This document shows, piece after piece, positions 1 to 64,000 of a stretch of DNA of 64,000 nt. The position numbers and the translations under genes were made by a program. This stretch comes from a virus, in the IMG/VR virus record IMGVR_UViG_3300036766_001106, positions 1 to 64,000 of that record; one strand, 5' to 3'. The notes beneath the pieces are model-generated. The model made no database searches. It worked only from the letters and a program-made list of their open reading frames with translations, and was not told the origin of the DNA. Position 1 is the first letter of the stretch. Each line of letters opens with the position of its first letter.

Positions 1-887
1 CACCGCCTCCGCATCATAAAAATAATCATGGCCGCGCCAGAGGTTACGCCGCTTCCCGTCAATAATCACATAATCCGGCTTCGGCTTGGTGCGCTGGCCG
101 GGCTTTGTAGGGTGTGTCCAGAAAGTAATGTCCCCCGATTTCGTCAGCAGGAAAATATGCTCGTGCGCCGTGGTGGGCCGGTCGGTACAGGACTCCGGCA
201 TCGGATTGGGCTTGGCCCAGATGATGTCTGAACGCAGCCACCAGCCGTCCACCTGCAAGGCCAGGGCCACCCGCCAGGGCACCCCGCACAGGTCCTTGGG
301 CTTGAGGCCGGAACCATGAACTGTCGGGGGTAAAGACTTGTATCCATTAGCTCCCTCATAAGCTGGACGGTCATATCTCTCTGTTGCTTTTGCTCTTTGC
401 TTGCCCTCCCTGGCCCCATAATTGCCCCAGGAGCCAGCGTAACTATCCCCCAAATTCAGCCACAGCGTCCCGTCCTTCCTCAACACCCGCCGCACTTCCC
501 GAAATATCTGCACCGTATGGCAAACGTAGCACTGGCCGCACGGCTGCCCGGTGGCCCAACCCAGGCAATCCAAAGTCGGCTCCAGCCCGTAGCTTCCCCG
601 CCAGGCCCCGCAAAGGCGGCAGAATTGGCCGTTTATTGAGCCGCGGGCATCAGGACTCGTTTCTTTTCCCATCGCCAACCCGCGTTTATCCTTTTTGATC
701 TCATCCCCCCACTCATGCCTTGGACAATCCGTATCCGGGAGCACCCAAATCTGCGGCTCCAGGCCGTAATCTCTAAGTCCTCAAATCACCAGTACGGAGG
801 ACTCGTGCAAACCATCTGAATAGATTCATCAGGTAATTCCCGCAATTTCTCCAAGACATGGCCTTGCATTATCTTCATCCGTACCAT
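1..887 (-). pseudogene. Frameshifted site-specific DNA methyltransferase (N4/N6 type), 3' end outside window
   Basis: The minus strand encodes an amino-methyltransferase of the kind phages use to modify DNA bases. The start at 887 follows a strong AAGGAGG. The first 33 codons run to the catalytic motif TSPPYW, then meet a TGA at 786-788. The expected continuation GLRDYGLEP begins only after eight extra bases (781-788), in another frame. From there the frame is open to the window edge and shows two CxxC pairs, LRKDGTLWLNLGDSYAG, LKPKDLCGVPWRVALALQ and DIIWAKPNPMPES, all typical of the family. As written, the gene makes only a short peptide, unless a restart (for example GTG or ATG after 780) yields a product lacking the catalytic SPPY. 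A sequencing or assembly error is the alternative. The gene is the last one before the left edge, in the same direction as the small terminase. Confidence 0.8.
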
Positions 888-931
888 CTGGCATCACCTC
901 CTTTATGAATTCTCGTTTGATGTTCGCCTTG

Positions 932-1231
932 CTATGCTCCGGCAAACCCCATGCTTCTTTCATTCTTTGCCTTGTTTCTGCTGAACGTTTCCTCCTCAAG
1001 GGGCACTTCGCCCATCTTCCTGGTACCTTCTTTGAACTTTTTGTTCATAATGGCGCACCGGGTGGCAGATTCAGCGGCCGTCTGTAAAAAGAAGGCCAGC
1101 AGGTCCTCCACGTCGTTCATCCCGTCCCGGCTCAGGGTCTCGGAGAAAAAGCCTCCATCAAACAGACCATCCGCGAGCATCTTGGCCTGAGCTTGGTAGT
1201 GGGGTTCGATTTTCTTCTCTTCAGGCGGCAT
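932..1231 (-). CDS. Hypothetical phage protein (99 aa)
   Basis: I do not recognise this protein. It is 99 residues, charged, with no visible membrane segment or metal-binding motif, and a Lys/Glu-rich C-terminal half. It lies in the minus-strand run between the MazG-like gene and the methyltransferase. Its ATG shares one base with the stop of the upstream gene (TAATG), which suggests translational coupling and supports the start. The N-terminal part (PPEEKKIEPHYQAQAKMLADG) resembles small phage proteins that sit beside MazG-like genes, but no function can be assigned. Confidence 0.6.
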   Translation of the reverse strand: MPPEEKKIEPHYQAQAKMLADGLFDGGFFSETLSRDGMNDVEDLLAFFLQTAAESATRCAIMNKKFKEGTRKMGEVPLEEETFSRNKAKNERSMGFAGA

Positions 1232-1509
1232 TAATCAACCTCCTTAACCTTGAAACAGGCCAGGCCGAAAATGGCCAGGACCGCCAGGTCCTTGAGTTCT
1301 TGTTGAATTTGTTCGATAGCCGGGCTCCCTATTTTGTCGTGGCGCACCGCTTCCACGAGTTCGTGATATTCCTCGGTGATGGCGCCCAAGATTTCATGGG
1401 GGGAAGAGAAAGCTCCATCTCCCTTAACCATGATGACCTTTCTCATGTGTTCTTCCACGTCTGAGGCGGCCTCCCAAAGCAAGTCCGCAGAGACAGGTTT
1501 CCTTTTCAT
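1231..1509 (-). CDS. MazG-like nucleotide pyrophosphohydrolase-fold protein
   Basis: This 92-residue, helix-rich protein contains ITEEYHELVEAVRH near its middle. That is an ExxE-type segment like the metal-binding helix of MazG and other all-alpha NTP pyrophosphatases. A second acidic helix follows (IQQELKDLAVLAIFGLACF). Phage MazG-like proteins are thought to cleave NTPs or dNTPs or lower alarmone levels during infection. The ATG at 1509 is preferred over an upstream in-frame start, because the upstream part is a Gly/Pro-rich readthrough of the neighbouring gene and a GAGAGGG lies just before 1509. The start overlaps the stop of the gene before it (TAATG). The motif is short, so a general helical phage protein remains possible. 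Confidence 0.6.
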   Translation of the reverse strand: MKRKPVSADLLWEAASDVEEHMRKVIMVKGDGAFSSPHEILGAITEEYHELVEAVRHDKIGSPAIEQIQQELKDLAVLAIFGLACFKVKEVD

Positions 1510-1661
1510 TAACTTTCCCTCTCCGGCGGCGGTGCCCCCGGCCCCCGGGCCTCCCCCGTCTCCGGGTTCTCCCGCTCCAGGTGCATCGGGCACGTCTCCT
1601 GAATTCCTTCCTCTCCCAAAACGCACCCATCGTCTTCCCAAAAACAGCGACAGCCGGCCAT
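1509..1661 (-). CDS. Small Cys-rich protein (50 aa)
   Basis: A short minus-strand frame starts at ATG 1661 after a good GGAGGCGAG and ends in a TAATG overlap with the MazG-like gene. The product is 50 residues, with Cys at 4, 6, 13 and 24 and His at 27, which could hold one zinc ion. An acidic, Pro-rich tail follows. It is not recognised. The coupled start and strong ribosome binding site are the main evidence that it is translated. Confidence 0.55.
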   Translation of the reverse strand: MAGCRCFWEDDGCVLGEEGIQETCPMHLERENPETGEARGPGAPPPERES

Positions 1662-1978
1662 CTCGCCTCCTTTAAACCGGGGCCCAGGCGCCCGCCCAGG
1701 CCCCGTACATTCAAATCAACCCCTTGGCCAGGGTTCTTACCCATCCACGACACCGCACCCCACAAAGCGGTCGAGAAGTTTGGGGGTAGATAAAAAATCC
1801 TGGGAAGTGGAGAGTTGCGGCAGAGGCGCGTTAACCCGGATTCCTGTTTCGGGAAGATTAAGGCCATGGACGACCGAGTTCTTCCCCTGGTGCCGGGGCC
1901 GAAGCCCTCGGGGGTATCCTCCCACCACGAATCTCCTGGCGCTCTAACACGCCATAAATCCACCCTAAATCTTGGGGG
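1662..1978 (-). other. Stretch with no convincing gene
   Basis: About 300 bases between the small Cys-rich gene and the DUF5131-like gene hold no frame I trust. A 63-codon GTG-start frame (1928 to 1737, minus) has an AGGAG four bases ahead and includes LLDRFVGCGVVDG, which faintly resembles a methyltransferase motif I, but the rest has low-quality composition. The stretch may be a decayed gene. Confidence 0.4.
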
Positions 1979-2782
1979 TTAGCGGTGCTGCGTTAATCCC
2001 CCCGGCCACTCCTGGGTTTTCTCGGTCCAGTTCACATTGTCTTTGATGAACAAGGACACTCCGGCGGCCCTGGCTTGGTCTATGAGGCTCTGAATCCACT
2101 CAGGCTTCGGCTGGTGCTGTTTGGAGCCGGGGCCGGTCATGGCGCCGATGATGAGCCAGTTTATTCCGTCCCACTCCTCCATTCGGTCATCCCAACTTGT
2201 ATAAAGTTCAAGACCACCAGCCTGTAATAAATCCACCGGCCCTAACAACGGTTCCAGACTCACCCCCAGGACCGGGCCCTGGGCTTTCAAAAGCTCCGGG
2301 ATTCTCTCATCGGCGTCTTTCTGGCAGGTGATGGTGGTCAGGAGCCAGCAGTTCGAAGGCCAGGGGTTGAAGTCAGCGTAGCGGGCTGGATTCTTGGTGA
2401 GAAAAATATAAGTATGATGTGGAGCAACAAACCAGGCGGTGCCGATGACTTTAATAATCCAATCTTCCGGCACCCAATCCCCGAATAAATCCCCCATGGA
2501 GCCGACAAAGATTTTAGAGGGCTTTTTGACTTTGGCGGGTTGGACTAATCGGTCGAGCCAAAATTTAGGAATGAAAGGCTCTTCTAATTCCGGGCCATGA
2601 ATTTTGATCATTCCGTAATCCGCTATTATTTGGGGTTCTCGAAACCGTTTATTTATTTTGTGAGCATAGCAATACCAACACCGATTCGGCTTCTCCGCCG
2701 TGCCCCCCGCCCCCCAGCAGCCGGTGACGGGGTTCCAGGTGTAGTCGCACCAACCAATTCCTCCCGGTTTCTGTTTATTCAC
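1979..2782 (-). CDS. DUF5131 / phage Gp37-Gp68 family protein
   Basis: This 267-residue protein starts MNKQKPGGIGWCDYTWNP and carries Cys12, Cys22 and a CWYCYAHK motif (Cys35, Cys38). It continues with KIFVGSMGDLFG, FLTKNPARY and LGVSLEPLLGPVDL. These features define the phage Gp37/Gp68 family (DUF5131), which looks distantly like radical-SAM or iron-sulfur enzymes. The CxxC cluster suggests metal or cluster binding. The true reaction is not established, although roles in nucleic-acid or nucleotide modification have been suggested. The length is normal for the family and all Cys residues are present. It sits in the operon that begins with the small terminase, and ordinary spacing separates it from its neighbours. 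Confidence 0.85.
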   Translation of the reverse strand: MNKQKPGGIGWCDYTWNPVTGCWGAGGTAEKPNRCWYCYAHKINKRFREPQIIADYGMIKIHGPELEEPFIPKFWLDRLVQPAKVKKPSKIFVGSMGDLFGDWVPEDWIIKVIGTAWFVAPHHTYIFLTKNPARYADFNPWPSNCWLLTTITCQKDADERIPELLKAQGPVLGVSLEPLLGPVDLLQAGGLELYTSWDDRMEEWDGINWLIIGAMTGPGSKQHQPKPEWIQSLIDQARAAGVSLFIKDNVNWTEKTQEWPGGLTQHR

Positions 2783-2797
2783 TGAGATACCCCCATT

Positions 2798-3016
2798 TCA
2801 TTCCAAGGGCCGCACGGCGAATTCATAGACTTCATAGACCAATTTCTTCCCGATCTCCTGGAGCCGGTGAACCGCTTGCTCCTCCTGGTCAGGCAGATCG
2901 AAGCCTCGGTAATTAAGAAGTTCCAACCGATTTTGGGGATGCTCGCCTGGCCAGCTCGTTTCTATTTGGTCCAAAATAAGCGCCAAAATCAGAAGGGCTT
3001 CATCCCGATACAACAT
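2798..3016 (-). CDS. Hypothetical phage protein (72 aa)
   Basis: An acidic helical protein, MLYRDEALLILALILDQ at its N-terminus, with no recognised motif. The start at 3016 is chosen because AAAGGAGG lies ten bases upstream, while an in-frame ATG seven codons earlier has no ribosome binding site. It ends 16 bases before the DUF5131-like gene, so the two are probably co-transcribed. A candidate promoter lies immediately upstream. Confidence 0.6.
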   Translation of the reverse strand: MLYRDEALLILALILDQIETSWPGEHPQNRLELLNYRGFDLPDQEEQAVHRLQEIGKKLVYEVYEFAVRPLE

Positions 3017-3038
3017 GATTGATTCCTCCTTTGCCAAA

Positions 3039-3067
3039 CCCTACCACCCCGACCTTACCCCTGTCAA
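3039..3067 (-). promoter_or_regulatory. Candidate sigma70-like promoter
   Basis: A minus-strand TTGACA (3067-3062) is followed after 17-18 bases by GTAGGG or TAGGGT, just ahead of the AAAGGAGG and start at 3016. The -35 is perfect and the -10 is weak. Confidence 0.35.
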
Positions 3068-3179
3068 GTTAAAATGACAAGATGGCAAACATTTGAAAAA
3101 TAAAAATTGTCCAGACTGATCGTATTGAGTAAGGGGGGGTACCCGTCCGTCTCCGGGTTCCCCCCTTGGACCGGGAAGA

Positions 3180-3208
3180 GGGGGAGAGGGGGACAGGGGG
3201 ACAGGGGG
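3180..3208 (+). repeat. Four-run G-tract, G-quadruplex candidate
   Basis: Four runs of five G (3180-3184, 3188-3192, 3196-3200, 3204-3208) are separated by three-base loops AGA, ACA and ACA. They lie in a G-rich, apparently non-coding stretch (3041-3421) between the small terminase stop and the next gene. The geometry fits an intramolecular G-quadruplex on the plus strand. Because the genes here are transcribed from the minus strand, the RNA would be C-rich and the effect, if any, would be on DNA. Confidence 0.55.
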
Positions 3209-3361
3209 AGGTGGCGGGCCAGGACCGAAGGGCGCCGCCCAAAGCTGGAGGCTGGGGCTGTGGCACTGGGCTGTGGGTGAGGACGCTGCGCTCCCGGGCC
3301 CCAGGCAAGGGGTAGGCAAGGGCAGGGCAGGGGCCAGAGCGGGGGCAAGGCAAGGGCTTTA

Positions 3362-3387
3362 GTGCCGATAATCATAGTTATCGGCAC
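3362..3387. repeat. Perfect 10-bp inverted repeat
   Basis: GTGCCGATAA and TTATCGGCAC flank a six-base TCATAG loop, 34 bases beyond the small terminase stop. No U-tract follows on either strand. The element is more likely a protein-binding site or RNA-processing hairpin than an intrinsic terminator. Confidence 0.6.
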
Positions 3388-3421
3388 ATATCTCTATCAG
3401 CTATCTCACTAATATCCTTGG

Positions 3422-4096
3422 CTATTTAATCATTCTGACCTTGGGACCAGGGGCCGGTAGGGCTTTGGGGGCCTGGTGGGGGCCAACCTGGCCGGCTGGG
3501 GTGGGCTTGACCAGCTTCCCGTCGGGTGTCCTGATGACGATCTGAATCCCCTGCGCTAAGTCAATGCTTTCCTTGGTCATTTCGAGTATCTTGGCGGCTA
3601 ACTCAGCGCCTCGGGCCTGGATGGTGGGCGAGGGATTCTCCATTAATTTCTTGATCTTGAGGATGACCTGGACCTCCCCGAGGCCGCAAGACCGCATCAA
3701 CTTTTTGAGGTCTCCCGCCTGCTCAACGTGCTTCCAGAGTATCCGGTTAGCCAGATATTCCATCTTCCATCGAGGCATATCCTCGTAACCGGCTTGAATC
3801 ATTCCTTTTTCAAGAGCAACCCCACCTTGCAGGTAAATTCTCAAGAAACTTAGCTCTCTATCGGTGAAATCAGCTTTTAAATCTACTCTATGGCTATTCG
3901 TAATAATTTCAGGGACTAAAGCACCTGGCAGACCAGCCGGTGGCTCTTGCTGGGTGGGTTTGGTGGATGTGGTGGGTTTGATAGGCGGGGCCGTGGAATG
4001 GCAGTTAGGACAAGGCGGCGGGTACTTCAGGCGTGAATTGTAACCGGGTCTTGGGATGAGACAGAGAGGGCAGACTCTTGGTTTGGTTTTAGACAT
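3422..4096 (-). CDS. Putative terminase small subunit with N-terminal zinc ribbon
   Basis: The 224-residue product opens with a CPLC...CPNC zinc ribbon (about residues 9-33) and a Pro/Thr-rich linker. A helical domain follows: FTDRELSFLRIYLQGG, IQAGYEDMPR and RGAELAAKILEMTKESID. The pattern of a TPKQ-like helix, AGY and a late AAKIL helix matches small terminases, which recognise phage DNA and load the packaging motor. The start at 4096 follows GAGAGG, while an upstream in-frame ATG lacks support. The gene leads a minus-strand run toward the left window edge. The large subunit is not in the window and would be expected just beyond it or across the circle. A generic DNA-binding protein is the alternative. 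Confidence 0.6.
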   Translation of the reverse strand: MSKTKPRVCPLCLIPRPGYNSRLKYPPPCPNCHSTAPPIKPTTSTKPTQQEPPAGLPGALVPEIITNSHRVDLKADFTDRELSFLRIYLQGGVALEKGMIQAGYEDMPRWKMEYLANRILWKHVEQAGDLKKLMRSCGLGEVQVILKIKKLMENPSPTIQARGAELAAKILEMTKESIDLAQGIQIVIRTPDGKLVKPTPAGQVGPHQAPKALPAPGPKVRMIK

Positions 4097-4292
4097 GGTT
4101 TTACCTCTCTGAAAAGGGGTATCTCCAAAAAACACTTATATATCAGATATATATATATTTAAAAGCTTCACATGGCTAGATAGATATATAGATATACGAT
4201 TATTATGGTCCGGGAATCTCTTTTATAATCATCAGATTAGAGGGGGAGAAAGTCAAGGGGAAAAATAATTATGCCAGATATGAAAAAAAGAC

Positions 4293-4321
4293 TTGACATT
4301 ATGGCAACCACGATATACCTT
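4293..4321 (+). promoter_or_regulatory. Candidate promoter of the left plus-strand operon
   Basis: TTGACA (4293-4298), a 17-base spacer and TACCTT (4316-4321) lie in an AT-rich divergent region (4097-4400) between the small terminase and the first plus-strand gene. The 15-base context CTTGACATNATGGCA recurs at 13302. The same -10 and spacing occur ahead of the Cro-like gene. The minus side of this region is rich in TA steps (4136-4200) and probably holds the terminase promoter, but no clear -35/-10 pair could be fixed. Confidence 0.45.
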
Positions 4322-4328
4322 GGTATTA

Positions 4329-4375
4329 ACGGTTGAGGCCGTCGGCGGCGAGGGAAGAAGGAAGGCATTAACGGC
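4329..4375 (+). repeat. 47-bp direct repeat, copy 1 (leader element)
   Basis: An exact 47-base copy of 4882-4928. It begins ACGGTTGAGGCCGTCGGC and ends GGCATTAACGGC, and it lies just upstream of the ribosome binding site of the gene at 4401. The internal GCCGTCGGCGGC could form a small hairpin. Both copies are placed in the 5' leader of a gene. Confidence 0.85.
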
Positions 4376-4400
4376 AGGATAGAACAGGAGGATGGATGAC

Positions 4401-4643
4401 ATGAGAATCAGGAAAGGGACCACCAGGTACGACTATAAGCGCCAAGCGTGGGTAAAGGACGGCTGGTATGTGCGCTGCGGTCACCCGGAAACTATGAAGT
4501 GCATTTGCTACGGTCGCCTGCATGAAGGAGAGTTGGCGCCTTACCCGTCCTCGCATATCGTTCTGTGGGACGAGGCAGAGGATCGCCGCAAGGCGAGGCG
4601 GATAAAAGAGGTTATCGAACTATCCGACTGGAGGAAATCATGA
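4401..4643 (+). CDS. Hypothetical protein (80 aa)
   Basis: First gene of the left plus-strand operon. It is basic, with Cys and His spread through RCGHPETMKCICYGRLHEGE, which might bind a metal, and it is not otherwise recognised. An AGGAGG sits directly on the ATG at 4392, so the in-frame ATG at 4401, nine bases past it, is the better start. Its TGA overlaps the next ATG (ATGA). It carries one copy of the duplicated leader element upstream. Confidence 0.6.
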   Translation: MRIRKGTTRYDYKRQAWVKDGWYVRCGHPETMKCICYGRLHEGELAPYPSSHIVLWDEAEDRRKARRIKEVIELSDWRKS

Positions 4644-4813
4644 AAAAAGACGGCAAGGTTATCGTGCGATGTGGCAAGCATCGGATTATCGTGGCTGGTG
4701 ACGCTATGGGGGGCCGTGAGCTTTTTTTGCAGGTTAAAGCAGTTGACGGTGCGCTCCTGCTGAGTCAAGCAGAAGTTATACGGCTTATCAAGGCTTTATT
4801 GAACTTCCTTTAA
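4640..4813 (+). CDS. Hypothetical protein (57 aa)
   Basis: A short protein, MKKDGKVIVRCGKHRIIV at its start, with a predicted beta-rich N-terminal half and a helical C-terminus. It is not recognised. GGAGG precedes the ATG, which overlaps the previous stop (ATGA), so translation is probably coupled. It is followed by about 130 bases that hold the second leader repeat. Confidence 0.55.
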   Translation: MKKDGKVIVRCGKHRIIVAGDAMGGRELFLQVKAVDGALLLSQAEVIRLIKALLNFL

Positions 4814-4881
4814 GATAGGCGAGATATGAAAACCATTTGGCAATCTGGCATGGAAGGTTTTCCGCTGGTTTCTCTGGCGGG

Positions 4882-4928
4882 ACGGTTGAGGCCGTCGGCG
4901 GCGAGGGAAGAAGGAAGGCATTAACGGC
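4882..4928 (+). repeat. 47-bp direct repeat, copy 2 (leader element)
   Basis: Identical over 47 bases to 4329-4375. It lies 17 bases upstream of the start at 4946, again in a gene leader. Complete identity in non-coding DNA suggests a recent duplication or a selected regulatory sequence. Confidence 0.85.
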
Positions 4929-4945
4929 GATAAACGGAGGGCAAC

Positions 4946-5380
4946 ATGAGCGAAGGACTGACTAAAGGGCAAGTGAAGAATTATCTGGAAGGGCCAGGAA
5001 ATTGTCCTCGGTGCGGGTCTGATAGAACCGCGGCCTTGAGCGATGATTCCCGTGATGAGTTTACCGACAACGGCGGCGAAATCCAACGGGAGCTTGTCTG
5101 CGCCGAATGTAAGAAAATGTGGCGGGAGTATTTCAAACTCCACGACCTTGAGGCGCTGGACGAAGATGGGTGCGCCATTCCCAACGAGGAGGACAAGACC
5201 CATACCCAAGAAGCCTTTGACATGGGCAGGGTGGCGTTCCAGCGGGGAGTGCCATGTGTCCCTGCCCTTGATGGCGACTACCTAAAACACCTATTCCCGA
5301 CCCTTGGTGAGAACGTGGAAGCCACGAAGGCATGGATTATGGGTTGGACGACTGAAAAACTGAAGGAGCCGACGACATGA
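4946..5380 (+). CDS. Zinc-ribbon protein (144 aa), unknown role
   Basis: It has an N-terminal zinc ribbon, CPRCGSD (about residues 20-26) and CAECKKMW (about 52-59), of the kind seen in small nucleic-acid-binding proteins. The C-terminal half resembles an ordinary helical domain (EAFDMGRVAFQRGVPCVPAL, KAWIMGWTTEKL), and phage proteins ending in an AWIMGW-like helix are common but uncharacterised. The start follows CGGAGGGCAAC. The gene is preceded by the second copy of the leader repeat. No more precise function can be given. Confidence 0.7.
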   Translation: MSEGLTKGQVKNYLEGPGNCPRCGSDRTAALSDDSRDEFTDNGGEIQRELVCAECKKMWREYFKLHDLEALDEDGCAIPNEEDKTHTQEAFDMGRVAFQRGVPCVPALDGDYLKHLFPTLGENVEATKAWIMGWTTEKLKEPTT

Positions 5381-5473
5381 ACGACGACCCGCCTGGTCTA
5401 TCAGGCGGTGCAGCCGGAGCAACTGGACACCCTGCGGACCTTTGCCCGGCAATTTAAGCCGAGCATCCGCTAA
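5377..5473 (+). pseudogene. Possible frameshifted mini-gene (about 30 codons)
   Basis: An ATG at 5377 overlaps the previous stop (ATGA) but opens only a Gly/Ala-rich 26-codon frame. A different frame over the same bases reads RLVYQAVQPEQLDTLRTFAR and ends at 5473, which looks like a real peptide but has no start. Removing one base near 5385 would join the ATG to that frame. It may be a broken small gene or a sequencing error. Confidence 0.35.
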
Positions 5474-5520
5474 CCCATGACCGGGGCGGGGGCAACCTCG
5501 CCCCACCAGGAGAAGGTAAG

Positions 5521-5910
5521 ATGGTTTACGACCCATTCAAATCTCAATATGAGGCCGACCCGGAAGAACTTCAAAGGCGGGAGGCGGAGCACGAGGAAGC
5601 CGAAGCCCAGGAAGATGAGGACCAGGACTATGAACCTAAACTACCGTGGGAAATCCTGGAATTCGTTACAGACCCTCAACACATACTTATCGGCAAAGAT
5701 GGTTATGTAATTTGCCGCATACCGAAAACCCTTGACCCTAATGCCGAAGCCAACGCCCGATTCATTGTGCGGGCCTGCAACTCCCATGAGAAACTGCTGG
5801 CGGCCCTGGAAGCGGTTTATGCTTGGCAGCATGATGACAAGGAGGGCGATGAGGACGCGGTTTTAGACCAAGTTGCCGCAGCCATCGCCAAGGCTAGGGG
5901 CACGGTATGA
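5521..5910 (+). CDS. Phage protein of the NARFIVRACNSHEKLLAALE type (129 aa)
   Basis: The C-terminal half has the widely seen phage pattern NARFIVRACNSHEKLLAALE, followed by an acidic helix. Proteins with this signature occur in many phages, without a known function. The N-terminal third is strongly acidic and low in complexity (EEAEAQEDEDQDYEPK). The start follows AGGAGAAGGTAAG. A G/C-rich hairpin (GGGGCG at 5483, CGCCCC at 5499) sits just before the ribosome binding site and might modulate it. The stop overlaps the next start (ATGA). Confidence 0.7.
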   Translation: MVYDPFKSQYEADPEELQRREAEHEEAEAQEDEDQDYEPKLPWEILEFVTDPQHILIGKDGYVICRIPKTLDPNAEANARFIVRACNSHEKLLAALEAVYAWQHDDKEGDEDAVLDQVAAAIAKARGTV

Positions 5911-5975
5911 AACTCTTTTGGGCGGCGATAATCTGGGTAATCATTCTGGCCTTGGCGATCCTGGGCCGGGGATAA
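5907..5975 (+). CDS. Tiny single-span membrane peptide (22 aa)
   Basis: MKLFWAAIIWVIILALAILG followed by Arg-Gly and a stop. Almost the whole peptide is one hydrophobic helix, so it would lie in the inner membrane. The ATG overlaps the upstream stop (ATGA), so it is probably translated by coupling. Its size makes a chance frame possible, but a similar 38-aa membrane peptide follows in the same arrangement at 6307. Confidence 0.45.
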   Translation: MKLFWAAIIWVIILALAILGRG

Positions 5976-5986
5976 GGGAGGGAGTC

Positions 5987-6310
5987 ATGGCAGCGAGAGA
6001 GGCTACCCTGACCAACCTGGACAGGGCGGAGTATGGGGTAATGACCGTGGACCTGGACCTGCTGGACCAGCAGATCGCTTGGCTGGCTGGTTTGCCGGTC
6101 TGCGGTGAACGTGAGGGGATTTTAAACCTGTTGGGCGGGATCATGGACCTGACCGACCCGCCGGACGAAGAGGACACCGACCAATGTACGGGCTGTGGTG
6201 AAACTTTCCCGCGGGAAAACTTGACCCGCTCCCCTGCCCCTGACCCCAAAGGTTATGGAGACGGCCTATCTGATGAGCTTTTCTGCGCCGATTGTAGGGG
6301 AGACCGATGA
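5987..6310 (+). CDS. Small zinc-finger-like protein (107 aa)
   Basis: The N-terminal half is helical (LTNLDRAEYGVMTVDLDLLDQ), and the C-terminal half carries CTGCGETF and CADC, a four-Cys zinc site. The start at 5987 follows GGGAGGGAGTC. A longer upstream frame reads through the previous genes and lacks a ribosome binding site. The stop overlaps the next ATG. Many such early phage proteins bind nucleic acid or host proteins, but the role here is unknown. Confidence 0.65.
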   Translation: MAAREATLTNLDRAEYGVMTVDLDLLDQQIAWLAGLPVCGEREGILNLLGGIMDLTDPPDEEDTDQCTGCGETFPRENLTRSPAPDPKGYGDGLSDELFCADCRGDR

Positions 6311-6423
6311 TCTACCGTATTTTCACCAACATCTATTTCATCCTGGCCGGGGCCGTGATTCTGGCGGCCCTGGCCGTCTGGTTTGCTCCGACCGGAGGGG
6401 CGGACTTGCGGAGGTGGATATGA
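6307..6423 (+). CDS. Small membrane protein (38 aa)
   Basis: MIYRIFTNIYFILAGAVILA continues into AALAVWFAP, one clear transmembrane helix with a short charged tail. The gene is coupled at both ends: its ATG lies in the previous stop and its stop lies over the next ATG (ATGA). It is not recognised. Confidence 0.5.
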   Translation: MIYRIFTNIYFILAGAVILAALAVWFAPTGGADLRRWI

Positions 6424-6665
6424 AAGAAGGACTGGAAATCCCATACTTAATCTGTCTCGCCTGCGGTGCGATTGGATCAACTCCTTTCGACGAGGGCGAC
6501 AAATGCGCCTGCGGGGGCAAGTTTGCCCTGGCCACCCAGGAATATCAGGAACTCAAGAAAGCCCATAAGGAGCTACTGGACCGGGCCCATGTTTACGGAA
6601 TTTGGGGGCCCTGGTCGGAGGGCTGGGAAGGTTCTTACGACCAAAAGCATTGGGGGGAAGAATGA
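6420..6665 (+). CDS. Zinc-ribbon protein (81 aa)
   Basis: CLACGAIG and CACGGKF make a four-Cys ribbon near the N-terminus, followed by a helix (EYQELKKAHKELLDRAH) and a Trp-rich end. The start lies in an ATGA overlap and follows GGAGGTGGAT. It is not recognised beyond the metal site. The 3' end carries the GCATTGG...GGGAAGAATG sequence that also precedes the gene at 6885. Confidence 0.65.
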   Translation: MKEGLEIPYLICLACGAIGSTPFDEGDKCACGGKFALATQEYQELKKAHKELLDRAHVYGIWGPWSEGWEGSYDQKHWGEE

Positions 6666-6856
6666 AAACATCTACATACCAGGCACTCCGGGCCATAGAC
6701 AAGGCGCGTTCATATATTCGGCAAGCGTGTCAATATTTGGAGGACGACAACTGGGTTGCAGAAGCGGCTTTGATGTTCATTTGCCATGAAAACCTTCTTC
6801 AGCTAACCAATTTTATCGAAAGCGAGAAAACCGATGACCAGACGCAAAATCCCTGA
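6662..6856 (+). CDS. Hypothetical protein (64 aa), first of two edge-matched cassettes
   Basis: A helical 64-residue protein (KTSTYQALRAIDKARSYIRQ) ending in DDQTQNP. The start overlaps the previous stop. The sequence around its ribosome binding site (6647-6668) and its last codons (6832-6857) are repeated at the edges of the next gene, while the middle differs. The C-terminal heptapeptide is encoded by bases that are a relic of the integrase start. Confidence 0.6.
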   Translation: MKTSTYQALRAIDKARSYIRQACQYLEDDNWVAEAALMFICHENLLQLTNFIESEKTDDQTQNP

Positions 6857-6857
6857 C
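6832..6857 (+). repeat. 26-bp direct repeat, copy 1 (relic of recombinase start)
   Basis: Identical to 7064-7089. In another frame it reads MTRRKIPD, the first residues of the recombinase at 7066. Past the repeat, similarity resumes after a seven-base gap (TGGCGGGGG at 6858 and at 7097). Confidence 0.85.
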
Positions 6858-6884
6858 TGGCGGGGGGCAGCATTGGAGGGAAGA

Positions 6885-7088
6885 ATGAAAATTAAAAACA
6901 TTAAGGCTCTGGGGTACGCCAAGGGGCAACTGCTGGCCTATGAATTAGCCGCAGAATATTACCCGGACATAGGGGATATTGAGGCTAACTGGCAAACCTT
7001 CAAAGATGCAGTTTTGGAGGGTATGGACTTGGCAAGACGAGATGGTTACTACCGGGGAGGCTACGATGACCAGACGCAAAATCCCTGA
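6885..7088 (+). CDS. Hypothetical protein (67 aa), second edge-matched cassette
   Basis: It starts MKIKNIKALGYAKGQLLAYE after GGAGGGAAG and ends in DDQTQNP, as does the gene before it. It resembles small helical phage proteins with a Glu/Asp-rich loop and has no known function. Its last 23 bases overlap the start of the recombinase gene in another frame. The core differs from the upstream cassette. Confidence 0.6.
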   Translation: MKIKNIKALGYAKGQLLAYELAAEYYPDIGDIEANWQTFKDAVLEGMDLARRDGYYRGGYDDQTQNP

Positions 7089-7089
7089 C
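7064..7089 (+). repeat. 26-bp direct repeat, copy 2
   Basis: It covers the start codon and first eight codons of the recombinase gene and the last codons of the gene before it. It is identical to 6832-6857 and is probably the source copy. Confidence 0.85.
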
Positions 7090-7674
7090 GTTCTCCTGGC
7101 GGGGGAACAAGAGCTTATCCTGAAACAGTTCCTTGGGACCGACGAGGGGAACGGCCACCGCCGTGGCCGGCCCCTTAACCCCTTCACCCGGCTCCGCAAC
7201 CTCTGCCTGGTGCGCCTGATGCTTAACTCGGGGCTTCGTTGCTCGGAAGCCTTACACCTACGGTGCCGGGACCTGGAGCCTACCACCGGCAGGCTCAAGG
7301 TGCTGGGGAAGGGGAAGAAGGAGCGGATGCTTTGGCTCTGTGAGGCCGATGTCAACCTTCTCCTGGGATACTTCGACAATCACCCCGGGAACCCTGAGGA
7401 CTTTATTTTTACTAACCTCAAGGGCGGGCCCTTGAAAGGTCGGTATGTTCGCTGGATGGTGGGTGAGGTGGCCCGGGCCGCCGGGATCACCAAGAATATT
7501 CATCCCCACAGCTTGCGGCACACCTTCGCCACGGACCTGCTGCGGGCCACCAAGAACCTCAGGGTGGTCCAGAAGGCCCTGGGGCATGAGAATATCGGGA
7601 CCACGCAGATTTACACGCACATCGTGGATGAGGAATTGGAGGATGCAATGAAAAACTTTAGGAATGGAGGGTGA
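7066..7674 (+). CDS. Compact XerC/D-like tyrosine recombinase (202 aa)
   Basis: A site-specific recombinase that cuts and rejoins DNA through a catalytic tyrosine. The catalytic residues are visible: Arg58 (SGLRCSEAL), Lys82 or Lys84 (GKGKKER), His148-Arg151 (HSLR), His174 (LGHENI) and Tyr183 (IYTH). It is shorter than typical integrases and has only a remnant of the N-terminal core-binding domain. That suits XerC/D-like resolvases or small phage recombinases rather than the main integrase, which is at 21917. The ATG follows GGGGAGGCTACG. The next gene starts two bases past its stop. It may resolve genome multimers or act on the inverted repeat at 7891. Confidence 0.85.
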   Translation: MTRRKIPDVLLAGEQELILKQFLGTDEGNGHRRGRPLNPFTRLRNLCLVRLMLNSGLRCSEALHLRCRDLEPTTGRLKVLGKGKKERMLWLCEADVNLLLGYFDNHPGNPEDFIFTNLKGGPLKGRYVRWMVGEVARAAGITKNIHPHSLRHTFATDLLRATKNLRVVQKALGHENIGTTQIYTHIVDEELEDAMKNFRNGG

Positions 7675-7675
7675 G

Positions 7676-7909
7676 ATGGGTAAGGCACGCGTTAATGCAC
7701 CAGCAGAAATATGTCCATGTTGCGGGAGAAGGATTCCTGGCTCTGCCAAGTCGAACAGGGATAAAAGGGACCTTGAAATCTTTCGGCTCTACAAACATGG
7801 CCATTCCTATAGGTTTCTGATGGAAAAATTTAATCTTTCGGCGAGTGCGATTCGGTGGGCTATTCGCAGGGGGGAACGCAGGGGGGAAGCCCTGGCGGCT
7901 ACGGCTTAA
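7676..7909 (+). CDS. Zinc-knuckle plus helix-turn-helix protein (77 aa)
   Basis: CPCCGRR near residue 13 suggests half of a metal site. The rest, DLEIFRLYKHGHSYRFLMEK then FNLSASAIRWAIRRGERRG, looks like a helix-turn-helix of the transposase or sigma-4 type with a basic recognition helix. It may regulate the operon or help the recombinase. The ATG follows GGAGGGTGAG, immediately after the recombinase stop. The last codons form the left arm of the inverted repeat at 7891. Confidence 0.6.
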   Translation: MGKARVNAPAEICPCCGRRIPGSAKSNRDKRDLEIFRLYKHGHSYRFLMEKFNLSASAIRWAIRRGERRGEALAATA

Positions 7910-7941
7910 TGTGGCGCAAATCTTTTGCCGTAGCCGCCAGG
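7891..7941. repeat. 15-bp perfect inverted repeat between convergent genes
   Basis: CCTGGCGGCTACGGC (7891-7905) and its exact complement (7927-7941) flank a 21-base loop. The element spans the end of the helix-turn-helix gene and lies 11 bases from the stop of the convergent HU gene. Neither side has a T-run, so it is either a Rho-independent terminator of poor form or a recombination or protein-binding site. Confidence 0.7.
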
Positions 7942-7951
7942 TGCCGACTTC

Positions 7952-8224
7952 TTACTCCACCGCTTCCTTGAACGACTTCGCCGGCCTGAACTTCACCACT
8001 TTTCGCGCCGGGATCTTCACGGGGCCCCCGGTCTGAGGATTTCGGCCTACCCGAGCCGCCCGTTCCACCAGGGTGAAAACTCCGACGCCATCCATGGCGA
8101 ACCGGCCGGTGTGCTGCACCTGGCTCACGATGATGTCCTTGATCCGGTTTACCGCGAGCTCGGCCGCCCACCTGGTGATGGACGCTTCCTTTGCCACTTC
8201 ACTGATCACTTCTGCTTTGGTCAT
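7952..8224 (-). CDS. HU/IHF-family DNA-bending protein
   Basis: The 90-residue length and sequence fit the family: MTKAEVISEVAKEASITRWA, a FTLVERAARVGRNPQTGGPV beta-arm with the conserved RxGRNPxTG, and a KVVKFRPAKSFKEAV C-terminus. HU and IHF bend DNA as dimers and help replication initiation and site-specific recombination. Its position beside the repeat-rich candidate origin and near the recombinase fits such a role. The family members are similar enough that HU versus IHF cannot be told from this sequence. Confidence 0.9.
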   Translation of the reverse strand: MTKAEVISEVAKEASITRWAAELAVNRIKDIIVSQVQHTGRFAMDGVGVFTLVERAARVGRNPQTGGPVKIPARKVVKFRPAKSFKEAVE

Positions 8225-8250
8225 GGTGGTCTCCTTTTAGATTATGGGGT

Positions 8251-8430
8251 CTATAACCCCTCTTTAATGCTCATAGCGGTTTTAGATACTTTCCCTTCTC
8301 GGTACTCCCGGCAGATGGGGTTGTCGATCAAGAGCCCTTCCTGGTAGTAGAAACAGAAAGCCGGGAAACCCTTCTCAAGCTCTTCGATCATATACTGCGG
8401 ACAATTAACCTCGCGACAGGTCTGAGCCAT
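8251..8430 (-). CDS. Small Cys-containing protein (59 aa)
   Basis: It starts at ATG 8430 after GGAGGCGTCCA and encodes MAQTCREVNCPQYMIEELEK, with Cys at 5, 10, 26 and 40. The Cys residues could bind a metal. It is not recognised. It is the gene nearest to the candidate origin on its left side and probably shares a transcript with HU. Confidence 0.55.
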   Translation of the reverse strand: MAQTCREVNCPQYMIEELEKGFPAFCFYYQEGLLIDNPICREYREGKVSKTAMSIKEGL

Positions 8431-8517
8431 TGGACGCCTCCTCTGCTACTTTTGGTCATGGTGCTGGTCTCCTTTTGGTGGGGTCTTCGTTTTCTGCAAA
8501 AACCTGATACCGGGTCG

Positions 8518-8555
8518 ATGCGGTACAGTACCGCATGTTTTTCGCGATGCGGGAC
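8518..8555. repeat. 19-bp palindrome and first CGATGCGGGAC copy
   Basis: ATGCGGTAC-A-GTACCGCAT (8518-8536) is a perfect palindrome around one base. CGATGCGGGAC follows at 8545-8555. Both share a GATGCGG core. Confidence 0.8.
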
Positions 8556-8594
8556 CACATAACTTGTTATAATAATAAGCGAATAAAGCCAAAA

Positions 8595-8666
8595 GTACCG
8601 GGTACCGGGTAAAACGCAAAAATATGAACATGTGAAAAGTTTTTTGGAAGCGGTACCCGGTACCCG
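8595..8666. repeat. Inverted pair of GTACCGGG repeats
   Basis: Tandem GTACCGGGTACCGGGTA (8595-8611) faces CGGTACCCGGTACCCG (8651-8666) across about 40 bases. They share a 13-base core on opposite strands. Confidence 0.75.
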
Positions 8667-8693
8667 TCATGCTTGTTAGTCAGCACTGGTGCG

Positions 8694-8734
8694 GTCCCGC
8701 ATCGATATCCGCGATGCGGGACGGTCCCGCATCG
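8694..8734. repeat. Three further CGATGCGGGAC copies
   Basis: GTCCCGCATCG at 8694-8704, its complement CGATGCGGGAC at 8712-8722 and GTCCCGCATCG again at 8724-8734. The first two make an inverted pair with a seven-base spacer. Confidence 0.8.
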
Positions 8735-8802
8735 ATCCGGGACCGGAAAAAAGGGATAAAAACTTTTTTGTAAATTTTATTCAGCGCGTGCCCTGCACTT
8801 GG

Positions 8803-9843
8803 TTAAGAATCTTCACGCTCTCTTCCGTCCATTGTTTTCTTAAATACCATCTCTTTTATCTCTTCCGACATACCATCCAGGTTCATACACCAGGCGCGGA
8901 CGTTCTGGCGGTTCCATTTAAACTGCTCCGGTTCATGCCCCAAGCTGGGTAGGAGGATGGTTAATTTCTTGATGGTTTTATATCCGAGCATCCTGGCTTC
9001 CATAAACAGTTCGGAGACCCGGGAATATAATTTCGGCTTCTCGCCTTTGCGTTGCACGATAAAAAAGGCTACATGGTGAGGGATGGACTGGTTTGACGAG
9101 AAATACGTCAAACCCCGGTAACGTTCTATATAGGTGTTCAGAAATTCCCGCAACTCACCAAGGGTGCTGGATTCCTGCCCCACGTCCTGCTGGATGGACA
9201 GCCGGAATATTTGCCTGACGACTTCATGCCAGGCGCCGCCCCCCTTTGGTTCAGCGATTTTTTTGGGCACCAGCAGGCCGGCCTGGGCGAATCTTTTGAT
9301 GAAGAGGCGTTGTTCGACGAGGTCCGCTGCCGTGATCATCACGCTGTCGTCTTCGCCCAGGGAAAATTCCAGGACGGAGTCATCGCTCTGGGTGACCCGG
9401 ATGTCGCTGATGGGCAGGCTCAGACGTTCACCTAAGCCCTGCAGGGCGGCCTGGCGCTGTTCTTCCCAGGATAGGGTATTGGGTTCGGATGTCGCCTTCC
9501 CTTCTTGCGCCCCGGTTTTGATCCGTTTTCGAGCCTCCATGCGGGCGACACTGGCAACACTAGCTTGGAGTTCTTTATCAGGCAGGGGTTCGGTGTTTTT
9601 TGTGTTCCAGGCCCGGAGCATTTCCAATACTCGGGGTTCTGGGTCGCCGCCGCCCAGGTAGAATCCTGCTAGTTTTGCGGCGACGCTATTGCGTTCCCCT
9701 ACAGGCACCCCCCTCCAGGCAACAGTCACCCAATCTTCATCAGGAGGGAGCAGGTCACCTTGAGCAAGCTCTACCAGGGCGACTTCCCGTTCGATAAAAT
9801 CCAGCATCCAGGGGGGAGGAACGGCTATATTTTCCTGGGCCAT
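8803..9843 (-). CDS. Primase C-terminal (PriCT-1-like) replication protein (346 aa)
   Basis: Residues about 45-110 (WRGVPVGERNSVAAKLAGFY through LPDKELQASVASVARMEARK) match the PriCT-1 domain, which follows the catalytic part of phage and plasmid primases. The rest is helical, with basic segments likely to bind DNA, and has no helicase motif. Its partner is the preceding gene, which carries the prim-pol catalytic domain, so the enzyme seems split over two genes. The ATG at 9843 follows GAGG after the upstream stop. An in-frame ATG at 9858 overlaps that stop and is also possible. The stop is next to the candidate origin. Confidence 0.75.
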   Translation of the reverse strand: MAQENIAVPPPWMLDFIEREVALVELAQGDLLPPDEDWVTVAWRGVPVGERNSVAAKLAGFYLGGGDPEPRVLEMLRAWNTKNTEPLPDKELQASVASVARMEARKRIKTGAQEGKATSEPNTLSWEEQRQAALQGLGERLSLPISDIRVTQSDDSVLEFSLGEDDSVMITAADLVEQRLFIKRFAQAGLLVPKKIAEPKGGGAWHEVVRQIFRLSIQQDVGQESSTLGELREFLNTYIERYRGLTYFSSNQSIPHHVAFFIVQRKGEKPKLYSRVSELFMEARMLGYKTIKKLTILLPSLGHEPEQFKWNRQNVRAWCMNLDGMSEEIKEMVFKKTMDGREREDS

Positions 9844-9850
9844 AAGTCCT

Positions 9851-10306
9851 CTAGTCATCCAAGTTCATAAACTCGTTCCATTCATAATCACCGCCTCTGG
9901 GATGTCTTGAAGGTGGTGCCACGACGTAGCCCCCATCGGCCTTGATGTCGGCACCGGGGATTTTCTTGAGGGAGTTCTTGATCTTGCCTCCCGGGTGCTT
10001 GAAATAAAGATGGTACTTTCCCCCACTGGTTTTTACCATGGGGGTTATCGGCAGATTATGGTTGTTTTGTTTCAGCCATGCCTCGAAGGTGGTGGGGTCG
10101 TCCACATCCAGCACGAAGATACCCGAGACTGCCCCGCAGACGATGGCGACTTGATCTAACAGCCCTTTATCTCGCCATTCTTTGACTTCATCCTGGGTGG
10201 GGCGGCGGGTTTGGTAAACGGCCCAAGCAAAGAGAGGCTTTTTGCTATTTTTGCGAAGCGGAAAGAAAGAAAACCCGTGTTTTTGGTATAGTTCAATGAG
10301 GTCCAT
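9851..10306 (-). CDS. Primase-polymerase (AEP) catalytic domain protein (151 aa)
   Basis: Matches the bifunctional primase/polymerase N-terminal family, which makes primers for replication. Visible parts are FPLRKNSKKPLFAW (phosphate contact), IFVLDVDDP (the DxD metal ligands), SGGKYHLYFKHP and GADIKADGGYVVAPPSRH. The protein ends straight after the catalytic fold, while related primases continue into a PriCT domain. That domain is encoded by the next gene, which starts about at this stop. The start is well placed after AGGAG. Expected to act with the ssDNA-binding protein encoded just upstream. Confidence 0.9.
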   Translation of the reverse strand: MDLIELYQKHGFSFFPLRKNSKKPLFAWAVYQTRRPTQDEVKEWRDKGLLDQVAIVCGAVSGIFVLDVDDPTTFEAWLKQNNHNLPITPMVKTSGGKYHLYFKHPGGKIKNSLKKIPGADIKADGGYVVAPPSRHPRGGDYEWNEFMNLDD

Positions 10307-10322
10307 AATCTCTCCTAAGATG

Positions 10323-10347
10323 GGGGCTCCCCGACGAAGGGAGCCCC
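10323..10347 (-). terminator. Stable hairpin between ssDNA-binding and primase genes
   Basis: GGGGCTCCC and GGGAGCCCC pair around a seven-base loop. No U-tract follows in the minus direction, so it may reduce rather than stop readthrough or protect mRNA ends. Confidence 0.45.
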
Positions 10348-10355
10348 TCTTGGTG

Positions 10356-11060
10356 TTAATTCATCGGGAAATCTTCTTTGGTCACGGAACGCCGCAAGAG
10401 GGGGCCCATGGCATGAGCATAATCCTCCATGGCCTTGGCTTGTGCAGGATCGAGCTTCCCGGCTAGGGTGAAAACGGCGGTGCTGTAGGCGATACCGTCG
10501 CTGCTCTTGGTTTTCTCCAGCGTGATTCTGGTTACCGCGGCCTGATATTTGAGGCCGTTGCTAGCCAGGCGCAGGAGATACCGAGTACCGGCTTTGAGAG
10601 AGGTGGGCGGCAGATTGACCACCAGGGGGAGCATGGAAGAGGGGCGCAGGACGAACAGACGCTTGATCTGTTTACACGCCTGGCCTTTGCCCCGGGAGTC
10701 ACTGCCGAACTCGGCAAATTTGCAGAACTTACAGGTCCCGCCCGGATCGCCGACGCCGGTTACGTTGTCCTCGCTGACACAATCCGGCGGATCGCCACCG
10801 CCGGTGAACTCCCCGGCCCAATAGGCCCGACAGTTCTGCACGCCGACAATGACGCCGACGATCTCCGGGATGTTCTCCTCGCCCTCCAGGGTGGGAACAC
10901 ACCAGGTAACACCACCACCGGCCGGGATCGAGACACGATCCAGGTCCATGGGGGACAGGGTTTCGCCTTCCAGATTGCTCTTGAGGGCCTCGATGGCGCC
11001 CTGAGCATTCGCCAGTACCATGAAGGTTGCTGTTTCTTTGACTGCCAGTTCTTTTGCCAT
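10356..11060 (-). CDS. Probable phage ssDNA-binding / replication accessory protein
   Basis: A 234-residue protein with a beta-rich pattern and a Cys cluster (DCVSEDN, GGTCKFCKFAEFG, ACKQIKRLF) that could hold zinc. It then has the segments LRPSSMLPLVVNLPPTSLKA and YLLRLASNGLKYQAAVTRIT. Proteins with this layout occur in replication modules of many phages and are often called single-stranded DNA-binding or hypothetical. Its position directly before the primase genes fits such a role. I cannot prove ssDNA binding from sequence alone. Confidence 0.6.
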   Translation of the reverse strand: MAKELAVKETATFMVLANAQGAIEALKSNLEGETLSPMDLDRVSIPAGGGVTWCVPTLEGEENIPEIVGVIVGVQNCRAYWAGEFTGGGDPPDCVSEDNVTGVGDPGGTCKFCKFAEFGSDSRGKGQACKQIKRLFVLRPSSMLPLVVNLPPTSLKAGTRYLLRLASNGLKYQAAVTRITLEKTKSSDGIAYSTAVFTLAGKLDPAQAKAMEDYAHAMGPLLRRSVTKEDFPMN

Positions 11061-11088
11061 TGATCTTTGCTCCTTTATCTTTTATCTT

Positions 11089-11508
11089 TCACGATCTGCT
11101 GGATCGTGTAACGCCGAGCTTGAATAGTTCAACGATCTGGATGGCTCCGGCTATCTCGGGGGGGATTTCGCCGCCCGCCGCGTCGATTTCCCGGACATAG
11201 GCAGAGAGCCTATTCGCGTTGACGGACTCCTTCACCATGTCGTCATAGCCGATGGCTCGGAACCCGCTATCCAGGTCGGCCTCGTGACCCGGGATACAAC
11301 TGGCCCGGAGCTCGCGACGGGGGGAGATGGTGAACCTCCCTGTATCGGTTTCGACCTTGAGGCTGGCGATCCCCTCATCTCCCATGCGCTCAAGCAAAGA
11401 CCTTTCCATTTTGGCTTGTTCTGTGGTTAATTTCTTGACGGTAGCTTCTGCGTCACGCCTTTGGGCTACTAGGACCGCGTAGTTCCGTGCTTCTTCGGAT
11501 AATGTCAT
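11089..11508 (-). CDS. Early phage protein with N-terminal coiled coil (139 aa)
   Basis: Helical N-terminal half (YAVLVAQRRDAEATVKKLTT, QAKMERSLLERMGDEG), then a small beta-rich part (SLKVETDTGRFTISPRREL) and a helical end. The architecture is similar to Gp157-type replication-region proteins, but no signature motif is present. It is placed upstream of the ssDNA-binding gene and ends 29 bases before it. Function unknown. Confidence 0.6.
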   Translation of the reverse strand: MTLSEEARNYAVLVAQRRDAEATVKKLTTEQAKMERSLLERMGDEGIASLKVETDTGRFTISPRRELRASCIPGHEADLDSGFRAIGYDDMVKESVNANRLSAYVREIDAAGGEIPPEIAGAIQIVELFKLGVTRSSRS

Positions 11509-11529
11509 ATATCCTCCTTTGGGCGGTCA

Positions 11530-11712
11530 TCAAGGAGCTTTTATCAAAGGTTGAGAATCTTGAGAGAGAAGTTCAGTTTTTGAGGCAAGGTCGCCAATAA
11601 TTTCTCTTTCCCTTGCCTCAATCATTTCCACAAGGCAATTTAGGAAAATCTGATCCATTGCCGTGTGAGGCTTCAAAAGGATGCTCTCACTGTCCAGTTT
11701 TGTTAATTGCAT
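11530..11712 (-). CDS. Small hypothetical early protein (60 aa)
   Basis: MQLTKLDSESILLKPHTAMD at the start, then an acidic helix. It is not recognised. A strong AAAGGAGGAATTAT precedes the ATG, which is the best evidence for translation. Confidence 0.6.
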   Translation of the reverse strand: MQLTKLDSESILLKPHTAMDQIFLNCLVEMIEAREREIIGDLASKTELLSQDSQPLIKAP

Positions 11713-11726
11713 ATAATTCCTCCTTT

Positions 11727-12080
11727 TTATAACCCGTTTCCATCACCGCGCCGGACGGAGGCTCGCCGGGCCGCGGCCGCTTTCTTCTCCTGGTCTTCCC
11801 CCAGCGCCGGGGTGAACAATCCATATTCCAGGGACAGCTTGGCCCCGTCCATGAAAATCATCTGCCGGGTGGACAGCTTCATAGAGGCATGGGCCAGGCC
11901 ATGGGTGCGTACCCACCGGGACCCCAGCCACCGAAACAAGAATACCCCCACCTCATCCACCAGGAGGCGAATATCCCCTTTTCCCCAGGTACTCCATCCC
12001 TGCCCCTCCCAACCACAACTATTTAGCAGGGCAACTAGCTTTCCCCGGGGATTCTTTTCGTAATTTTCGCTGTTGGGCAC
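11727..12080 (-). CDS. Hypothetical early protein (117 aa)
   Basis: A compact protein (LNSCGWEGQGWSTWGKGDIR, VDEVGVFLFRWLG, KLSLEYGLFTPALGEDQ) with a basic, Arg/Ala-rich C-terminus. It is not recognised. The GTG start at 12080 has no clear ribosome binding site and lies inside the end of the Cro-like gene, a 62-base overlap, so coupling or a later start is likely. Confidence 0.5.
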   Translation of the reverse strand: MPNSENYEKNPRGKLVALLNSCGWEGQGWSTWGKGDIRLLVDEVGVFLFRWLGSRWVRTHGLAHASMKLSTRQMIFMDGAKLSLEYGLFTPALGEDQEKKAAAARRASVRRGDGNGL

Positions 12081-12306
12081 GGCAGTTCCGGGAAATATGA
12101 TGAATTAAATAGGGAATCAAGTCTTTGAGCCGGGGCTTCAGATCCAAAATGTCGATGGAGTAGCCCTCCTCTTCGAGGAGGTCCACGATCTTCATGGCCA
12201 TACCATCCGGCAGCTTGCGTTTGCCATGGTTCCAACGAGAAACCAGGGACTTGTCGACTCCCAAGACCGGAGCGAATCGTACCGGAATTTTAAAGATGGG
12301 TTTCAT
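12019..12306 (-). CDS. Cro-like helix-turn-helix regulator (95 aa)
   Basis: The N-terminal part reads RFAPVLGVDKSLVSRWNHGK then RKLPDGMAMKIVDLLEEEGY, a Cro/YdaS-type helix-turn-helix with the recognition helix DKSLVSRWN. The rest is a basic tail that may help DNA binding. It is divergent from the cI-like gene across 300 bases, as in lambdoid switches, so it probably represses the lysogenic promoter and favours lytic growth. The start at 12306 has no ribosome binding site but lies seven bases after a -10-like TACCTT. That suggests a leaderless mRNA. An in-frame start further upstream lies within the promoter. Confidence 0.7.
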   Translation of the reverse strand: MKPIFKIPVRFAPVLGVDKSLVSRWNHGKRKLPDGMAMKIVDLLEEEGYSIDILDLKPRLKDLIPYLIHHISRNCRAQQRKLRKESPGKASCPAK

Positions 12307-12313
12307 AATCTGG

Positions 12314-12342
12314 AAGGTATGACAAGCTGGCAACGATTGCAA
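12314..12342 (-). promoter_or_regulatory. Candidate promoter of the Cro-like gene
   Basis: TTGCAA (12342-12337), 17-base spacer, TACCTT (12319-12314). The ATG begins seven bases further on, at the expected start of transcription. Confidence 0.5.
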
Positions 12343-12375
12343 GAAGTTTTTATTTCATTAAACGCTTTTTTTTGG

Positions 12376-12403
12376 TTGACTTTTTGGCACAGATGACTAT
12401 AAG
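12376..12403 (+). promoter_or_regulatory. Candidate plus-strand promoter in the switch region
   Basis: TTGACT (12376-12381), 16-base spacer and TATAAG (12398-12403). The direct repeat GATGACT (12392-12398 and 12403-12409) lies across the -10 and may be an operator. A transcript from here would have a 200-base leader before the repressor start. Confidence 0.5.
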
Positions 12404-12433
12404 ATGACTCCTAGGGATTTTCGGAAGCTATTT

Positions 12434-12448
12434 TTAGGGAATCCCTAA
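12434..12448. promoter_or_regulatory. Candidate operator palindrome
   Basis: TTAGGGAATCCCTAA is a perfect 15-base palindrome centred on one A, in the middle of the divergent region between the Cro-like and cI-like genes. A related CCTAGGGATT lies 30 bases to its left. Confidence 0.55.
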
Positions 12449-12531
12449 TAGCAATTAAGGGGGATAATCATCTAAAATAGGAGGAAGGCGCATCGGCGCC
12501 CTCGGGAAAAAATGCTGGAAACTTTAATTTC

Positions 12532-12555
12532 ATCAAAATCAACATCAAAATCAAT
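12532..12555 (+). repeat. Tandem ATCAAAATCAA repeats
   Basis: Two 12-base copies, ATCAAAATCAAC and ATCAAAATCAAT, followed by a partial third, upstream of the repressor promoter. They may be regulator-binding sites. Confidence 0.55.
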
Positions 12556-12572
12556 TAAATCAAGGAATTATC

Positions 12573-12603
12573 TTGACAGGAGGTTGACTAATTGGCTTAT
12601 AAT
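12573..12603 (+). promoter_or_regulatory. Candidate repressor promoter
   Basis: TTGACA (12573-12578) and a perfect TATAAT (12598-12603) are separated by 19 bases. The repressor ATG begins seven bases after the -10, so the transcript would start at or very near the start codon, as lambda cI does from PRM. Confidence 0.5.
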
Positions 12604-12610
12604 TGGCGCT

Positions 12611-13228
12611 ATGATAAACGAGCGTATCCGAGCGTTAATGCGGGCGCGGGGCTGGAAGATCAAGGATCTGGCCGACGAAATCGAACGGCTGAGCCCTGCC
12701 CAAAAAATTCATCAATCTCAACTCTCCCGGATGCTTGCCGGCAAACGCCAGTGGCTCATGCCTCACTTGGAGATCGTGGCAAAAGCCCTTCGAGTACAAG
12801 TAGGGGATTTGGCTGACGAAACTGTCGCCATCCCCGTTGTTGCAGAAATTTCTGCTACCCAAAACTGTCTGTATCCTGATAGTACTGAGGACAGAAATTT
12901 GGGGTACTTGCCACTACCACGCATCATTGCCGAAAAAAAGGACTGGCCAATGGCAGAAGAACTTTACGGGATAAGGATTAAGGACGAGAGTTATGCCCCG
13001 GTAATCTCCAAAGGGGCGGAACTGATCGTCCAGCGCCACGGGGAGAAGAAGGAGGAGGACCTGGTAATCTATTGCGATACGAGCAACAGAATGTACCTTG
13101 GCCGCCTATTTTTTCACGAGGGCAACCTGCTGCTCCGTTCCCTCAACTCCAGCACCCAAAAAGATATGATTTTACCTCGGCGCCTGTTGTCGAACATGGA
13201 CCGGGTAGTCGCCCAACTTTTCATCTAA
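12611..13228 (+). CDS. cI-like repressor with helix-turn-helix and S24-type domain
   Basis: A 205-residue phage repressor. The N-terminal helix-turn-helix spans about residues 5-68 (MINERIRALMRARGWKIKDL, QSQLSRMLAGKRQW, LEIVAKALRVQVGDL). The C-terminal half resembles the LexA/S24 peptidase fold used for dimerisation: GIRIKDESYAPVISKGAELI contains the Ser127 that aligns with the catalytic serine. The lysine expected after it seems replaced (MYLGRLFF, Gly164-Arg165), and no Ala-Gly cleavage site is seen in the linker, so self-cleavage on SOS induction may be lost. The start at 12611 is chosen because the upstream in-frame codons read through a promoter. A strong terminator follows the stop. Confidence 0.85.
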   Translation: MINERIRALMRARGWKIKDLADEIERLSPAQKIHQSQLSRMLAGKRQWLMPHLEIVAKALRVQVGDLADETVAIPVVAEISATQNCLYPDSTEDRNLGYLPLPRIIAEKKDWPMAEELYGIRIKDESYAPVISKGAELIVQRHGEKKEEDLVIYCDTSNRMYLGRLFFHEGNLLLRSLNSSTQKDMILPRRLLSNMDRVVAQLFI

Positions 13229-13246
13229 ACATAGTTTTTAACTAAG

Positions 13247-13290
13247 AAAATCGCCGCGCTGCATTTTTTTTCAAGCGCGGCGATTTTTTT
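13247..13290 (+). terminator. Intrinsic terminator after the repressor gene
   Basis: AAAATCGCCGCGCT (13247-13260) pairs exactly with 13274-13287, and a run of seven T follows. The A-run on the left could make it work in both directions. Confidence 0.9.
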
Positions 13291-13291
13291 A

Positions 13292-13320
13292 TTGACTAAA
13301 CCTTGACATAATGGCATAGT
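13292..13320 (+). promoter_or_regulatory. Candidate promoter of the GIY-YIG gene
   Basis: TTGACT (13292-13297), 17-base spacer and CATAGT (13315-13320). An overlapping CTTGACATAATGGCA repeats the motif found at 4292. The start codon follows within four to ten bases. Confidence 0.4.
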
Positions 13321-13330
13321 CAAAATGCCT

Positions 13331-13591
13331 ATGGGAACAGTCTATTTAATCCATTTTGATCGCCCTTACCACCACGCCCGGCATTATTTGGGCTACACCG
13401 ATGATCTACCGGCTCGTTTGGATCGGCACCTGGCCGGAAACGGCGGACGGCTGCTCCAGGTGGTCCGGGCCGCGGGCATCGGTTACCAGGTGGTACGAGC
13501 CTGGGAAGGGGACCGGGGCCTGGAACGAAAACTAAAAAAGCAGAAGGGGTCGCCCCGGCTGTGCCCTATCTGCAAGGGGCAGAAAACGTGA
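13331..13591 (+). CDS. Small GIY-YIG-superfamily nuclease-like protein (86 aa)
   Basis: The GIY-YIG fold is visible as TVYLIHFD (residues 3-10), HARHYLGYTDDL, the conserved Arg in PARLDRHLAG and the late Glu in GLERKLKKQKG. The protein ends with CPIC, half of a metal site. Proteins of this size are found in phages and mobile elements and may nick DNA, but the biological role of the small ones is uncertain. The ATG at 13331 lacks a ribosome binding site. An ATG two codons earlier (13325) is equally possible. The stop overlaps a GTG start of the next small gene. Confidence 0.8.
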   Translation: MGTVYLIHFDRPYHHARHYLGYTDDLPARLDRHLAGNGGRLLQVVRAAGIGYQVVRAWEGDRGLERKLKKQKGSPRLCPICKGQKT

Positions 13592-13707
13592 TCTGGTGGA
13601 AATGGTTCAATCGCACCCCCTGGGGGAACGATCCCACCTTATTGGACATAGTTCTCGACGTCGGCCTGATTCTCTTCATGGCCGCTATTTTGTTGACCTG
13701 CTGCTAG
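13588..13707 (+). CDS. Small membrane protein (39 aa)
   Basis: A GTG start inside the previous stop (GTGA) opens a 39-codon frame: a Trp-rich amphipathic start (IWWKWFNRTPWG) and then one transmembrane helix (VGLILFMAAILL) ending in Cys-Cys. It is not recognised. The coupled start and clear helix suggest that it is real. Confidence 0.5.
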   Translation: MIWWKWFNRTPWGNDPTLLDIVLDVGLILFMAAILLTCC

Positions 13708-13762
13708 TATAAAAAACCGGGTCCGCTAAGGGGTCGGCCAACCTTGAGGCGGCGCAAGAATG

Positions 13763-13809
13763 AAAAAGACGGCATTCGGGTGCCCGAACACCTGGATGTC
13801 GTCTTTTTT
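13763..13809 (+). terminator. Hairpin terminator ahead of the helicase gene
   Basis: AAAAAGACGGCAT (13763-13775) pairs with ATGTCGTCTTTTTT (13796-13809) with one mismatch, and an inner CGGG/CCCG stem lies between them. A T-run closes it. It separates the small genes after the repressor from the helicase. Confidence 0.7.
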
Positions 13810-13828
13810 ATTGCCCGAGTGGAGGGTT

Positions 13829-15202
13829 ATGGACCTTTGGTCCCATCAGGTTGAAGCAGTTCGATTCCTTGCTCCTCTCGGGGCCGGTGGTTGCTTCTTC
13901 GAGATGGGCTGCGGCAAGACCCGCGTGGCTTTGGAACTCCTGCGTCTCTGGGAAATGAACTTTGCCCTGGTGATAGCCCCGAAAACTGTGATGCAGGTCT
14001 GGGAGCGGGAAGCTAAGAAACACCTGGACGGTCATTTCTCGGTGACAGTCCTTAATGGCACCCTTCCGGCCCGAACTAAACAGGCCGAACAAGCTATGCG
14101 GCGCAAGGGGTCCCTCGTGGTGGTCAACTACGAGGCGGTTTGGTTGGAGCCCCTGGCGTCCTTGCTCAAGCGCGCTCTCCCTGGAGTGATAATCCTCGAT
14201 GAGGCCCACCGGATCAAGGCTCCTGGGGGGAAGTCCTCCCGGTTTTTAAAAGACTTGGGTAAGCTGGCCCGGCACCGCCTGGCGCTCACCGGGACACCCA
14301 TACCGCATTCCCCCCTAGATGCTTATGCCCTGTACCGTTTCCTTGATCCCAACATCTTCGGCTATTCCTTTACCCGCTTCCGGGCCCGGTATGCCGTCAT
14401 GGGGGGTTATGGGGGGTATGAAGTAAAGGGCTGGCAGAACTTGGAAGAGCTTCACGAGAAGATGTACCGGATAGCCTGCCGGGTGCGCTCTGAGGACGTA
14501 CTGGATCTCCCGGAGACCATGGATGAGGTTTTAACCTATAAGTTGAGCCCCAAGGCTACCAAGATTTACCGGGACTTGGAGAAACATCTTATCGCCGACA
14601 TCGAGACGGGCGAGGTCACCGCGGCGAACGCCATGGTCAAGCTGCTCCGCCTCCAACAGCTCACCGGAGGTTGGCTGAGGGCTGACGACAATGAGCACCC
14701 CGAACGGGTGGACACCGGCAAGGCCGATCTCCTGCAAGACCTCCTGGAGGGCATGACTTCTTCTGATGACCTATGGATAGACGTCACCAAAGAGCAGGTG
14801 GTCGTGTTCTGCCGGTTTCACCAGGACCTCGACTCAATCCTTGCTGCCTGTAAATCTCTGGGCATCATCTGTGCTGAACTCTCTGGCCGGCGCAGTGAAT
14901 TGTCCCTCTGGGAAAGTCGGGACGCCCAGGTCCTGGCGGCGCAGTTGCAGAGCGGGGGTCTGGGGATTGACCTGACCGCGGCCCGGTACTGCATCTTCTA
15001 CAGCCATGGCTTCTCCCTGGGCGACTATCAGCAGGCCCGGGCCCGGGTTCACCGGCCCGGACAGAGCCGTAAGGTCACCTATTACCACCTCTGTGCAGCC
15101 GGGACAGTGGACGAGAAAATCATCAGGGCCTTGGAGAACCGGGCCGACCTGGTCAAGTTCGTGATTGATGATCTGAGATGGGTATTCCTGAAGAAGAAAT
15201 GA
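13829..15202 (+). CDS. SNF2/DEAD-type helicase (457 aa)
   Basis: An ATP-driven superfamily-2 translocase. Walker A is FFEMGCGKTRVAL (Lys30), Walker B is VIILDEAHRIK (Asp124-His127), motif III is LTGTPIPHS. The C-terminal lobe has GLGIDLTAARYCIFYSHGFS and QQARARVHRPGQSRKVTYYH, typical of SNF2-like phage helicases. It likely remodels branched or protein-bound DNA in replication or recombination, next to the UvrD-like helicase gene. The start at 13829 after GGAGGG is preferred, because an upstream ATG at 13760 would translate the terminator hairpin. The length is normal and no motif is missing. Confidence 0.9.
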   Translation: MDLWSHQVEAVRFLAPLGAGGCFFEMGCGKTRVALELLRLWEMNFALVIAPKTVMQVWEREAKKHLDGHFSVTVLNGTLPARTKQAEQAMRRKGSLVVVNYEAVWLEPLASLLKRALPGVIILDEAHRIKAPGGKSSRFLKDLGKLARHRLALTGTPIPHSPLDAYALYRFLDPNIFGYSFTRFRARYAVMGGYGGYEVKGWQNLEELHEKMYRIACRVRSEDVLDLPETMDEVLTYKLSPKATKIYRDLEKHLIADIETGEVTAANAMVKLLRLQQLTGGWLRADDNEHPERVDTGKADLLQDLLEGMTSSDDLWIDVTKEQVVVFCRFHQDLDSILAACKSLGIICAELSGRRSELSLWESRDAQVLAAQLQSGGLGIDLTAARYCIFYSHGFSLGDYQQARARVHRPGQSRKVTYYHLCAAGTVDEKIIRALENRADLVKFVIDDLRWVFLKKK

Positions 15203-15208
15203 GGACCC

Positions 15209-15310
15209 ATGATGAAAGATCAAATTCTTGGTCTCACCCCGAATGTGTCAGAAAATATTCGGAAATCTGTAGGCAGAGAAGAGGGCAGCAAAAACAAGGA
15301 GTTTCACTGA
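15209..15310 (+). CDS. Possible small protein (33 aa)
   Basis: ATG-ATG at 15209 follows GAGGA right after the SNF2-type helicase stop. The frame encodes MMKDQILGLTPNVSENIRKS and ends one base before the UvrD-like start. It is plausible as a coupled small protein but has no recognisable feature. Confidence 0.35.
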   Translation: MMKDQILGLTPNVSENIRKSVGREEGSKNKEFH

Positions 15311-15311
15311 C

Positions 15312-18300
15312 GTGATTGGGCCTCCAGGGACAGGCAAAACCACTTACCTATCCCGCCAGGTGGAGCGGGCCGCGGAGAAGTACGGGGCCGACGGCGTTAT
15401 GGTGTGCTCATTCACCCGGGCGGCCGTGGCTGAGATGAACAGCCGGCAACTGCCCATCCCCAAGGAGCAGATCGGTACCCTCCACGCTATGGCCTACCAT
15501 GCCCTCGGGATGCCGAAGATAGCTGAGACCGCGCAATATTTGAAACAGTTTTCCGAGGAACACCCTGCCTATGAAATTGACGACCCCACCCGGGACGGGA
15601 TTGAGGATGGGTATTCTCAGGGGGGGAAGACTCCAGGGGCCAAATTCTTACAAGAATATTCCCGGCTCCGGTCGCTGATGCGCCCCCCCGACGCCTGGCC
15701 TGAGTCAGTCCAGGGTTTTGCCAGGGTGTGGGAGAAGTTCAAAGACGAGGTTCATGCCGTTGACTTCACCGATCTTATTTCGGTGTGCCTGAAAGAACAG
15801 ATTATGCCGAAGTTTGAGGCGGCTATCGGCATGTTCGATGAGGCCCAGGACTTCACCCCTCTCGAATTGGCCTTAGTAAGACTGTGGGGAAAGGACTTGG
15901 AGAAATTAATCCTGGTGGGGGACGGAGATCAGTGCCAGCCATCCGGAACGCTTGTGGAAACTACGCAGGGGCAAGCTCTAATTGAAGACCTTGACCCCGA
16001 GATTCACACATTGCAAACCTTTGATCGCCCTGGCAGCACCATTATCAGGCTTAAACGTCCACCTTCTGCATCGCATAGCTTTGAAAAAGCATGTCGAATT
16101 TATGACGGCATATTGGTAATGATAGCGGCTGGCCCTGCTAAATCGGAATATACCGCAGATCATCAATGCTTGGTGAGGTGGACCGAGGAAGCGAGAACAA
16201 AATGTGTCGTGTATTTAATGAAGCAGGGCCCTCGCTGGCGTATAGGCTGGTGCCAATTGTTCAAGGGAAGAGGGAAGCAACTTGGATTTCATTTAAGCGT
16301 GAGAGCCAGGCTAGAAAATGCTGATGCAGTGTGGATACTAAAAACTACTTCCAATAGACAAGATGCCTCATGGTGGGAGTCATTCTATGCTGCTCACTTT
16401 GGGATACCTCAGATAACCTTTAATCCAATTCAAAGCAGTATCCATTTTACTAAAGATTTTCTAGATAGCTTGTGGGCTATGCACGACATTAATTCTGATT
16501 TAACCAATAGAGCGTATGAATGTTTGGCATATTGCAATAAATCAATGCAGTATCCATTTTACAAGAAAAACAATAGAAACCATTGGGGGGGCAAAGCATC
16601 ATTAATGCTTGTCAGAGCAATTAATCTTGAACCTTATATTATGTCTGTTCCTGTCGATACGGGCGTCCTGGCCCCCACTTGGTATCCAATTCAAAAATCA
16701 ACGAGACATTATTTTGGAGAAGTCCATAGTTTAAATGTTAGGCCCCATCATTATTATATAGCTGACAAAATCATCACTCATAACTGCATTTATTCGTTCA
16801 AAGGCGCCGTCCCCCGCCTTGGCCTTGACCCCAGCATTCCTATTATCATTCTCAAACAATCATACCGAGTCTCACAGGCCGTCCATGAGTTTTCCGAGCA
16901 AGTAATCAACCTTATCCCCCCGGAAGAGCGGTTGCAACGGGAATACCTGCCTACTGCCGAGCCGGGCGAGGTGTTGGAGCTTAATGGAACCTATAAGCAT
17001 CCGGAGGCGTGGTTTGACGTGGTGCAAAAGCACCTGGACCAATATCAAACCGTGATGATCCTGGCTTCCTGCTCCTATATGCTGACTCCAATCATTCAGT
17101 TTCTCAAACAGGAAGCTATTCCCTACAGCAATACCTACCGTCGTAAGCGGCGGGATTGGAACCCCCTGATCCACACGACCCGGCAGACCACCGCCGCCAC
17201 TAGGGTGCGGGACTACTTTGCCGGTTGGCGCCGGAATCCCATGAACTGGACCGGCGGAGAGTTAGGTCGCTGGCTCCCCCTGGTGGCCAACGTTCTCAAG
17301 CGAGGGGGTAAGGAGAAGCTGGCCAATATTCTGTCAGATCAAGAAGCGCCCGTGGACTTGATCCATGAGGTTCTGCCAATGGAGCAGATGCAGGCGGCGG
17401 GGGCGGAGTGGATACTGGATCACCTTTCAGCGGCTCATCGTCCTGCTGAATACCATGTGCGGGTAGGGTTAAGGGCCTGGGAAGATTTGGAGATTGAACC
17501 GGCCTTGACCATAGGGACGGTGCATTGCTCGCCTTCAGATGAACTTATTCTAACAACAGACGGGTGGATACCCATTGGCAAATTAGACCCATCTTTTCAT
17601 AAAGTGGCTGGATATAATAAAAAAACAAATTCTTTACATTGGGGTGGAGACTGGAGAGGGAAGGAAAGAGATTGTTCAAACAAAAGGTATAACTTTAAAA
17701 TTAGTAAAAATAAGCATGTTGGCCCCCTGGTTGTGCTTGACACAGATATATCTATGACAAGAGTTACGCCTAACCATCTCATTCCCACAAGATTTAATGA
17801 TGATTTTATGGAAAAATATGTAGTTTATTTAATGAAACGAGCCAACTGGTGGAGGATTGGTATTTGCGTTTCCGCACATAGACCATATAGAAGTGGTGGG
17901 GTGAATGGCAGACTTGCAACGGAACAGGCTGATTTTGGATGGATTTTAGGAGTGTATGAGACAAGGAAAGAAGCTGTTATAGCAGAAGAAATTTTTAGAG
18001 GGAAGTATGGGATTACTGGATTAACATTTCAAGCTGCTAAAGCAAGAGCATTGAATGATGATGATTTGCATCATATTCACGATGAAATTAATGGAAGCAT
18101 AGACAAAAGAGTAACAAAACTATTAGAAGATTGCCATTTAAACGAAGAATGGCCACTTTATTCCAGAGCCCCCCTTCGTGGAGATGTAATTAAAAGGAAT
18201 ATGAGAGGTATTTTTGTAACAGAAGCAGCCAATTTAATAAAGCTATCTGGATATATAGACATGCTTGTTCCGCCAGAGGGGTTTGTTAGAAGCGACCCTG

Positions 18301-18632
18301 GTGGAAATAGCAAAAGAGGCTGCTGGACTCCTGCATTTATGAGAAGTGAAGTAACTATAGAAGATTACAATGGATATGTTTTTGGCATAGAGGTTCCACC
18401 TCATCATTATTATCTTTCGGGCGGGAATATTGTGCATAATTCAGTAAAAGGCGGGGAGGCCGACGCCGTGATCCTATTCGCTGACCTCTCTCCGGAAGCT
18501 GCCAAAGCAGTCCGCCAAGGCGAGATCGGCCCAACGGCCAGGATGTTTTTTGTTGGGGCGACCCGGGCGCGGACTTCGCTTTACTTGGGAAAAGCAGCTA
18601 ACTCGGGGTTTGCGTTGAAGTGGCCAGGGTAA
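15312..18632 (+). CDS. UvrD/Rep-like superfamily-1 helicase precursor with two inteins
   Basis: The precursor is 1106 residues. After removal of the two inteins the helicase is 517. Extein motifs are IGPPGTGKTTYLSRQ (Walker A, at the very N-terminus), SFTRAAVAEM, FDEAQDFTPLELALV (motif II) and LVGDGDQ/CIYSFKGAVPRLG (motif III, with intein 1 at the slash). LKQSYRVSQ (motif IV), IGTVH/SVKGGEADAVILF (motif V, with intein 2 at the slash) and FFVGATRARTSLYLG (motif VI) follow. Both inteins thus sit inside catalytic motifs, and the protein can work only after splicing. The GTG start at 15312 follows AAGGAG. The N-terminus lacks the usual helix before Walker A, which is common in phage members. The stop overlaps the VRR-NUC start (TAATG). 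Confidence 0.9.
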   Translation: MIGPPGTGKTTYLSRQVERAAEKYGADGVMVCSFTRAAVAEMNSRQLPIPKEQIGTLHAMAYHALGMPKIAETAQYLKQFSEEHPAYEIDDPTRDGIEDGYSQGGKTPGAKFLQEYSRLRSLMRPPDAWPESVQGFARVWEKFKDEVHAVDFTDLISVCLKEQIMPKFEAAIGMFDEAQDFTPLELALVRLWGKDLEKLILVGDGDQCQPSGTLVETTQGQALIEDLDPEIHTLQTFDRPGSTIIRLKRPPSASHSFEKACRIYDGILVMIAAGPAKSEYTADHQCLVRWTEEARTKCVVYLMKQGPRWRIGWCQLFKGRGKQLGFHLSVRARLENADAVWILKTTSNRQDASWWESFYAAHFGIPQITFNPIQSSIHFTKDFLDSLWAMHDINSDLTNRAYECLAYCNKSMQYPFYKKNNRNHWGGKASLMLVRAINLEPYIMSVPVDTGVLAPTWYPIQKSTRHYFGEVHSLNVRPHHYYIADKIITHNCIYSFKGAVPRLGLDPSIPIIILKQSYRVSQAVHEFSEQVINLIPPEERLQREYLPTAEPGEVLELNGTYKHPEAWFDVVQKHLDQYQTVMILASCSYMLTPIIQFLKQEAIPYSNTYRRKRRDWNPLIHTTRQTTAATRVRDYFAGWRRNPMNWTGGELGRWLPLVANVLKRGGKEKLANILSDQEAPVDLIHEVLPMEQMQAAGAEWILDHLSAAHRPAEYHVRVGLRAWEDLEIEPALTIGTVHCSPSDELILTTDGWIPIGKLDPSFHKVAGYNKKTNSLHWGGDWRGKERDCSNKRYNFKISKNKHVGPLVVLDTDISMTRVTPNHLIPTRFNDDFMEKYVVYLMKRANWWRIGICVSAHRPYRSGGVNGRLATEQADFGWILGVYETRKEAVIAEEIFRGKYGITGLTFQAAKARALNDDDLHHIHDEINGSIDKRVTKLLEDCHLNEEWPLYSRAPLRGDVIKRNMRGIFVTEAANLIKLSGYIDMLVPPEGFVRSDPGGNSKRGCWTPAFMRSEVTIEDYNGYVFGIEVPPHHYYLSGGNIVHNSVKGGEADAVILFADLSPEAAKAVRQGEIGPTARMFFVGATRARTSLYLGKAANSGFALKWPG
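15933..16784 (+). mobile_element. Intein 1 (284 aa) at helicase motif III, with GIY-YIG-like core
   Basis: It starts with Cys (CQPSGTLVETTQGQALIEDL, block A), has block B in YTADHQCLVRW and ends PHHYYIADKIITHN, followed by Cys as first extein residue. The central region begins VVYLMKQGPRWRIG and continues with Arg in SVRARLEN and Glu in WWESFYAAHFGI, a pattern like the GIY-YIG nuclease fold and not LAGLIDADG or HNH. The DNA is visibly more AT-rich than the flanking extein. All splicing residues are present, so splicing should work. Homing activity is unknown. Confidence 0.9.
17526..18440 (+). mobile_element. Intein 2 (305 aa) at helicase motif V, with GIY-YIG-like core
   Basis: It starts with Cys (CSPSDELILTTDGWIPIGKL), has block B MTRVTPNHLIP and ends PHHYYLSGGNIVHN, followed by Ser as first extein residue. 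The core VVYLMKRANWWRIG, Arg in NGRLATEQAD and Glu in AEEIFRGKYGITGLTF parallels intein 1. The later IFVTEAANLIKLSGYIDMLV also matches the corresponding part of intein 1. Thus the two are related, although they sit in different motifs. It is AT-rich compared with the extein. Confidence 0.9.
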
Positions 18633-18925
18633 TGGAAATGACCAGCGAGAAATCCAGAATCGATGCCATCCGACGCTACCTCAAGAGCATCGGAGCCAAG
18701 ACGCACAAGACCCATGGGGGACCATGCGGCCACGCGGGGGCTCCGGACATTCTTGGAGCCTATGCGGGCCGCCCTCTAGCTCTTGAGGTTAAAAAACCCG
18801 GGGGGCGGTTGACAAGATTGCAGATCAAAGAACTGGCTGAATGGGAGAAGGCCGGGGCCATATCCGGCCAGGTTGAATCGGTGCAAGATGTGAAAAACTT
18901 ATTAAAAGGAGAGATCCATGGCTAA
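18632..18925 (+). CDS. VRR-NUC-type PD-(D/E)XK nuclease (97 aa)
   Basis: GAPDILGAYAGRPLALEVKK carries the Asp and E-x-K of the PD-(D/E)XK site, then a Gly-Gly-Arg turn and a helix with Gln (LTRLQIKELAEWEKAG), as in VRR-NUC phage nucleases, which cut branched or replication DNA. The start at 18632 overlaps the helicase stop (TAATG). The genes for helicases and nuclease in one run suggest a recombination or repair unit. The family's exact substrate in phages is rarely known. Confidence 0.85.
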   Translation: MEMTSEKSRIDAIRRYLKSIGAKTHKTHGGPCGHAGAPDILGAYAGRPLALEVKKPGGRLTRLQIKELAEWEKAGAISGQVESVQDVKNLLKGEIHG

Positions 18926-19112
18926 AGATGAAGAGTATCGAGTGCAGGTCAATGCTGTTTTTATCATGAAGGGGAAAGACAAAATGGACGCCTTGGGCAA
19001 GGTTACTCAGGCTATCAGCTTGCTCAGGCCGGCGGGTTGTGTGGACCGGGAAATCAAGTGGAGTGGGGTTGTTGAGCCGAAAGGAGCACCCCCGGCCCCG
19101 GAGAAGGTGTAG
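18918..19112 (+). CDS. Hypothetical protein (64 aa)
   Basis: MAKDEEYRVQVNAVFIMKGK starts a small alpha/beta protein. It overlaps the end of the nuclease gene by eight bases and follows AAAGGAGAGATCC. No motif is recognised. Confidence 0.6.
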   Translation: MAKDEEYRVQVNAVFIMKGKDKMDALGKVTQAISLLRPAGCVDREIKWSGVVEPKGAPPAPEKV

Positions 19113-19143
19113 ATGGCGATTCCAACCGAAGGAGGTTTGAGAG

Positions 19144-19545
19144 ATGCAACACGCCCGTAAAGACTATGACCGGATTCAAGACGCGGCCTTCATCGTCACC
19201 ACCATTCTTTGTCCCAATTCCCAACCGGGTTGTCCCGGTGACTGCCCTGGCTGTCTTAACGGGACCTTTGAGGATGGTGTTATGGTTTTCCGGTGCAACG
19301 AGTGTGGCCAGGAGGCCGGTCGGGGAGCTTTCGAGTCAGAACGGGTCGGCGGTATCCCCAAAGACGAGCCGGTCTTCCTGCTTCGGGCCAAAGATAAGGT
19401 GGCTTCGATGGTGGTGGGCTATTGGGCCGCACAGGCGGCCCAGGCTGGGGCCGATCCCCGGATGGTGTGGGCCGCCCTCAACCATGCCGAGGCTATGGCA
19501 TCATGGCCAGCCAAGCAGGTCCCGGATATGCCAGAGGACGCCTGA
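19144..19545 (+). CDS. Cys-rich zinc-binding protein (133 aa)
   Basis: It has CPNSQPGCPGDCPGC near residue 23 and CNECGQEAG near 51, enough Cys for one or two zinc sites. The C-terminal half is helical (MVVGYWAAQAAQAGADPRMV, AALNHAEAMASWPAKQVPD). It is not recognised. The start follows GGAGGTTTGAG, and the stop overlaps the next ATG (TGATG). Confidence 0.65.
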   Translation: MQHARKDYDRIQDAAFIVTTILCPNSQPGCPGDCPGCLNGTFEDGVMVFRCNECGQEAGRGAFESERVGGIPKDEPVFLLRAKDKVASMVVGYWAAQAAQAGADPRMVWAALNHAEAMASWPAKQVPDMPEDA

Positions 19546-19715
19546 TGTCCAGCCTTAGCCGCACCTTCATCCGTCGGGCCGCCCGGGACCAGGGAAAGAT
19601 GGGCCATTCTCCCGAGCCGCATAAGACCCGGAATAGCACCTACTTTTTAAAGGCCAAAGCCCGGCGGCGTCGTGCCTCCAAGATCGCCCGCCTGGCCCGG
19701 AGAGTGCAGAGATGA
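19545..19715 (+). CDS. Very basic small protein (56 aa)
   Basis: SSLSRTFIRRAARDQGKMGH and AKARRRRASKIARLARRVQR make it strongly basic, so it likely binds nucleic acid. Its start overlaps the stop of the previous gene, and its own stop overlaps the next start. It is not recognised. Confidence 0.55.
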   Translation: MSSLSRTFIRRAARDQGKMGHSPEPHKTRNSTYFLKAKARRRRASKIARLARRVQR

Positions 19716-19954
19716 GCAAAAAGAATGCCCTCAACCACCAGACCGTCCAGACCATCATTAACGATTACCTGCAGGCCGTACGTTTGGTGCATGGCGACAA
19801 CCGGACCGAGCAGACTGAGGTGACTTACCGGAAGGGTTGGTTTTATATCCGACACCCCTGGTACACCCCGGAGACCTTAAGTGTTCCCTACCGGCCCCAT
19901 GAAATCAAAGAACTCACCGCGGAGCTCCGGATGAAGATTTCCGCAAAGGGCTGA
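19712..19954 (+). CDS. Hypothetical protein (80 aa)
   Basis: MSKKNALNHQTVQTIINDYL then a beta-rich segment (TEVTYRKGWFYIRHPWY) and a C-terminal helix. It is not recognised. The ATG lies in an ATGA overlap with the basic protein gene. Confidence 0.6.
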   Translation: MSKKNALNHQTVQTIINDYLQAVRLVHGDNRTEQTEVTYRKGWFYIRHPWYTPETLSVPYRPHEIKELTAELRMKISAKG

Positions 19955-19959
19955 CAGTG

Positions 19960-20196
19960 ATGACGATGGAAACCCAGATTAACTACCACAGGCCACCGCA
20001 ATCCTCCAATGGCCCCCTGGGTCGGAACCAAGACGGGATGCTCACCAAGCCGGCCGCCCAGCACAGGCGCGGTGAGTTAAGGGTACGGAGCGGATTCTGG
20101 CCTTTCGGCATGACCGGCCTAATCTCGTCATCAGGCGTGAAGCCCCGGGACGTGACTCCGGGGCAGACTTTAAAAGGAGGATTTGGTGGAAGATAA
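19960..20196 (+). CDS. Doubtful frame (78 codons)
   Basis: The frame has an ATG just after the previous stop, but its composition is poor and its last codons overlap the start of the next gene. A hairpin (GCCCCGG at 20142, CCGGGGC at 20158) lies inside it just before the next ribosome binding site. It may be a leader region and not a gene. Confidence 0.25.
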   Translation: MTMETQINYHRPPQSSNGPLGRNQDGMLTKPAAQHRRGELRVRSGFWPFGMTGLISSSGVKPRDVTPGQTLKGGFGGR

Positions 20197-20833
20197 TCTT
20201 ACAACTCAGCTTTCCGAAAATGAAAAAGCGGAACTGAAAACCCTTGAAGGCATTATTCAACAGGAGATGGGATCCTTCATGGCTGTCGGCAATGCTTTGC
20301 TCACGATTCGAGACAACAAACTCTATAGGGAACAATATCAATCATTCAATGAATACAGCAAAGCAAAGTGGGGGATAGATAGGAGTTATGCGGGTAGGTT
20401 AATAAGGGGGTCCCAGGTGGCGGCCAATTTAGGTGGCCAAATGATACAAGAGAGCAAAGATGGTGCCCACGGGCACCAACTTTATACCCCTTGTGAAATC
20501 CAGCCAATTCACGAACGCCAAATCCGCCCCCTTACCGTCCTTGAGCCAGACCAACAATGCGAGGTATGGGAGGAAGCCGTGAGGTCCGCGGATGGCAAGG
20601 TCGTCACATTTAAGCAGGTCAAGGCGTTGGTTGAGGCAAGAGTCGGTCCCCCTCCCCCCAAACCTGTCAAACCCAGAGACCCCTACGCCTACTCCGATGC
20701 CAATGCCTTCGTAACCATGGCCATAATCAATCTGGAAAGAATTAGGGATGATGATCCCTTGAGGGTTGACGCCCTGGGTCGAATTTCAAAATGGATTCAA
20801 GAGAAACTAACCATTTGGACTAAAGGAGAATGA
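20186..20833 (+). CDS. Phage/plasmid protein with DUF3102-like domain (215 aa)
   Basis: The N-terminal half has the pattern MGSFMAVGNALLTIRDNKLY then YQSFNEYSKAKWGIDRSYAG, seen in phage and plasmid proteins with a KilA- or ParB-region context (DUF3102-like). A Pro-rich linker (PPPPKPVKPRDP) and a helical end follow. The function is not known. A role in DNA binding or partitioning is inferred from the next gene. The start is GTG 20186 (or TTG 20183) after AAAAGGAGG. The next gene begins two bases past its stop. Confidence 0.65.
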   Translation: MEDNLTTQLSENEKAELKTLEGIIQQEMGSFMAVGNALLTIRDNKLYREQYQSFNEYSKAKWGIDRSYAGRLIRGSQVAANLGGQMIQESKDGAHGHQLYTPCEIQPIHERQIRPLTVLEPDQQCEVWEEAVRSADGKVVTFKQVKALVEARVGPPPPKPVKPRDPYAYSDANAFVTMAIINLERIRDDDPLRVDALGRISKWIQEKLTIWTKGE

Positions 20834-20834
20834 C

Positions 20835-21641
20835 ATGGCAAAAGTTTTAGAAACAAACAATTATGGCAAGTTCGTATTGTCGCCGTTTAACCGGGAAGTA
20901 AAAAAGACATGGCGCCTTGAACAGTCCCTACTCAAGTATGGGTGGCTTGATGAATACCCAATGCCTGTTTTCAGACTACCTGATGGCTTGCTACGGATAG
21001 AAGATGGCCACAACCGTTTCTATTCGGCCCGCAAACACGGCATCCCTGTCAAATATATCGAAACCAAGAGCCAGATAACCCAGGCCGAGAGGGATGGAAC
21101 CCATACCACCTGGAGTCTCCAAGACTATCTGTGGTCTTTCGCCCAGAACAATTTTGAGGCTTATCAGGCCGTATTTGACTACCACAGGAAAACCGGAATC
21201 AAGTTGAACGCCTGTATCTCCATGTTAAGTGGGTTGAGTGCCGGGTCAGGTAACTGGAGAAAGCAATTCAAAGAAGGTACTTACCGTTTAGGTGATCCGG
21301 CCCATGCAAACCTTGTCGCGGACCTCGTGGCCCATTGCAGGAAACATGAATTCCTCTACTGGAACGATACGCCTTTTGTCAATGCCCTCTCTAAAATCGC
21401 CTGGGCCGAAGTTTTTAATCCACATGTTTTGAAGAACAAGATAACCGCGTTCCCCGAGCAAATGAAGAAGCACGGGAAAAGAGAGGAATATGTCGATATG
21501 CTGGAGACGATTTACAACCGCTATAGCAAAGACCTGGTGCCTTTGGCTATTAAGGCAGAGGAAGCCGCCAGGAAAAGAGAGCTTGGAAGAGGAACGCCCA
21601 AAGCCAAAACCAACGCCCTGGCGTCCCAAGTGCACGTGTGA
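20835..21641 (+). CDS. ParB/sulfiredoxin-fold protein (268 aa)
   Basis: LRIEDGHNRFYSARKHGIPV matches the ParB/Srx motif (G-H-x-R), which forms a phosphate-binding loop that can bind CTP or cut DNA. The N-terminal part (FNREVKKTWRLEQSLLKYGW) is typical of the ParB N-terminal domain. The rest is helical and basic at the end. Together with the preceding DUF3102-like gene it may take part in partitioning or in regulating replication. No ParA ATPase is encoded in the window. Confidence 0.75.
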   Translation: MAKVLETNNYGKFVLSPFNREVKKTWRLEQSLLKYGWLDEYPMPVFRLPDGLLRIEDGHNRFYSARKHGIPVKYIETKSQITQAERDGTHTTWSLQDYLWSFAQNNFEAYQAVFDYHRKTGIKLNACISMLSGLSAGSGNWRKQFKEGTYRLGDPAHANLVADLVAHCRKHEFLYWNDTPFVNALSKIAWAEVFNPHVLKNKITAFPEQMKKHGKREEYVDMLETIYNRYSKDLVPLAIKAEEAARKRELGRGTPKAKTNALASQVHV

Positions 21642-21856
21642 ACACAGGCGGAAAACCCTTAACCCCTATCCAGGCCCACCGCAAACGCTGTCTGGAGTGC
21701 GTCGGTGGCTCTTATCGGTCCGTCCGCCAATGCCAGCAAACTGAGTGCGAAAGCTACCCTTTTCGCCTGGGTAAAAATCCCCGTCGGGCCGGGGTAGGGG
21801 GTAACCCTACGCTCAAGGGGAAAGAGGCCCACCTTGACCCAAAACTCCCAACTTAA
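21638..21856 (+). CDS. Cys-rich phage protein (72 aa)
   Basis: The core CLECVGGSYRSVRQCQQTEC is followed by YPFRLGKNP, a conserved small phage family with a four-Cys zinc site. It is widespread in phages of GC-rich bacteria, and its function is unknown. The GTG start lies in the previous stop (GTGTGA). Its end runs into the hairpin at 21841. Confidence 0.75.
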   Translation: MNTGGKPLTPIQAHRKRCLECVGGSYRSVRQCQQTECESYPFRLGKNPRRAGVGGNPTLKGKEAHLDPKLPT

Positions 21857-21868
21857 GTTAGGAGTTTT
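21841..21868. terminator. Bidirectional hairpin before the integrase
   Basis: AAAACTCC and GGAGTTTT pair around an inner AACTTAAGTT palindrome. The A and T ends make a rather weak terminator that could work in both directions. It separates the long plus-strand operon from the integrase promoter. Confidence 0.6.
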
Positions 21869-21880
21869 AACGAATAAAGG

Positions 21881-21910
21881 TTGCACTTGAACCAACTCCT
21901 TCAATATACT
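21881..21910 (+). promoter_or_regulatory. Candidate integrase promoter
   Basis: TTGCAC (21881-21886), 18-base spacer and TATACT (21905-21910). The ATG is six bases after the -10, with no ribosome binding site, so the transcript is probably leaderless. Confidence 0.5.
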
Positions 21911-21916
21911 CTCTGC

Positions 21917-23095
21917 ATGGCAGGTCATATAAGAACCCTGCATAAATGCCCTTCCTGCGGGAAACCCTATCCGAAGGAACTGGTCTGCTGCAACACCCGG
22001 CCCACCCGGTATTTCATCGACCTCTGGTGGCAGGGCCGCCTCAAGATTTACACCGACCCCCAGGGCTACCCCCTGGACTCCTACGCCCGGACGGAGCAAC
22101 TTCTTTCCACCATCCGCCACCAGATCGGCGCCGGCAAGTTCGATCCCCGGGAGTACGTCAGGAAGGAAATCAAGGGGCTCCTGTTCGAGAATTACATCCA
22201 GACCTGGCTTGAGCGCCGGGATCTGGAGTTGGAGCGGGGCCATATCTCTAAGGCTTATATGAGAGAGGTCAGGCGATATATTCGCCTTTATTTCGTTCCC
22301 TTTTTTGAGCGTAAGAGCATCCGGGACATCCGGGAGGGGGACCTGGAGGATTTTAAAAATTCCCTGCCGACGAATCTAGCCAACAAGACCATCAGAAATA
22401 TCTTGGGGGTGCTCCATAAGATTTTTGCCGATGCCTTCCACAAGCGCCGGGACATTGCCTATCTGCCGAAGTTCCCCGAAGTCCCCAAAGACGATCCCCT
22501 GACGCAATGGCTCCCGCCCCGGGACCAGGAACGAGTCTTGCGGCGCATCAAGGAGCCCTACAAATCCTTTTTCATCTGCCTGATGGAGTTGGGTTGCCGG
22601 CCCGGGGAACTCCGGGCCTTAAAATGGGGCCTGGTGGACCGGGAACGCCGCCTCATCACCATCGCGGCGGGCTTCGATTTGGAAACCTGGAAACCCTACA
22701 CCAAGACCCGGCAGAACCGCACCATCCCCTATAATCAGAAGGTACAGGATTGCCTGGACCGGCAGCCCCGGAGCCTGACGGGGTTCGTGTTCGTGAACAG
22801 CAAGGGGAAGTACCTGTCGCACCGGCGCCTCGACACGGTATGGTTCCAGGCGGCCCGGGCCTGCGGCATCGAAGTCAATCTTTACCAGGCCACCCGGCAC
22901 AGTTTCGCCACTCAGAAGATCGCCGCGGGATTCAGCCGGGACAAGGTGGGCCAGATGATGGGCCACCGGACGGCCGCCATGACCCAGAAATATGAGAAGG
23001 TGGTAGCGGAGAGCCTGCGGGACTTAGTGGCGGACTGTCCGTCTGGGACTGTCCGTAAACTGTCCGTGAACAAAAACGGACAAAATAAACCTTAG
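21917..23095 (+). CDS. int: Phage integrase, tyrosine recombinase with N-terminal zinc knuckle
   Basis: A 392-residue integrase for insertion of the phage into the host chromosome. It begins with CPSCGKPYPKELVCC (residues 11-25), an N-terminal zinc site, then an arm-binding region and a SAM-like core-binding domain (about 85-185). The catalytic domain has Arg228 (GCRPGELR), Arg327 (YQATRHSFAT; the usual box II His is a Gln here), His350 (MMGHRT) and Tyr359 (TQKYEK). The C-terminal coding region carries three direct repeats that look like arm sites. The start at 21917 lies six bases past a -10-like TATACT. A tRNA-3'-end att sequence follows 29 bases after the stop, confirming the role. Confidence 0.93.
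   Translation: MAGHIRTLHKCPSCGKPYPKELVCCNTRPTRYFIDLWWQGRLKIYTDPQGYPLDSYARTEQLLSTIRHQIGAGKFDPREYVRKEIKGLLFENYIQTWLERRDLELERGHISKAYMREVRRYIRLYFVPFFERKSIRDIREGDLEDFKNSLPTNLANKTIRNILGVLHKIFADAFHKRRDIAYLPKFPEVPKDDPLTQWLPPRDQERVLRRIKEPYKSFFICLMELGCRPGELRALKWGLVDRERRLITIAAGFDLETWKPYTKTRQNRTIPYNQKVQDCLDRQPRSLTGFVFVNSKGKYLSHRRLDTVWFQAARACGIEVNLYQATRHSFATQKIAAGFSRDKVGQMMGHRTAAMTQKYEKVVAESLRDLVADCPSGTVRKLSVNKNGQNKP
23034..23067 (+). repeat. Three ACTGTCCGT direct repeats (integrase arm sites, left)
   Basis: Copies at 23034-23042, 23048-23056 and 23059-23067 lie inside the end of the integrase gene. A reverse TGTCCGT lies at 23076-23082. Spacing of 11-14 bases fits arm-type sites. Confidence 0.7.
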
Positions 23096-23123
23096 TGTTC
23101 ATGCGGGTTTCGGGGGTAGTTCT

Positions 23124-23151
23124 ACGGGTTCAAGTCCCGTCGCTCACCCCA
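23124..23151 (+). other. attP: attP core: 3' end of a tRNA gene
   Basis: ACGGGTTCAAGTCCCGT is a perfect tRNA T-arm, and it is followed by CGCTCACCCCA, which reads as the 3' acceptor strand, discriminator and CCA. Only this tRNA end is present, so it is not a tRNA gene. Phages often carry a tRNA 3' end as attachment core, and the site lies beside the integrase, with phage genes on both sides. The window therefore shows the free phage and not a prophage. The acceptor strand implies a host tRNA starting GTGAGCG. I could not assign its amino acid. Confidence 0.8.
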
Positions 23152-23202
23152 ATGAAAACCTTGGGAAATCAGGATCTTTGCCATATAGAAAGACATTGAA
23201 AG

Positions 23203-23222
23203 TGTGTCCGTAGACTGTCCGT
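23203..23222 (+). repeat. Two TGTCCGT repeats (integrase arm sites, right)
   Basis: TGTCCGT at 23205-23211 and ACTGTCCGT at 23214-23222 match the three copies on the other side of the att core. The interval between 23223 and 23288 shows no gene. Confidence 0.65.
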
Positions 23223-23288
23223 GGATATAAAGGAGGAACCTAATACCTATCAAGAGGCGAAAACGGCTGCTCATGCTACTACGATGAA

Positions 23289-23477
23289 TTAATTCCTCAC
23301 CGGAATCCGGGCCCACTCCCCATCCCTCTGCGGAGAAATAAGCTCCCGCATCACCTTATTGGCGGTCAGGGCATCCAGGGCCAGAGGCTTATACCCCAAA
23401 TCCCCCACCGGACGCTCTACCGCCAACTCCTTCACCCCGTCGAAGCGATGACGAATTGCGATCACGGGACGGTCCAT
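23289..23477 (-). CDS. Hypothetical protein (62 aa)
   Basis: MDRPVIAIRHRFDGVKELAV is the N-terminus of a small basic protein with no known motif. The start at 23477 follows GGAGGGCCTGCC. It is the last gene of the long late operon and faces the attachment site. Confidence 0.55.
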   Translation of the reverse strand: MDRPVIAIRHRFDGVKELAVERPVGDLGYKPLALDALTANKVMRELISPQRDGEWARIPVRN

Positions 23478-23490
23478 GGCAGGCCCTCCA

Positions 23491-23589
23491 TTAACGCCAC
23501 AGTTTACGTAGTTTCTCAATGGGCCATACAATCAGATACCAGAACAAGAGCATTGCCTTTAGCCACCAGGGAACATCACGAAAGGTCAT
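23491..23589 (-). CDS. Small membrane protein (32 aa)
   Basis: MTFRDVPWWLKAMLLFWYLI continues with VWPIEKLRKLWR: a Trp-rich hydrophobic helix with basic ends. The ATG follows GGAGGCCCAGC. Small membrane peptides near spanin genes sometimes influence lysis timing, but nothing here proves that. Confidence 0.5.
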   Translation of the reverse strand: MTFRDVPWWLKAMLLFWYLIVWPIEKLRKLWR

Positions 23590-23599
23590 GCTGGGCCTC

Positions 23600-23857
23600 C
23601 TACTTCCAGGTGTCTCTCACATTATGAACATGGCCGAAGAAGACCCCCAGATCCTCCGCGTCTCCCCGATTCATCCAGTAACCCTTTTCCCCGGTCTGAT
23701 CGTTTTTGTCGGGGGCGAAGCTCTCCAACTTCGGAGGCGCCTGGAGAGGCGGCGGTACAAACTCAATTTGATGGGCGCACCCCGCCGCGGCGAATGAAGT
23801 CAGCAAGATCATCATCAGACATTTGGTGAACCTTCTCTTTAACCTTTTGGTCTTCAC
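23600..23857 (-). CDS. Rz1-like: o-spanin-like outer-membrane lipoprotein
   Basis: An 85-residue protein with a basic start (KTKRLKRRF), a hydrophobic stretch and the lipobox SFAAAGCAHQ, so Cys27 should be lipidated and anchored in the outer membrane. The mature part is Pro-rich (VPPPLQAPPKLES), as in Rz1. The gene starts inside the i-spanin gene in another frame, the classical overlapping Rz/Rz1 arrangement. The start is GTG 23857 after GGAGGTGGAAC. Together with the i-spanin it fuses inner and outer membranes at lysis. Confidence 0.8.
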   Translation of the reverse strand: MKTKRLKRRFTKCLMMILLTSFAAAGCAHQIEFVPPPLQAPPKLESFAPDKNDQTGEKGYWMNRGDAEDLGVFFGHVHNVRDTWK

Positions 23858-24026
23858 GTTCCACCTCCAGGGTCTTTTCGGCGGTTTCGGCTTTCACCTC
23901 AGCCTTATGGCTGATGCAGCTTTTGATTTGACAGCCGGCATACAGCATCCCGGAAAGAAGGGCGGTGCCAACCGCTATTCCTATACTTCTGCCTATGGCC
24001 GTTTTGAGCAACCACGCGAAAATCAT
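23763..24026 (-). CDS. Rz-like: i-spanin-like inner-membrane protein
   Basis: An 87-residue protein with one N-terminal transmembrane helix (IGIAVGTALLSGMLYAG) and then a charged, coiled-coil periplasmic region (AEVKAETAEKTLEVEREDQK) ending SDDDLADFIRRGG. That is the topology of Rz i-spanins. It overlaps the lipoprotein gene downstream and the holin gene upstream. Presence of a spanin pair implies a host with an outer membrane. Confidence 0.8.
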   Translation of the reverse strand: MIFAWLLKTAIGRSIGIAVGTALLSGMLYAGCQIKSCISHKAEVKAETAEKTLEVEREDQKVKEKVHQMSDDDLADFIRRGGVRPSN

Positions 24027-24331
24027 CCTACCGGCCCTCCTTCTCCCGCAACCGTAGGTTTAACGGGAATTTCTGGGGGTTTATCTGTTTTCGGGGGTGG
24101 GGGAGACGGCCCCCGGACTTTGTTGAGCAAGGTCAGCCCAGCCCCTCCCAAGGCCGCTAAGATAAAAACATGCGTGATGCTGGCCAGGTTCGGTGGAAGA
24201 TCCCGACGGAACACAAGGGCATAGACCCCATAGACCACTACGGCCACCAGGAAGGCAAGGGTGGCCAAAACCGCCTTGGTGTCGATCTCTGAGTTGTCAC
24301 CGGAGAAGAATTTACGGAGCCAGTTCATCAC
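24023..24331 (-). CDS. Putative holin (102 aa)
   Basis: Two hydrophobic helices (VLATLAFLVAVVVYGVYALV and ITHVFILAALGGAGLTLL) and a Pro-rich C-terminal tail. The size, topology and position between endolysin and spanins fit a holin, which forms the inner-membrane hole at a set time. No family-specific motif is visible. Start and stop overlap their neighbours (ATGA). Confidence 0.7.
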   Translation of the reverse strand: MMNWLRKFFSGDNSEIDTKAVLATLAFLVAVVVYGVYALVFRRDLPPNLASITHVFILAALGGAGLTLLNKVRGPSPPPPKTDKPPEIPVKPTVAGEGGPVG

Positions 24332-25071
24332 GCCGCCTCTAAATATTTCTCCGCCAGGGCCGCAATCTCATCCGCCTTGTCTAGGGCATTGATACAACGC
24401 CTGGCATTGTGGAAATCAGTTTCTTCGTCATTGATGTAGTCGGTGATCTTCTTCCCGGTGAAGGCCCCGGTGCGGAACCCGTCCACCAAAATAAACAAAG
24501 CATATTCTGGTTTCATGGCATCATCGGGATTTTTCACCAGGTCAATGGGGACCCCAAATCGCTGGGTCAATTTTGGAGAATATTTGCGGTAATTGGATTC
24601 CCAGGTGAGTTGCACGAACCCCCGGCCGTAATAGGGGTAGTACCGGGCCAGGCTGCGCCGACGCCACTCCTCGTCCTTCCAGTAGGCTTCCTTGACCGGC
24701 TTGAAGGTGCGCCCGGTCTCCCATTCGGTGGTGGCCAGGACATAAGCAATCTGCGTCGCCAGGCCGAGGCCCTGCTTCTGACACTCCGCCTTGATAGCCT
24801 CAATGGTGCCCTCCCGGGTGGAGAAATCGACGGATTCATCGACCGGCCTATCGACGGATTCATCGACCGAGCTAACCCTTTCCAGGGCCTCTTCCAGATA
24901 TTGCCGGGCCACCCAACCGATGCTGTTGTCCTCCAGGAGGATAGGGAGCCAACCGGCGGTGTCGGGGGAGATGACTATATCTCCATCTGCCAGGACTCCG
25001 ACGCTCTCATATTCGGCGCCCGGCCCGGAGCGGATATAGAGTCCCTTGGTCGCTGTTACCCTGAAGTTCAT
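24328..25071 (-). CDS. Endolysin: SH3 domain plus GH19-like catalytic domain
   Basis: The N-terminal 60 residues are an SH3b wall-binding domain (GLYIRSGPGAEYESVGVLAD, GWLPILLEDNSIGWVARQYL). A repeated Val-Asp-Glu-Ser linker follows. The rest is a GH19 chitinase-like muramidase domain, AYVLATTEWETGRTFKPVKE with the catalytic Glu, and YYPYYGRGFVQLTWESNYRK, typical of phage endolysins. It cuts peptidoglycan at lysis after holin opening. There is no signal peptide, so it depends on the holin. Normal length. Confidence 0.92.
   Translation of the reverse strand: MNFRVTATKGLYIRSGPGAEYESVGVLADGDIVISPDTAGWLPILLEDNSIGWVARQYLEEALERVSSVDESVDRPVDESVDFSTREGTIEAIKAECQKQGLGLATQIAYVLATTEWETGRTFKPVKEAYWKDEEWRRRSLARYYPYYGRGFVQLTWESNYRKYSPKLTQRFGVPIDLVKNPDDAMKPEYALFILVDGFRTGAFTGKKITDYINDEETDFHNARRCINALDKADEIAALAEKYLEAA
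24826..24869 (-). repeat. 20-bp tandem repeat in the endolysin linker
   Basis: ATCGACGGATTCATCGACCG occurs at 24826-24845 and 24850-24869, and encodes the Ser-Val-Asp-Glu linker. The 24-base period keeps the frame, so the linker could change length by slippage. Confidence 0.8.
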
Positions 25072-25122
25072 CTCCCACCTCCCGGATCCCTTTTGTGGCG
25101 ATTTAGGGCCACCATCCCACTA

Positions 25123-25260
25123 CTACCCGACCAGCCATTCCCAAAAACTCCTCCTGATGGGCAGGTTAAAAAGTTCATCCCGGATGCAGCGCCGCACCAG
25201 CCGGCAACGCCGCCTGTCTGTGAGTTGGTGCCACACCGGGTCTTGCACCGCCTTTCGCAT
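25123..25260 (-). CDS. Small basic protein (45 aa), possibly 5'-truncated
   Basis: MRKAVQDPVWHQLTDRRRCR is the start of a basic peptide that ends SFWEWLVG. The frame stays open upstream to a stop at about 25322, with the readable sequence KFFRPWQIVALWGCVSRG, but no ATG. An ATG just after that stop (ATGGAAAGTTTTTTCGG) is one base out of frame. Either the shorter start at 25260 is used or a homopolymer frameshift or sequencing error breaks a 65-residue gene. Confidence 0.4.
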   Translation of the reverse strand: MRKAVQDPVWHQLTDRRRCRLVRRCIRDELFNLPIRRSFWEWLVG

Positions 25261-25334
25261 CCCCCGGCTGACGCACCCCCACAGAGCTACGATCTGCCAT
25301 GGCCGAAAAAACTTTCCATGTTAGGGCCCCTCCC

Positions 25335-25673
25335 TTAGCCCGAGGCAGGGTGATACTTCTCAATGCGTTTGTGGACAATTTCCACTTCTTTGTCGCACTT
25401 TTTCTCCAGGGCCTCCAGTTCCCGCCGCTTGACATATTTATCCGGCAGGTCCCTCTCCCGGAGGTCCTTCTGGCGGACCTCCACCTCCCCCAGGGTTTCA
25501 TCCAGATACCCGATCTTTTCATCCAGGCTTTTCCGACAGATTTTGCAGTTCTCCGCCATGTGGCCGATCTGCTGTTTATGTAGTCGGCCCATGACGTAGT
25601 AAGTCATGCCCGGGGTGCCGGCCGCCAAGATGATAGAAATAAGCTGGCCAATTTCTAAGAGGCTCACAGCCAT
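25335..25673 (-). CDS. Membrane-anchored coiled-coil protein (112 aa)
   Basis: One N-terminal transmembrane helix (IGQLISIILAAGTPGMTYYV), a CKIC pair and then a long charged coiled coil to the end. The topology resembles accessory lysis or superinfection-exclusion proteins, but it is not recognised. The start at 25673 follows AAGGGGGAGAACC. It lies between the lysis genes and the SpeD-like gene. Confidence 0.6.
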   Translation of the reverse strand: MAVSLLEIGQLISIILAAGTPGMTYYVMGRLHKQQIGHMAENCKICRKSLDEKIGYLDETLGEVEVRQKDLRERDLPDKYVKRRELEALEKKCDKEVEIVHKRIEKYHPASG

Positions 25674-25740
25674 GGTTCTCCCCCTTATCCTTTTTTCTTT
25701 TTGGCCGTAAGGGACGCGTTTAAGGCCAACCAAAATTCAT

Positions 25741-26139
25741 TCATAGTTCAAAGCTCCCCTGCTGGAGCACCCGGCCGATTTCCCTTTGCAAGTAGGTGGC
25801 CAAGGCCATAGCGTTAAAGGGCCGACATGAAGCCAGCACTACGTAAGTTTTCTCAAGTTCCGGCCAGGCATCCGCCACGACAAAGCTCTCCACCAAGGGT
25901 TGCACTATGGTTATGGGCCAATCCGGACTACTCAAGGGCTGGACCACGGTTTCCCCTATGCCACCCCGGCCATTCGGCAAGGGATAGACCCAGACCATGG
26001 GCTTCATGCCGCCGGTATCCATTCCCAATAAGACGACTGTCTGCTGGAGGACATATTTCAGCCGTTCCACAGTTAGTCTGCCTGCCAGAGCAAACCCAGT
26101 CACATATAGGCAAGAACCCAGGACTTCGGTCTGTGCCAT
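25741..26139 (-). CDS. SpeD-like (S-adenosylmethionine decarboxylase fold) protein (132 aa)
   Basis: It seems to be a homologue of class 1b AdoMet decarboxylases, which make a pyruvoyl group by self-cleavage and act in polyamine synthesis. VESFVVADAWPELEKTYVVL aligns with the family SESHISIHTWPE segment. The Glu84-Ser85 cleavage pair is kept, and Cys105 falls 20 residues past the serine, exactly where the catalytic Cys is expected. The residue equal to the catalytic His is Asp90. The length matches bacterial SpeD. Known SpeD relatives have become ornithine or arginine decarboxylases, so the substrate cannot be assumed. It lies between lysis and structural genes. A structural protein with a borrowed fold is the alternative. 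Confidence 0.6.
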   Translation of the reverse strand: MAQTEVLGSCLYVTGFALAGRLTVERLKYVLQQTVVLLGMDTGGMKPMVWVYPLPNGRGGIGETVVQPLSSPDWPITIVQPLVESFVVADAWPELEKTYVVLASCRPFNAMALATYLQREIGRVLQQGSFEL

Positions 26140-26185
26140 CCATAGATCCCTCCTTTATTGCCCCTATCTCCGGCATTGCCAAGCT

Positions 26186-26548
26186 TTACCCATCACGCCC
26201 TTTCAGGTAAACCACCACGGTCACGGTGTAGCCGCTCACCCCTGGGTCGCCCGAGATGGTGCATTTCAGGGTGTTTCTGCCGCTCAGGATGCGGCGGATG
26301 GTGACCCCGAACTCAAAGTCATAGTTAGCGTTATGGGCTTTGGCCGTGCCGTCAAACATCTGGAAGCCGTCTTCGTCCTCCAGGGTGAGTTGCGCCGTTC
26401 TGGAATTGGTGTTGGAACTATTGCGCTGGTGAATCCACAGCAGTTCCCCTTCCAGAGCCAGGACCAAACTCTGAATCAAACCGGCCTCGGCCGCGCCGCT
26501 GGCGAACTGGAAGACAACCTTTCTCCTAAGATAGCGTTCTGGTTTCAC
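26186..26548 (-). CDS. Predicted phage structural protein (120 aa)
   Basis: A beta-rich protein: LWIHQRNSSNTNSRTAQLTL, DEDGFQMFDGTAKAHNANYD, SGYTVTVVVYLKG. Such composition is common in phage virion proteins. No family is recognised. The stop of the giant gene and this start overlap (ATGA), so it belongs to the late operon. Confidence 0.6.
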   Translation of the reverse strand: MKPERYLRRKVVFQFASGAAEAGLIQSLVLALEGELLWIHQRNSSNTNSRTAQLTLEDEDGFQMFDGTAKAHNANYDFEFGVTIRRILSGRNTLKCTISGDPGVSGYTVTVVVYLKGRDG

Positions 26549-29500
26549 AGACCCACCTCCTTTTCTTCCGGCTTCATTCGATAGCCGGTCATAAATCCAG
26601 GGCTGATTTTACGGAAACCCATTATATGCTGCCAGGCGGCCCGCTCCGCCCTTGTTGGTTTGTCCAGCAGGTTCGAGAATCGGTAAGGCTTCATCACGTC
26701 TTCCGGCTTCTTGAGAACAGGCTGGTAATCCTCCCGGGCCTGGCGGATGGTTTTGATCAGATACCGTTGGCGCTGAGCCTCGTCCATCCGCAGGAGGCGG
26801 GGGAGGTCTTTCTGGATGGAATCGTAGGCATCGCCCACGCTCTCAACGGTCATTTTATAATACTCATCTAAATCGACTGACTTGCGGGTGCCCGCCTCCG
26901 TCTTAAACCGGGGAGGCATCTGGAGGGCCTGGGCCACTTCCGGGTCCATCAAGGCTTGCCCCACCTTGGCCACCTGCACGATCTTTTCATCCAGGGCGTC
27001 CAGCTTGGTTCGTTTTTGTTCCGAAGTCAGGGTCTTGGAGAGGTAGATGGAATTCCTTTCCTTCTTGATTTTCCCCAACTCGTCTACCTTTTTGCGGGCG
27101 ACCCGGGCGAACATGGCCTCGGGGTTGTCGGCCAGGAACTTATCCAGCTTATCCATGCTCCCGGAGTTCCACAGGAGCTTCCAGCCTTGGTCTGCCTGAA
27201 TAGCTTTTTGGTAAGCCTCAAAGAAGTCGTTTACCGTCTTGGCCCGGTAGCCGGTGGGCGGTTTGGTGAAGAAAGCCCTCACCCCCCAGATTCTTTCGAT
27301 GGTGTCTTTGGTGGGTTGGGGAATATCTTCCAGGGCCCCGGTTTTCCGCAAGAGCACGTCGATGCCTGGGAAGAAATAGTTGGCCCCCAGGCCGCCAGTC
27401 ATGGACCGCACGAAGTGTTCCACCTTCACCGGGCTCAGTTCCATCATGGCGGGCGTATGGCGGCTAATGGCCTTGGCCAGTTCCGAAGTCCAGGGTTTGG
27501 CCCTCAGTTCTGCAGGGAGGTTCTGTAAGCTCGCATCCTCGATAGGGCGCCCTGTAAACCAGTTATAGTTGGCGCCACCTTCCACGATGGGACGTACGAT
27601 GGCGGGGATGAAGTCAGGGGTTAACGCCTGCCAAGCCGCCCCCAGAGCCGCTTTTACCCCGTTGATATTCTTATCGACGGCCCAATCCAGCATCCGCTCC
27701 GGTATGGACCCGAAGAGAATCCCAGCCTCGAAGGGTTTGGGGAGGCGGACCATGGGGCTGTTTTTCCCGCCCAGGGGGATGTGCCAAAAATAATTCTTCT
27801 CCCAATCCTCCAGTTCCTTGTAGCGGTCGTCTTGGTGGGCCAGGGTCCATAAAAGGATGGAGGCCGTGGTGAGCAGGGACATCCGGCGCATCACCGCCCA
27901 TTTGTTAGGGCCAGAAAGCTCGGTGATCAGTTTGTCCGCTCCCTGAATGGAAGCGTTCCAGAAGGGGACGATCATATTGAGGTAGCGAACTATCGGATGC
28001 CCGCCGTGTCGAGCAAAATCCAAGGTAGTGCGCCGGGCCTCGTGAATCGCCTCGGCATGACTCAAACCCTTCTCCCGGGCCTGCTTGTAGATACTGAAGC
28101 GGGTCATATTCTCCAAGTAGGCAGAGGCATAACGCAGGGCCGCAAGCGGGTGAGCATGATAAACCATGCCTTTTTTCTTCCCCATGATGGTCTCGCTGGT
28201 GATCTGTTCCGGATCCACAAAGGATTGAGCCAACGTCGCCAGAGGACCACCGCCGGCCTCCCACTCCCGACGATACCTCGCGGTATCTTCATCCTTGACC
28301 ACCAAACTGTAAGCGTCCCTGAACCACTTGAGGGGGTTGAACCCGAACCGGCTGAAAAGATAGGCTTGAATGATGTCCCGGGCGGGGTTTCGAGCCAGGG
28401 CGAATTCCGGGGTCATTATAGCGCCAGCCCGCAACAGGTCAGCCGGCGCCTTGGCCACCTTCAGCAGAATCCCGATCTCCGATGGCATCATGCTCTGGGT
28501 CGCCTGGAAAATGTCCGGGGGCACCTTGAGCCACAACTGCTTGCCGTCCCGGTAGTACGGAATGGTCCCAGGTTCCGGGGGGAGGGGGGACCGGGCCCAG
28601 ACCCGATTCATCGCCTCCAACATCCCGGCCTGGTGAGAAAGTTTGAAGGTCAGGAGGGGCCTCAGCTTGTCGTTTTGCCGCAGATAACCCTCAAACTTCG
28701 CCAGGGCGTTGGGAGCCAGGCGCTCCACCGACCTCTTGTCGATGATGTAGCGGCTGACAAACTCCGCCACCTGTTCCTCTTTTTTGCGAATATACCGTTT
28801 ATAAGAACTGGAGGGGTTGTCGGCCCGTTGGTCGGCAATGCGGCGCAGTTCCCGCTTCATCTCCGGGGTGCCTTGCTCGATGAGCAGCTTCACCAGGCCG
28901 TAAGCGTCGTCGATCCCATGGCCCACCTCATGCGCCAGGGTCGCCTCGAAGGTGGCAAACCTCACCTGGATCTCTTTCGCCACCTCCGACGTTATCCCGC
29001 CGGACTGAACCTCCTGGCTGAGCCATTTCTTGAACTGCCCCAGGCGCCGGCTGCGCATCGTGCCCATGACCTTAACGTCAATCCCCAGGGCCTTGGCCAG
29101 CTTGACCAGTTGGGGCCGCAACACCGCGTCGATCTCTTGCTTCTGCTTGAAATCAACCGGCAGGTACTTGGCTGCCACTTCCTTGATGTCCGGGTCGCCG
29201 TATTCGCCCAGCACCGCGATGTTTTGCACCACGTAATTCCGGGCGAAGGCGTAGTTGGCCTTGTAAGCCAGTTCGATCCACATCTGCAACGGGTCCAGGA
29301 TGACCCTCTCCGAACCTTCGATTTTTTGGATCACTCGGCCCTTGATTCCCAGGGCCGCGGCGTTGGCGTTGATGTAGTCGTCGATGTCCTCCATCAGGCG
29401 CTTGAAGGGGATATAAAATTCATTTTTGGCTTTGATCTCATCATAACGGGCTTGGTCAATGAACCCCACCTGCAGGAGGGGTTGCAAGATGGTCTGGTCG

Positions 29501-32500
29501 CCCCATTCCCGGACGCTCCGGGCCGCAGCTTCCAGGGTTTTGAAGTCATCCCCATAGATGGACCTGAGGGCGTCCAAGGCCGCTCGGCTATCTTCCGGCC
29601 GGGTGCCCTTGATCTCCCCCGGGGCCCGGGAGCCGGTTTCTCCAGCCAGTTCCAGATCCCGTTGGGCCACCATCAGGCGGTTGAAGAGGTCGTGCATCAC
29701 CTTGGGGACTTCTTCCCCCCGCTTGGCCGCCAGCTTCTTGATGGGCTCCAGGCGCTTATCCAGGCTGGCGCCCACTTCCTCGATCTCGCCGGTGAACATC
29801 ATCCGGCCGTTTTCATCCGCCTCCATGACGCTCTGATAGACATGATCCCCGGTTAAGGCCTGCCGTACTCGCCCTTCCTGGCCCCTCATGTAAGACAAGG
29901 CGTTGGTGACGCTCTGGCCGGGGCCCACAGTTATCCCCGCCTTCTTGAGTTTTTCTTCGGCCCGTTCCATGGGGGCGTAACGGTCCACCACCTCGGTATA
30001 GAATTTCTCCAAGAACCTCTTGGTGCTTCCCGGCGTCTTGGTCTTAACCGCCTTGATTTTCTCCCAGATAGTGCGCTTTCCCGATGGCGCCAGCATCTTC
30101 CGGTCGTAGTCAGCCAAAACATTCTCGGCCTCGGCGGGGCTATAAGACGCCTGAGGTTCCCACATTGCCCGGGCCTCTTTCCCTGCCTGGCGACCTGACA
30201 ACTGCCACAAGAATTCAGCCGATCCCCGGAGGTTTTCCCCACGTGAATTGATAACGTCCAACACCATCGAAGTCAGATTGATGTTATCCTGCGCCCCGGT
30301 TTCGATCTCCTGGGAGAGCATCTTGTTGACTACAGCCGTGTCCTCGGTGACGATCACCGTGCGATTAGCGTTAAAAGCCTTCATTTCTTGCTTGAGGCTC
30401 TGTTTTACTTGCTTTACCGGCTTATCTAAGATGGTTTTATTATGGACGCTCCAGCCGTTGACCTCGTTGCCCGAAGTCAAATGGATCAGGACCACCTTGT
30501 CTTTGTCATATTTTATGGTGCTAATAAAAGCTGCCAGGTCGCTCGCATTTTTTATTATCATCCCCTTGGTATGGGCCTGTTGAAGCTCCGGCGACACCTT
30601 ATAATTACCGTAATTAATGTGGTACCCCTGGCCTGGATATTCATACAGGTAGCTAAACTTCCCATGGTCGATAACCACAAACTCGCCCATGAGATTACCC
30701 AGGCCTTCGATTTCTTGGCCCTCACCAGTTTTCCCTACTACCCCGGTTGTCTCGCCTTTGGCTTCACTCAAGGACGTAAACCCATCTCGTAGCACCCTGG
30801 CCATGGAACGGTCGGCCATGCTCATGTCGGGGCTACCGCTTGGGTGGTTGTGCAGGAGGTGAACCTTGTCAGCCCCCAATCGCTTCGCGGTTTCCTGTAG
30901 CCGGATGAGGTGTTGGGCAATATTCTTCGGTCGCACGGCATTGAGTTGACCGGAAGTGATGGCATTGTGGGCCACGATCTCCCCATTCTTTGTATAAATG
31001 GCGTGTAGAATCTCCATCTTGGGGTTACGAAAAACCTGGAAAAGCTCGGCTATTTGCTGGGCTTCTCTACCGGATTCGAGTTGGCGTCCAGACAGATCAA
31101 TCCATCCCTGTTTAGAATACTCTTGAGCGATGCGGGAGCGATACCGGGCCAAAACCCCTGGCACTCCTGGGCTGGGTATTCCCTGGAGGTTTCGGTGGAC
31201 TTTTTCGATCTGCCGGGCGGTTTCCTGGACAACCTGGTTTGCTGCTTTCTCGGAGCCATAGGCCAGTTTCACCTCTTCGGTGTGATGTTTGGGGGTCAGT
31301 TGGGTATAGGGCACGGTTTCTTCTGCAACTCCCGGGGCCCCGCCAAGGTTACTGCCGAAAATATTGTTGGCGGTGGTCCGGTCAGTAGAGAAAACCGTGC
31401 CGAGCTTGTAGAGGAGGCCAACGGCGGTGAGTGCATCTTCCCGGTTTTGAATGTCGCCAACCATCCGGCCCCGGGACCGATAAAATTCTCCGTTCCTGAC
31501 GAGGGCCAAAAGCTCCTTGTTTAGAAAATATTTGCCCCCTTTGGCTTTCGAGGTTGGAACTTCCAGGCTATAACCCAAACCCATTTTCCGCATGATGACT
31601 TCATAAGAGGAATCAGACATCCTCCCCTCACGCTTCAACAGGGTTTCCGCCTGCGATTGGCTTAACATCACCCTCTGCAATTCCGGGTGCTTGGACAGGT
31701 CGAAATTGAGAGGCATCAGGAAGCCGGTGGCCAGTTTGCCGTCATCCCGGGTGAAGAAGGTCATCTGTCCGGCGTCGATGGGGTTTCCCAGGAGGTTGCC
31801 AGTCACCAGGTAGCGGGTCTCGTAGGTCTGGTCAGGTAGTTTCTCGTCCCAGCTAGGGGATTGTGGAGAACCCTTCCCCCACCCATCCAAGGCTGACATT
31901 TTATATCTGGTGGTACCCGTGCTTATCCCGGCCATGGAGGTCTTGAAAATCCGCATGGTGGAGTCCACCGCCATGCTGATTTTGATGTTGCCGGGGGTGG
32001 CTGGGTTGCTCCCTGTGATTGGTTTATACTTGAGGTCGTAGATTACGCCGGCCATAGCCTGTAATTCATATTTGATCGCCGTGCCGATCTGGTACTCATC
32101 CAGGTGGCGTAAGGTGTAGGTCAGGGCCCCCCTGGCTCCCTGCTCGAATCGGTTTATCGTGTCCTGTGAGGTCCCCGCCCCCCTCATCAGGGCAATTTTT
32201 TCTGCGAGCCAAGGTTTAAATTCTTGCTGAATCTTCGTTTTTATTTCATCGGCCAGGTCTTGAGGCTGCCTGCCCTTGAGGTTGGCGTGCATCCGCTTTT
32301 CGATTTCCGCCATGGTCATGGGCTTTTTCTGGACCTTGGCTTCAACCGTCTCGAAATAGGTAGGACTGGAAAGTTCGCTTTTCCCCTGTTCGCTGCCGGC
32401 CACCAACACGGATTTACTCAGGGTCTTGGTTTGGAGGTCCAGGTGTTCGCTTTCCAGGCTGAACTCGCCGATCTGTTTTAGGTGCTCTACCAGGTCTTCA

Positions 32501-35500
32501 TACTTGGCGTCGATGGCTGCCCACATTTCTTCCTGCACCGAGACCGGCTGCAAGGAGGTCCAGCCGGTGACCCGTTTGGTGAGCTTGCCGGTCTCCGCAT
32601 ATTGGGTAAGGATTTGGTGAATGCGGCCGTCTTTGTCGGCCTTGATAAAGTCATCATCAATGACGTTATCCAGCACCCCACTTAAACGGTCATTCAGGCT
32701 GGGATCGTCGGCGAACATCTCGGCGATCACCTGGTCGCCGTATTGATTGATGATGTCGTTCACATCCAGGGAGTAGGCGGACTCCCCCTTGGCGGAGACG
32801 TTGGCGAACAAAGAGGCCAGCTTCTTTTGGAGGATGGCCAGGGGGCGCTTCTCCCCCGGGAGGGAGCTAATTTTGATCATGTAGCTGGGTAGGTTGACCT
32901 GTCCGGTGCGGTGAATACGCCCTAGGAGCTGCACCGCCTCATTGATCTCGTTGCTCATCTGGGTCAGGATCATGTGCCGGGGGCGCTGGTCCTGGAACTT
33001 CTCGCCGGAATGAAGGGATATCCCGCTGCTCCCCGCACTGTTAATGATAAGGGCGTCATACTCCCCAGAATTGAACCTATTGACGGGGGTATTCTTGTCG
33101 GATTTCTCCTTATCACTTCGCCTCCTGAGGATGTTTCCTTCCTGCTCCCAATCCAGGACGTGCCGTCGGCCGGTAATCTCCCCCACCTTGAACCCTTCTT
33201 TGATGAGGGCCTTGGCGATGTAGTCGATGGGCATGGCCGGCACGTCCGTCGTGGTGCTTTCAAGGAGATTTGTCAGGTTACGCCACATGGTTTGGAGGTG
33301 GGAGGGCATATCTTCAGGTCTTACGATCACTTTCTCTGGCGGAGCCCCCTGGCCATGGTCGATTCTGTAAACCAAGACGCTATCCGCGGCCTTCCGGACC
33401 ACCTGGGCGAAATTCATATTAAGCTCATCGCCCACCTTAATGGTGCCCGCCTCCAGCATATCCTTCACGAAGGCTTCCATGGTGTTGTAGCAGCCGATGG
33501 TCACTTTCTTGCCCTGCCTGAGGGCTGCCAAGGCCTCCTTGATGGTGGCGTCTGTCCGCAAGCAGAAAAGAAGCTGGGAAATCTTGTTGTGCATCACCGA
33601 AGCAAAATTGGTGTTCGAGATCCCACCCCGAAAACCCGGCTCCACTTGCTCGCCTTCCTCTTGGAAATCATCATTCAGGTCCGCTACCCATTCATTAAAG
33701 GCTTTGGAAAACCGAAGAATTTCCCGCAACCCTTGGGTCAGATCATCCGACCGTTGTCGGTCCCGGGTAATATTCTCCGTGTCCACCTCCACCGGGATGT
33801 CGATGCCGGAGAAGGAAAGTTCGTTGCGGATCATCTGGCCGCTCTGGGCCCATTGGTGGGCGATCCATTCTTGGAGGGGGACCCCGCCCATTACCAAGTT
33901 AGCAATGATGGTGTCGATGTCCACGTTGAGGTTGCCTAACTCGGTGCGATGGTACAGGGCCATGGTGTCGGGCCGTTTGGCGTAGGTGGCCGAAGAATAG
34001 ATCACCCCCCGCGCCTGGTCCGTCATGTGAGCCCGGAGAAAGGCCCCGGTCTGGCTTTTGTCTCCGGCCCCCTTGTGGGACTCGTCCAGGATCAAGATGG
34101 ACTGAGGCGCCAAAGCCCTTAACAGTTCCATCTTGCCGGTCATGGTCCGGCTATTTATTTGGTAATAGGTGGTGAAGATAGCATCATAGCCAGCCGGTAG
34201 GCGGCGATTCCTGACCGCCTCCCTGATGGCGTTGAGGTCCAGGTTTCGGATCACATTACCGTTATTGTCCACGATGCGGGCCCGGTCCGGGTTGCTGGCC
34301 ACGATGAGAGGATTGAGGTCGGCCTTGATGTCCGCCATATCTCGGTACATGTCTGAATACAGACCGTCGTTTTCCGTCAGGAAGATAGGGGTCAAGCCCT
34401 GGTTCTTGGCGTAACGCATGATGGCCGCTACCATGCGGCCCTTGCCCACGCCCGTCTGGTGGCCGATCACGAAGCCGCCGGTGCCGCGTTCGATGGCGTC
34501 GATAGCCAAAGCCACGCCCTCAATTTGTTCGGCCCCCAGGACCCCGAACATTTCGCCCTTGGTTTTGTAACCCAGGCGGCTCCGCACAAACTCGTCCAGG
34601 TCGCCAACCTCTTCCTGTAATTTTTTCAGGTAATTGCCGACGGCTTCGGCCATGTACCGGGGGGCCACGGTGTTCATGGCCTGTCCCTTGGAAGTGGGCT
34701 TGTAAGGCACCTGGAGGCTGGTTTCTCCGGCTGGTGTGGCCTTGGGGGGTGGAACCTTTTCTTCCTTGGCCGCAGGCGGTCCTTCCAGGATGTTTTTCAC
34801 ATTTGCGGGTTTGACGGTGGTGGCCCCTTCCGGCCCCTGGACGGTGAGCACCATCTTGTCGCCCCAGCCGCGCACCTTGGTAACCTGGCCAGTTGCGCCG
34901 TCGTTGGTTTCAACCCACTGGTTCTTTTGGAAAACCTTGAGGCCCTGGCGGTCCTCATCGGAGAGCTTGACTTCTTTGCCGCTCTCGTCGATGACGCCCT
35001 GGATTTGGGAGATGGGGATTCGGCGTACGTTGCCGTCGGCATCCACAACTTCGACGGTCTGTTCGCCGTAGGGGGTTTGTCCTTGTTTGTAGGGGGCCTG
35101 CTCTTCCTTGATAGTGACGGTGGTCCCGTCAGGAAGAGTGATCTGAGTGCCGGAACCTATAGACTTAGGAGGAACTCGTCCAGGTTGAGGTCCTTCTGTT
35201 CCTGCAATTCCTCTTCCGGGCTGAGATGGTCTTCCTTCGGGTCCTGGGAGTAATGGTCCAGCAGGTCCTGCTTGTTCGCCGGGCTTGGGTCGCGGAGATA
35301 CCCCAGGAGATACTCCTGCGCCCCTGTCTCCGGGGCCTGCCTGATCATATCTATTAACTCCTCCTGCTTCTCGTCCCCCGGGAGATACTGGTCCGCCACG
35401 TGGGGCCCCAGGCTGTCCAAGACCCGGTGCACTTCCTCGTCCCCCTCCTGCTTCGCCACCTTCTTCACCAGGTCTCGGACCTTCTCCTTCCAGACCTCCA

Positions 35501-38500
35501 GGTACTCCCACGCCTCCGGCCCCCTCTTCGCCACCTGGGGCAGGAGAAACACCCCCAGGCCGACCCGGGCCGGCCGGCTGTCCCTGAGAAAGTCCGGGAG
35601 CCACAATACCTTCTGCGCGGGCATCTATGTCTCCTTTTAATAACTTATAAACATCTTCAAAGGTCTTGGCAACCTCTATCTGTTCAATTTTGTAAGGCGC
35701 CGCTGCCTTATCGGGCTGAACCTTGCGGCCTTCGATGGTGATAAGGCGGATCGGAAACTTGGTGCCCATCCGCTCGTAAACCTTGCCGTCGATGTTGATG
35801 TGGTGGGTGACGTTATAGTGAGAGTAAAGATAGTTGAAAAACACCCGGTTAGCGTTGGTGAGCTTACCCATGATGCCGCCGATAGGCGTGGCGAAGGAGT
35901 GGCCACCGATGATGAACGCTGCCCGGCCGTCATCGTCCATGGCCTGGAGAGCATCCAGGGCGATCAGGTGCTCTAGCTTGGAAATTTTGTAGCCGTCAAA
36001 ATCCACCGGGGTGTTCAGGCTGCCGAAAGGCGGGTTGGCGATCACCACGTCCACCGATTTCTCTTGCGGGCCGCCCTGCTTGCCTACCAAGCTCTGAGCG
36101 TCTTGGGAAACCACGTCGAACCCCTGGGACCGCAGATGTTCAGCCCGAAGTGGGTCGATCTCATTCGCCAAGGTCTGTTTCGGATTCGCCCCGATCAGGA
36201 GCATACCGTTGCCCGCGGTGGGCTCGTAAACCCAAGAATCTTCGGTGATCCCAGTAACTTTATTCATCAGGTAGGCCAAGGGCACCGGGGTGGAATAAGC
36301 CTGGTTCCTGATGGTGGTGGAGGTCCGGGAGGTGAGGGCCGGCTGCCGGTTATAGAGGTCAATCAGCTTGCGCAGAGTTCCGGCCACGTCTCCTTGGGTG
36401 TCCCCGGCCACGATGCTCCGGTTGGCATAGACCAAGGCCAGTTCTAGAGCTTCCTCGATCTGCTTGCGATAAGATGGCATTTGAAGCCACTCAGGAGGAA
36501 TGTTGTGGCGTTTCTGAACCTGCTCCATCAAGTTACCGAGGCTGATGTTGCCGCGCAGGTCGGAAGTGTAGAACATCTTGGCCAGTTCCACCGTGTCGAT
36601 CTTGGCGGGCCTGGGGGCAATCCCCGGGGGCAAAGGGGACTTGAGTTTGGGCGTCGGCTCCTGGTTGAACAGGCCCCCGGGTGTCCCTCCCAATCCCGGC
36701 AGGGTTCCCTGCTGCCCCTGGACCGCGGCCTTCTCCAAAAGCTGGCGCTGTTCCTCGGCGGACAGGTTCCCCCGGGCCACCTGGTCAAACATCTCCTGGT
36801 CGGCGCTCATGGCCGCAATCTGGAAATTCTCAGCCTTGGGGAAAGCCCGCAGCACCGTGGCGGCCCGTTCCCGGTCGATGTCGGGGTATTCGTCTTGGAG
36901 TTCGTTAAGGCGAGTTTCGAGCGCGGAAGCCTTGGGTTGGCCGCCGGTGAGGTCGAAGTGGGGGGTTACTTCTTCGGTTCCGGGACCGCCTTCGGTTTGA
37001 GTTGGTGCGGGCCCTGCGGCCGGAGGTGCGGGTTCTCCTCCGCGAACTTGTCCTCCAACGCCTGCGCCAGATCCAAAGGTACTTTCCCGATCTTTTTTGA
37101 GGGCTTCGGGGAGATTCTCATAAAATGCCTTCCTGATTTCCGATTTTACTGAAACATCACGCAGTTGTCCAGCATATTCCCGCAAGAGGGTATTGGTGGC
37201 CGATCCGCTTAACTTTGCAGCCTTATCGAAAAAGGCCAGGTTGGCCGCCGCCTGCTGGCTGATCATCTCGTTGGTGTCGAGGTCCAGGATGTTGCCGGCC
37301 TCGGTCAGGGTCCCAGCCTCCTTGCTAACCAGGCCGAAAAGCCGCTTATCCTTGTGCAGCTTGTCTTTGGCGTAGGTCACCAGGTCGGCGGTTTCCTCCA
37401 GAAGGTTGACCTGGAGCTCTTCTTCACCAAAGAGGTTGATCTGCTTGGTGGGCACGGTTTCGGCGGCCACGGCCAAGCGCACCATTTCCAGGAGCTTCTT
37501 GGCGGAGATGGGCCTGGTTTCCTCCCGGTCCTTCACCATCCGATAGACGGCTTCCTGGGTTGGATGGTCCTGGGGGCCCGGCAATTCCCGCCCCAACACC
37601 GCCGCCTTTTCCACCGGAAACTGCCCCATTGCCACCGCGGTGAAGATAGGGTCACTCAGGGCCGCCAGTTCCAATGCCTGCCGGGAGTGGCCCGGGGTCA
37701 TGGACACCCCACGCTCACGCAGTTCCTCCGGAGTCAACCCCAGGTTCCGAATAGCCTTGGCCGAATCAACCGTGGTTCCGGTGCCCACCCGGATATTGGT
37801 CAGGGCCGCTTCTACCTGGGCCTGGGGGATGGAGTAATATTCGGAGTCGAAAATCTGCACCTTATGGGATTCCAACCCCACCCGGTCCCCGGCTTCCAGG
37901 CGCTGGTGGCCGTCAATGAGTTCGACCCGCCCGTCCGGGTAACGGTATAAGGAAATATCGCCGGCGCTGGCCGCTGACCATTGCCCCCTCTTGGTGATGT
38001 CTGTCAGGGCCAGCCCACCACCGGTCTTTTCCTTCGCCCCGAACTTGTGCTGCCAGAGCTCCGGGTTCAGATTGATAAGCTCCCGGGGAAAATTGGGATG
38101 ATGAGATAGACCCGGTTGTTGCACCGAAGCCGTCTCACCCGAGATAAACCGTCCCGGCTGCGGGGCCCAGGCTTCACCCTGACGGGTAGGTCTGGGCGCA
38201 ATTCCCGGAGGCAGGTTGATAGGCTTCGGGGCGAAAACGGTTGGTGGAGCCGCAGGTTTCGGTCGGAGGGTTTCTGGTAGTTGAGCCTCCTGACCGCCCT
38301 CGTCGAGGTAACCCCGGACCCGAGAAATGTCGATGCGGTGCACGTTGCCGTCAGCGTCCACCACCTCAAAAGTCTGGCCACCATAAGGAGCTTGTTCCTC
38401 TTTGACGGTAACAACAGACCCGTCCGCGAGGGTGACTTTGGTGCCTGAGCCTATGGCCGTGGGCTTGGGCGGGGCCGAAGGGGGACCAGGAGGAATGGTA

Positions 38501-40614
38501 ACGATGGTTCCGTCATCGAGGACCAGCTTGCCCCCGGGTCGAAAAATCATGTCCGCGGTAGGGGTGGTCGGTCCCGAAGCGGCGGGAGGAATCTCCGGTG
38601 AAGGGGGAATACCGGGGGGTGGGGTTGCCGCCGCTTCCGGGGCCGGTGTAGGTTTCTTGGTAGCCGCCTCTGCCACTTCCGCCCCGGTGATTCCCATAGG
38701 GGCCTGGGGTAATCCGCTTCTCCCTGCAATCTCCTGGCGGGTGACACCGCTCAACACTTCCCGGTTGGCAGCCAGGAGGCCATGCAACTCTTGGGCGGCT
38801 TTGGGGTCCCCGGTTTCCTCTACCTGGCGGATAAGGCTCTCCAGGCGGTTGGCAATGGGTTCCAGGCCGGGAATCTTTCTCTCCGGCACCCGGAAGAGGT
38901 CCCCAATACCTTTTTGGTTGGTGATGAGAAGCTGGTTCAATTCTTGGGCGGCGTTCGGATCCCCTGTCTCTTCCACTGCGGTAACCAACTGGCTGACCCG
39001 CTCACCCAGGCTGGGGACACTCGGTTTTGGCCTGCCCGCCTCCATTACCTCAGCGCCGGCGACCCCCATAGGGGCCGGAGTGGTCGGTCTGGGGCCACCA
39101 AACGCGGGCGGGAGTATCAGCCTTTTGGGGGCAGGCCGGGGTGTTTCCGCGGTGATGGTTTCCCCCAGGGCGTCAAGTTCTCTCTGGTGGCGGTCAGCCC
39201 AGAGCTTTTCATCGGCGGTGCGTTCCCAGGCGGGCTTCGCTAAAATCTTCTGAAGCCGCACTTCCTCTTCGGTTGGTCGGATAGGTTTGCCAGTTTCACC
39301 ATATAACACCGGGGTTCCTTCAGGGGCAGGACCGATCGGGCTTGGTCTAACTTCCGGGGGAACTTCTTCCGGCCCCGGCATCCCGGCATAGACCTCGCCC
39401 CGAAGAGCCCCCTCCTGAGCCGCCTGGAGGTCTATGTGTCCTTGTTGCTGGCGGGCCCATTCCTCTCGGGCCTTTACCGCCTTTTCATGAATCCGCTCCC
39501 GGTGATGCTCCACCGCACCCCCAAGCCCCCCCAGAACCGCACCCACCAAGGCGCTTTCCACCACTCCTTCAGTGAGCTTTTGATCTGGATCGAACCCATA
39601 CTTGGCAAAGGCGTTCTCCACGATGGATTGCGCCCCTTCCGTCAACCCTTCGGTGAGCACGCTGTCCAGGATCTTATGAATCAGGGCCGGGCCTCCCTTG
39701 CCCGAAAAGATGCGTTGCAGGGAGACAGCTTCCAGGCTGCCAGCCACCACCCCGGTCCCCAAGATAGCAATAACCCGGGTGGCCCAAGGGATGGGCTTGT
39801 CCGGGTTCTTCTCTTCATACCCCCGGACCTTTTCCTCCCCCTGGGCCGCTTCCTGGGCCATGGCCATGCCATAGCCGCCCATGGTGCCGATGCGGACCAA
39901 CTTGCTGCCGATCTCGGCGATCTTGGCCTCGTCCCCTGCAACCTTGGCCACTTCCAGGGCCTTGCCGTATTTCAAAGCCGTGGCGCCCATCCGGGCCATC
40001 CAGTTGCCGAAGAAGTAGGGTACCATAGACATGGCCCCTTCTGGCAACTGCGAGGCCCAAAACCGGGGGTTGCTCATCTGGGCGGCAATCTGTTTGGATA
40101 CCCCGCCGGGGTCCTGGATGATCCGGTCTAGGTCAACGGGTGTGCCCCCGGCTTCTTTGGAAGGCTTCCAGGTCGGGGAGGCGGCCGTCTCTTCCAGGCT
40201 CTCGATGATAGGCACCGTGGCCCGCTTGACCGTCTCGCTCCCCAGGACATCGGCCCCGACGATTTTGGCCAACTGCACCGGCAACTTAGCGAGTCCCAGG
40301 GCCCCCCGGACCACAGAGGCGCCAACCTCTCCCGGCAGGCTCCGCTCTACCTCCACCGCCTCGGCTTCCTTCTGCCGGGCTAAGTGCTCCTGCCGAGCCG
40401 CTAAATAATCGAATTCCTCCACCGACATTAACTGAGAAGGTTCTCCTTCCGGCTTAACCTTACCCTTGTTAGCCCAAAAGCTGTCCCAACCCGGTGGTAG
40501 GTCAGGCGGTTCCGGAGTAGGAGACATGGGCGTAGTTGCAGGTGCAGGCGCTGGAGCCGCAGCTTCCTTCTTCTGCCAAAACTCATCCCAACCCGGCGGT
40601 AAATTTTCAGGCAT
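26545..40614 (-). CDS. Giant polyvalent protein (4689 aa): ParB-like, N6-methylase, SNF2/SNO helicase, JAB, zincin and LPD38-like domains
   Basis: A single uninterrupted 4689-codon gene. Visible segments in order: two PPGWDxFW repeats (about 5-50); a hydrophobic helical region (95-380); Pro-rich linkers; a ParB-like domain (about 830-1010, IDGHQRLEAG at 900); an N6-adenine methylase (about 1420-1640, EPTAGNG at 1464, NPPF at 1527); and a Gly/Pro linker. A strawberry-notch/SNF2 helicase follows (about 1990-2640, GHQTGVGKGR with Lys2058, DESH at 2177, GRIHRTGQ at 2565), then a RadC/JAB-like domain (HNHPSGSPDMS at 3255), a zincin (HEVGH at 3895) and an LPD38-like C-terminal part (about 4060-4220, LDFARHGGHP). 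This set is the polyvalent protein theme known from phages and conjugative elements. It is probably injected with DNA to protect it and prepare the host. Interaction partners are unknown. Confidence 0.9.
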   Translation of the reverse strand: MPENLPPGWDEFWQKKEAAAPAPAPATTPMSPTPEPPDLPPGWDSFWANKGKVKPEGEPSQLMSVEEFDYLAARQEHLARQKEAEAVEVERSLPGEVGASVVRGALGLAKLPVQLAKIVGADVLGSETVKRATVPIIESLEETAASPTWKPSKEAGGTPVDLDRIIQDPGGVSKQIAAQMSNPRFWASQLPEGAMSMVPYFFGNWMARMGATALKYGKALEVAKVAGDEAKIAEIGSKLVRIGTMGGYGMAMAQEAAQGEEKVRGYEEKNPDKPIPWATRVIAILGTGVVAGSLEAVSLQRIFSGKGGPALIHKILDSVLTEGLTEGAQSIVENAFAKYGFDPDQKLTEGVVESALVGAVLGGLGGAVEHHRERIHEKAVKAREEWARQQQGHIDLQAAQEGALRGEVYAGMPGPEEVPPEVRPSPIGPAPEGTPVLYGETGKPIRPTEEEVRLQKILAKPAWERTADEKLWADRHQRELDALGETITAETPRPAPKRLILPPAFGGPRPTTPAPMGVAGAEVMEAGRPKPSVPSLGERVSQLVTAVEETGDPNAAQELNQLLITNQKGIGDLFRVPERKIPGLEPIANRLESLIRQVEETGDPKAAQELHGLLAANREVLSGVTRQEIAGRSGLPQAPMGITGAEVAEAATKKPTPAPEAAATPPPGIPPSPEIPPAASGPTTPTADMIFRPGGKLVLDDGTIVTIPPGPPSAPPKPTAIGSGTKVTLADGSVVTVKEEQAPYGGQTFEVVDADGNVHRIDISRVRGYLDEGGQEAQLPETLRPKPAAPPTVFAPKPINLPPGIAPRPTRQGEAWAPQPGRFISGETASVQQPGLSHHPNFPRELINLNPELWQHKFGAKEKTGGGLALTDITKRGQWSAASAGDISLYRYPDGRVELIDGHQRLEAGDRVGLESHKVQIFDSEYYSIPQAQVEAALTNIRVGTGTTVDSAKAIRNLGLTPEELRERGVSMTPGHSRQALELAALSDPIFTAVAMGQFPVEKAAVLGRELPGPQDHPTQEAVYRMVKDREETRPISAKKLLEMVRLAVAAETVPTKQINLFGEEELQVNLLEETADLVTYAKDKLHKDKRLFGLVSKEAGTLTEAGNILDLDTNEMISQQAAANLAFFDKAAKLSGSATNTLLREYAGQLRDVSVKSEIRKAFYENLPEALKKDRESTFGSGAGVGGQVRGGEPAPPAAGPAPTQTEGGPGTEEVTPHFDLTGGQPKASALETRLNELQDEYPDIDRERAATVLRAFPKAENFQIAAMSADQEMFDQVARGNLSAEEQRQLLEKAAVQGQQGTLPGLGGTPGGLFNQEPTPKLKSPLPPGIAPRPAKIDTVELAKMFYTSDLRGNISLGNLMEQVQKRHNIPPEWLQMPSYRKQIEEALELALVYANRSIVAGDTQGDVAGTLRKLIDLYNRQPALTSRTSTTIRNQAYSTPVPLAYLMNKVTGITEDSWVYEPTAGNGMLLIGANPKQTLANEIDPLRAEHLRSQGFDVVSQDAQSLVGKQGGPQEKSVDVVIANPPFGSLNTPVDFDGYKISKLEHLIALDALQAMDDDGRAAFIIGGHSFATPIGGIMGKLTNANRVFFNYLYSHYNVTHHINIDGKVYERMGTKFPIRLITIEGRKVQPDKAAAPYKIEQIEVAKTFEDVYKLLKGDIDARAEGIVAPGLSQGQPAGPGRPGGVSPAPGGEEGAGGVGVPGGLEGEGPRPGEEGGEAGGGRGSAPGLGQPGAPRGGPVSPGGREAGGVNRYDQAGPGDRGAGVSPGVSPRPKPGEQAGPAGPLLPGPEGRPSQPGRGIAGTEGPQPGRVPPKSIGSGTQITLPDGTTVTIKEEQAPYKQGQTPYGEQTVEVVDADGNVRRIPISQIQGVIDESGKEVKLSDEDRQGLKVFQKNQWVETNDGATGQVTKVRGWGDKMVLTVQGPEGATTVKPANVKNILEGPPAAKEEKVPPPKATPAGETSLQVPYKPTSKGQAMNTVAPRYMAEAVGNYLKKLQEEVGDLDEFVRSRLGYKTKGEMFGVLGAEQIEGVALAIDAIERGTGGFVIGHQTGVGKGRMVAAIMRYAKNQGLTPIFLTENDGLYSDMYRDMADIKADLNPLIVASNPDRARIVDNNGNVIRNLDLNAIREAVRNRRLPAGYDAIFTTYYQINSRTMTGKMELLRALAPQSILILDESHKGAGDKSQTGAFLRAHMTDQARGVIYSSATYAKRPDTMALYHRTELGNLNVDIDTIIANLVMGGVPLQEWIAHQWAQSGQMIRNELSFSGIDIPVEVDTENITRDRQRSDDLTQGLREILRFSKAFNEWVADLNDDFQEEGEQVEPGFRGGISNTNFASVMHNKISQLLFCLRTDATIKEALAALRQGKKVTIGCYNTMEAFVKDMLEAGTIKVGDELNMNFAQVVRKAADSVLVYRIDHGQGAPPEKVIVRPEDMPSHLQTMWRNLTNLLESTTTDVPAMPIDYIAKALIKEGFKVGEITGRRHVLDWEQEGNILRRRSDKEKSDKNTPVNRFNSGEYDALIINSAGSSGISLHSGEKFQDQRPRHMILTQMSNEINEAVQLLGRIHRTGQVNLPSYMIKISSLPGEKRPLAILQKKLASLFANVSAKGESAYSLDVNDIINQYGDQVIAEMFADDPSLNDRLSGVLDNVIDDDFIKADKDGRIHQILTQYAETGKLTKRVTGWTSLQPVSVQEEMWAAIDAKYEDLVEHLKQIGEFSLESEHLDLQTKTLSKSVLVAGSEQGKSELSSPTYFETVEAKVQKKPMTMAEIEKRMHANLKGRQPQDLADEIKTKIQQEFKPWLAEKIALMRGAGTSQDTINRFEQGARGALTYTLRHLDEYQIGTAIKYELQAMAGVIYDLKYKPITGSNPATPGNIKISMAVDSTMRIFKTSMAGISTGTTRYKMSALDGWGKGSPQSPSWDEKLPDQTYETRYLVTGNLLGNPIDAGQMTFFTRDDGKLATGFLMPLNFDLSKHPELQRVMLSQSQAETLLKREGRMSDSSYEVIMRKMGLGYSLEVPTSKAKGGKYFLNKELLALVRNGEFYRSRGRMVGDIQNREDALTAVGLLYKLGTVFSTDRTTANNIFGSNLGGAPGVAEETVPYTQLTPKHHTEEVKLAYGSEKAANQVVQETARQIEKVHRNLQGIPSPGVPGVLARYRSRIAQEYSKQGWIDLSGRQLESGREAQQIAELFQVFRNPKMEILHAIYTKNGEIVAHNAITSGQLNAVRPKNIAQHLIRLQETAKRLGADKVHLLHNHPSGSPDMSMADRSMARVLRDGFTSLSEAKGETTGVVGKTGEGQEIEGLGNLMGEFVVIDHGKFSYLYEYPGQGYHINYGNYKVSPELQQAHTKGMIIKNASDLAAFISTIKYDKDKVVLIHLTSGNEVNGWSVHNKTILDKPVKQVKQSLKQEMKAFNANRTVIVTEDTAVVNKMLSQEIETGAQDNINLTSMVLDVINSRGENLRGSAEFLWQLSGRQAGKEARAMWEPQASYSPAEAENVLADYDRKMLAPSGKRTIWEKIKAVKTKTPGSTKRFLEKFYTEVVDRYAPMERAEEKLKKAGITVGPGQSVTNALSYMRGQEGRVRQALTGDHVYQSVMEADENGRMMFTGEIEEVGASLDKRLEPIKKLAAKRGEEVPKVMHDLFNRLMVAQRDLELAGETGSRAPGEIKGTRPEDSRAALDALRSIYGDDFKTLEAAARSVREWGDQTILQPLLQVGFIDQARYDEIKAKNEFYIPFKRLMEDIDDYINANAAALGIKGRVIQKIEGSERVILDPLQMWIELAYKANYAFARNYVVQNIAVLGEYGDPDIKEVAAKYLPVDFKQKQEIDAVLRPQLVKLAKALGIDVKVMGTMRSRRLGQFKKWLSQEVQSGGITSEVAKEIQVRFATFEATLAHEVGHGIDDAYGLVKLLIEQGTPEMKRELRRIADQRADNPSSSYKRYIRKKEEQVAEFVSRYIIDKRSVERLAPNALAKFEGYLRQNDKLRPLLTFKLSHQAGMLEAMNRVWARSPLPPEPGTIPYYRDGKQLWLKVPPDIFQATQSMMPSEIGILLKVAKAPADLLRAGAIMTPEFALARNPARDIIQAYLFSRFGFNPLKWFRDAYSLVVKDEDTARYRREWEAGGGPLATLAQSFVDPEQITSETIMGKKKGMVYHAHPLAALRYASAYLENMTRFSIYKQAREKGLSHAEAIHEARRTTLDFARHGGHPIVRYLNMIVPFWNASIQGADKLITELSGPNKWAVMRRMSLLTTASILLWTLAHQDDRYKELEDWEKNYFWHIPLGGKNSPMVRLPKPFEAGILFGSIPERMLDWAVDKNINGVKAALGAAWQALTPDFIPAIVRPIVEGGANYNWFTGRPIEDASLQNLPAELRAKPWTSELAKAISRHTPAMMELSPVKVEHFVRSMTGGLGANYFFPGIDVLLRKTGALEDIPQPTKDTIERIWGVRAFFTKPPTGYRAKTVNDFFEAYQKAIQADQGWKLLWNSGSMDKLDKFLADNPEAMFARVARKKVDELGKIKKERNSIYLSKTLTSEQKRTKLDALDEKIVQVAKVGQALMDPEVAQALQMPPRFKTEAGTRKSVDLDEYYKMTVESVGDAYDSIQKDLPRLLRMDEAQRQRYLIKTIRQAREDYQPVLKKPEDVMKPYRFSNLLDKPTRAERAAWQHIMGFRKISPGFMTGYRMKPEEKEVGL
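35157..35624 (-). CDS. Nested out-of-frame gene inside the polyvalent gene (155 aa)
   Basis: In the +1 frame of the giant gene, ATG 35624 follows AAAGGAG by six bases. The 155-codon frame encodes an acidic, helical, protein-like sequence (MPAQKVLWLPDFLRDSRPAR, AWEYLEVWKEKVRDLVKKVA, DEKQEELIDMIRQAPETGAQ, LNLDEFLLSL). Over the same bases the giant protein reads as a Gly/Pro-rich low-complexity linker (residues about 1664-1819), which is the signature expected when the linker is constrained by another frame. I do not recognise the product. It may be an independent small protein with a role in early infection or virion assembly. No other alternative frame in the giant gene looks this protein-like. 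Confidence 0.7.
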   Translation of the reverse strand: MPAQKVLWLPDFLRDSRPARVGLGVFLLPQVAKRGPEAWEYLEVWKEKVRDLVKKVAKQEGDEEVHRVLDSLGPHVADQYLPGDEKQEELIDMIRQAPETGAQEYLLGYLRDPSPANKQDLLDHYSQDPKEDHLSPEEELQEQKDLNLDEFLLSL

Positions 40615-40625
40615 CTTTGATCCTT

Positions 40626-41759
40626 TTATTTCCTCTGCTCCCAGCTTCGTTGCTCTTCCTGGTCCCGTTCATAGGCTTTCTGCCAATCTTCCGGGGTGCC
40701 AAAGATAGCTTTTCCGGTCTCCCGTAACAACGATGGTTGTTCCTCCACCTGACCAGTAAAACGGTTATACATTGTTCCAGTCAACGGTTCAGTTCTCAAT
40801 GGGCTTGGAGCCACGGTCCTGCCTGTAATTGCTGGGGTCGGACCTGCCGGACCTGCCGGGGCCTGGGGGGGTGACGTGACAATGGCAAATTGTTTCTGGA
40901 ACCACTCCGCATTGGATTTATCAATCGGAGCGGTCTTGATAAACTCCTGCATCTTAGAATCATTGGGGAACAGACTGGCCACCTTATTACGCAGCCCAAT
41001 CGTTACCGGATTCTTGAGGTCATTATGTAAACTAATGAAACTCGACTTCTCCGCTTCCGGTTTGATCTGCTGCAGGATGCTTTCAACCTCTTCTTTGCTC
41101 TTCGGCTCATACTCCATGGCCAACTTCTGGATAGCGAGCGGCAAAACCAAACTCCCCTCCTTGACCTCCCCATACTTATTTAGTAACCGCTTATTCAGGG
41201 TCTTTTGGAACCCTGCTTCGGTGACAAGATTAGCCTGAGTTTGAAGATCGGGACGACGTTCTGCTAATAGACGAAGCGCGGGGCCTTGTGCGGGCTCATA
41301 TCCCCCGAATTGTTCCGTAGCCTTACTCAAAGCCGCAAGTCGTTCTTTCTCTGGCAACAATTTGGTGGCACCCGTTGCTTCTCGCAAGCCCTCCCGATTG
41401 AAAGCCTGCTGGGCTTGCAGGGGCGTGGCGAACTCCGACAGTTGTGCCCCTCCTGCGTCCGTGGCGAAGGTCTGCCGCATCCCCCGGATCACCCCGATGG
41501 GGGCCGGAGCCCCGGCGCCGGCGTTGAAAGAAGTCGGCGCTCCCAATTCCTTCCCTGCCTCGGTCGCCAAATTGAGGCGCTGGTCTGCCACGCCGCCCAC
41601 CTGGGCCGCCCCTGACCGGAAGCCGAAACTACGCCCCCCGGGATTTGGGGGAGCCGCTTGGCTAGCCGATTCTGCCCGGGCCGCGTTCGCTCGGTCCACC
41701 GTCGCCAGCCTTAAATTTCGCTCGTCCATGTCGTCGTAAATGTCCGTAGTCAAACCCAT
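40626..41759 (-). CDS. Probable internal virion or ejection-related protein (377 aa)
   Basis: Ala/Gln-rich and helical (ADQRLNLATEAGKELGAPTS, LREATGATKLLPEKERLAAL, YEPKSKEEVESILQQIKPEA) with a Pro/Ala-rich linker and a charged end. Such proteins just before a giant polyvalent gene often travel in the capsid. No motif proves it. The start at 41759 and the short gap to the next gene fit late-operon spacing. Confidence 0.5.
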   Translation of the reverse strand: MGLTTDIYDDMDERNLRLATVDRANAARAESASQAAPPNPGGRSFGFRSGAAQVGGVADQRLNLATEAGKELGAPTSFNAGAGAPAPIGVIRGMRQTFATDAGGAQLSEFATPLQAQQAFNREGLREATGATKLLPEKERLAALSKATEQFGGYEPAQGPALRLLAERRPDLQTQANLVTEAGFQKTLNKRLLNKYGEVKEGSLVLPLAIQKLAMEYEPKSKEEVESILQQIKPEAEKSSFISLHNDLKNPVTIGLRNKVASLFPNDSKMQEFIKTAPIDKSNAEWFQKQFAIVTSPPQAPAGPAGPTPAITGRTVAPSPLRTEPLTGTMYNRFTGQVEEQPSLLRETGKAIFGTPEDWQKAYERDQEEQRSWEQRK

Positions 41760-41770
41760 GGCTTACCCTC

Positions 41771-43114
41771 CTACCAGTTAAGACCCTTGTTGTAGTACGT
41801 TATCGGGACTACCCGCCAAATCTCCTCATCGAAAGACCATAAATCAGAGTCTTTCCATAACTCGGAGTTCTTCGTGGTCGTTACGTCCTTACAGATGGTC
41901 ACGCGGTCGCCCACTTCATATCGGGCGAAATCGGTGGGGTAGGCCCATATTTCTTTTTCCCGCCACCGCACCTTGACTTTGCAATATCCTTCCGCCGTTT
42001 CTTCCACGTCTATGACCTCGGCGCTGGTGATGAACACCGTGTCCATATACATGCCAGAAAAGAGGAACGGGTGGTACTCGGGGCTCCGCGTTGCCAGCGT
42101 CCACGGCAGATTGGGGAAGATACGGTTCCCCAAGCCGATAAATTCTCCTGGGTGGGGCCACTTCTGCGTTTCGATGCAGTTGACCCGGAAGAACCAGTGG
42201 GGGCCTTCCGGCACTGGTTCGCTGGAGAGCCCTTCCACCAAACCTTCGGCGTTCTCCGACTCCAGCCAAAGATAATTGTGAACGATTTTGTCTTCTTTGA
42301 ATTTCTCATCGAAGAAATCATCCGGCACCGGCGGCACCGGCCCGTCTTCCCCCGGCTGGGCGGGGAATTCTTCCGTCCTGGTGGTAACTTCCCCCACCAC
42401 CATCAACATCTCGCAGCAGCCGTATTGGAAACCGGCCAGGAAATCTATCCAGCCCAAGCACTTATAATTTGCCATAGGGAGGATGGCTTCCTCATACACC
42501 GGGGTCTGCCCATACTTCGGCAATTCAAACCTGGCCAGGAAGAGGCGTTCTTGACCTTGGGCGCTCTCATCGCTGATGATGACCGGCCTGATATTCAGGC
42601 GCTCGAACAGGGACTTGTCCAGACTGTTGCCCGCTTTTTGCAGGATGTCGTCCATCCCGTCTTCCCGGAAAGCGAACCAGGTGGGCCCCAGGTAAGGGGC
42701 CTTAATCCCCATCATGGCGTAAACATTCAACATCTCATGGATTAGAGAAGCCTCAATCGCCGCCCGTTCTATCAAATCCTTTTGCAGGGCATCATCCACC
42801 TCCCACACCTCTGCTCCCCCGCCCTCCTCTAGAGCTTTTGCTTCTTCCTTCAGGATCTTTTTAATTTCCGGCAAATAAGCCTCTGTCTTAATTTTCTCCT
42901 GGGTCTTCAAAAGCTCCCTGGTCTCTTTGGTAAGGCCATCCAGGAACGGCCCCTTGGTAAACCCGGACAGCCCCAAGGGAGGCTCGGGGACGGAGAGTCC
43001 CTTGTCCGAAGGCCCCTCGCCTGGCAAAGCAAAATCCGGTAGAGCAAAATCCGGCATAGAGAAATCCGGCATGGAGAAGTCAGGCATCTTAAAGAGGCTA
43101 TCAAAATCGGTCAT
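41771..43114 (-). CDS. Predicted structural protein with MPDF repeats (447 aa)
   Basis: After a short start, the N-terminus repeats a five-residue unit MPDFS/LPDFA four to five times. The rest is a mixed alpha/beta protein with Trp- and Tyr-rich segments and a conserved-looking C-terminus (LWSFDEEIWRVVPITYYNKG). It is not recognised. The start at 43114 overlaps the previous stop (TAATG) and is preferred to a frame that begins 13 codons earlier. Confidence 0.55.
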   Translation of the reverse strand: MTDFDSLFKMPDFSMPDFSMPDFALPDFALPGEGPSDKGLSVPEPPLGLSGFTKGPFLDGLTKETRELLKTQEKIKTEAYLPEIKKILKEEAKALEEGGGAEVWEVDDALQKDLIERAAIEASLIHEMLNVYAMMGIKAPYLGPTWFAFREDGMDDILQKAGNSLDKSLFERLNIRPVIISDESAQGQERLFLARFELPKYGQTPVYEEAILPMANYKCLGWIDFLAGFQYGCCEMLMVVGEVTTRTEEFPAQPGEDGPVPPVPDDFFDEKFKEDKIVHNYLWLESENAEGLVEGLSSEPVPEGPHWFFRVNCIETQKWPHPGEFIGLGNRIFPNLPWTLATRSPEYHPFLFSGMYMDTVFITSAEVIDVEETAEGYCKVKVRWREKEIWAYPTDFARYEVGDRVTICKDVTTTKNSELWKDSDLWSFDEEIWRVVPITYYNKGLNW

Positions 43115-44511
43115 TACAAATTCTCCGGGTCCACATAGCCCTGACTCTGGCATTCCGCCTTGGCCACGTCCTGGTCAATCAAATCCACCACGGGCTCCTG
43201 GGAGGTTTGAACCACACCGCCCGGCGCCCCCGGGGCAGTAACCGCAAAAAATCCTTTGTGGATCCTCTGAGAGAATGTCCGTTTCTCGTATTCAAAATAT
43301 TCCTTATACTTGCTGATTTTGCGATGGGCGGCGTTGATCAGTAGTTTAGCCCACTGAGCCACGCCTTCTTTCTCGGCGTCTCCGTGTTGTTTGAGCCAGG
43401 CCATCGCCACTTTTTTGTCAAAGAGGTTGTCCTGCTTCTCCAAGGCGCAATCGGTGATGCTCTGTCCGGCCCCCTTATACCCCGCGCCCTCCAGGGCCTC
43501 GTGAATCTCCTGGCGGTCCGCCTGGGAACGCCCCCCGGCTCTCATCTCCGGGATGGTGTTGTCGCCGTCCACCTTATCCTTCTCGAAAAAAAAGACCTCG
43601 GTTTCGGCCCGTTGCTGCGTCTTCTTCAGGTCCTCCAGTTCCTTCGCCGCCTCGGTCTGCTCTTCTACTTCCTGGCGGTACAGTTCTTCATAGGAGGCCC
43701 GCAGGTTTTCGATGGCGATCTTGTCGCCCCAGATGGCCAGCAGGTCGTCCAGCTTTTGTTGGATGAACTCGAACCCGGCCTCAATCTCCGCGGTCTCCAC
43801 CGCCAGTTTGATCTTGGCCAGGCCCCGCACCACGATGTCGGCAAAAATATGGGCGATGTCGGCAATGAGGGTGGCCTTCTCCGCCTGAATCATGGCGACT
43901 TCAAGCTCGGCCTGGACTACCTTGAGTTCGGCTTCTTCGGCCTCGATTCCCGCCATGACCGCCCGGACGTTGGCCTGCGCTACCTGGAGCTTGGCCTTGG
44001 CGATGTCCACCTCCACCTGAGCCCGCTCCACGTACTCAAGCTGGATCTTACTCTTGACCTCTTCCAGGTGAGCTTCTTCCTTCTGAATATCCATCTGGGC
44101 CCGGTCCCGTTGCAGGGCGATTTGCTCCCGCTCCACTTCGGCTGCATACTCCTTGGCCGCCATAATGAAGGACTGGACGGCCACGTCATACCGCTTCGCG
44201 GCTAACAGGGCTTCCTCTCCGGCCACTTTATAAGCCAGGACTTGCAGTTGGGTCTCGTATTTCTCTTTGGCGATGAAGCGGTGGGTCTCCACTTCCTCCA
44301 GGTCCAGTTGGTAGAGCTTATCCCGTTGCTCCGCCTGGAATTGAGCTGCCTCGTCTATAATTGCCAAAGGCATCCGCACCATATCCCGGCTGACCCGGTT
44401 CACCAGGTCCTCCAGACCCGCAAGCCCCACGGCAATCCCAGCCACGTCCCAATTCTGCCAGAGGCCGGCGTTGCGGCTCAGGGTGCGTTCTTTCAAAGCG
44501 GTGGCGTCCAT
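43114..44511 (-). CDS. Long coiled-coil structural protein (465 aa)
   Basis: More than 250 residues form a charged coiled coil (QAEQRDKLYQLDLEEVETHR, KEEAHLEEVKSKIQLEYVER, AELKVVQAELEVAMIQAEKA). It resembles its neighbour at 44515 in composition, so both may derive from one duplication. Candidate roles are tail fibre stem, internal core or ejection protein. The C-terminal part has a small GAGYKGAGQSITDCALEKQD domain of unknown type. Confidence 0.55.
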   Translation of the reverse strand: MDATALKERTLSRNAGLWQNWDVAGIAVGLAGLEDLVNRVSRDMVRMPLAIIDEAAQFQAEQRDKLYQLDLEEVETHRFIAKEKYETQLQVLAYKVAGEEALLAAKRYDVAVQSFIMAAKEYAAEVEREQIALQRDRAQMDIQKEEAHLEEVKSKIQLEYVERAQVEVDIAKAKLQVAQANVRAVMAGIEAEEAELKVVQAELEVAMIQAEKATLIADIAHIFADIVVRGLAKIKLAVETAEIEAGFEFIQQKLDDLLAIWGDKIAIENLRASYEELYRQEVEEQTEAAKELEDLKKTQQRAETEVFFFEKDKVDGDNTIPEMRAGGRSQADRQEIHEALEGAGYKGAGQSITDCALEKQDNLFDKKVAMAWLKQHGDAEKEGVAQWAKLLINAAHRKISKYKEYFEYEKRTFSQRIHKGFFAVTAPGAPGGVVQTSQEPVVDLIDQDVAKAECQSQGYVDPENL

Positions 44512-44514
44512 GGA

Positions 44515-45732
44515 TTACCCCTTACTGATGTATTGGTCTACGTGAGCCGCGGAATGCCGGACGATAACCTGCGTCCCGCCGGTGTCCACGGTGTCGGCCG
44601 TATCCTTGGCAAGCTCCACCATTAGCTGCACCTGGCGATAGAAGTCCAGCAGGTAGATGGCCCGTTGCACCGTCATGGAATCAAATTCCTGGCTCCAGCC
44701 GTATCGTTCCCAAAAAGCCTTCTGATCAACCCTGAAGCGACGTTCTTCTTTCTCCAGGGCCTTTTTCATATGGATGAGCTTTTCTCTGACTTCCGCCTCA
44801 TACTCCATCAAGAGCGTCCGGGCCTCGGCCTTGGTCAACTCCGTCAGCCGGTCGGCCCGCACAAACTCCAGCCGGGCCTCCTCGTAATCTTCTTCGGCCA
44901 GGCGGGCCTGATGGTCGGCTTCCTCCTGTTCCCGCTTCAACTCGATGCGCCGGTAGCCAAGTTCTTCAATCTGTTTCTTGTTCTCCGCCTCATCCTTCAT
45001 GGCCTCCGCATCCAACAGACGGGCGCCGGCCTTCTGCTCATGGAGGGGGATCATGGTTTTCTTGACTTCGGTTAATTGCTTCTGCTTCTCGATGACCAGC
45101 TTCATAGTTTCGGCTCGGCGCTGTTCGGCGATAATGACAATCTGCTCGGCGGCGATGACCTCGTAGAGATAAGCGATAATCTTGAGTTTCTCTTCCGCGG
45201 TCTTCACCTTTTCCCGGATAAGCTGGACCTCGGCGTCCAGGGCGATCCCCTCGGCTTGGATGGCCAGCTTCTTCCAGTAGTTGACCTCGTGCTCGATATT
45301 GGCCTTTTCCTCGATGATGTAAGCCTGGCGCCGCTCCACATCCGATTGGAGTTTCTGGATAGCGGCCTTCTGCTCGTCCAGGGTCATGTCGGCATAGGCT
45401 TTCGTCAGTTCGTGGGCGTTGTCGTAATCGGCTTTGAGGATCTCCAGGTCGAGTTTGGCCAGGCCGACGACCACCTTCTGGTCGGTCTCTTCCTCCTTGA
45501 GGCGCATCTCGGTGAAGTCCTGATAGACCTTGGCGTTGGCCTCGGTCGCCTTGACCTTGACCTGGAAGCCGGTGGCCACGATAAGCTCCAGCACCGGCCC
45601 CGGCGGGGCGGGGAAGCCGCGACCGGCCGCCTCCATGAGGGCGCCCCGGACATCCCCCTGGTATTTCCGGGAGATGCCGTCAAGCTCCTGGCCCCACTTG
45701 GCGGCCTCGTCGGCAGGATATTCCTTGCCCAT
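44515..45732 (-). CDS. Long coiled-coil structural protein (405 aa)
   Basis: Nearly all helical and coiled-coil (LAKLDLEILKADYDNAHELT, QKAAIQKLQSDVERRQAYII, KREQEEADHQARLAEEDYEE). A short Pro-rich N-terminal segment (GRGFPAPPGPVLELIVATGF) precedes it. It ends three bases from the next coiled-coil gene. The two together could form a long internal or tail structure. No family assignment. Confidence 0.55.
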   Translation of the reverse strand: MGKEYPADEAAKWGQELDGISRKYQGDVRGALMEAAGRGFPAPPGPVLELIVATGFQVKVKATEANAKVYQDFTEMRLKEEETDQKVVVGLAKLDLEILKADYDNAHELTKAYADMTLDEQKAAIQKLQSDVERRQAYIIEEKANIEHEVNYWKKLAIQAEGIALDAEVQLIREKVKTAEEKLKIIAYLYEVIAAEQIVIIAEQRRAETMKLVIEKQKQLTEVKKTMIPLHEQKAGARLLDAEAMKDEAENKKQIEELGYRRIELKREQEEADHQARLAEEDYEEARLEFVRADRLTELTKAEARTLLMEYEAEVREKLIHMKKALEKEERRFRVDQKAFWERYGWSQEFDSMTVQRAIYLLDFYRQVQLMVELAKDTADTVDTGGTQVIVRHSAAHVDQYISKG

Positions 45733-46091
45733 CAGTTTCTACCCCTATTCCGTGCTTTGTTCACGGCGTTCTTGAAATTCGCCAGCCAGGTCTCGTTGCC
45801 CTGCAAACCGGACCTTGGCAGACAACGTTTCGGCGTTCCCCTGGGTATCTGGAGGTCAATAATCTGCTCCCCAGCCCTGGTCTGACTTAAAACATGCTTG
45901 AACTCCCCTATCCACCGCTCGTTCCTCTCAGCATCAATCCGGGGAAGAATCTGCCGAGGCAACCGCTCCCGGATGACCCCCGGTATAATGACCGCTTCTT
46001 CGGCCCAGGCCCAGGCGATGACGCCCTTGGTCGCCAGGGCGAGAACCGTATGGCTGGCGATGACCCCTTTAGTAGCAAGGGTCAGGCTCAT
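45732..46091 (-). CDS. Small predicted structural protein with LATKGVI repeat (119 aa)
   Basis: It begins with two copies of LATKGVI (MSLTLATKGVI then LALATKGVIAWAWAEEAVII), a pattern seen in short phage tail-associated proteins, and continues in a basic, Arg-rich segment. It overlaps the preceding gene by four bases and the next by one. The function is unknown. Confidence 0.5.
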   Translation of the reverse strand: MSLTLATKGVIASHTVLALATKGVIAWAWAEEAVIIPGVIRERLPRQILPRIDAERNERWIGEFKHVLSQTRAGEQIIDLQIPRGTPKRCLPRSGLQGNETWLANFKNAVNKARNRGRN

Positions 46092-46750
46092 TGCTTCGCC
46101 ACCTGATAATTGGTCATCTCCGCCCCGGACCAGGCCCCGATAATCTGGTAGGTGGCGAGCACATCATCGTCGCTGCCCACCGAAGCCGGGTCCGTGTATG
46201 TCCTTATACGTCCAGAAACCAGGAAACCATCGGCGTTATAAACGGCCTCGTCCAGGCAGTAGTTCTCCTGCATGAGGCCCAGGGCACGCAGAATACCAGC
46301 CAATTCAGGGGTTAATTCCGTCCTGACCGCCTCGGCTATTTGCTCCGGCGTGGCCCCCCCGGACCCCTCCAGCAGGGCGGCGGACACATCGGCCTCGTAA
46401 CCGATGTTCACATAGGCCGTGGGGTATAGGGCCAGCATTGGGTCGCCATCTTCGTCCACGGCCACCAGATTGCCCCCGGAGACGGTGCAATAGGTCCATG
46501 CGACCCTGGCCTCGAAAGCGACCTTGGCGTTATAGAGCCTGATGGTCAGGCCGGTATATCGTCCGACACCGATTTGGTCCTTGCCGACCCCCTCCACGAT
46601 TTCAGGTTCATCCATGGCCTCAATGTCATCAGATATACTCCGAAGCGTGTCGTAAAGGTCTTGCAAAGACAGCGTATCAGAGGGGGCCGCCACCGTGATG
46701 ACCCGTGGCGACGCACTCCAATCAATGCTGATGTCCCCTCTTATGGTCAT
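46088..46750 (-). CDS. Predicted phage structural protein (220 aa)
   Basis: Beta-rich and acidic: ISIDWSASPRVITVAAPSDT, SLQDLYDTLRSISDDIEAMD, RYTGLTIRLYNAKVAFEARV, ending GAWSGAEMTNYQVAKQ. Proteins of this kind sit among tail or neck genes in many phages. It overlaps the small gene at 46722 by 29 bases and the next gene by four. Confidence 0.6.
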   Translation of the reverse strand: MTIRGDISIDWSASPRVITVAAPSDTLSLQDLYDTLRSISDDIEAMDEPEIVEGVGKDQIGVGRYTGLTIRLYNAKVAFEARVAWTYCTVSGGNLVAVDEDGDPMLALYPTAYVNIGYEADVSAALLEGSGGATPEQIAEAVRTELTPELAGILRALGLMQENYCLDEAVYNADGFLVSGRIRTYTDPASVGSDDDVLATYQIIGAWSGAEMTNYQVAKQ

Positions 46751-46901
46751 CGTTTAACCCTCGGCATTTGGTCTCAATTTCATGGGCCAGGATGAGTAGT
46801 TCATCCGCCGTGAAGGTACCATGAAGCTCCACCCAAGCTTGGCCTCGATATAAGGAGCCAACCTTTGGTTTAAGATAGCGTTCCTCCAATTCGTCAGCCA
46901 T
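46722..46901 (-). CDS. Small protein (59 aa) between tail genes
   Basis: MADELEERYLKPKVGSLYRG then a Trp and Cys in a helical part, ending KRGHQH. The ATG lies on the stop of the spike-like gene (TAATG), and its last codons overlap the start of the 220-residue gene. It is not recognised but is well placed and coupled. Confidence 0.55.
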   Translation of the reverse strand: MADELEERYLKPKVGSLYRGQAWVELHGTFTADELLILAHEIETKCRGLNDDHKRGHQH

Positions 46902-48499
46902 TAGGTCGCCTGCGGGTCAGTCTGGAGAATCGGGGTGACTGCCACCCCAGCAGCACCAAAAGAGGTGTCCAGGGTAAAGTCCTTATACCCATATTTTCGC
47001 ACTCTGGCCTTCACATCGAAGGCCGCAGTATAAATGATGTTGTCCGATTGTTCGGTCGCAGCATCAGCCAGGAGATCAAGAAGGGGTACATAGAGACTCC
47101 CGCTCTGGCCGGTCGGGTTCGGCGTTACCCCGGTAAAAGTCATGGCATTAAACCCGGTGTAAGCGAAAACAGTATCTCCCACTCGCAAAGACCCGGATTG
47201 CGGCACTTTGTTAGCGTTAATCGTAGCGGTAACAACAATGGTAGTAGTAGTCACGGAGTCGATGGTGTATTGATCCTTGATGATATTCGCCCCGTTCCGT
47301 TCAGCGATGAGAATTCTGCATCCGGACAAGGAGGCGTGAGACACACTCGCCTTCTGCAAGCTCGGAGGAATCTGCTGGTCGCCGTCAGCGTCAATTAACT
47401 GGAAGGTGGCGGCGGCATAGTCCGTGACCCAAACACCCCTGGCACCGAAGAAGGTGCCACCAGCGAAGGTTCCGAAAGGCGCCTGCTTAACATCGACATA
47501 GGTGCCTTCCAGAGTCGACCGATATTCCTCACCTTCATCGGCATTGAGAGTTATTTCAGAATTATGCCTAGCAGCATATTTCAAGAACTGATAGACCTGT
47601 TGCATGGTACGCCCGGCGCAGTCGATTTCCACCTTGTAGGGTTGGAGACCATTACCATTATTCAAGTCTCGGTTAATGTCCCCGAAGGTGATGGTGATGT
47701 CATCATAGGCGGCGATGACTTCGGTAAAAGCGGTGCTGGCGTCGTTGGTGGTCGTGGTTCCGGTATCGCCTGTGGTGCGGCTGGTCCGTTCCTTGATGGT
47801 TTCGGAAACCTCGAATATCCCCTCCACTTGGCAGAGATAAAGTCTGCTATTGCCCGCATCAACATACTGAATGCGGCCACTCGCCAGAGAAGTATTGCCA
47901 TAGGCATAATTCCCAGCATCGAAACCAGTTACCGAGGCCACATGCAAGTAAATGTCGCCGGTGAGCAGGTAGTTGAGGTCCTGAAAGGTATTGATACCTA
48001 CCGGGTTCCGGCCACCGCCCGAAAGGTCCACGAAGTTGTGGTCATAGAGGCAATCGGAGTCTCGGGACATGGCCAAGGCGTTGCCGCTATCAATCAGCGA
48101 ACCTCCGGTCTTGACCAGGATGAGGATGTCGATGTTCCCAGGACTCCACCAAGGCGTGACCTCAGCGTCACTCTGCACTATATAAATCATGCTGGAGCGG
48201 TACTGGTCGCCAATGGAATACAGGTTGGCCCATAACTCCTGGGCATTGGAAGATTCAATGGACCCACCTTTCAAAAATTTAAAGTCAGTAGTGGGAGCAC
48301 CAAATGCCCAGCCATTGATGAACCGGAAAACGGTCGGCGTATCAGACACGAAAGCATAGTCATCATCCATTTGTGCCTGGGCCGCAAACTTGGCAGCCAA
48401 CCATTGGAAGAACGCCAGCACAGTAAAAACTTCCGTACCGCTTGTGTGGGTTACGGTTTTGGCCGTGTAATTAACGGTCCAGTCGGTTTCGAGTGACAT
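46901..48499 (-). CDS. Predicted tail fibre or spike protein (532 aa)
   Basis: Beta-rich sequence with many Gly, Asn and Thr (GDIYLHVASVTGFDAGNYAY, TGDTGTTTTNDASTAFTEVI). The last 60 residues, with RKYGYKDFTLDTSFGAAG and a final DPQAT, are shared with the next gene at 48519 (RKYGYKNYKQLIDIGSAN, DPQQS). The common C-terminal module suggests shared attachment or folding. The role in host contact is inferred. Confidence 0.6.
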   Translation of the reverse strand: MSLETDWTVNYTAKTVTHTSGTEVFTVLAFFQWLAAKFAAQAQMDDDYAFVSDTPTVFRFINGWAFGAPTTDFKFLKGGSIESSNAQELWANLYSIGDQYRSSMIYIVQSDAEVTPWWSPGNIDILILVKTGGSLIDSGNALAMSRDSDCLYDHNFVDLSGGGRNPVGINTFQDLNYLLTGDIYLHVASVTGFDAGNYAYGNTSLASGRIQYVDAGNSRLYLCQVEGIFEVSETIKERTSRTTGDTGTTTTNDASTAFTEVIAAYDDITITFGDINRDLNNGNGLQPYKVEIDCAGRTMQQVYQFLKYAARHNSEITLNADEGEEYRSTLEGTYVDVKQAPFGTFAGGTFFGARGVWVTDYAAATFQLIDADGDQQIPPSLQKASVSHASLSGCRILIAERNGANIIKDQYTIDSVTTTTIVVTATINANKVPQSGSLRVGDTVFAYTGFNAMTFTGVTPNPTGQSGSLYVPLLDLLADAATEQSDNIIYTAAFDVKARVRKYGYKDFTLDTSFGAAGVAVTPILQTDPQAT

Positions 48500-48518
48500 C
48501 GCACCTTCCTCCTGTTAA

Positions 48519-50054
48519 TTAAGATTGTTGTGGGTCAACCACCAAAGTAACCGGAATCTGCAAGTTTGCAGACCCTATATCTATAAGTTGTTTATAATTT
48601 TTATACCCATATTTTCTGACCCTCCACCGGGCACCTGATACTGCGGAACCCACGTATGAAGTAGAGATATAACCATTCCCATAAGTAGCGTCATAAGCTG
48701 TTACGCCATTCAAAATAAAAGGTGATTGGTCATCGTTATCAATATAAGCATACGCACCATTAATGCCATTACCGGCTTCATCTTTCACCAACATCGCTAA
48801 TACGATAGATGCCTGGATTGTCGTTGTTCCTGGCGGAGTCCCGGTTTCTTCATGGGTTGAGGGATCGGACAAATTGGTTTTATTGACAATGACTGCCGCA
48901 CTATTCCCTGAGTTTCTAACATCCTTGGTGTTAGTATAAAACCGCATATTATCAAAAGTGTATGTCCCTGCGGCGGGGATATGAGTTGCAGCCGGATTGT
49001 TAATAAAGTTACAGTTTTTAACATTATGCGACTCCGATGAAATTCTTAAACCCCTGTCATCAGCCTGAACAACATTACAAAATTGAACTACGCAAGTATC
49101 AGGGAGAACTTCGCCACATTGGTTAAAATTACAATTAAGAACCTCTCGCCCACTTGCATTAGGCGGCAAATAAACATCGCCAGCGTTATTGAAGGTACAT
49201 CCATACAGTTTGAGAATATCAATATTCGTGTCATCCAAATCGAGTAAATATGGTTGGGTTCCCTTAAAAAATATGCCACCATATCCTTGTGTCCCTGCCT
49301 TGTTTCCTAATGTAAAATTAGTAGTTCCAGTAGCATATCCTTCAATCTTAATCTTATAAAGAGTCGAAGCAACTTTGGGATTATCAAAAAACATTACTAA
49401 CTTATCTGCATCTATAAAATCAATATGTAACGCAGAACTGCCGAAGATTAACTCACCTTGAATATAATAAATCCCACCCCTTTTGGCGACTATGCCATAT
49501 TTACCTGCTACATCTGCCGTATAAATATTTTCCCAGGTAATAGCATCCGCAGCCCCGGAAGTAATTCTAAGTCCAGACCCATAATGCACAAAATCCCAAA
49601 AGCAATTAACAACTGTGGACTTTCCAACTGTATAAAAATTTACCCCAATATATCGATGAACAGACGGGTCGTAAGTACCGCTTGATGGGCCATCATTGGT
49701 TGCTTCCGCCGAACAACAAAATCTTTGCCACCCACCTGAATAGTTATCAGAACCACCAACATAGATGGTCTTATACGCCCCATTCTTATCTTCTAAATAA
49801 ATTCTTAATCCACCATTAACTTTTGTTTCTAAAACTGTAATAGATTGAAACCAGACAAAGAAATGCTGTCCTGACATATTTACGCCATTCACACCACCTT
49901 GATCGAATTTAGCAACCGTGCCAAGAGCAGCACTAATTTTAAGGGCAAGGCAATATGTTCCTTCAAGCACAAAATCAGTATTAGTTGCCCCACTGCTCCA
50001 GGCAGCTTCGCAAGCACTAATTAAGATTAAGAGAGGAGTAAGGGTGATTGCCAC
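48519..50054 (-). CDS. Predicted tail spike with beta-helix-like repeats (511 aa)
   Basis: Repeated short beta strands with Asn/Asp turns (LDLDDTNIDILKLYGCTFNN, REVLNCNFNQCGEVLPDTCV, SESHNVKNCNFINNPAATHI) look like a parallel beta-helix, the usual fold of phage tailspikes. The C-terminus repeats that of the gene at 46901. The DNA is visibly more AT-rich than the genes on either side, which is common for receptor-binding genes acquired by exchange. The first residues (TPLLILISACEAAW) look like a hydrophobic start, possibly a signal-like segment, which is odd for a virion protein. Confidence 0.6.
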   Translation of the reverse strand: MAITLTPLLILISACEAAWSSGATNTDFVLEGTYCLALKISAALGTVAKFDQGGVNGVNMSGQHFFVWFQSITVLETKVNGGLRIYLEDKNGAYKTIYVGGSDNYSGGWQRFCCSAEATNDGPSSGTYDPSVHRYIGVNFYTVGKSTVVNCFWDFVHYGSGLRITSGAADAITWENIYTADVAGKYGIVAKRGGIYYIQGELIFGSSALHIDFIDADKLVMFFDNPKVASTLYKIKIEGYATGTTNFTLGNKAGTQGYGGIFFKGTQPYLLDLDDTNIDILKLYGCTFNNAGDVYLPPNASGREVLNCNFNQCGEVLPDTCVVQFCNVVQADDRGLRISSESHNVKNCNFINNPAATHIPAAGTYTFDNMRFYTNTKDVRNSGNSAAVIVNKTNLSDPSTHEETGTPPGTTTIQASIVLAMLVKDEAGNGINGAYAYIDNDDQSPFILNGVTAYDATYGNGYISTSYVGSAVSGARWRVRKYGYKNYKQLIDIGSANLQIPVTLVVDPQQS

Positions 50055-50056
50055 TT

Positions 50057-50533
50057 TTACCTCTTCATTAAATTATCAAAAACCGTGATATAAGCCGCAG
50101 CATCAGTCCAAAGGTTATCAACTCCGGGAATCGTGACCCAGGTTTTATCCTCCCGGCCAGGGGTAATCTTGGGTCCGAAATCCCCCCCAAAGACATAGAT
50201 CACGTTTTCTGGATGTTGAAATTGGAGGAGTGGTATCCCTACAACTCCAATCTCAGCTAAAGATTTATCATTCTCCAGGTAAACAAATTGAGCATCCAGA
50301 TAAGCCTGCTCTATTGCCTCCAGGTTATCGAAAGCCTCAAAGATAATCCCGGAGTCAGCGTTCTGGAAATACTGGAGGATGTGGAACCTCGTGCGATCCA
50401 CCACGAGAATGTGGGTCACTCCAAGGTTACGGAGGTTAAAAATCCATCGGTCAAGGACGTTCTCAATGGCTCCCGTCCGTAAAGACATGGCGTTGGATAC
50501 AGTATCATCGAGGAAGAAAATGACGCCTATCAT
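50057..50533 (-). CDS. SPOUT-like or unknown phage protein (158 aa)
   Basis: Starts MIGVIFFLDDTVSNAMSLRT and has NVIYVFGGDFGP and TWVTIPGVDNLWTDAAAYIT, followed by a helical end. The last two segments resemble the SAM-binding knot of SPOUT RNA methyltransferases (a GG loop and a V-x-IP...N...AA motif), but the match is faint. The start at 50533 overlaps the preceding stop (ATGA). Position among tail genes gives no hint of function. Confidence 0.45.
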   Translation of the reverse strand: MIGVIFFLDDTVSNAMSLRTGAIENVLDRWIFNLRNLGVTHILVVDRTRFHILQYFQNADSGIIFEAFDNLEAIEQAYLDAQFVYLENDKSLAEIGVVGIPLLQFQHPENVIYVFGGDFGPKITPGREDKTWVTIPGVDNLWTDAAAYITVFDNLMKR

Positions 50534-50787
50534 CGTTTTACCCTCAACCCGCCCATCGCCCGCCGCACCGCCGGGGTCATGTTGGCCCAATCCGCCGGGT
50601 ATTTGACCCGCAGGGCCGGAGCCCGGCGGGGGGCCGGTTCGATAGTTAGAGCCGCCGGGCATTCATGGCAGGGAAACCCGGGGAGACAATAATCGCTTAA
50701 CTGGTTCTCCAGGCAATGCCAAAGCCTCATTTCCATCCGATAGCCTTCGCAAAAGAACCAATCTTCGCAGCCTTCATGCCCGCTCAT
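50530..50787 (-). CDS. Cys-rich phage protein (85 aa)
   Basis: CEDWFFCEGYRMEMRLWHCL and YCLPGFPCHECPAAL supply seven Cys residues, suggesting zinc binding. The C-terminus is basic and Pro/Ala-rich (PAPRRAPALRVKYPADWAN). It is coupled to both neighbours by overlapping start and stop codons. Not recognised. Confidence 0.6.
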   Translation of the reverse strand: MSGHEGCEDWFFCEGYRMEMRLWHCLENQLSDYCLPGFPCHECPAALTIEPAPRRAPALRVKYPADWANMTPAVRRAMGGLRVKR

Positions 50788-53003
50788 CGTTTCACCCTCA
50801 CCACCGGGATGATCTCAAAATGGCTTAGTTGCTCAAAATCCGATATTTCGATGGTCATCAAACGGTCCTGCAGGTCGGTGCTCACATTGAAACGGTCCCT
50901 CTGGAGCTTAAAATAGCCCTCCCGACCCTTGGTCTCCGCCACCACATGGGCTTCCGGGACCCCGGCGTCTCCCGGGTAGATGGCCCGCACCCCCTTGAGG
51001 TTGTCCACTCCAAAATTAGCCGGGCCCAGGCGCAGGCCGGAATGGACCGTTTGCCCATCGTCGTCGTCCCCCTCCAGCACATAGATACCGTCATCTTTGG
51101 CGGCCAGAACTTCGCCGTTTCTGGTCGCATAGGAATTGAAGTTGAACCCGCTATACATGGAGGGCGAAAAGCTGAAGCCGGTGAGGACCCAGGTCTCATA
51201 AAGTTCTGCATCCTCAACGGTGGTGCCTTCCACCAGGACGCCGCCCATGATGTCGAACTCGGTAATCGGCGGCAACCAGAAGCCGAAGACGCAGGCCCCG
51301 CCAACCTTGACCCCACCCCGGCGCACCGTCCACTCATAGACCCCAGGCTCCGGAATGTCGAACTCCAGGGCCCCGGCCACATAAACGCTGCCGCCGGTGG
51401 TGAACTCGTAATAGACTTCATCCGCGTCGGGGGTGATGATCTCAATGGGCGGATACCGCCGTTCCCCCACCACCACGCCGCCGGACAGGGAGAACGTGGT
51501 GATGAGGTCTGCTGGTTCCACGAAGGAGAAATCCAGGGCCCCGCCGATGACCACGCCCTTGCTGGTGGTAAACTCGGTGATGAGGGTCGTGGTGGGGTCG
51601 TAAACCGTGATGGCCAGCTTGCCGCCCACGGCCACGCCGCCTTCCACCTCAATGACGGTAATCCAGGGCTCGGGGGTCTCGATGTCGAGTTTGCCGCCGA
51701 TGGCCACGCCGCCCGCGGTAGTGAAAACGAAAATGCCGGGGTCAACGATTTCAAACTCGAAGGCCCCTTCGACCACCACCCCGCCTTCGGTCTCCATGGC
51801 ATATTCGGCGTACAGGTCAAACTTAGCCGCCGTGTTGTCGAAGGCAAAGGCAAGGCCGTCGGTGTCGATACACCAGAACGGCGGCGGGTCTCCCAGGGCG
51901 GTAAAATCCACGCAACCGTAGCCGCTTAAATAATCCCAACCCGGCACCGGCACCTTGTAAATGCCTTCCAGGAGTACCGTTACCGGGATATTGCCGATAT
52001 ACTGGCGCACCGGACAAGAGTACCCTTCGGCGGTCGGGTCAACCACGACGGTGAGGTAGCCTACATAATGGCGGATGTTAAAACAGGTGCCTTCTATGAC
52101 TACAACGACCGGGATATTTCCCGTATAGATATATTGACCCGGCGGCTGGTAGAGATAGCCTTCCGCCGTGGGGTCCACGGTGACGGTAACATCGCCCACC
52201 TTGGCGTAAATCGGGTCATAGCCCGCCGCCGTGGGGTCAACCGTAACGGTGATGTCACCCGCATATACAAATTGTCCTGGCGGGGTGGCCTCATATTCTA
52301 CCTGGACGATATTTTGAGTGACCTTGACCTTGGGAGGAACCTCATATTCAGTCTGAGTAATATTCTGATAAACCTTGATGCGATTCTGGAAGGTGAGGGC
52401 CTGGCTAAATTCTACCCAAGGGTTGTAATCCAGGGTGGAGGTCTCATCCTCCGGCAAATCCGAGGCGGCAGCGTCCCCGAAACGATGACAGGCAAACATC
52501 ATAGTGGAAATCGTGTTGAATGAACGGAACCCGATTTCAACGACTATGCGGTCGCCCGCCTGGGCATCAACGGATGTAAGAGCCTGAGAATTGGGATAAA
52601 AGCGGTTGGTAAGTGTGCTTAAGACGAACTCCGACTCCAGGGCCGCGGGGAAGTGGGCCAGCAGGACCCCCCGCAGCGTCAAGCCGTCGCCGGAAACCAC
52701 CTTGATGACGATACCCCGGCAAAAATCGGCCAGGGCGTTATCTTCATAAACCCTGATTTGCCCCTTGACCGTCCCGGAGATTGTTTGGGCCGTAAGCGGG
52801 TCGCTGACATATTGCCGCACCAGGACATCGTAGGGCTGGGTATCGACGTTTTCATAAAAACTTGGGGTAGTGGTGAGGACGGTGCCCTGCTTTACCGGCC
52901 CCATCCAATGGCGTAGGGCACCAGTAGTTTTCTCCCAATCAGCCGCAAAAGCAGGACTGTTAGGAGCATTAATGGCTTCTGGTAAATAAAACCGCGTCGG
53001 CAC
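50784..53003 (-). CDS. Repeat-rich tail or baseplate protein (739 aa)
   Basis: After a 220-residue beta-rich domain (SDPLTAQTISGTVKGQIRVY, ALESEFVLSTLTNRFYPNSQ), the middle carries four or five copies of a GDVTVTVDPTAEGY-like unit. The C-terminal half carries about eight copies of an EFTTSGGVVIGGALDF-like unit, separated by 25-30 residues. A final domain contains VAETKGREGYFKLQRDRFNV. Repeats of this type are usual for tail fibres and spikes. Slippage or recombination at the repeats could alter its length. Confidence 0.6.
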   Translation of the reverse strand: MPTRFYLPEAINAPNSPAFAADWEKTTGALRHWMGPVKQGTVLTTTPSFYENVDTQPYDVLVRQYVSDPLTAQTISGTVKGQIRVYEDNALADFCRGIVIKVVSGDGLTLRGVLLAHFPAALESEFVLSTLTNRFYPNSQALTSVDAQAGDRIVVEIGFRSFNTISTMMFACHRFGDAAASDLPEDETSTLDYNPWVEFSQALTFQNRIKVYQNITQTEYEVPPKVKVTQNIVQVEYEATPPGQFVYAGDITVTVDPTAAGYDPIYAKVGDVTVTVDPTAEGYLYQPPGQYIYTGNIPVVVVIEGTCFNIRHYVGYLTVVVDPTAEGYSCPVRQYIGNIPVTVLLEGIYKVPVPGWDYLSGYGCVDFTALGDPPPFWCIDTDGLAFAFDNTAAKFDLYAEYAMETEGGVVVEGAFEFEIVDPGIFVFTTAGGVAIGGKLDIETPEPWITVIEVEGGVAVGGKLAITVYDPTTTLITEFTTSKGVVIGGALDFSFVEPADLITTFSLSGGVVVGERRYPPIEIITPDADEVYYEFTTGGSVYVAGALEFDIPEPGVYEWTVRRGGVKVGGACVFGFWLPPITEFDIMGGVLVEGTTVEDAELYETWVLTGFSFSPSMYSGFNFNSYATRNGEVLAAKDDGIYVLEGDDDDGQTVHSGLRLGPANFGVDNLKGVRAIYPGDAGVPEAHVVAETKGREGYFKLQRDRFNVSTDLQDRLMTIEISDFEQLSHFEIIPVVRVKR

Positions 53004-53017
53004 TTCCGTCCCCTAAT

Positions 53018-54010
53018 TTAAGCCACAGCTTTATAGCCGAACTCTGCGGCGTTTACCCCGCTTGCCAGCCAAGCCGCCGCGGTGTTGGGGTCGGTTTCCC
53101 ATATATTGAACAACCCTTTGGGGGCGGCTGCGGGAACCGCTTTATTGCCGCTAAAATAATCAGTTGCCCCGGAGCGCACCGCCAGTTGCAAGTTTTGGGG
53201 GGTAGGAGCGCCTTCTTTTACGCTGCGGGCATGGACCTGGACGCATTTGATAGATTCAATGGAGCCGACCAAATCACCGAAACCGTGGGTATCCAGGATG
53301 GCGGCTGTATTGGTCTCCACATAATCGGCATCATCGGGCGGCACTTCGTCCACGCATTGAAAATTGGCTCCCGCGGAAGGCGTCCATTGGGCGGCGTTCC
53401 CTGCCGCCGTGGGTCTGATGCCCTGAATCTTGGTGTCGCCAATCCAGGCGGCGTCATCCACCACCAAGTCATCCCACCACCCGTGGGCATAAGCACTCCC
53501 CGTACCGGCAATTCTCAAAATGTCGAATTGCGTATTGGTCCCTGGTTTGGTGTCCCCGGAATAATCAATATCCAAAACGCCATTAAGTTTTACCTGGATG
53601 ATGCCGCCGGAGTCGGCCACTTTTACCCTTACTTCAATCAAATGGGTGGTAGAAAAACCCAAGGCCGTGGTGCCGGTAGCTACCAAGGTGGTCTCAACGT
53701 AGGCTTCCAATTTATAACTTGTAGTATTTCTCCTTAATTGAAAAATGATGTTGGCCCCTTTATAGAGGAACATCACACGGTTCATATAAGCGTTCTGGGT
53801 TAAAGTGTTAGTACGATATTTGAACGCAAAGTATTTCTCATCATCGGCCACCAGGGCATAATCAACAACCGAATCGGACGAAATCGGTAAATTGAGGCAA
53901 TAATCTCCACTCAGGTTTAAGCCGGTAGTAGAGACAAGTGCAGCGCTGCCCGATATGGCAGCCATCAAGGTAAGACCAGCTTCAAAGCCGTCAATGAGTT
54001 CCCTTGCCAT
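53018..54010 (-). CDS. Lectin/LamG-like phage structural protein (330 aa)
   Basis: The first 190 residues are a concanavalin-like jellyroll (KYFAFKYRTNTLTQNAYMNR, LIEVRVKVADSGGIIQVKLN, GWWDDLVVDDAAWIGDTKIQ). The rest (IRPTAAGNAAQWTPSAGANF, VDEVPPDDADYVETNTA) is a conserved structural segment found in many tailed phages. It probably binds carbohydrate or forms part of the tail tip. Confidence 0.75.
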   Translation of the reverse strand: MARELIDGFEAGLTLMAAISGSAALVSTTGLNLSGDYCLNLPISSDSVVDYALVADDEKYFAFKYRTNTLTQNAYMNRVMFLYKGANIIFQLRRNTTSYKLEAYVETTLVATGTTALGFSTTHLIEVRVKVADSGGIIQVKLNGVLDIDYSGDTKPGTNTQFDILRIAGTGSAYAHGWWDDLVVDDAAWIGDTKIQGIRPTAAGNAAQWTPSAGANFQCVDEVPPDDADYVETNTAAILDTHGFGDLVGSIESIKCVQVHARSVKEGAPTPQNLQLAVRSGATDYFSGNKAVPAAAPKGLFNIWETDPNTAAAWLASGVNAAEFGYKAVA

Positions 54011-54025
54011 TGGATTTCCCCCCTC

Positions 54026-54496
54026 TTAGGAAACGGTCATTTTGGCTGTAACTTTTACCGCGCCACCATCTGGCACATTGTAAGGGCCGTCCGAAAACTG
54101 CTCCACGGCGATGAGCAATCCTGCCGTACCGGTAGCCACGGTACAGATGAAATAGCCGTAACAGTTGCCCCAGGCCGCCCCGGTGGCGCTAAAAGTTTTC
54201 TGCACCTGGGTGAAAACGCTCCCCGCCTTGGTCCAATCGGCAGGTGCCAGAGCAATTCGGGCATAAGTCCCCCCCGTAGGCTCAGTCAAACCTGTTAGGA
54301 CAGCATCTTCCGCAGGTTCCGAAGTGGGGGCGGTATAGAGGCCCAGATAGAGATTGGCGTTTTGGGTGGTGTTCTTGAGGTAAATATTCCCAATATCCCC
54401 TTCACCTTCATCTACGAGCTTCGCCATGAGAAAGAAGGGGACCAGGGCCAGCCCCCAAGCCAAGTTACCGAGGATATTCCAGATGTGATCTAACAT
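54026..54496 (-). CDS. LGLYxN-type structural protein (156 aa)
   Basis: A hydrophobic start (IWNILGNLAWGLALVPFFLM) precedes the domain NLYLGLYTAPTSEPAEDAVL, EPTGGTYARIALAPADW, WGNCYGYFIC. The same domain recurs at 54507 and 57421. A strong AAGGAG fixes the start before the hydrophobic segment. Likely a small virion or tail protein. Confidence 0.65.
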   Translation of the reverse strand: MLDHIWNILGNLAWGLALVPFFLMAKLVDEGEGDIGNIYLKNTTQNANLYLGLYTAPTSEPAEDAVLTGLTEPTGGTYARIALAPADWTKAGSVFTQVQKTFSATGAAWGNCYGYFICTVATGTAGLLIAVEQFSDGPYNVPDGGAVKVTAKMTVS

Positions 54497-54506
54497 CGCC
54501 TTCTCC

Positions 54507-54914
54507 TTATGAGCATTTAAGTTTGGGAATTATTTTGATGCCTTTGCCGTCCAGCACCGAATAGGCGGAGCCCAGGTGTTCCAACCCCATAAGCTTCCCC
54601 CCGGTGCCGGTCAAGGTGGTGGTGATGAAGTAGCCGTAAATGTTTCCCCAATCCCCGCCTTGCGCCAAGAGGGTCTGCTCAGGGTAGGTGGCCTCATCTG
54701 CCGTGATAGTCCAGTTGGCCAGGCCCCGGGACAGGGGCTTGCGGGCGTAACCGAACCCGGACGGCTCGGTGAGATCGGAAACCTTGGCATCCTCTCCCGG
54801 CTCTACGCTGTTTTTGTAGAGGCCCAGATACCAAGCCCCATCCACCGGGGTATCCCCCAAGAGAATATTCAGAACCCGATTTTCCCCCTCATCGCACCAG
54901 ATTGGAGTTCCCAT
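54507..54914 (-). CDS. LGLYxN-type structural protein (135 aa)
   Basis: AWYLGLYKNSVEPGEDAKVS, EPSGFGYARKPLSRG, WGNIYGYFIT and a basic C-terminal KIIPKLKCS match the genes at 54026 and 57421. The repeated family suggests copies adapted for different places in the virion. Confidence 0.7.
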   Translation of the reverse strand: MGTPIWCDEGENRVLNILLGDTPVDGAWYLGLYKNSVEPGEDAKVSDLTEPSGFGYARKPLSRGLANWTITADEATYPEQTLLAQGGDWGNIYGYFITTTLTGTGGKLMGLEHLGSAYSVLDGKGIKIIPKLKCS

Positions 54915-54926
54915 GTCCTTTCCCCC

Positions 54927-56354
54927 TTACAGGTCTCTACAATGTTCCCGAATCCATTGGCGCATCTCGGTGTTGGTCATGGACGGATACCAGGCTTTTA
55001 ACAGGGCAGCCCCCGCCGCCACATGAGGGCAGGCGGCGCTGGTGCCGGAAGCGCACATATAGCGGTTGCCGGACCCTACCACGACGTAATTATCGTAGGT
55101 GAAGCCGGCCCAGGCCCCGGCGATGTAGCGGCCAGGAGCAGAGACCTCCGTTTCCGGGCCCCGGGAGGAAAAATCGGCGATGCCCTCGTAGAAGTCCATC
55201 GCTGCCACTGCCATGACGCTGGCATACTTGCCGGGATAATTGACGGTGTTCTCCCCCGGCCCGGAGTTGCCCGCCGCTGCCACTACCAGCAGACCTGCAT
55301 ACCAAGCACTATCACAGGCTTGTTGCAAGGAGGTGGTCCCGGAACTTCCGCCCAGGGACATCGAGATGATGTCCATGCCATTCGCCCTGGCCCAATCAAT
55401 GCCGGCGGCTACATTCGCCATAGATCCCCAGCCTTTAGAATCCATCACCTTGCAGGCATAGAGGTCGATGTCCGGGGCGACGCCCCGGTAACTGCCCACG
55501 ATGGCGTTATGTTGAGCGGCCACGATGGAGCAGCAGTAGGTGCCGTGGTCGTGATCATCTTCGGGGTTGGGGTTCCCCCCCACGAAGTTGTAGCCGCCTT
55601 TGAAAACGCAGACGCCATCCTTCCAAAAGACTTCATGGGAGGACTTGATGCCAGTATCTATGACGCATACTTTAATGCGCCGGCCAGACATGGACTTCCC
55701 ATAGTTGCCCTGGCCCCAGGCATATTGCGGGTTAATCCTCGTTACCCCCCAATCAGTGTTGACCCCGGAAGGGTTATAGGCCGGGATTTCGTTGGAGAGG
55801 ATATGGGCCATCGGCTCAACCTCTACCCGCTCCACCAGGGGGCTTTTCCGAAGCTCCTCGATGGCCGCGTCCTCCAGGTCCGTGACGAACATGCGGTTAT
55901 CGAACCCAAAGGTCCATTTCCGGCGCCCCCCGTGGTCCTTGGCCAGATTGTGGGACATTTTCATCAAATCTTTGGGGAGGCCGACAATCTTCTCCGGCAG
56001 CTTCAAATAGACGGTCACGGTCCTCGTAAGATTTGGTTCCTCCGCGAAACCTTCATCGCATTTATAGGTCGCCGCCAGTTCCTGGGCCAGCTCTCGCAAG
56101 CCGTCCTTGACCGTCACCTCCGGACTCAAATTGACCGTCTCCCGACCTTTCTTGACGGCCACCAGGAATTTGAGCAATTTCGTATAGAGGTCCGGCCTAT
56201 GGACCCGCATATCCTGCATCATCGACTGCCAACGTTGCCGGGGCATCCGTTGGATTACAAATTGGTAAAGCTCCTCATCCACCTCTTTGAGACGTTGCAA
56301 CACCCTTTGATAGTCCAGAATGCTTTTGCTCTCGAAAAATTCTTCCTCAAACAT
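54927..56354 (-). CDS. Subtilisin-like serine protease (475 aa)
   Basis: An S8-family protease with the full triad: Asp233 (CVIDTGI), His270 (DDHDHGTYCC), Ser439 (CASGTSAACPHVAAG) and the oxyanion Asn363 (AAAGNSGPG). An I9-like propeptide (about residues 110-185, RTVTVYLKLPEKIVG to ERVEVEPMAHIL) and a 100-residue N-terminal helical extension precede it. It lies among tail genes, so it may process tail proteins during assembly or act on the host surface. No signal peptide is seen. Subtilases in tail operons are unusual but known. Confidence 0.93.
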   Translation of the reverse strand: MFEEEFFESKSILDYQRVLQRLKEVDEELYQFVIQRMPRQRWQSMMQDMRVHRPDLYTKLLKFLVAVKKGRETVNLSPEVTVKDGLRELAQELAATYKCDEGFAEEPNLTRTVTVYLKLPEKIVGLPKDLMKMSHNLAKDHGGRRKWTFGFDNRMFVTDLEDAAIEELRKSPLVERVEVEPMAHILSNEIPAYNPSGVNTDWGVTRINPQYAWGQGNYGKSMSGRRIKVCVIDTGIKSSHEVFWKDGVCVFKGGYNFVGGNPNPEDDHDHGTYCCSIVAAQHNAIVGSYRGVAPDIDLYACKVMDSKGWGSMANVAAGIDWARANGMDIISMSLGGSSGTTSLQQACDSAWYAGLLVVAAAGNSGPGENTVNYPGKYASVMAVAAMDFYEGIADFSSRGPETEVSAPGRYIAGAWAGFTYDNYVVVGSGNRYMCASGTSAACPHVAAGAALLKAWYPSMTNTEMRQWIREHCRDL

Positions 56355-56358
56355 CGTC

Positions 56359-57417
56359 TTATCCTGCCGGGGTGTTAAGGGTGTTGGGGTCGGTGGCTTC
56401 CCGGTCCCAATCGTAAGTCCAGAACTCGGTGAGGATCCATTTGGGGGAATAGCCTGCGGCTATCCCCTTAAACCGGTCCATAAAGGTTTTGGTGAACTTC
56501 GATTGGATATGGGTGTCCACGTAGGGGTAACCGGTGAGTAATTCCTGCTGCATATTGACGAAATGCCCCCCCGATGTGCCATAGACCCGCTCTTTCGTTC
56601 TAGCGTTTTCCAGCCAAATTTCTTCTCGCTCCGGGGTCCAGATGCCAGCATTGACTACGACGTTTCCAGTGATGGGCCCCGGCATCCCCACCGTATAAAC
56701 GCCAATGATATAGGCCGCCGGTCCCACCACGATAAGCCAGTCTCCCAGGTAGTAAACCACCGTACCGTATTGCTGTTCCCGCATCCCGAAGATATGCCGG
56801 GCCCGGTGCGGCAACTCGATGGGCTCCCCGGACGGCTCCACGAAAGGGTCGTCGATACCCGTTACCTCTTCCTGGATAGAGGCCCGGTAAAAAATGCTGT
56901 GCCAGGTGGTTTGAAACATAAACCAGTTAAGCCAACCCGGGGTCTCGCCAATCGGTGATATCGGCTTTTGGTAGGGCACCCGCCCCTCGCCGATGGCTCG
57001 ATGCCATTGGATTCGGAAGACATCCAGGCACTTCCGGGGGGCCTTGGGGTCCTGGCCGTAGGTCTGCGGTTCATTGTGGCCGATGATAGCGTAAGGCACG
57101 TCGCCGTCCATCATCACCTTCACCTTCTGGCCGGCCCGGAACCCCCAGGCTGCATGATTGAGAGCCTTGTTCTCCCGTTTGGTGGCCACCTGGTCGTCGT
57201 AGTAGCCCCGGCGACAATGGTAGAAGATAGGCACCCCCGGATAAGCGCCGCCGTCCACCTCCACGGTGCAGGTGTCGTCCAGCGTCAGGGGATTGGTGGA
57301 GGACAGACCGAAATCCTTTATAATCCCCTCTTTATAGTGGACCTGATAGACCTCGCCGAAATTCTCATGGTCCAGGCGGTGCTCCAGGTCACTTTTACTG
57401 GCGGCGCTCGGGGTCAT
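56359..57417 (-). CDS. Predicted tail-region structural protein (352 aa)
   Basis: Mixed beta-rich protein: NFGEVYQVHYKEGIIKDFGL, KVKVMMDGDVPYAIIGHNEP, EEIWLENARTKERVYGTSGG. No known motif. It is between the protease and an LGLYxN protein, all in one tight run. Likely a tail or baseplate part. Confidence 0.55.
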   Translation of the reverse strand: MTPSAASKSDLEHRLDHENFGEVYQVHYKEGIIKDFGLSSTNPLTLDDTCTVEVDGGAYPGVPIFYHCRRGYYDDQVATKRENKALNHAAWGFRAGQKVKVMMDGDVPYAIIGHNEPQTYGQDPKAPRKCLDVFRIQWHRAIGEGRVPYQKPISPIGETPGWLNWFMFQTTWHSIFYRASIQEEVTGIDDPFVEPSGEPIELPHRARHIFGMREQQYGTVVYYLGDWLIVVGPAAYIIGVYTVGMPGPITGNVVVNAGIWTPEREEIWLENARTKERVYGTSGGHFVNMQQELLTGYPYVDTHIQSKFTKTFMDRFKGIAAGYSPKWILTEFWTYDWDREATDPNTLNTPAG

Positions 57418-57420
57418 GGC

Positions 57421-58119
57421 TTATTGGGTGCTCAGTGACCATTTCACGTTGCACCGGATCTTCTGCCCGGCGGTGTCGATCAGCTTGGCCTCCGGCAGTT
57501 CCTCCAGGAAGACCAGCTTCTTGTGGGCGTCCCCGGCGAACAGGGTGCCGGTGTTGCTGACGGCCCACTTTACCCCGCCAACCCAAATTTCCTCGTCATT
57601 CTGGAAGGTGCCGGTCTTGGTTTTGATGAACAGATACCCGGCGGCATCGTCAGTGGCCCAGGCCCCGGACGTAACCACCACGCCGGTCACGATGCCCGTA
57701 GCGGCAGAGGTGTGGCCGGTGACGGTATCGCCTACCTTGATGGGCCCCTCACTCTGCCCGGCGTCAAAAGGCACGACATAGCAGAAGGCGAACACCCCCC
57801 GGACGGTATTGACGTCAGCTACATCCGCCGCGGCAAATTCCCATTCCAGGTAGGTATTGTGATAGGCGCCTTCGGCCTTCCCGGCGGCGTTCAGAGACAG
57901 ATACCACTTGTTGGCGGCCAGGGCAGCAGCGAACTCCTGGGTGAGAACCTTCTGAGCATAGGTCCTGCCACCGCCGGTAGGCATCTCCTCAAGCTGGAGC
58001 ATGGTCATGGAGCCGTCAGGCGAAACCACGTTCTTGTAAAGCCCCATAATCCACGCCTGAATTGCGAGGATTGCCCGCATCATTTCGATTTCAGATTCGT
58101 TTGGCACATAAAGGCTCAT
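57421..58119 (-). CDS. LGLYxN-type structural protein with insertion (232 aa)
   Basis: IMGLYKNVVSPDGSMTMLQL and GGRTYAQKVLTQEFAAALAA correspond to the small paralogues. A middle insertion (GVVVTSGAWATDDAAGYLFI, VGGVKWAVSNTGTLFAGDAH) enlarges it. The start overlaps the previous stop. It is probably a tail component. Confidence 0.65.
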   Translation of the reverse strand: MSLYVPNESEIEMMRAILAIQAWIMGLYKNVVSPDGSMTMLQLEEMPTGGGRTYAQKVLTQEFAAALAANKWYLSLNAAGKAEGAYHNTYLEWEFAAADVADVNTVRGVFAFCYVVPFDAGQSEGPIKVGDTVTGHTSAATGIVTGVVVTSGAWATDDAAGYLFIKTKTGTFQNDEEIWVGGVKWAVSNTGTLFAGDAHKKLVFLEELPEAKLIDTAGQKIRCNVKWSLSTQ

Positions 58120-59432
58120 AGGTACTCTCCTTCGCCACCGATGATTACGCCGCCGTAAACCTGGTGTTCCAGGGGGGCGGGTATGTAAATGCGTCCACGT
58201 TCAAAAATGTCGTGGAGGTCTGCATCAAAATCCCCCTTGGCGGAGCCAGAGAGGGAGATAACCGTTTGCGGGATGACGCCCTGCAGGAGCCGGTGAAACC
58301 CTGCTCCCCGGCTCAAGGCGTTTATCTTCAGCCGGTTTTCCGTGATATGGATGAGGTGCCCGTTATGTTTGCCGATGATGGCGCCTTGGGGAGACATCCA
58401 CACCGGGCAAAGGGTGCGGGACTGTTTCGGCTCGTAGGCCCCGCCTTCCATCATGGTCCAGGTCAGAGTGCCGGGGATGGCGCCGCCGCCCACTTCCTCC
58501 AGGGTCATCTTGGCCGGGACCGTCCCCTTCAGAAACCAGGTATTGGCAAGAGAACTGATGAACAGGCCCTCGTTGACGGGGGCAATCAGGGTGATGTCCT
58601 CCAGGAAGGGGAAATAACCCCCGGCCCGGAAGTTCTCGTACATGAACTCATCGCTGTAACAAACCTTCTTGCCGGAGGCCCCCCAAACCCGCCCATGGGC
58701 GAAAGCCAGTGAGGTCAAGGGAGGCGGCGGCTCCACTCCGAAGGTCGGAAGCGGTTGGGTGTAGTAGGGGGTTGTGATTTTACCGGCTACGACCAGGGCC
58801 AGATAGAACTCGGCCCCATTGGGCTGGGTGATCCAGACCAGGACATCATCCGGCAAATCGGTGAGTTGAATCCCGGCGGTGCCACCCGCCCAGGAGATTT
58901 CGGCTACGGGACCGTTTCCCCCCACGCGGTTCAGGGCCTCGAACCTAGTGTAGCAGAGCTTATAGATGCCCGGCGGCAAGTCACCTTCGACCTGGGTAAT
59001 GTCCGGCGCCAGGGGTAAGGACAGGCCCCACCCATGCACCAGGTCCTGGCCCAGGTCATAGACTCCCTGCCAATAGCCGTTGGCGGCATAGACGCGGCCG
59101 TCAACTTCCACGAAGTCCATCCGGGCCCGGGCCGGCCCCGAGACCTGACAAAGCTCCCGGGCCGAAACCGCCTCAACTCTGAACAGGGAAGGGGAGCCGG
59201 CGGCACCCGTGGCGACACACAGGTTGACCGATTCGCCCCATAGAGAATGAGCCCCCGGCAAGCTGATGAGCTTCCGATAGCATCCCCGCAGGGCCACCAC
59301 GCCGTCATCAAAAACATCGGCATTCAAGACCACCTGGGGCGTCGCCCGCTTGGTGTCGTCAAGGAAGTAGCCTGGCGACTTCTTCAGGTTGGACATCCCA
59401 TTGAAGCCGTAGGCCACTAACTGTTTCGCCAT
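58116..59432 (-). CDS. Tail nozzle-like beta-propeller protein (438 aa)
   Basis: Repeated beta units: VDGRVYAANGYWQGVYDLG, FAHGRVWGASGKKVCYSDEF, GPARARMDFVEVDG. The phrase GRVWGA-SGKKVCYSDEF is common to podovirus-like tail proteins of the nozzle or gp12 type. Position after the adaptor supports it. A dedicated search would show whether it is a tail tubular B-like protein. Confidence 0.6.
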   Translation of the reverse strand: MAKQLVAYGFNGMSNLKKSPGYFLDDTKRATPQVVLNADVFDDGVVALRGCYRKLISLPGAHSLWGESVNLCVATGAAGSPSLFRVEAVSARELCQVSGPARARMDFVEVDGRVYAANGYWQGVYDLGQDLVHGWGLSLPLAPDITQVEGDLPPGIYKLCYTRFEALNRVGGNGPVAEISWAGGTAGIQLTDLPDDVLVWITQPNGAEFYLALVVAGKITTPYYTQPLPTFGVEPPPPLTSLAFAHGRVWGASGKKVCYSDEFMYENFRAGGYFPFLEDITLIAPVNEGLFISSLANTWFLKGTVPAKMTLEEVGGGAIPGTLTWTMMEGGAYEPKQSRTLCPVWMSPQGAIIGKHNGHLIHITENRLKINALSRGAGFHRLLQGVIPQTVISLSGSAKGDFDADLHDIFERGRIYIPAPLEHQVYGGVIIGGEGEYL

Positions 59433-59444
59433 GTCGTCCCCTCG

Positions 59445-60107
59445 TTAAGGCAACGGCTGGCGGCCGCCGTGTCGCCGGACACCTCTTTGCGCCACCAGCC
59501 AGGGCACCATGCCAACCTCCCCCCTCGGGCTTCCGTAAAGGCCATTAGAGTATTCCCCCTGCCAGTACGTCAGGGATCTGTGGGGCATGTCCACGCCCAT
59601 GTCCATAATCACCGGGAAGGCGATGATGGCGACCTTGGGGATAATCACCCGGCGCTGGAACTGCGGCGGGATGCACACCACGGGGTCGTTGGGCACGTCC
59701 AGAACTTCGGGTTTATCGCAGAACCAGAGCCGGGCCGTATCGTTGGCCTTGGGGTAGATTCCCAGCTTGCGGTCTTTCACGGCCACATGGGTGATCGCCT
59801 CTCCGGTTTCGTCATGGTCAATGTCCCTAGTATCAAGGTCGCTGAGGTCCCGCAGGATGGTGACGGGCTGCCAGTCCTTGTTGCGACACTTAACAAGGCC
59901 CTTGAGATAGACCTCCGGCAGGTCGTAAAGCCAGGCCGCGGTGGTCACCGGCAGGTTGAACGGCTCGCTGCGCTCCAGGGCAGGTAGGTGATTCTCCGTC
60001 GCGATGACCAGGATGGCCTCATTAATCCAGGCCTTGAAGAAATTCACCTTGAGATAGTCATCCCTGACATGCAAATAAATTTCGTTTTCCAATTCCTGGA
60101 GAGTCAT
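59445..60107 (-). CDS. Head-tail adaptor / tail tubular A-like protein (220 aa)
   Basis: It has the layout of podovirus adaptors, which join portal and tail: an N-terminal helical start (MTLQELENEIYLHVRDDYLK, FKAWINEAILVIATENHLPA), a beta core (LYDLPEVYLKGLVKCRNKDW, GIYPKANDTARLWFCDKPEV) and IPPQFQRRVIIPKVAIIAFP. It comes directly before the nozzle-like protein, as expected. Confidence 0.65.
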   Translation of the reverse strand: MTLQELENEIYLHVRDDYLKVNFFKAWINEAILVIATENHLPALERSEPFNLPVTTAAWLYDLPEVYLKGLVKCRNKDWQPVTILRDLSDLDTRDIDHDETGEAITHVAVKDRKLGIYPKANDTARLWFCDKPEVLDVPNDPVVCIPPQFQRRVIIPKVAIIAFPVIMDMGVDMPHRSLTYWQGEYSNGLYGSPRGEVGMVPWLVAQRGVRRHGGRQPLP

Positions 60108-60119
60108 GGCCTTCCCGAC

Positions 60120-60404
60120 CTATCGCTTCTTGGACTCATGCACTTCCTGCATGAGCTCTTTGCTGGTGTAAGTTTTTCCCTTCCCGGGAACTTTGAGGGT
60201 GATCTTCTCCATCTGCAAAGAGAAGCTGGAGGTGTCCGCATCTTGCCGGATGCTGGAAACCTTGCCGGTGACCACCACGGTAATCTCGTCGTCCACCGAC
60301 AGGTCCCCGAAACCATCCGGCTGCTTCATACCACCCTCACCGAATTCAAAGGAGACCCGTTCACGCCACTCTTTATCAATCGCAGGGACATCCTTACTCA
60401 TCAT
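60120..60404 (-). CDS. Hypothetical head-region protein (94 aa)
   Basis: Beta-rich small protein (LSVDDEITVVVTGKVSSIRQ) with an acidic, basic-ended tail. Common in this place among N4-type phages but not functionally known. The start overlaps the end of the small zinc protein gene. Confidence 0.55.
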   Translation of the reverse strand: MMSKDVPAIDKEWRERVSFEFGEGGMKQPDGFGDLSVDDEITVVVTGKVSSIRQDADTSSFSLQMEKITLKVPGKGKTYTSKELMQEVHESKKR

Positions 60405-60549
60405 CGTCTCCTTGACCTGGCCGCTTCCGCCCCCACTCCGTGCCGCACCGGGGACACTTAATGTCCGCGTCCTTGTAAATCCGCGGGTCCGGGTCCGTCA
60501 CCAGGCGGCAATTCGGGTTGGGGCAAATACGCACCTTGCCTTCGGTCAT
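60394..60549 (-). CDS. Small zinc-ribbon protein (51 aa)
   Basis: CPNPNCRLVTDPDPRIYKDA then CPRCGTEW: a four-Cys ribbon in a 51-residue protein. ATG 60549 lies three bases after the preceding stop and its stop overlaps the next start. Probably translated in the head operon. Role unknown. Confidence 0.55.
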   Translation of the reverse strand: MTEGKVRICPNPNCRLVTDPDPRIYKDADIKCPRCGTEWGRKRPGQGDDDE

Positions 60550-60552
60550 GGC

Positions 60553-61068
60553 CTACACCGTGGCCGCCGCCGTTTCCTGAGCGGGAGGCGGGGCCGCAGG
60601 CCGCGCCGGGGGTTTCCGCGCCGGCTGTTTCGCTCCCGGTTTTTTCGCCGCCTGCTTGGCTCCGGCCTTCTTGGTTTGAGGCTTCTCCGTCTTTTCCTGG
60701 GCGATATGCCGCTTGGTGAACCACAGCAACGCCGCATCCAGCATCGGCCCCGGTTTCAGGGACTGAGTCAACTGCGAAGTGTTGATGATGGGGGACCCGT
60801 CCTCGAAGACACAGGAGCCATCGGGTTCCACCAGCACCCGCAGGGGCGGGGTCCCTTCCCTCTCATGGCGGTGGCGGAACCAGTCCAAGGCATCTGCCAA
60901 GAATTCTACCGGGACGGCCTTGCGTAATTCCGCCTCGTTCTTCACCGGCAGGCCGGAAATATGCACATAGGCCCCGTTGGTGCACAGCGCGATATGGTAG
61001 GGCGGCTCGTGAAAAGACTGCTCCACCTCCAGGGTGCCGAATTGCTTGGTGGTAATGAGTTGACCCAT
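60553..61068 (-). CDS. Hypothetical head protein with Lys/Ala/Pro-rich tail (171 aa)
   Basis: N-terminal beta part (TTKQFGTLEVEQSFHEPPYH, GAYVHISGLPVK) and a C-terminal low-complexity tail rich in Lys, Ala and Pro (AKQAAKKPGAKQPARKPPAR), which might bind DNA or other virion proteins. No family is known to me. Confidence 0.5.
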   Translation of the reverse strand: MGQLITTKQFGTLEVEQSFHEPPYHIALCTNGAYVHISGLPVKNEAELRKAVPVEFLADALDWFRHRHEREGTPPLRVLVEPDGSCVFEDGSPIINTSQLTQSLKPGPMLDAALLWFTKRHIAQEKTEKPQTKKAGAKQAAKKPGAKQPARKPPARPAAPPPAQETAAATV

Positions 61069-61086
61069 AAGATTCCTCTTTCCGGC

Positions 61087-61680
61087 CTACTGGCCGATTA
61101 CTTCCAGTTCAAGAACTGTGGCAGGCACTACCACATTGCCGAGTTCCACCAAGGCCGCAGCAGCCACCGCGGTGCCAGTGAGAGTAGCGGTAAGGCCGGT
61201 CTTGGCTACCACACCGCCCTTGGTGGCGCTATCGGCCCCAACAATGGTCCGGTCCGTCGCCGCCAGTTTGCCCAGGGTGGGACCAGAAGCCAATACCCCC
61301 ACATCTTCATCCGCAGTGATTTCGCCGATGACTTTCATGTCGTGGGTATGGTCGGCAACCGCTATCGACCCCGCAGGCGTAAACCCGGCACTCCCAAAAA
61401 TCCGGATGGTGCCGTAGGGCGCCACCGGGGTTGCAACCCTGGGAGTCTTGTCATACCGGTACTCATAGCCGTCGGGGGGCTGTTCAATGCGAAGGCGTTT
61501 GACCACCTTTTTCATCCCGAATTTCTTAAAATCTGGAACCGGGATGCCGTAGGTGTCGTATTTCAAGCTCCCGCCGCCAAAGGCGATGGTCGGGAAACTT
61601 TTCACCCTGCCTTGCTGTGAATAATCCATATCCTGTAACGATATGGTCGTGACCACATCAGTTATTGCGATTTCAGCCAT
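61087..61680 (-). CDS. Predicted head protein or decoration-like protein (197 aa)
   Basis: Beta-rich, Gly/Ala-rich protein (FPTIAFGGGSLKYDTYGIPV, GTIRIFGSAGFTPAGSIAVA, LVELGNVVVPATVLELEVIG). Composition and position near the capsid genes suggest a virion head or tail-tube protein. A terminator separates it from the decoration-like gene upstream. Confidence 0.55.
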   Translation of the reverse strand: MAEIAITDVVTTISLQDMDYSQQGRVKSFPTIAFGGGSLKYDTYGIPVPDFKKFGMKKVVKRLRIEQPPDGYEYRYDKTPRVATPVAPYGTIRIFGSAGFTPAGSIAVADHTHDMKVIGEITADEDVGVLASGPTLGKLAATDRTIVGADSATKGGVVAKTGLTATLTGTAVAAAALVELGNVVVPATVLELEVIGQ

Positions 61681-61694
61681 AGCCTTTCTCCTTC

Positions 61695-61724
61695 AAAAAG
61701 GGGCCCCAAGGATCCCTGGGGCCC
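61695..61724 (-). terminator. Intrinsic terminator inside the head operon
   Basis: Minus-strand GGGCCCCA (61724-61717) and TGGGGCCC (61708-61701) form a strong stem, followed by TTTTT. It would reduce transcription downstream of the decoration and capsid genes. Confidence 0.8.
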
Positions 61725-61738
61725 GTCTGAGATTGCCG

Positions 61739-62233
61739 TTACGGGGTGCGGTTCACCAGTTGCCCCTGGTTGGGGATGTTCTCGCCCCGGTCAGAGACCC
61801 AGATGATGGGCTGGAATTCACCCGTCTCGGTACCGCCGACCGCCTGGGTGCTGATCCACACCGCCAGGGCGTCCCCTGCCTCGTAATTGGCAGGCGGCTG
61901 CGAGGGCGGCGTTGTCAGCGCCGGGGTGTTGGATACCCCGGTGAAGTAAATCTTCCCGGCCACGTCGCCCTGCTCCAGGTTGATGGTGCCCAGGGCCACC
62001 TTGTTGTTCGCCACCCCAGCGGGATACTTGTAAAGGGTCAAAACCCCCTTGGTCACCAAGGTGTCGTAGTTAAAGGCCACCGTAGGCCGGAAACCGAAAG
62101 CCCGCGCAAAACCCGGGGTGTTCATGATTTTGGTAAGGATCTCTCCAGCCGCAGCTTCCAGGGCAATGTGGGTGGCCAGGGAAGCATCACCAATGGCCGC
62201 GTCAATTTCTTTAATTCCTTCGCCGTACAACAT
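61739..62233 (-). CDS. Predicted capsid decoration/head protein (164 aa)
   Basis: Beta-rich Ala/Gly-rich protein (EAAAGEILTKIMNTPGFARA, YDTLVTKGVLTLYKYPAGVA, GDALAVWISTQAVGGTETGE). It lies immediately after the capsid gene, like decoration or minor head proteins of phages. Confidence 0.6.
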   Translation of the reverse strand: MLYGEGIKEIDAAIGDASLATHIALEAAAGEILTKIMNTPGFARAFGFRPTVAFNYDTLVTKGVLTLYKYPAGVANNKVALGTINLEQGDVAGKIYFTGVSNTPALTTPPSQPPANYEAGDALAVWISTQAVGGTETGEFQPIIWVSDRGENIPNQGQLVNRTP

Positions 62234-62249
62234 ATTCCTTACCTCCTGA

Positions 62250-62273
62250 GGGGGAGGCGGTTAACCGTCCCCC
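62250..62273 (-). terminator. Hairpin after the capsid gene
   Basis: GGGGGA and TCCCCC pair around an inner CGGTTAACCG. No T-run follows, so it is more likely an RNA-stabilising stem than a terminator. Confidence 0.45.
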
Positions 62274-62288
62274 ATCATGGTTTGCGGT

Positions 62289-63257
62289 TTACGTGCTATC
62301 GAGCCGGATGATCTTGGCTTTGCCGTCGTCGGGCAGGTTCCAGATCGACCCAAACGCGATGACGCCCCACCAGGCCATGGCCTGCACGGTGCCGAAATTG
62401 CCCTGGAAGTTGGGGTTCATCCGCAGATGCGGTGCCACCGCTTCCAGATAAGCCACCCCTTCCTTGCCGAAGACCACGCCTTCGCCAAAGACCGAAGAGG
62501 TGCCGGCCACGTTAGAGAAAGCCGCGGCGCGGTTGACCTCAATCCAACGAATCTTGTGGGTCATCCCCATTTCGTTGTTGAAGAGGAGGTCGCCTTTGCC
62601 GAGGTACTGGTGCCACTGGATCAGGCCCCGGTCATCCATCAGGGACTCGATGTTTTTGTTGCAGGTGAGCCCGATGAAGTAGTTCTTGGTGTAGAAGGGG
62701 ACGTGGATGGTGTCCCGCATATACGCAGAGATGAGTTTGCAGTGGTCCAGGGTCAGGGGGGCAACAGCCAAGGCCCCCGGCGTGCCGCTCGTCGCCCAGA
62801 CCCCGCCGGTCAGGGAGGTGGGAGAGAACACGACCTTCACCGCGGCGGCTTCCTGAAAGGCGTTCGCCGCCATGGTATCCATCACCCGGGTCATCTGGTC
62901 CTGCAGCTTCTCTTTCAGGACATCGCTGGGTTTGAACACCGACAGGTTTTCCGCCAGTTCGGTGAATTTCACCCCCCGGCCATAAGCCTTGAGGGTTATG
63001 GCCCGGTTCCCGAAGGTCAGCTTATCGGTGGGGATCTGGCCGTCCTCTTCCGTCTCGGCGGAATCCGGATCGGGCAGTTCGTTGACGTGCATCAGGTTGA
63101 CCGTTTCACCGGCGTTCCGCTTGAAGCCGATGCCCTGGTCATTGGTAAAAGGGAAAACCACGCAGTCCCCCAGCACCACCTTGTAGAGCTTTTTGCTCAA
63201 CTGGTGGTTGCCGAGAATCCCTGTTTTCCCAATTTCACTCCAGGTGTGAGCATCCAT
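62289..63257 (-). CDS. Major capsid protein, N4 gp56-like
   Basis: This 322-residue capsid protein has the family pattern: KVVLGDCVVFPFTNDQGIGF, RAITLKAYGRGVKFTELAEN, LSVFKPSDVLKEKLQDQMTR and a C-terminal QAMAWWGVIAFGSIWN. The match to N4-gp56-type capsids identifies the virion type as N4- or podovirus-like head with a HK97-type fold. It follows the scaffold-like gene upstream and comes before decoration genes. Length is normal. Confidence 0.9.
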   Translation of the reverse strand: MDAHTWSEIGKTGILGNHQLSKKLYKVVLGDCVVFPFTNDQGIGFKRNAGETVNLMHVNELPDPDSAETEEDGQIPTDKLTFGNRAITLKAYGRGVKFTELAENLSVFKPSDVLKEKLQDQMTRVMDTMAANAFQEAAAVKVVFSPTSLTGGVWATSGTPGALAVAPLTLDHCKLISAYMRDTIHVPFYTKNYFIGLTCNKNIESLMDDRGLIQWHQYLGKGDLLFNNEMGMTHKIRWIEVNRAAAFSNVAGTSSVFGEGVVFGKEGVAYLEAVAPHLRMNPNFQGNFGTVQAMAWWGVIAFGSIWNLPDDGKAKIIRLDST

Positions 63258-63268
63258 CTTTCAACCTC

Positions 63269-64000
63269 CTATCCTTGTATCCGCCGTCCTTCCTGGACTT
63301 CCCGTAAGATGCCGGCGGAGGTGTAAGGTTCATTGTCGGTGTCAGTTTTCTTGGCAGGCGGGGGGCGGTTGTTGCCCCTCTCCAGCACCACGTTCCTGGC
63401 CTGAGTTTGGCGAGCCTTTTCTCGTTCCTCGTCCGTCATTTGCACCACTTTGCCGGTGCGTTTCCGGACCTCAGCCACCACCCAATCCACTTGCTCCTGA
63501 AGGGGTTTGGTGTCGTATTCCTCCGGGAGCTTTTTCCTCATGTGCTCAAATTGGACGGAGTCCACCGAGTCTGAATCAGCCATATCCAAGCCAGATTTGG
63601 CCGCCAGGTCGAAAGCCTGTTCCAAAATGCTCGGCGGCCTGGGTTGCCGGGCCTTTAACTGCTCTTCCACCCGGCGATCGATGATCTCGTCCAAAGCCTT
63701 TGGGTCCGGAGCAGGTTGTCCCGCTCCACCGAGACCGGCCTTGCGCCAGGCCCGAGCCACCTTCTTCTTATATTCCGGGTCGAACTCGTCCAGTTCGTTG
63801 ATCTCATCCAGGGCGGCCTCGATCCGGCCCTCCTGTTCAGCCTCCAATTCCTCGGCAGACTTGGCCGGGGCCACCGGCTTCGGAGGCGCTGCCTCCAGCT
63901 TTTGTTTGAGATCGTCCCGTTCGCGTTCGGCTGCTTCCAGGGCCTCGCGGTCCCGCTTGGCCTCTTCCGCTTTCTCCGTGGCGAAACGCTGGTGCTCCCG
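63269..64000 (-). CDS. Scaffold-like protein, 5' end outside window
   Basis: The frame is open to the right edge. Its N-terminal part (FATEKAEEAKRDREALEAAE, RERDDLKQKLEA) is a coiled coil and the rest is acidic and helical (FDPEYKKKVARAWRKAGL, YDTKPLQEQVDWVVAEVRKR). Position just before the capsid gene and the composition fit a scaffold that shapes the head. An internal GTG at 63874 could start a shorter form. The portal gene is expected upstream. Confidence 0.7.
   Translation of the reverse strand, partial: REHQRFATEKAEEAKRDREALEAAERERDDLKQKLEAAPPKPVAPAKSAEELEAEQEGRIEAALDEINELDEFDPEYKKKVARAWRKAGLGGAGQPAPDPKALDEIIDRRVEEQLKARQPRPPSILEQAFDLAAKSGLDMADSDSVDSVQFEHMRKKLPEEYDTKPLQEQVDWVVAEVRKRTGKVVQMTDEEREKARQTQARNVVLERGNNRPPPAKKTDTDNEPYTSAGILREVQEGRRIQG

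Follow-up and report, generated by a model that had tools for sequence, protein, structure and literature searches.

What is the function of the non-coding gap that separates the primase and HU genes of this phage and is filled with short repeats? The window, i.e., the whole 64,000-nt stretch analysed, is part of a 70,983-nt (~71-kb) temperate phage contig. In the order of transcription, its minus strand carries a Prim-Pol N-terminal domain ORF (9851-10306, PF09250 match), a PriCT_1 ORF of 351 aa that represents the C-terminal half of the initiator/primase (8803-9858, PF08708 match), the gap of 372 nt (8431-8802), a 59-aa ORF (8251-8430), and an HU-family gene (7952-8224). The two primase ORFs overlap, and both lie directly upstream of the gap. 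Two copies of the ribosome-binding site plus start of HU (AAAAGGAGACCA..ATGACCAAA) are present, at ~8459 and ~8224 (window 8231-8470), with the 59-aa ORF between them; this apparent duplication plus insertion was not seen in the two related contigs L004 and L005. Elsewhere in the window, the motifs of a UvrD-like helicase ORF (1106 aa, 15312-18632) are broken by two apparent intein insertions, the second of which has a weak Pfam intein match, and the minus strand of 26545-40614 is a single 4689-aa ORF; stretches that look by eye like a methyltransferase and a helicase suggest that it encodes a polyvalent protein. The 12-nt unit CCGGTGGGGTTT is found three times in tandem at L019 4078-4114 (G000 64078-64114).

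An earlier note had read 8515-8735 as a candidate iteron origin, in which three repeat families surround an AT-rich patch between the primase and HU genes. The repeats lie where the note placed them and exceed chance, but the division into three families did not hold: a single 7-bp core, GCGGKAC, underlies all of the repeats, and the array spans 8510-8743, slightly past the end given before. In a single-register reading, the gap holds seven exact and five one-mismatch cores from 8520 to 8743, which point in both directions and are arranged partly as palindromic pairs and partly in tandem. The four exact copies of CGATGCGGGAC were recovered by coordinates at 8545-8555 (+), 8694-8704 (-), 8712-8722 (+), and 8724-8734 (-), the first of them containing the core GCGGGAC at 8549-8555 (+). 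One-mismatch copies lie at 8516-8526 and 8733-8743, and just two more one-mismatch matches occur in 64 kb. The resulting total of eight copies within one mismatch, against a chance mean of 1.4, was reached in 0/100 shuffles. Apart from single dispersed matches, exact cores cluster in this gap only within the window.

The 19-bp palindrome ATGCGGTACAGTACCGCAT (8518-8536), which was present as the earlier note had claimed, proved to be an inverted iteron pair with cores at 8520-8526 (+) and 8528-8534 (-). Two head-to-head iterons likewise form a 23-bp perfect palindrome, CGATGCGGGAC-G-GTCCCGCATCG, at 8712-8734, and one base separates the halves in each of the two pairs. The inverted GTACCGGG pair was also verified, at 8595-8611 and 8651-8666. 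GTACCGGG reads CCGGTAC, one mismatch from GCGGKAC; its copy at 8595-8611 (-) consists of tandem CCGGTAC half-sites and makes up an inner stem-loop arm, and the inverted partner of this arm is GCGGTACCCGGTACCCG at 8650-8666 (+).

Relatives of the PriCT ORF were found on only two other contigs, L004 (93% identical) and L005/L007 (79%). Prim-Pol and PriCT are two overlapping ORFs in the window and in L004, and are fused into one 522-aa protein in L005/L007; L008-L010 have only Prim-Pol in common with them. Viral-contig scans, genome scans, and phage/plasmid searches found neither this C-terminal domain nor this origin in any additional phage, and the comparison rests on three phages (the window, L004, and L005). 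The gap between primase and HU is kept in L004 and L005, and it contains several constant elements. The box ACTTTTCACAT (8630-8640, -) is invariant in the three phages and palindromic in L005, and AAAACTTTTCACAT is constant in all three gaps. In each of them, the box holds CTTTTCACA, an 8/9 match to the DnaA-box consensus TTWTNCACA; the window has roughly one such one-mismatch box per kb. A second constant element, TTAYGTGGT (TTATGTGGT at 8554-8562, -; TTACGTGGT in L004 and L005), lies 77-78 nt beyond the constant box in each of the three phages. The AT-rich patch of the earlier note is present at 8563-8594 and is a candidate unwinding element; it is modest, with 40-nt windows reaching ~0.68-0.75 AT, and the AT-rich block is constant in the three phages.

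In contrast to this scaffold, the cores are switched. The window has GCGGG/TAC seven times, L004 has GCGGCAC six times, and L005 has GCGCCAC eight times, with zero cross-occurrence among the three gaps; in the remainder of the L004 and L005 records, WRGCGSCACC matches are single and scattered. The observed core number was reached in 0/3000 shuffles for each of the three gaps (dinucleotide shuffles for that of the window). A short repeat in many copies beyond chance and an adjoining initiator gene (the Prim-Pol and PriCT_1 ORFs), both marks of an iteron-type theta origin, are found together.

The sites that carry the different cores are nevertheless kept. Counted from the constant box and with one-mismatch copies included, all three phages have sites in the same orientation at about -26/-23 (<), +30/32 (>), +38/39 (>), +84/85 (<), and +106 (>), and the window and L004 share a further one at +114 (<). 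The core at 8549-8555 is the +84/85 site, kept in both relatives with one mismatch in L004, and the palindrome pair at 8518-8536 has equal offsets (+106/+114) in L004, with the +106 site also in L005. Exact cores at equal offsets number two for the window versus each relative (random placement p 0.02 and 0.04) and five for L004 versus L005, a coincidence that is expected by descent since the region is homologous in these two. In a 155-bp gap-free stretch, L004 and L005 show 11 differences; four of these hit the middle base, one in each of the four iterons, and are always G to C along the core. The p-values for this pattern (1.4e-5 for the four middle positions, 6e-4 for core versus outside) are descriptive, because the stretch was picked after the alignment had been viewed. 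The base pattern has the look that a changed protein recognition at every copy would give.

If a protein reads the cores, the end of the primase is the candidate. Between the window and L004, the PriCT ORF has no codon difference in 1-118 and 236-277, and divergence starts abruptly at codon 278, with 21/37 codons differing in 278-315 (8 synonymous, 13 not). In 278-315, L004 groups with L005 (9/38 codons differ); in 1-118, L004 equals the window, and it is L005 that stands well apart. The divergence between the window and L004 continues from codon 278 across the gap and ends at HU, which is ~82-97% alike in DNA and 87% in protein. With no codon difference just before codon 278 and divergence from there to HU, the last ~75 residues and the origin seem to have diverged, or to have been exchanged, as one block. 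Residues 278-351 (8806-9027, -), which diverged along with the iterons, are therefore the putative DNA-reading domain. This C-terminal domain gave no Pfam, PHROG, or NCBIfam family match; structure prediction yielded a pLDDT of 40 for the 351-aa ORF and a weak model, with a pLDDT of 64, for the C-terminal 126 aa, with which Foldseek and VIA-align retrieved only low-scoring unrelated chains. Since neither family matches nor the model and fold searches were informative, we infer DNA binding by this domain from linkage alone. A likeness of the C-terminus to the winged-helix ends of other phage primases was not confirmed and was set aside.

Taken as a whole, 8510-8743, in which the iteron array flanks the constant box and the AT-rich patch, is probably the replication origin of the phage and of the iteron type. 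The adjoining primase and the phage-specific cores at kept sites point to the iteron-origin reading proposed before; the GC-skew check proposed with it was run and was uninformative, as the skew tracks gene strand and has no turn at 8.6 kb. That the cores are read by the phage's own Prim-Pol/PriCT, through its C-terminal domain, appears reasonably probable from the sequence linkage. In the most probable mechanism, this domain would bind the cores, as dimers on palindromic pairs and as monomers or on half-sites elsewhere, possibly with help from host DnaA or HU/IHF at the constant box. Opening of the AT-rich patch would follow, and the Prim-Pol/PriCT part would synthesize the first primer. Since none of the scanned proteins was recognised as a replicative helicase, the one loaded is presumably that of the host. 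The Rep domain and the iterons would change together as matched partners, in part through exchange of the adjoining 3'-end-plus-origin module and in part through a coherent single-base change at every copy.

The region may instead be an origin or a partition-like site that is read by another phage or host protein, which we regard as unlikely. By eye, the N-terminal sequence encoded at 20835-21641 seemed ParB-like, though it has no Pfam match, and the palindromic form of the constant box in L005 would suit such a reader; however, there was no ParA among the proteins scanned, and the primase C-terminus is the only protein part shown to change next to and together with the cores.

It seems rather improbable that the initiator recognises a structure and not the core sequence, as would be the case in a stem-loop origin like that of pRN1. 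Inverted arms are present at 8510-8536/8714-8740 and 8595-8607/8651-8663, a large imperfect stem-loop can form 3' of the initiator gene in single-stranded DNA, and in all three phages the single strands gave much stronger folds than did shuffles (z -8.0, -4.7, and -6.8). The pRN1 origin is itself a stem-loop 3' of the Prim-Pol gene with poorly conserved sequence (PMC4234260). However, L004 has only a weak inner stem (z -1.3), and the SF3 helicase domain of the pRN1 initiator was not found here, where only Prim-Pol and PriCT_1 were matched. Inverted iterons fold automatically, and sequence alone cannot separate structure from iterons. What bears on the choice is that the same core is also found in same-strand neighbours, for which mutual pairing is not needed, a sharing that pairing alone would not demand. 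Since these same-strand copies switch too, a protein reading of the cores is favoured, and secondary structure as the sole explanation was rejected.

A role of the repeats as operators, either for a phage regulator (the CI-like protein at 12512-13228 or the HTH protein at 12019-12342) or for control of an HU promoter, is quite doubtful. Palindromic sites fit dimeric regulators and the sites do lie upstream of HU, but the divergent regulator gap at 12343-12511 has no exact cores and no sigma-70-like promoter was found in 7900-8900. In L005, an in-frame internal deletion has left an HU remnant of 18 codons (5363-5420), yet its eight cores are intact, and a repressor operator would not predict a switch that tracks the primase C-terminus. 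The arms of attP sites are also short repeats. Although tyrosine recombinase and HU genes are nearby, it is most improbable that the array is the attachment or recombination site of the small tyrosine recombinase (6979-7674), as the DNA for the catalytic part of this enzyme is ~80-97% alike among the three phages, between which the cores switch, and a better attP candidate lies at 23032-23222 by the full-length integrase gene (21881-23095). This likely attP, which overlaps the end of the integrase gene, has arm-like ACTGTCCGT repeats to the left and right of a tRNA 3'-end-like sequence (GTTCTACGGGTTCAAGTCCCGTCGCTCACCCCA); the genome scan for a host gave no exact match to the tRNA-like core.

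Under the reading of an iteron origin recognised by the primase C-terminus, the three phages may, tentatively, form an initiator-origin specificity series within one phage group, GCGGKAC - GCGGCAC - GCGCCAC, with one-base steps at every copy that would be matched by a few residues of the Prim-Pol/PriCT initiator, which is partly split, in a C-terminal domain that had not been described before. A specificity change of a multi-copy origin is hard to see, because all of the copies and the protein must change together; if true, the series would show how it takes place. The three phages would be alternative states, one pair of them with an almost unchanged scaffold. The protein side is narrowed to ~75 residues and, for L004 versus L005, to a handful around LYARATELF/LYARGSALF; the differences between these two are RATEL/RGSAL, KS/KA, and ESER/EREK. 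With so few candidate residues and with alternative core states, the specificity question is testable. An origin type for phages whose PriCT-type primases have no helicase domain of their own would be defined as well.

The probable origin can be compared with lambda O, pRN1, ColE2, and PLE RepA/ori. Lambda O is allele-specific for its iteron origin. In lambdoid phages, the O initiator and its iteron origin form an interchangeable module (PMC3349717, PMC7466680), which is a likeness to the present phages; however, O is not a primase and its ori lies inside O (PMC3349717, PMC7466680), and the domain scan of the window proteins gave no O-like match. A precedent is pRN1, for which a stem-loop region on the 3' side of the Prim-Pol gene is required (PMC4234260). 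Its ORF904 resembles the present system in being a Prim-Pol initiator whose gene is followed directly on the 3' side by a non-coding origin that can fold into a large stem-loop, poorly conserved in sequence, but it has an SF3 helicase and a winged-helix domain, and pRN1 is stated to be without iteron structure (PMC4234260).

For ColE2, primases composed of PriCT-1 and HTH without a helicase domain were reported to unwind DNA (PMC5862659). The ColE2-type Rep (Prim + PriCT-1 + HTH) is likewise a PriCT-1 primase initiator without a helicase domain, with its origin at or just after the rep 3' end (PMC5862659, PMC5304414). Primase and PriCT-1 are both present here (PF09250, PF08708), though in two ORFs; unlike ColE2-type Rep, the Prim-Pol PF09250 domain is a separate ORF, the C-terminal domain has no HTH family match, and the origin is a multi-copy array. 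The PLE satellites of Vibrio cholerae have a RepA_N and an ori that covary, and only cognate pairs replicate (PMC8263062). PLE uses a RepA_N initiator and three ~30-bp semi-palindromic iterons, compared with Prim-Pol/PriCT and 7-bp cores here (PMC8263062). In both systems, the initiator DNA-binding domain, putative in the present phages, and the iteron origin covary between close relatives and the rest of the initiator is conserved (PMC8263062). Unlike in PLE (PMC8263062), one pair of the present phages differs by one base per copy within a scaffold that is almost untouched.
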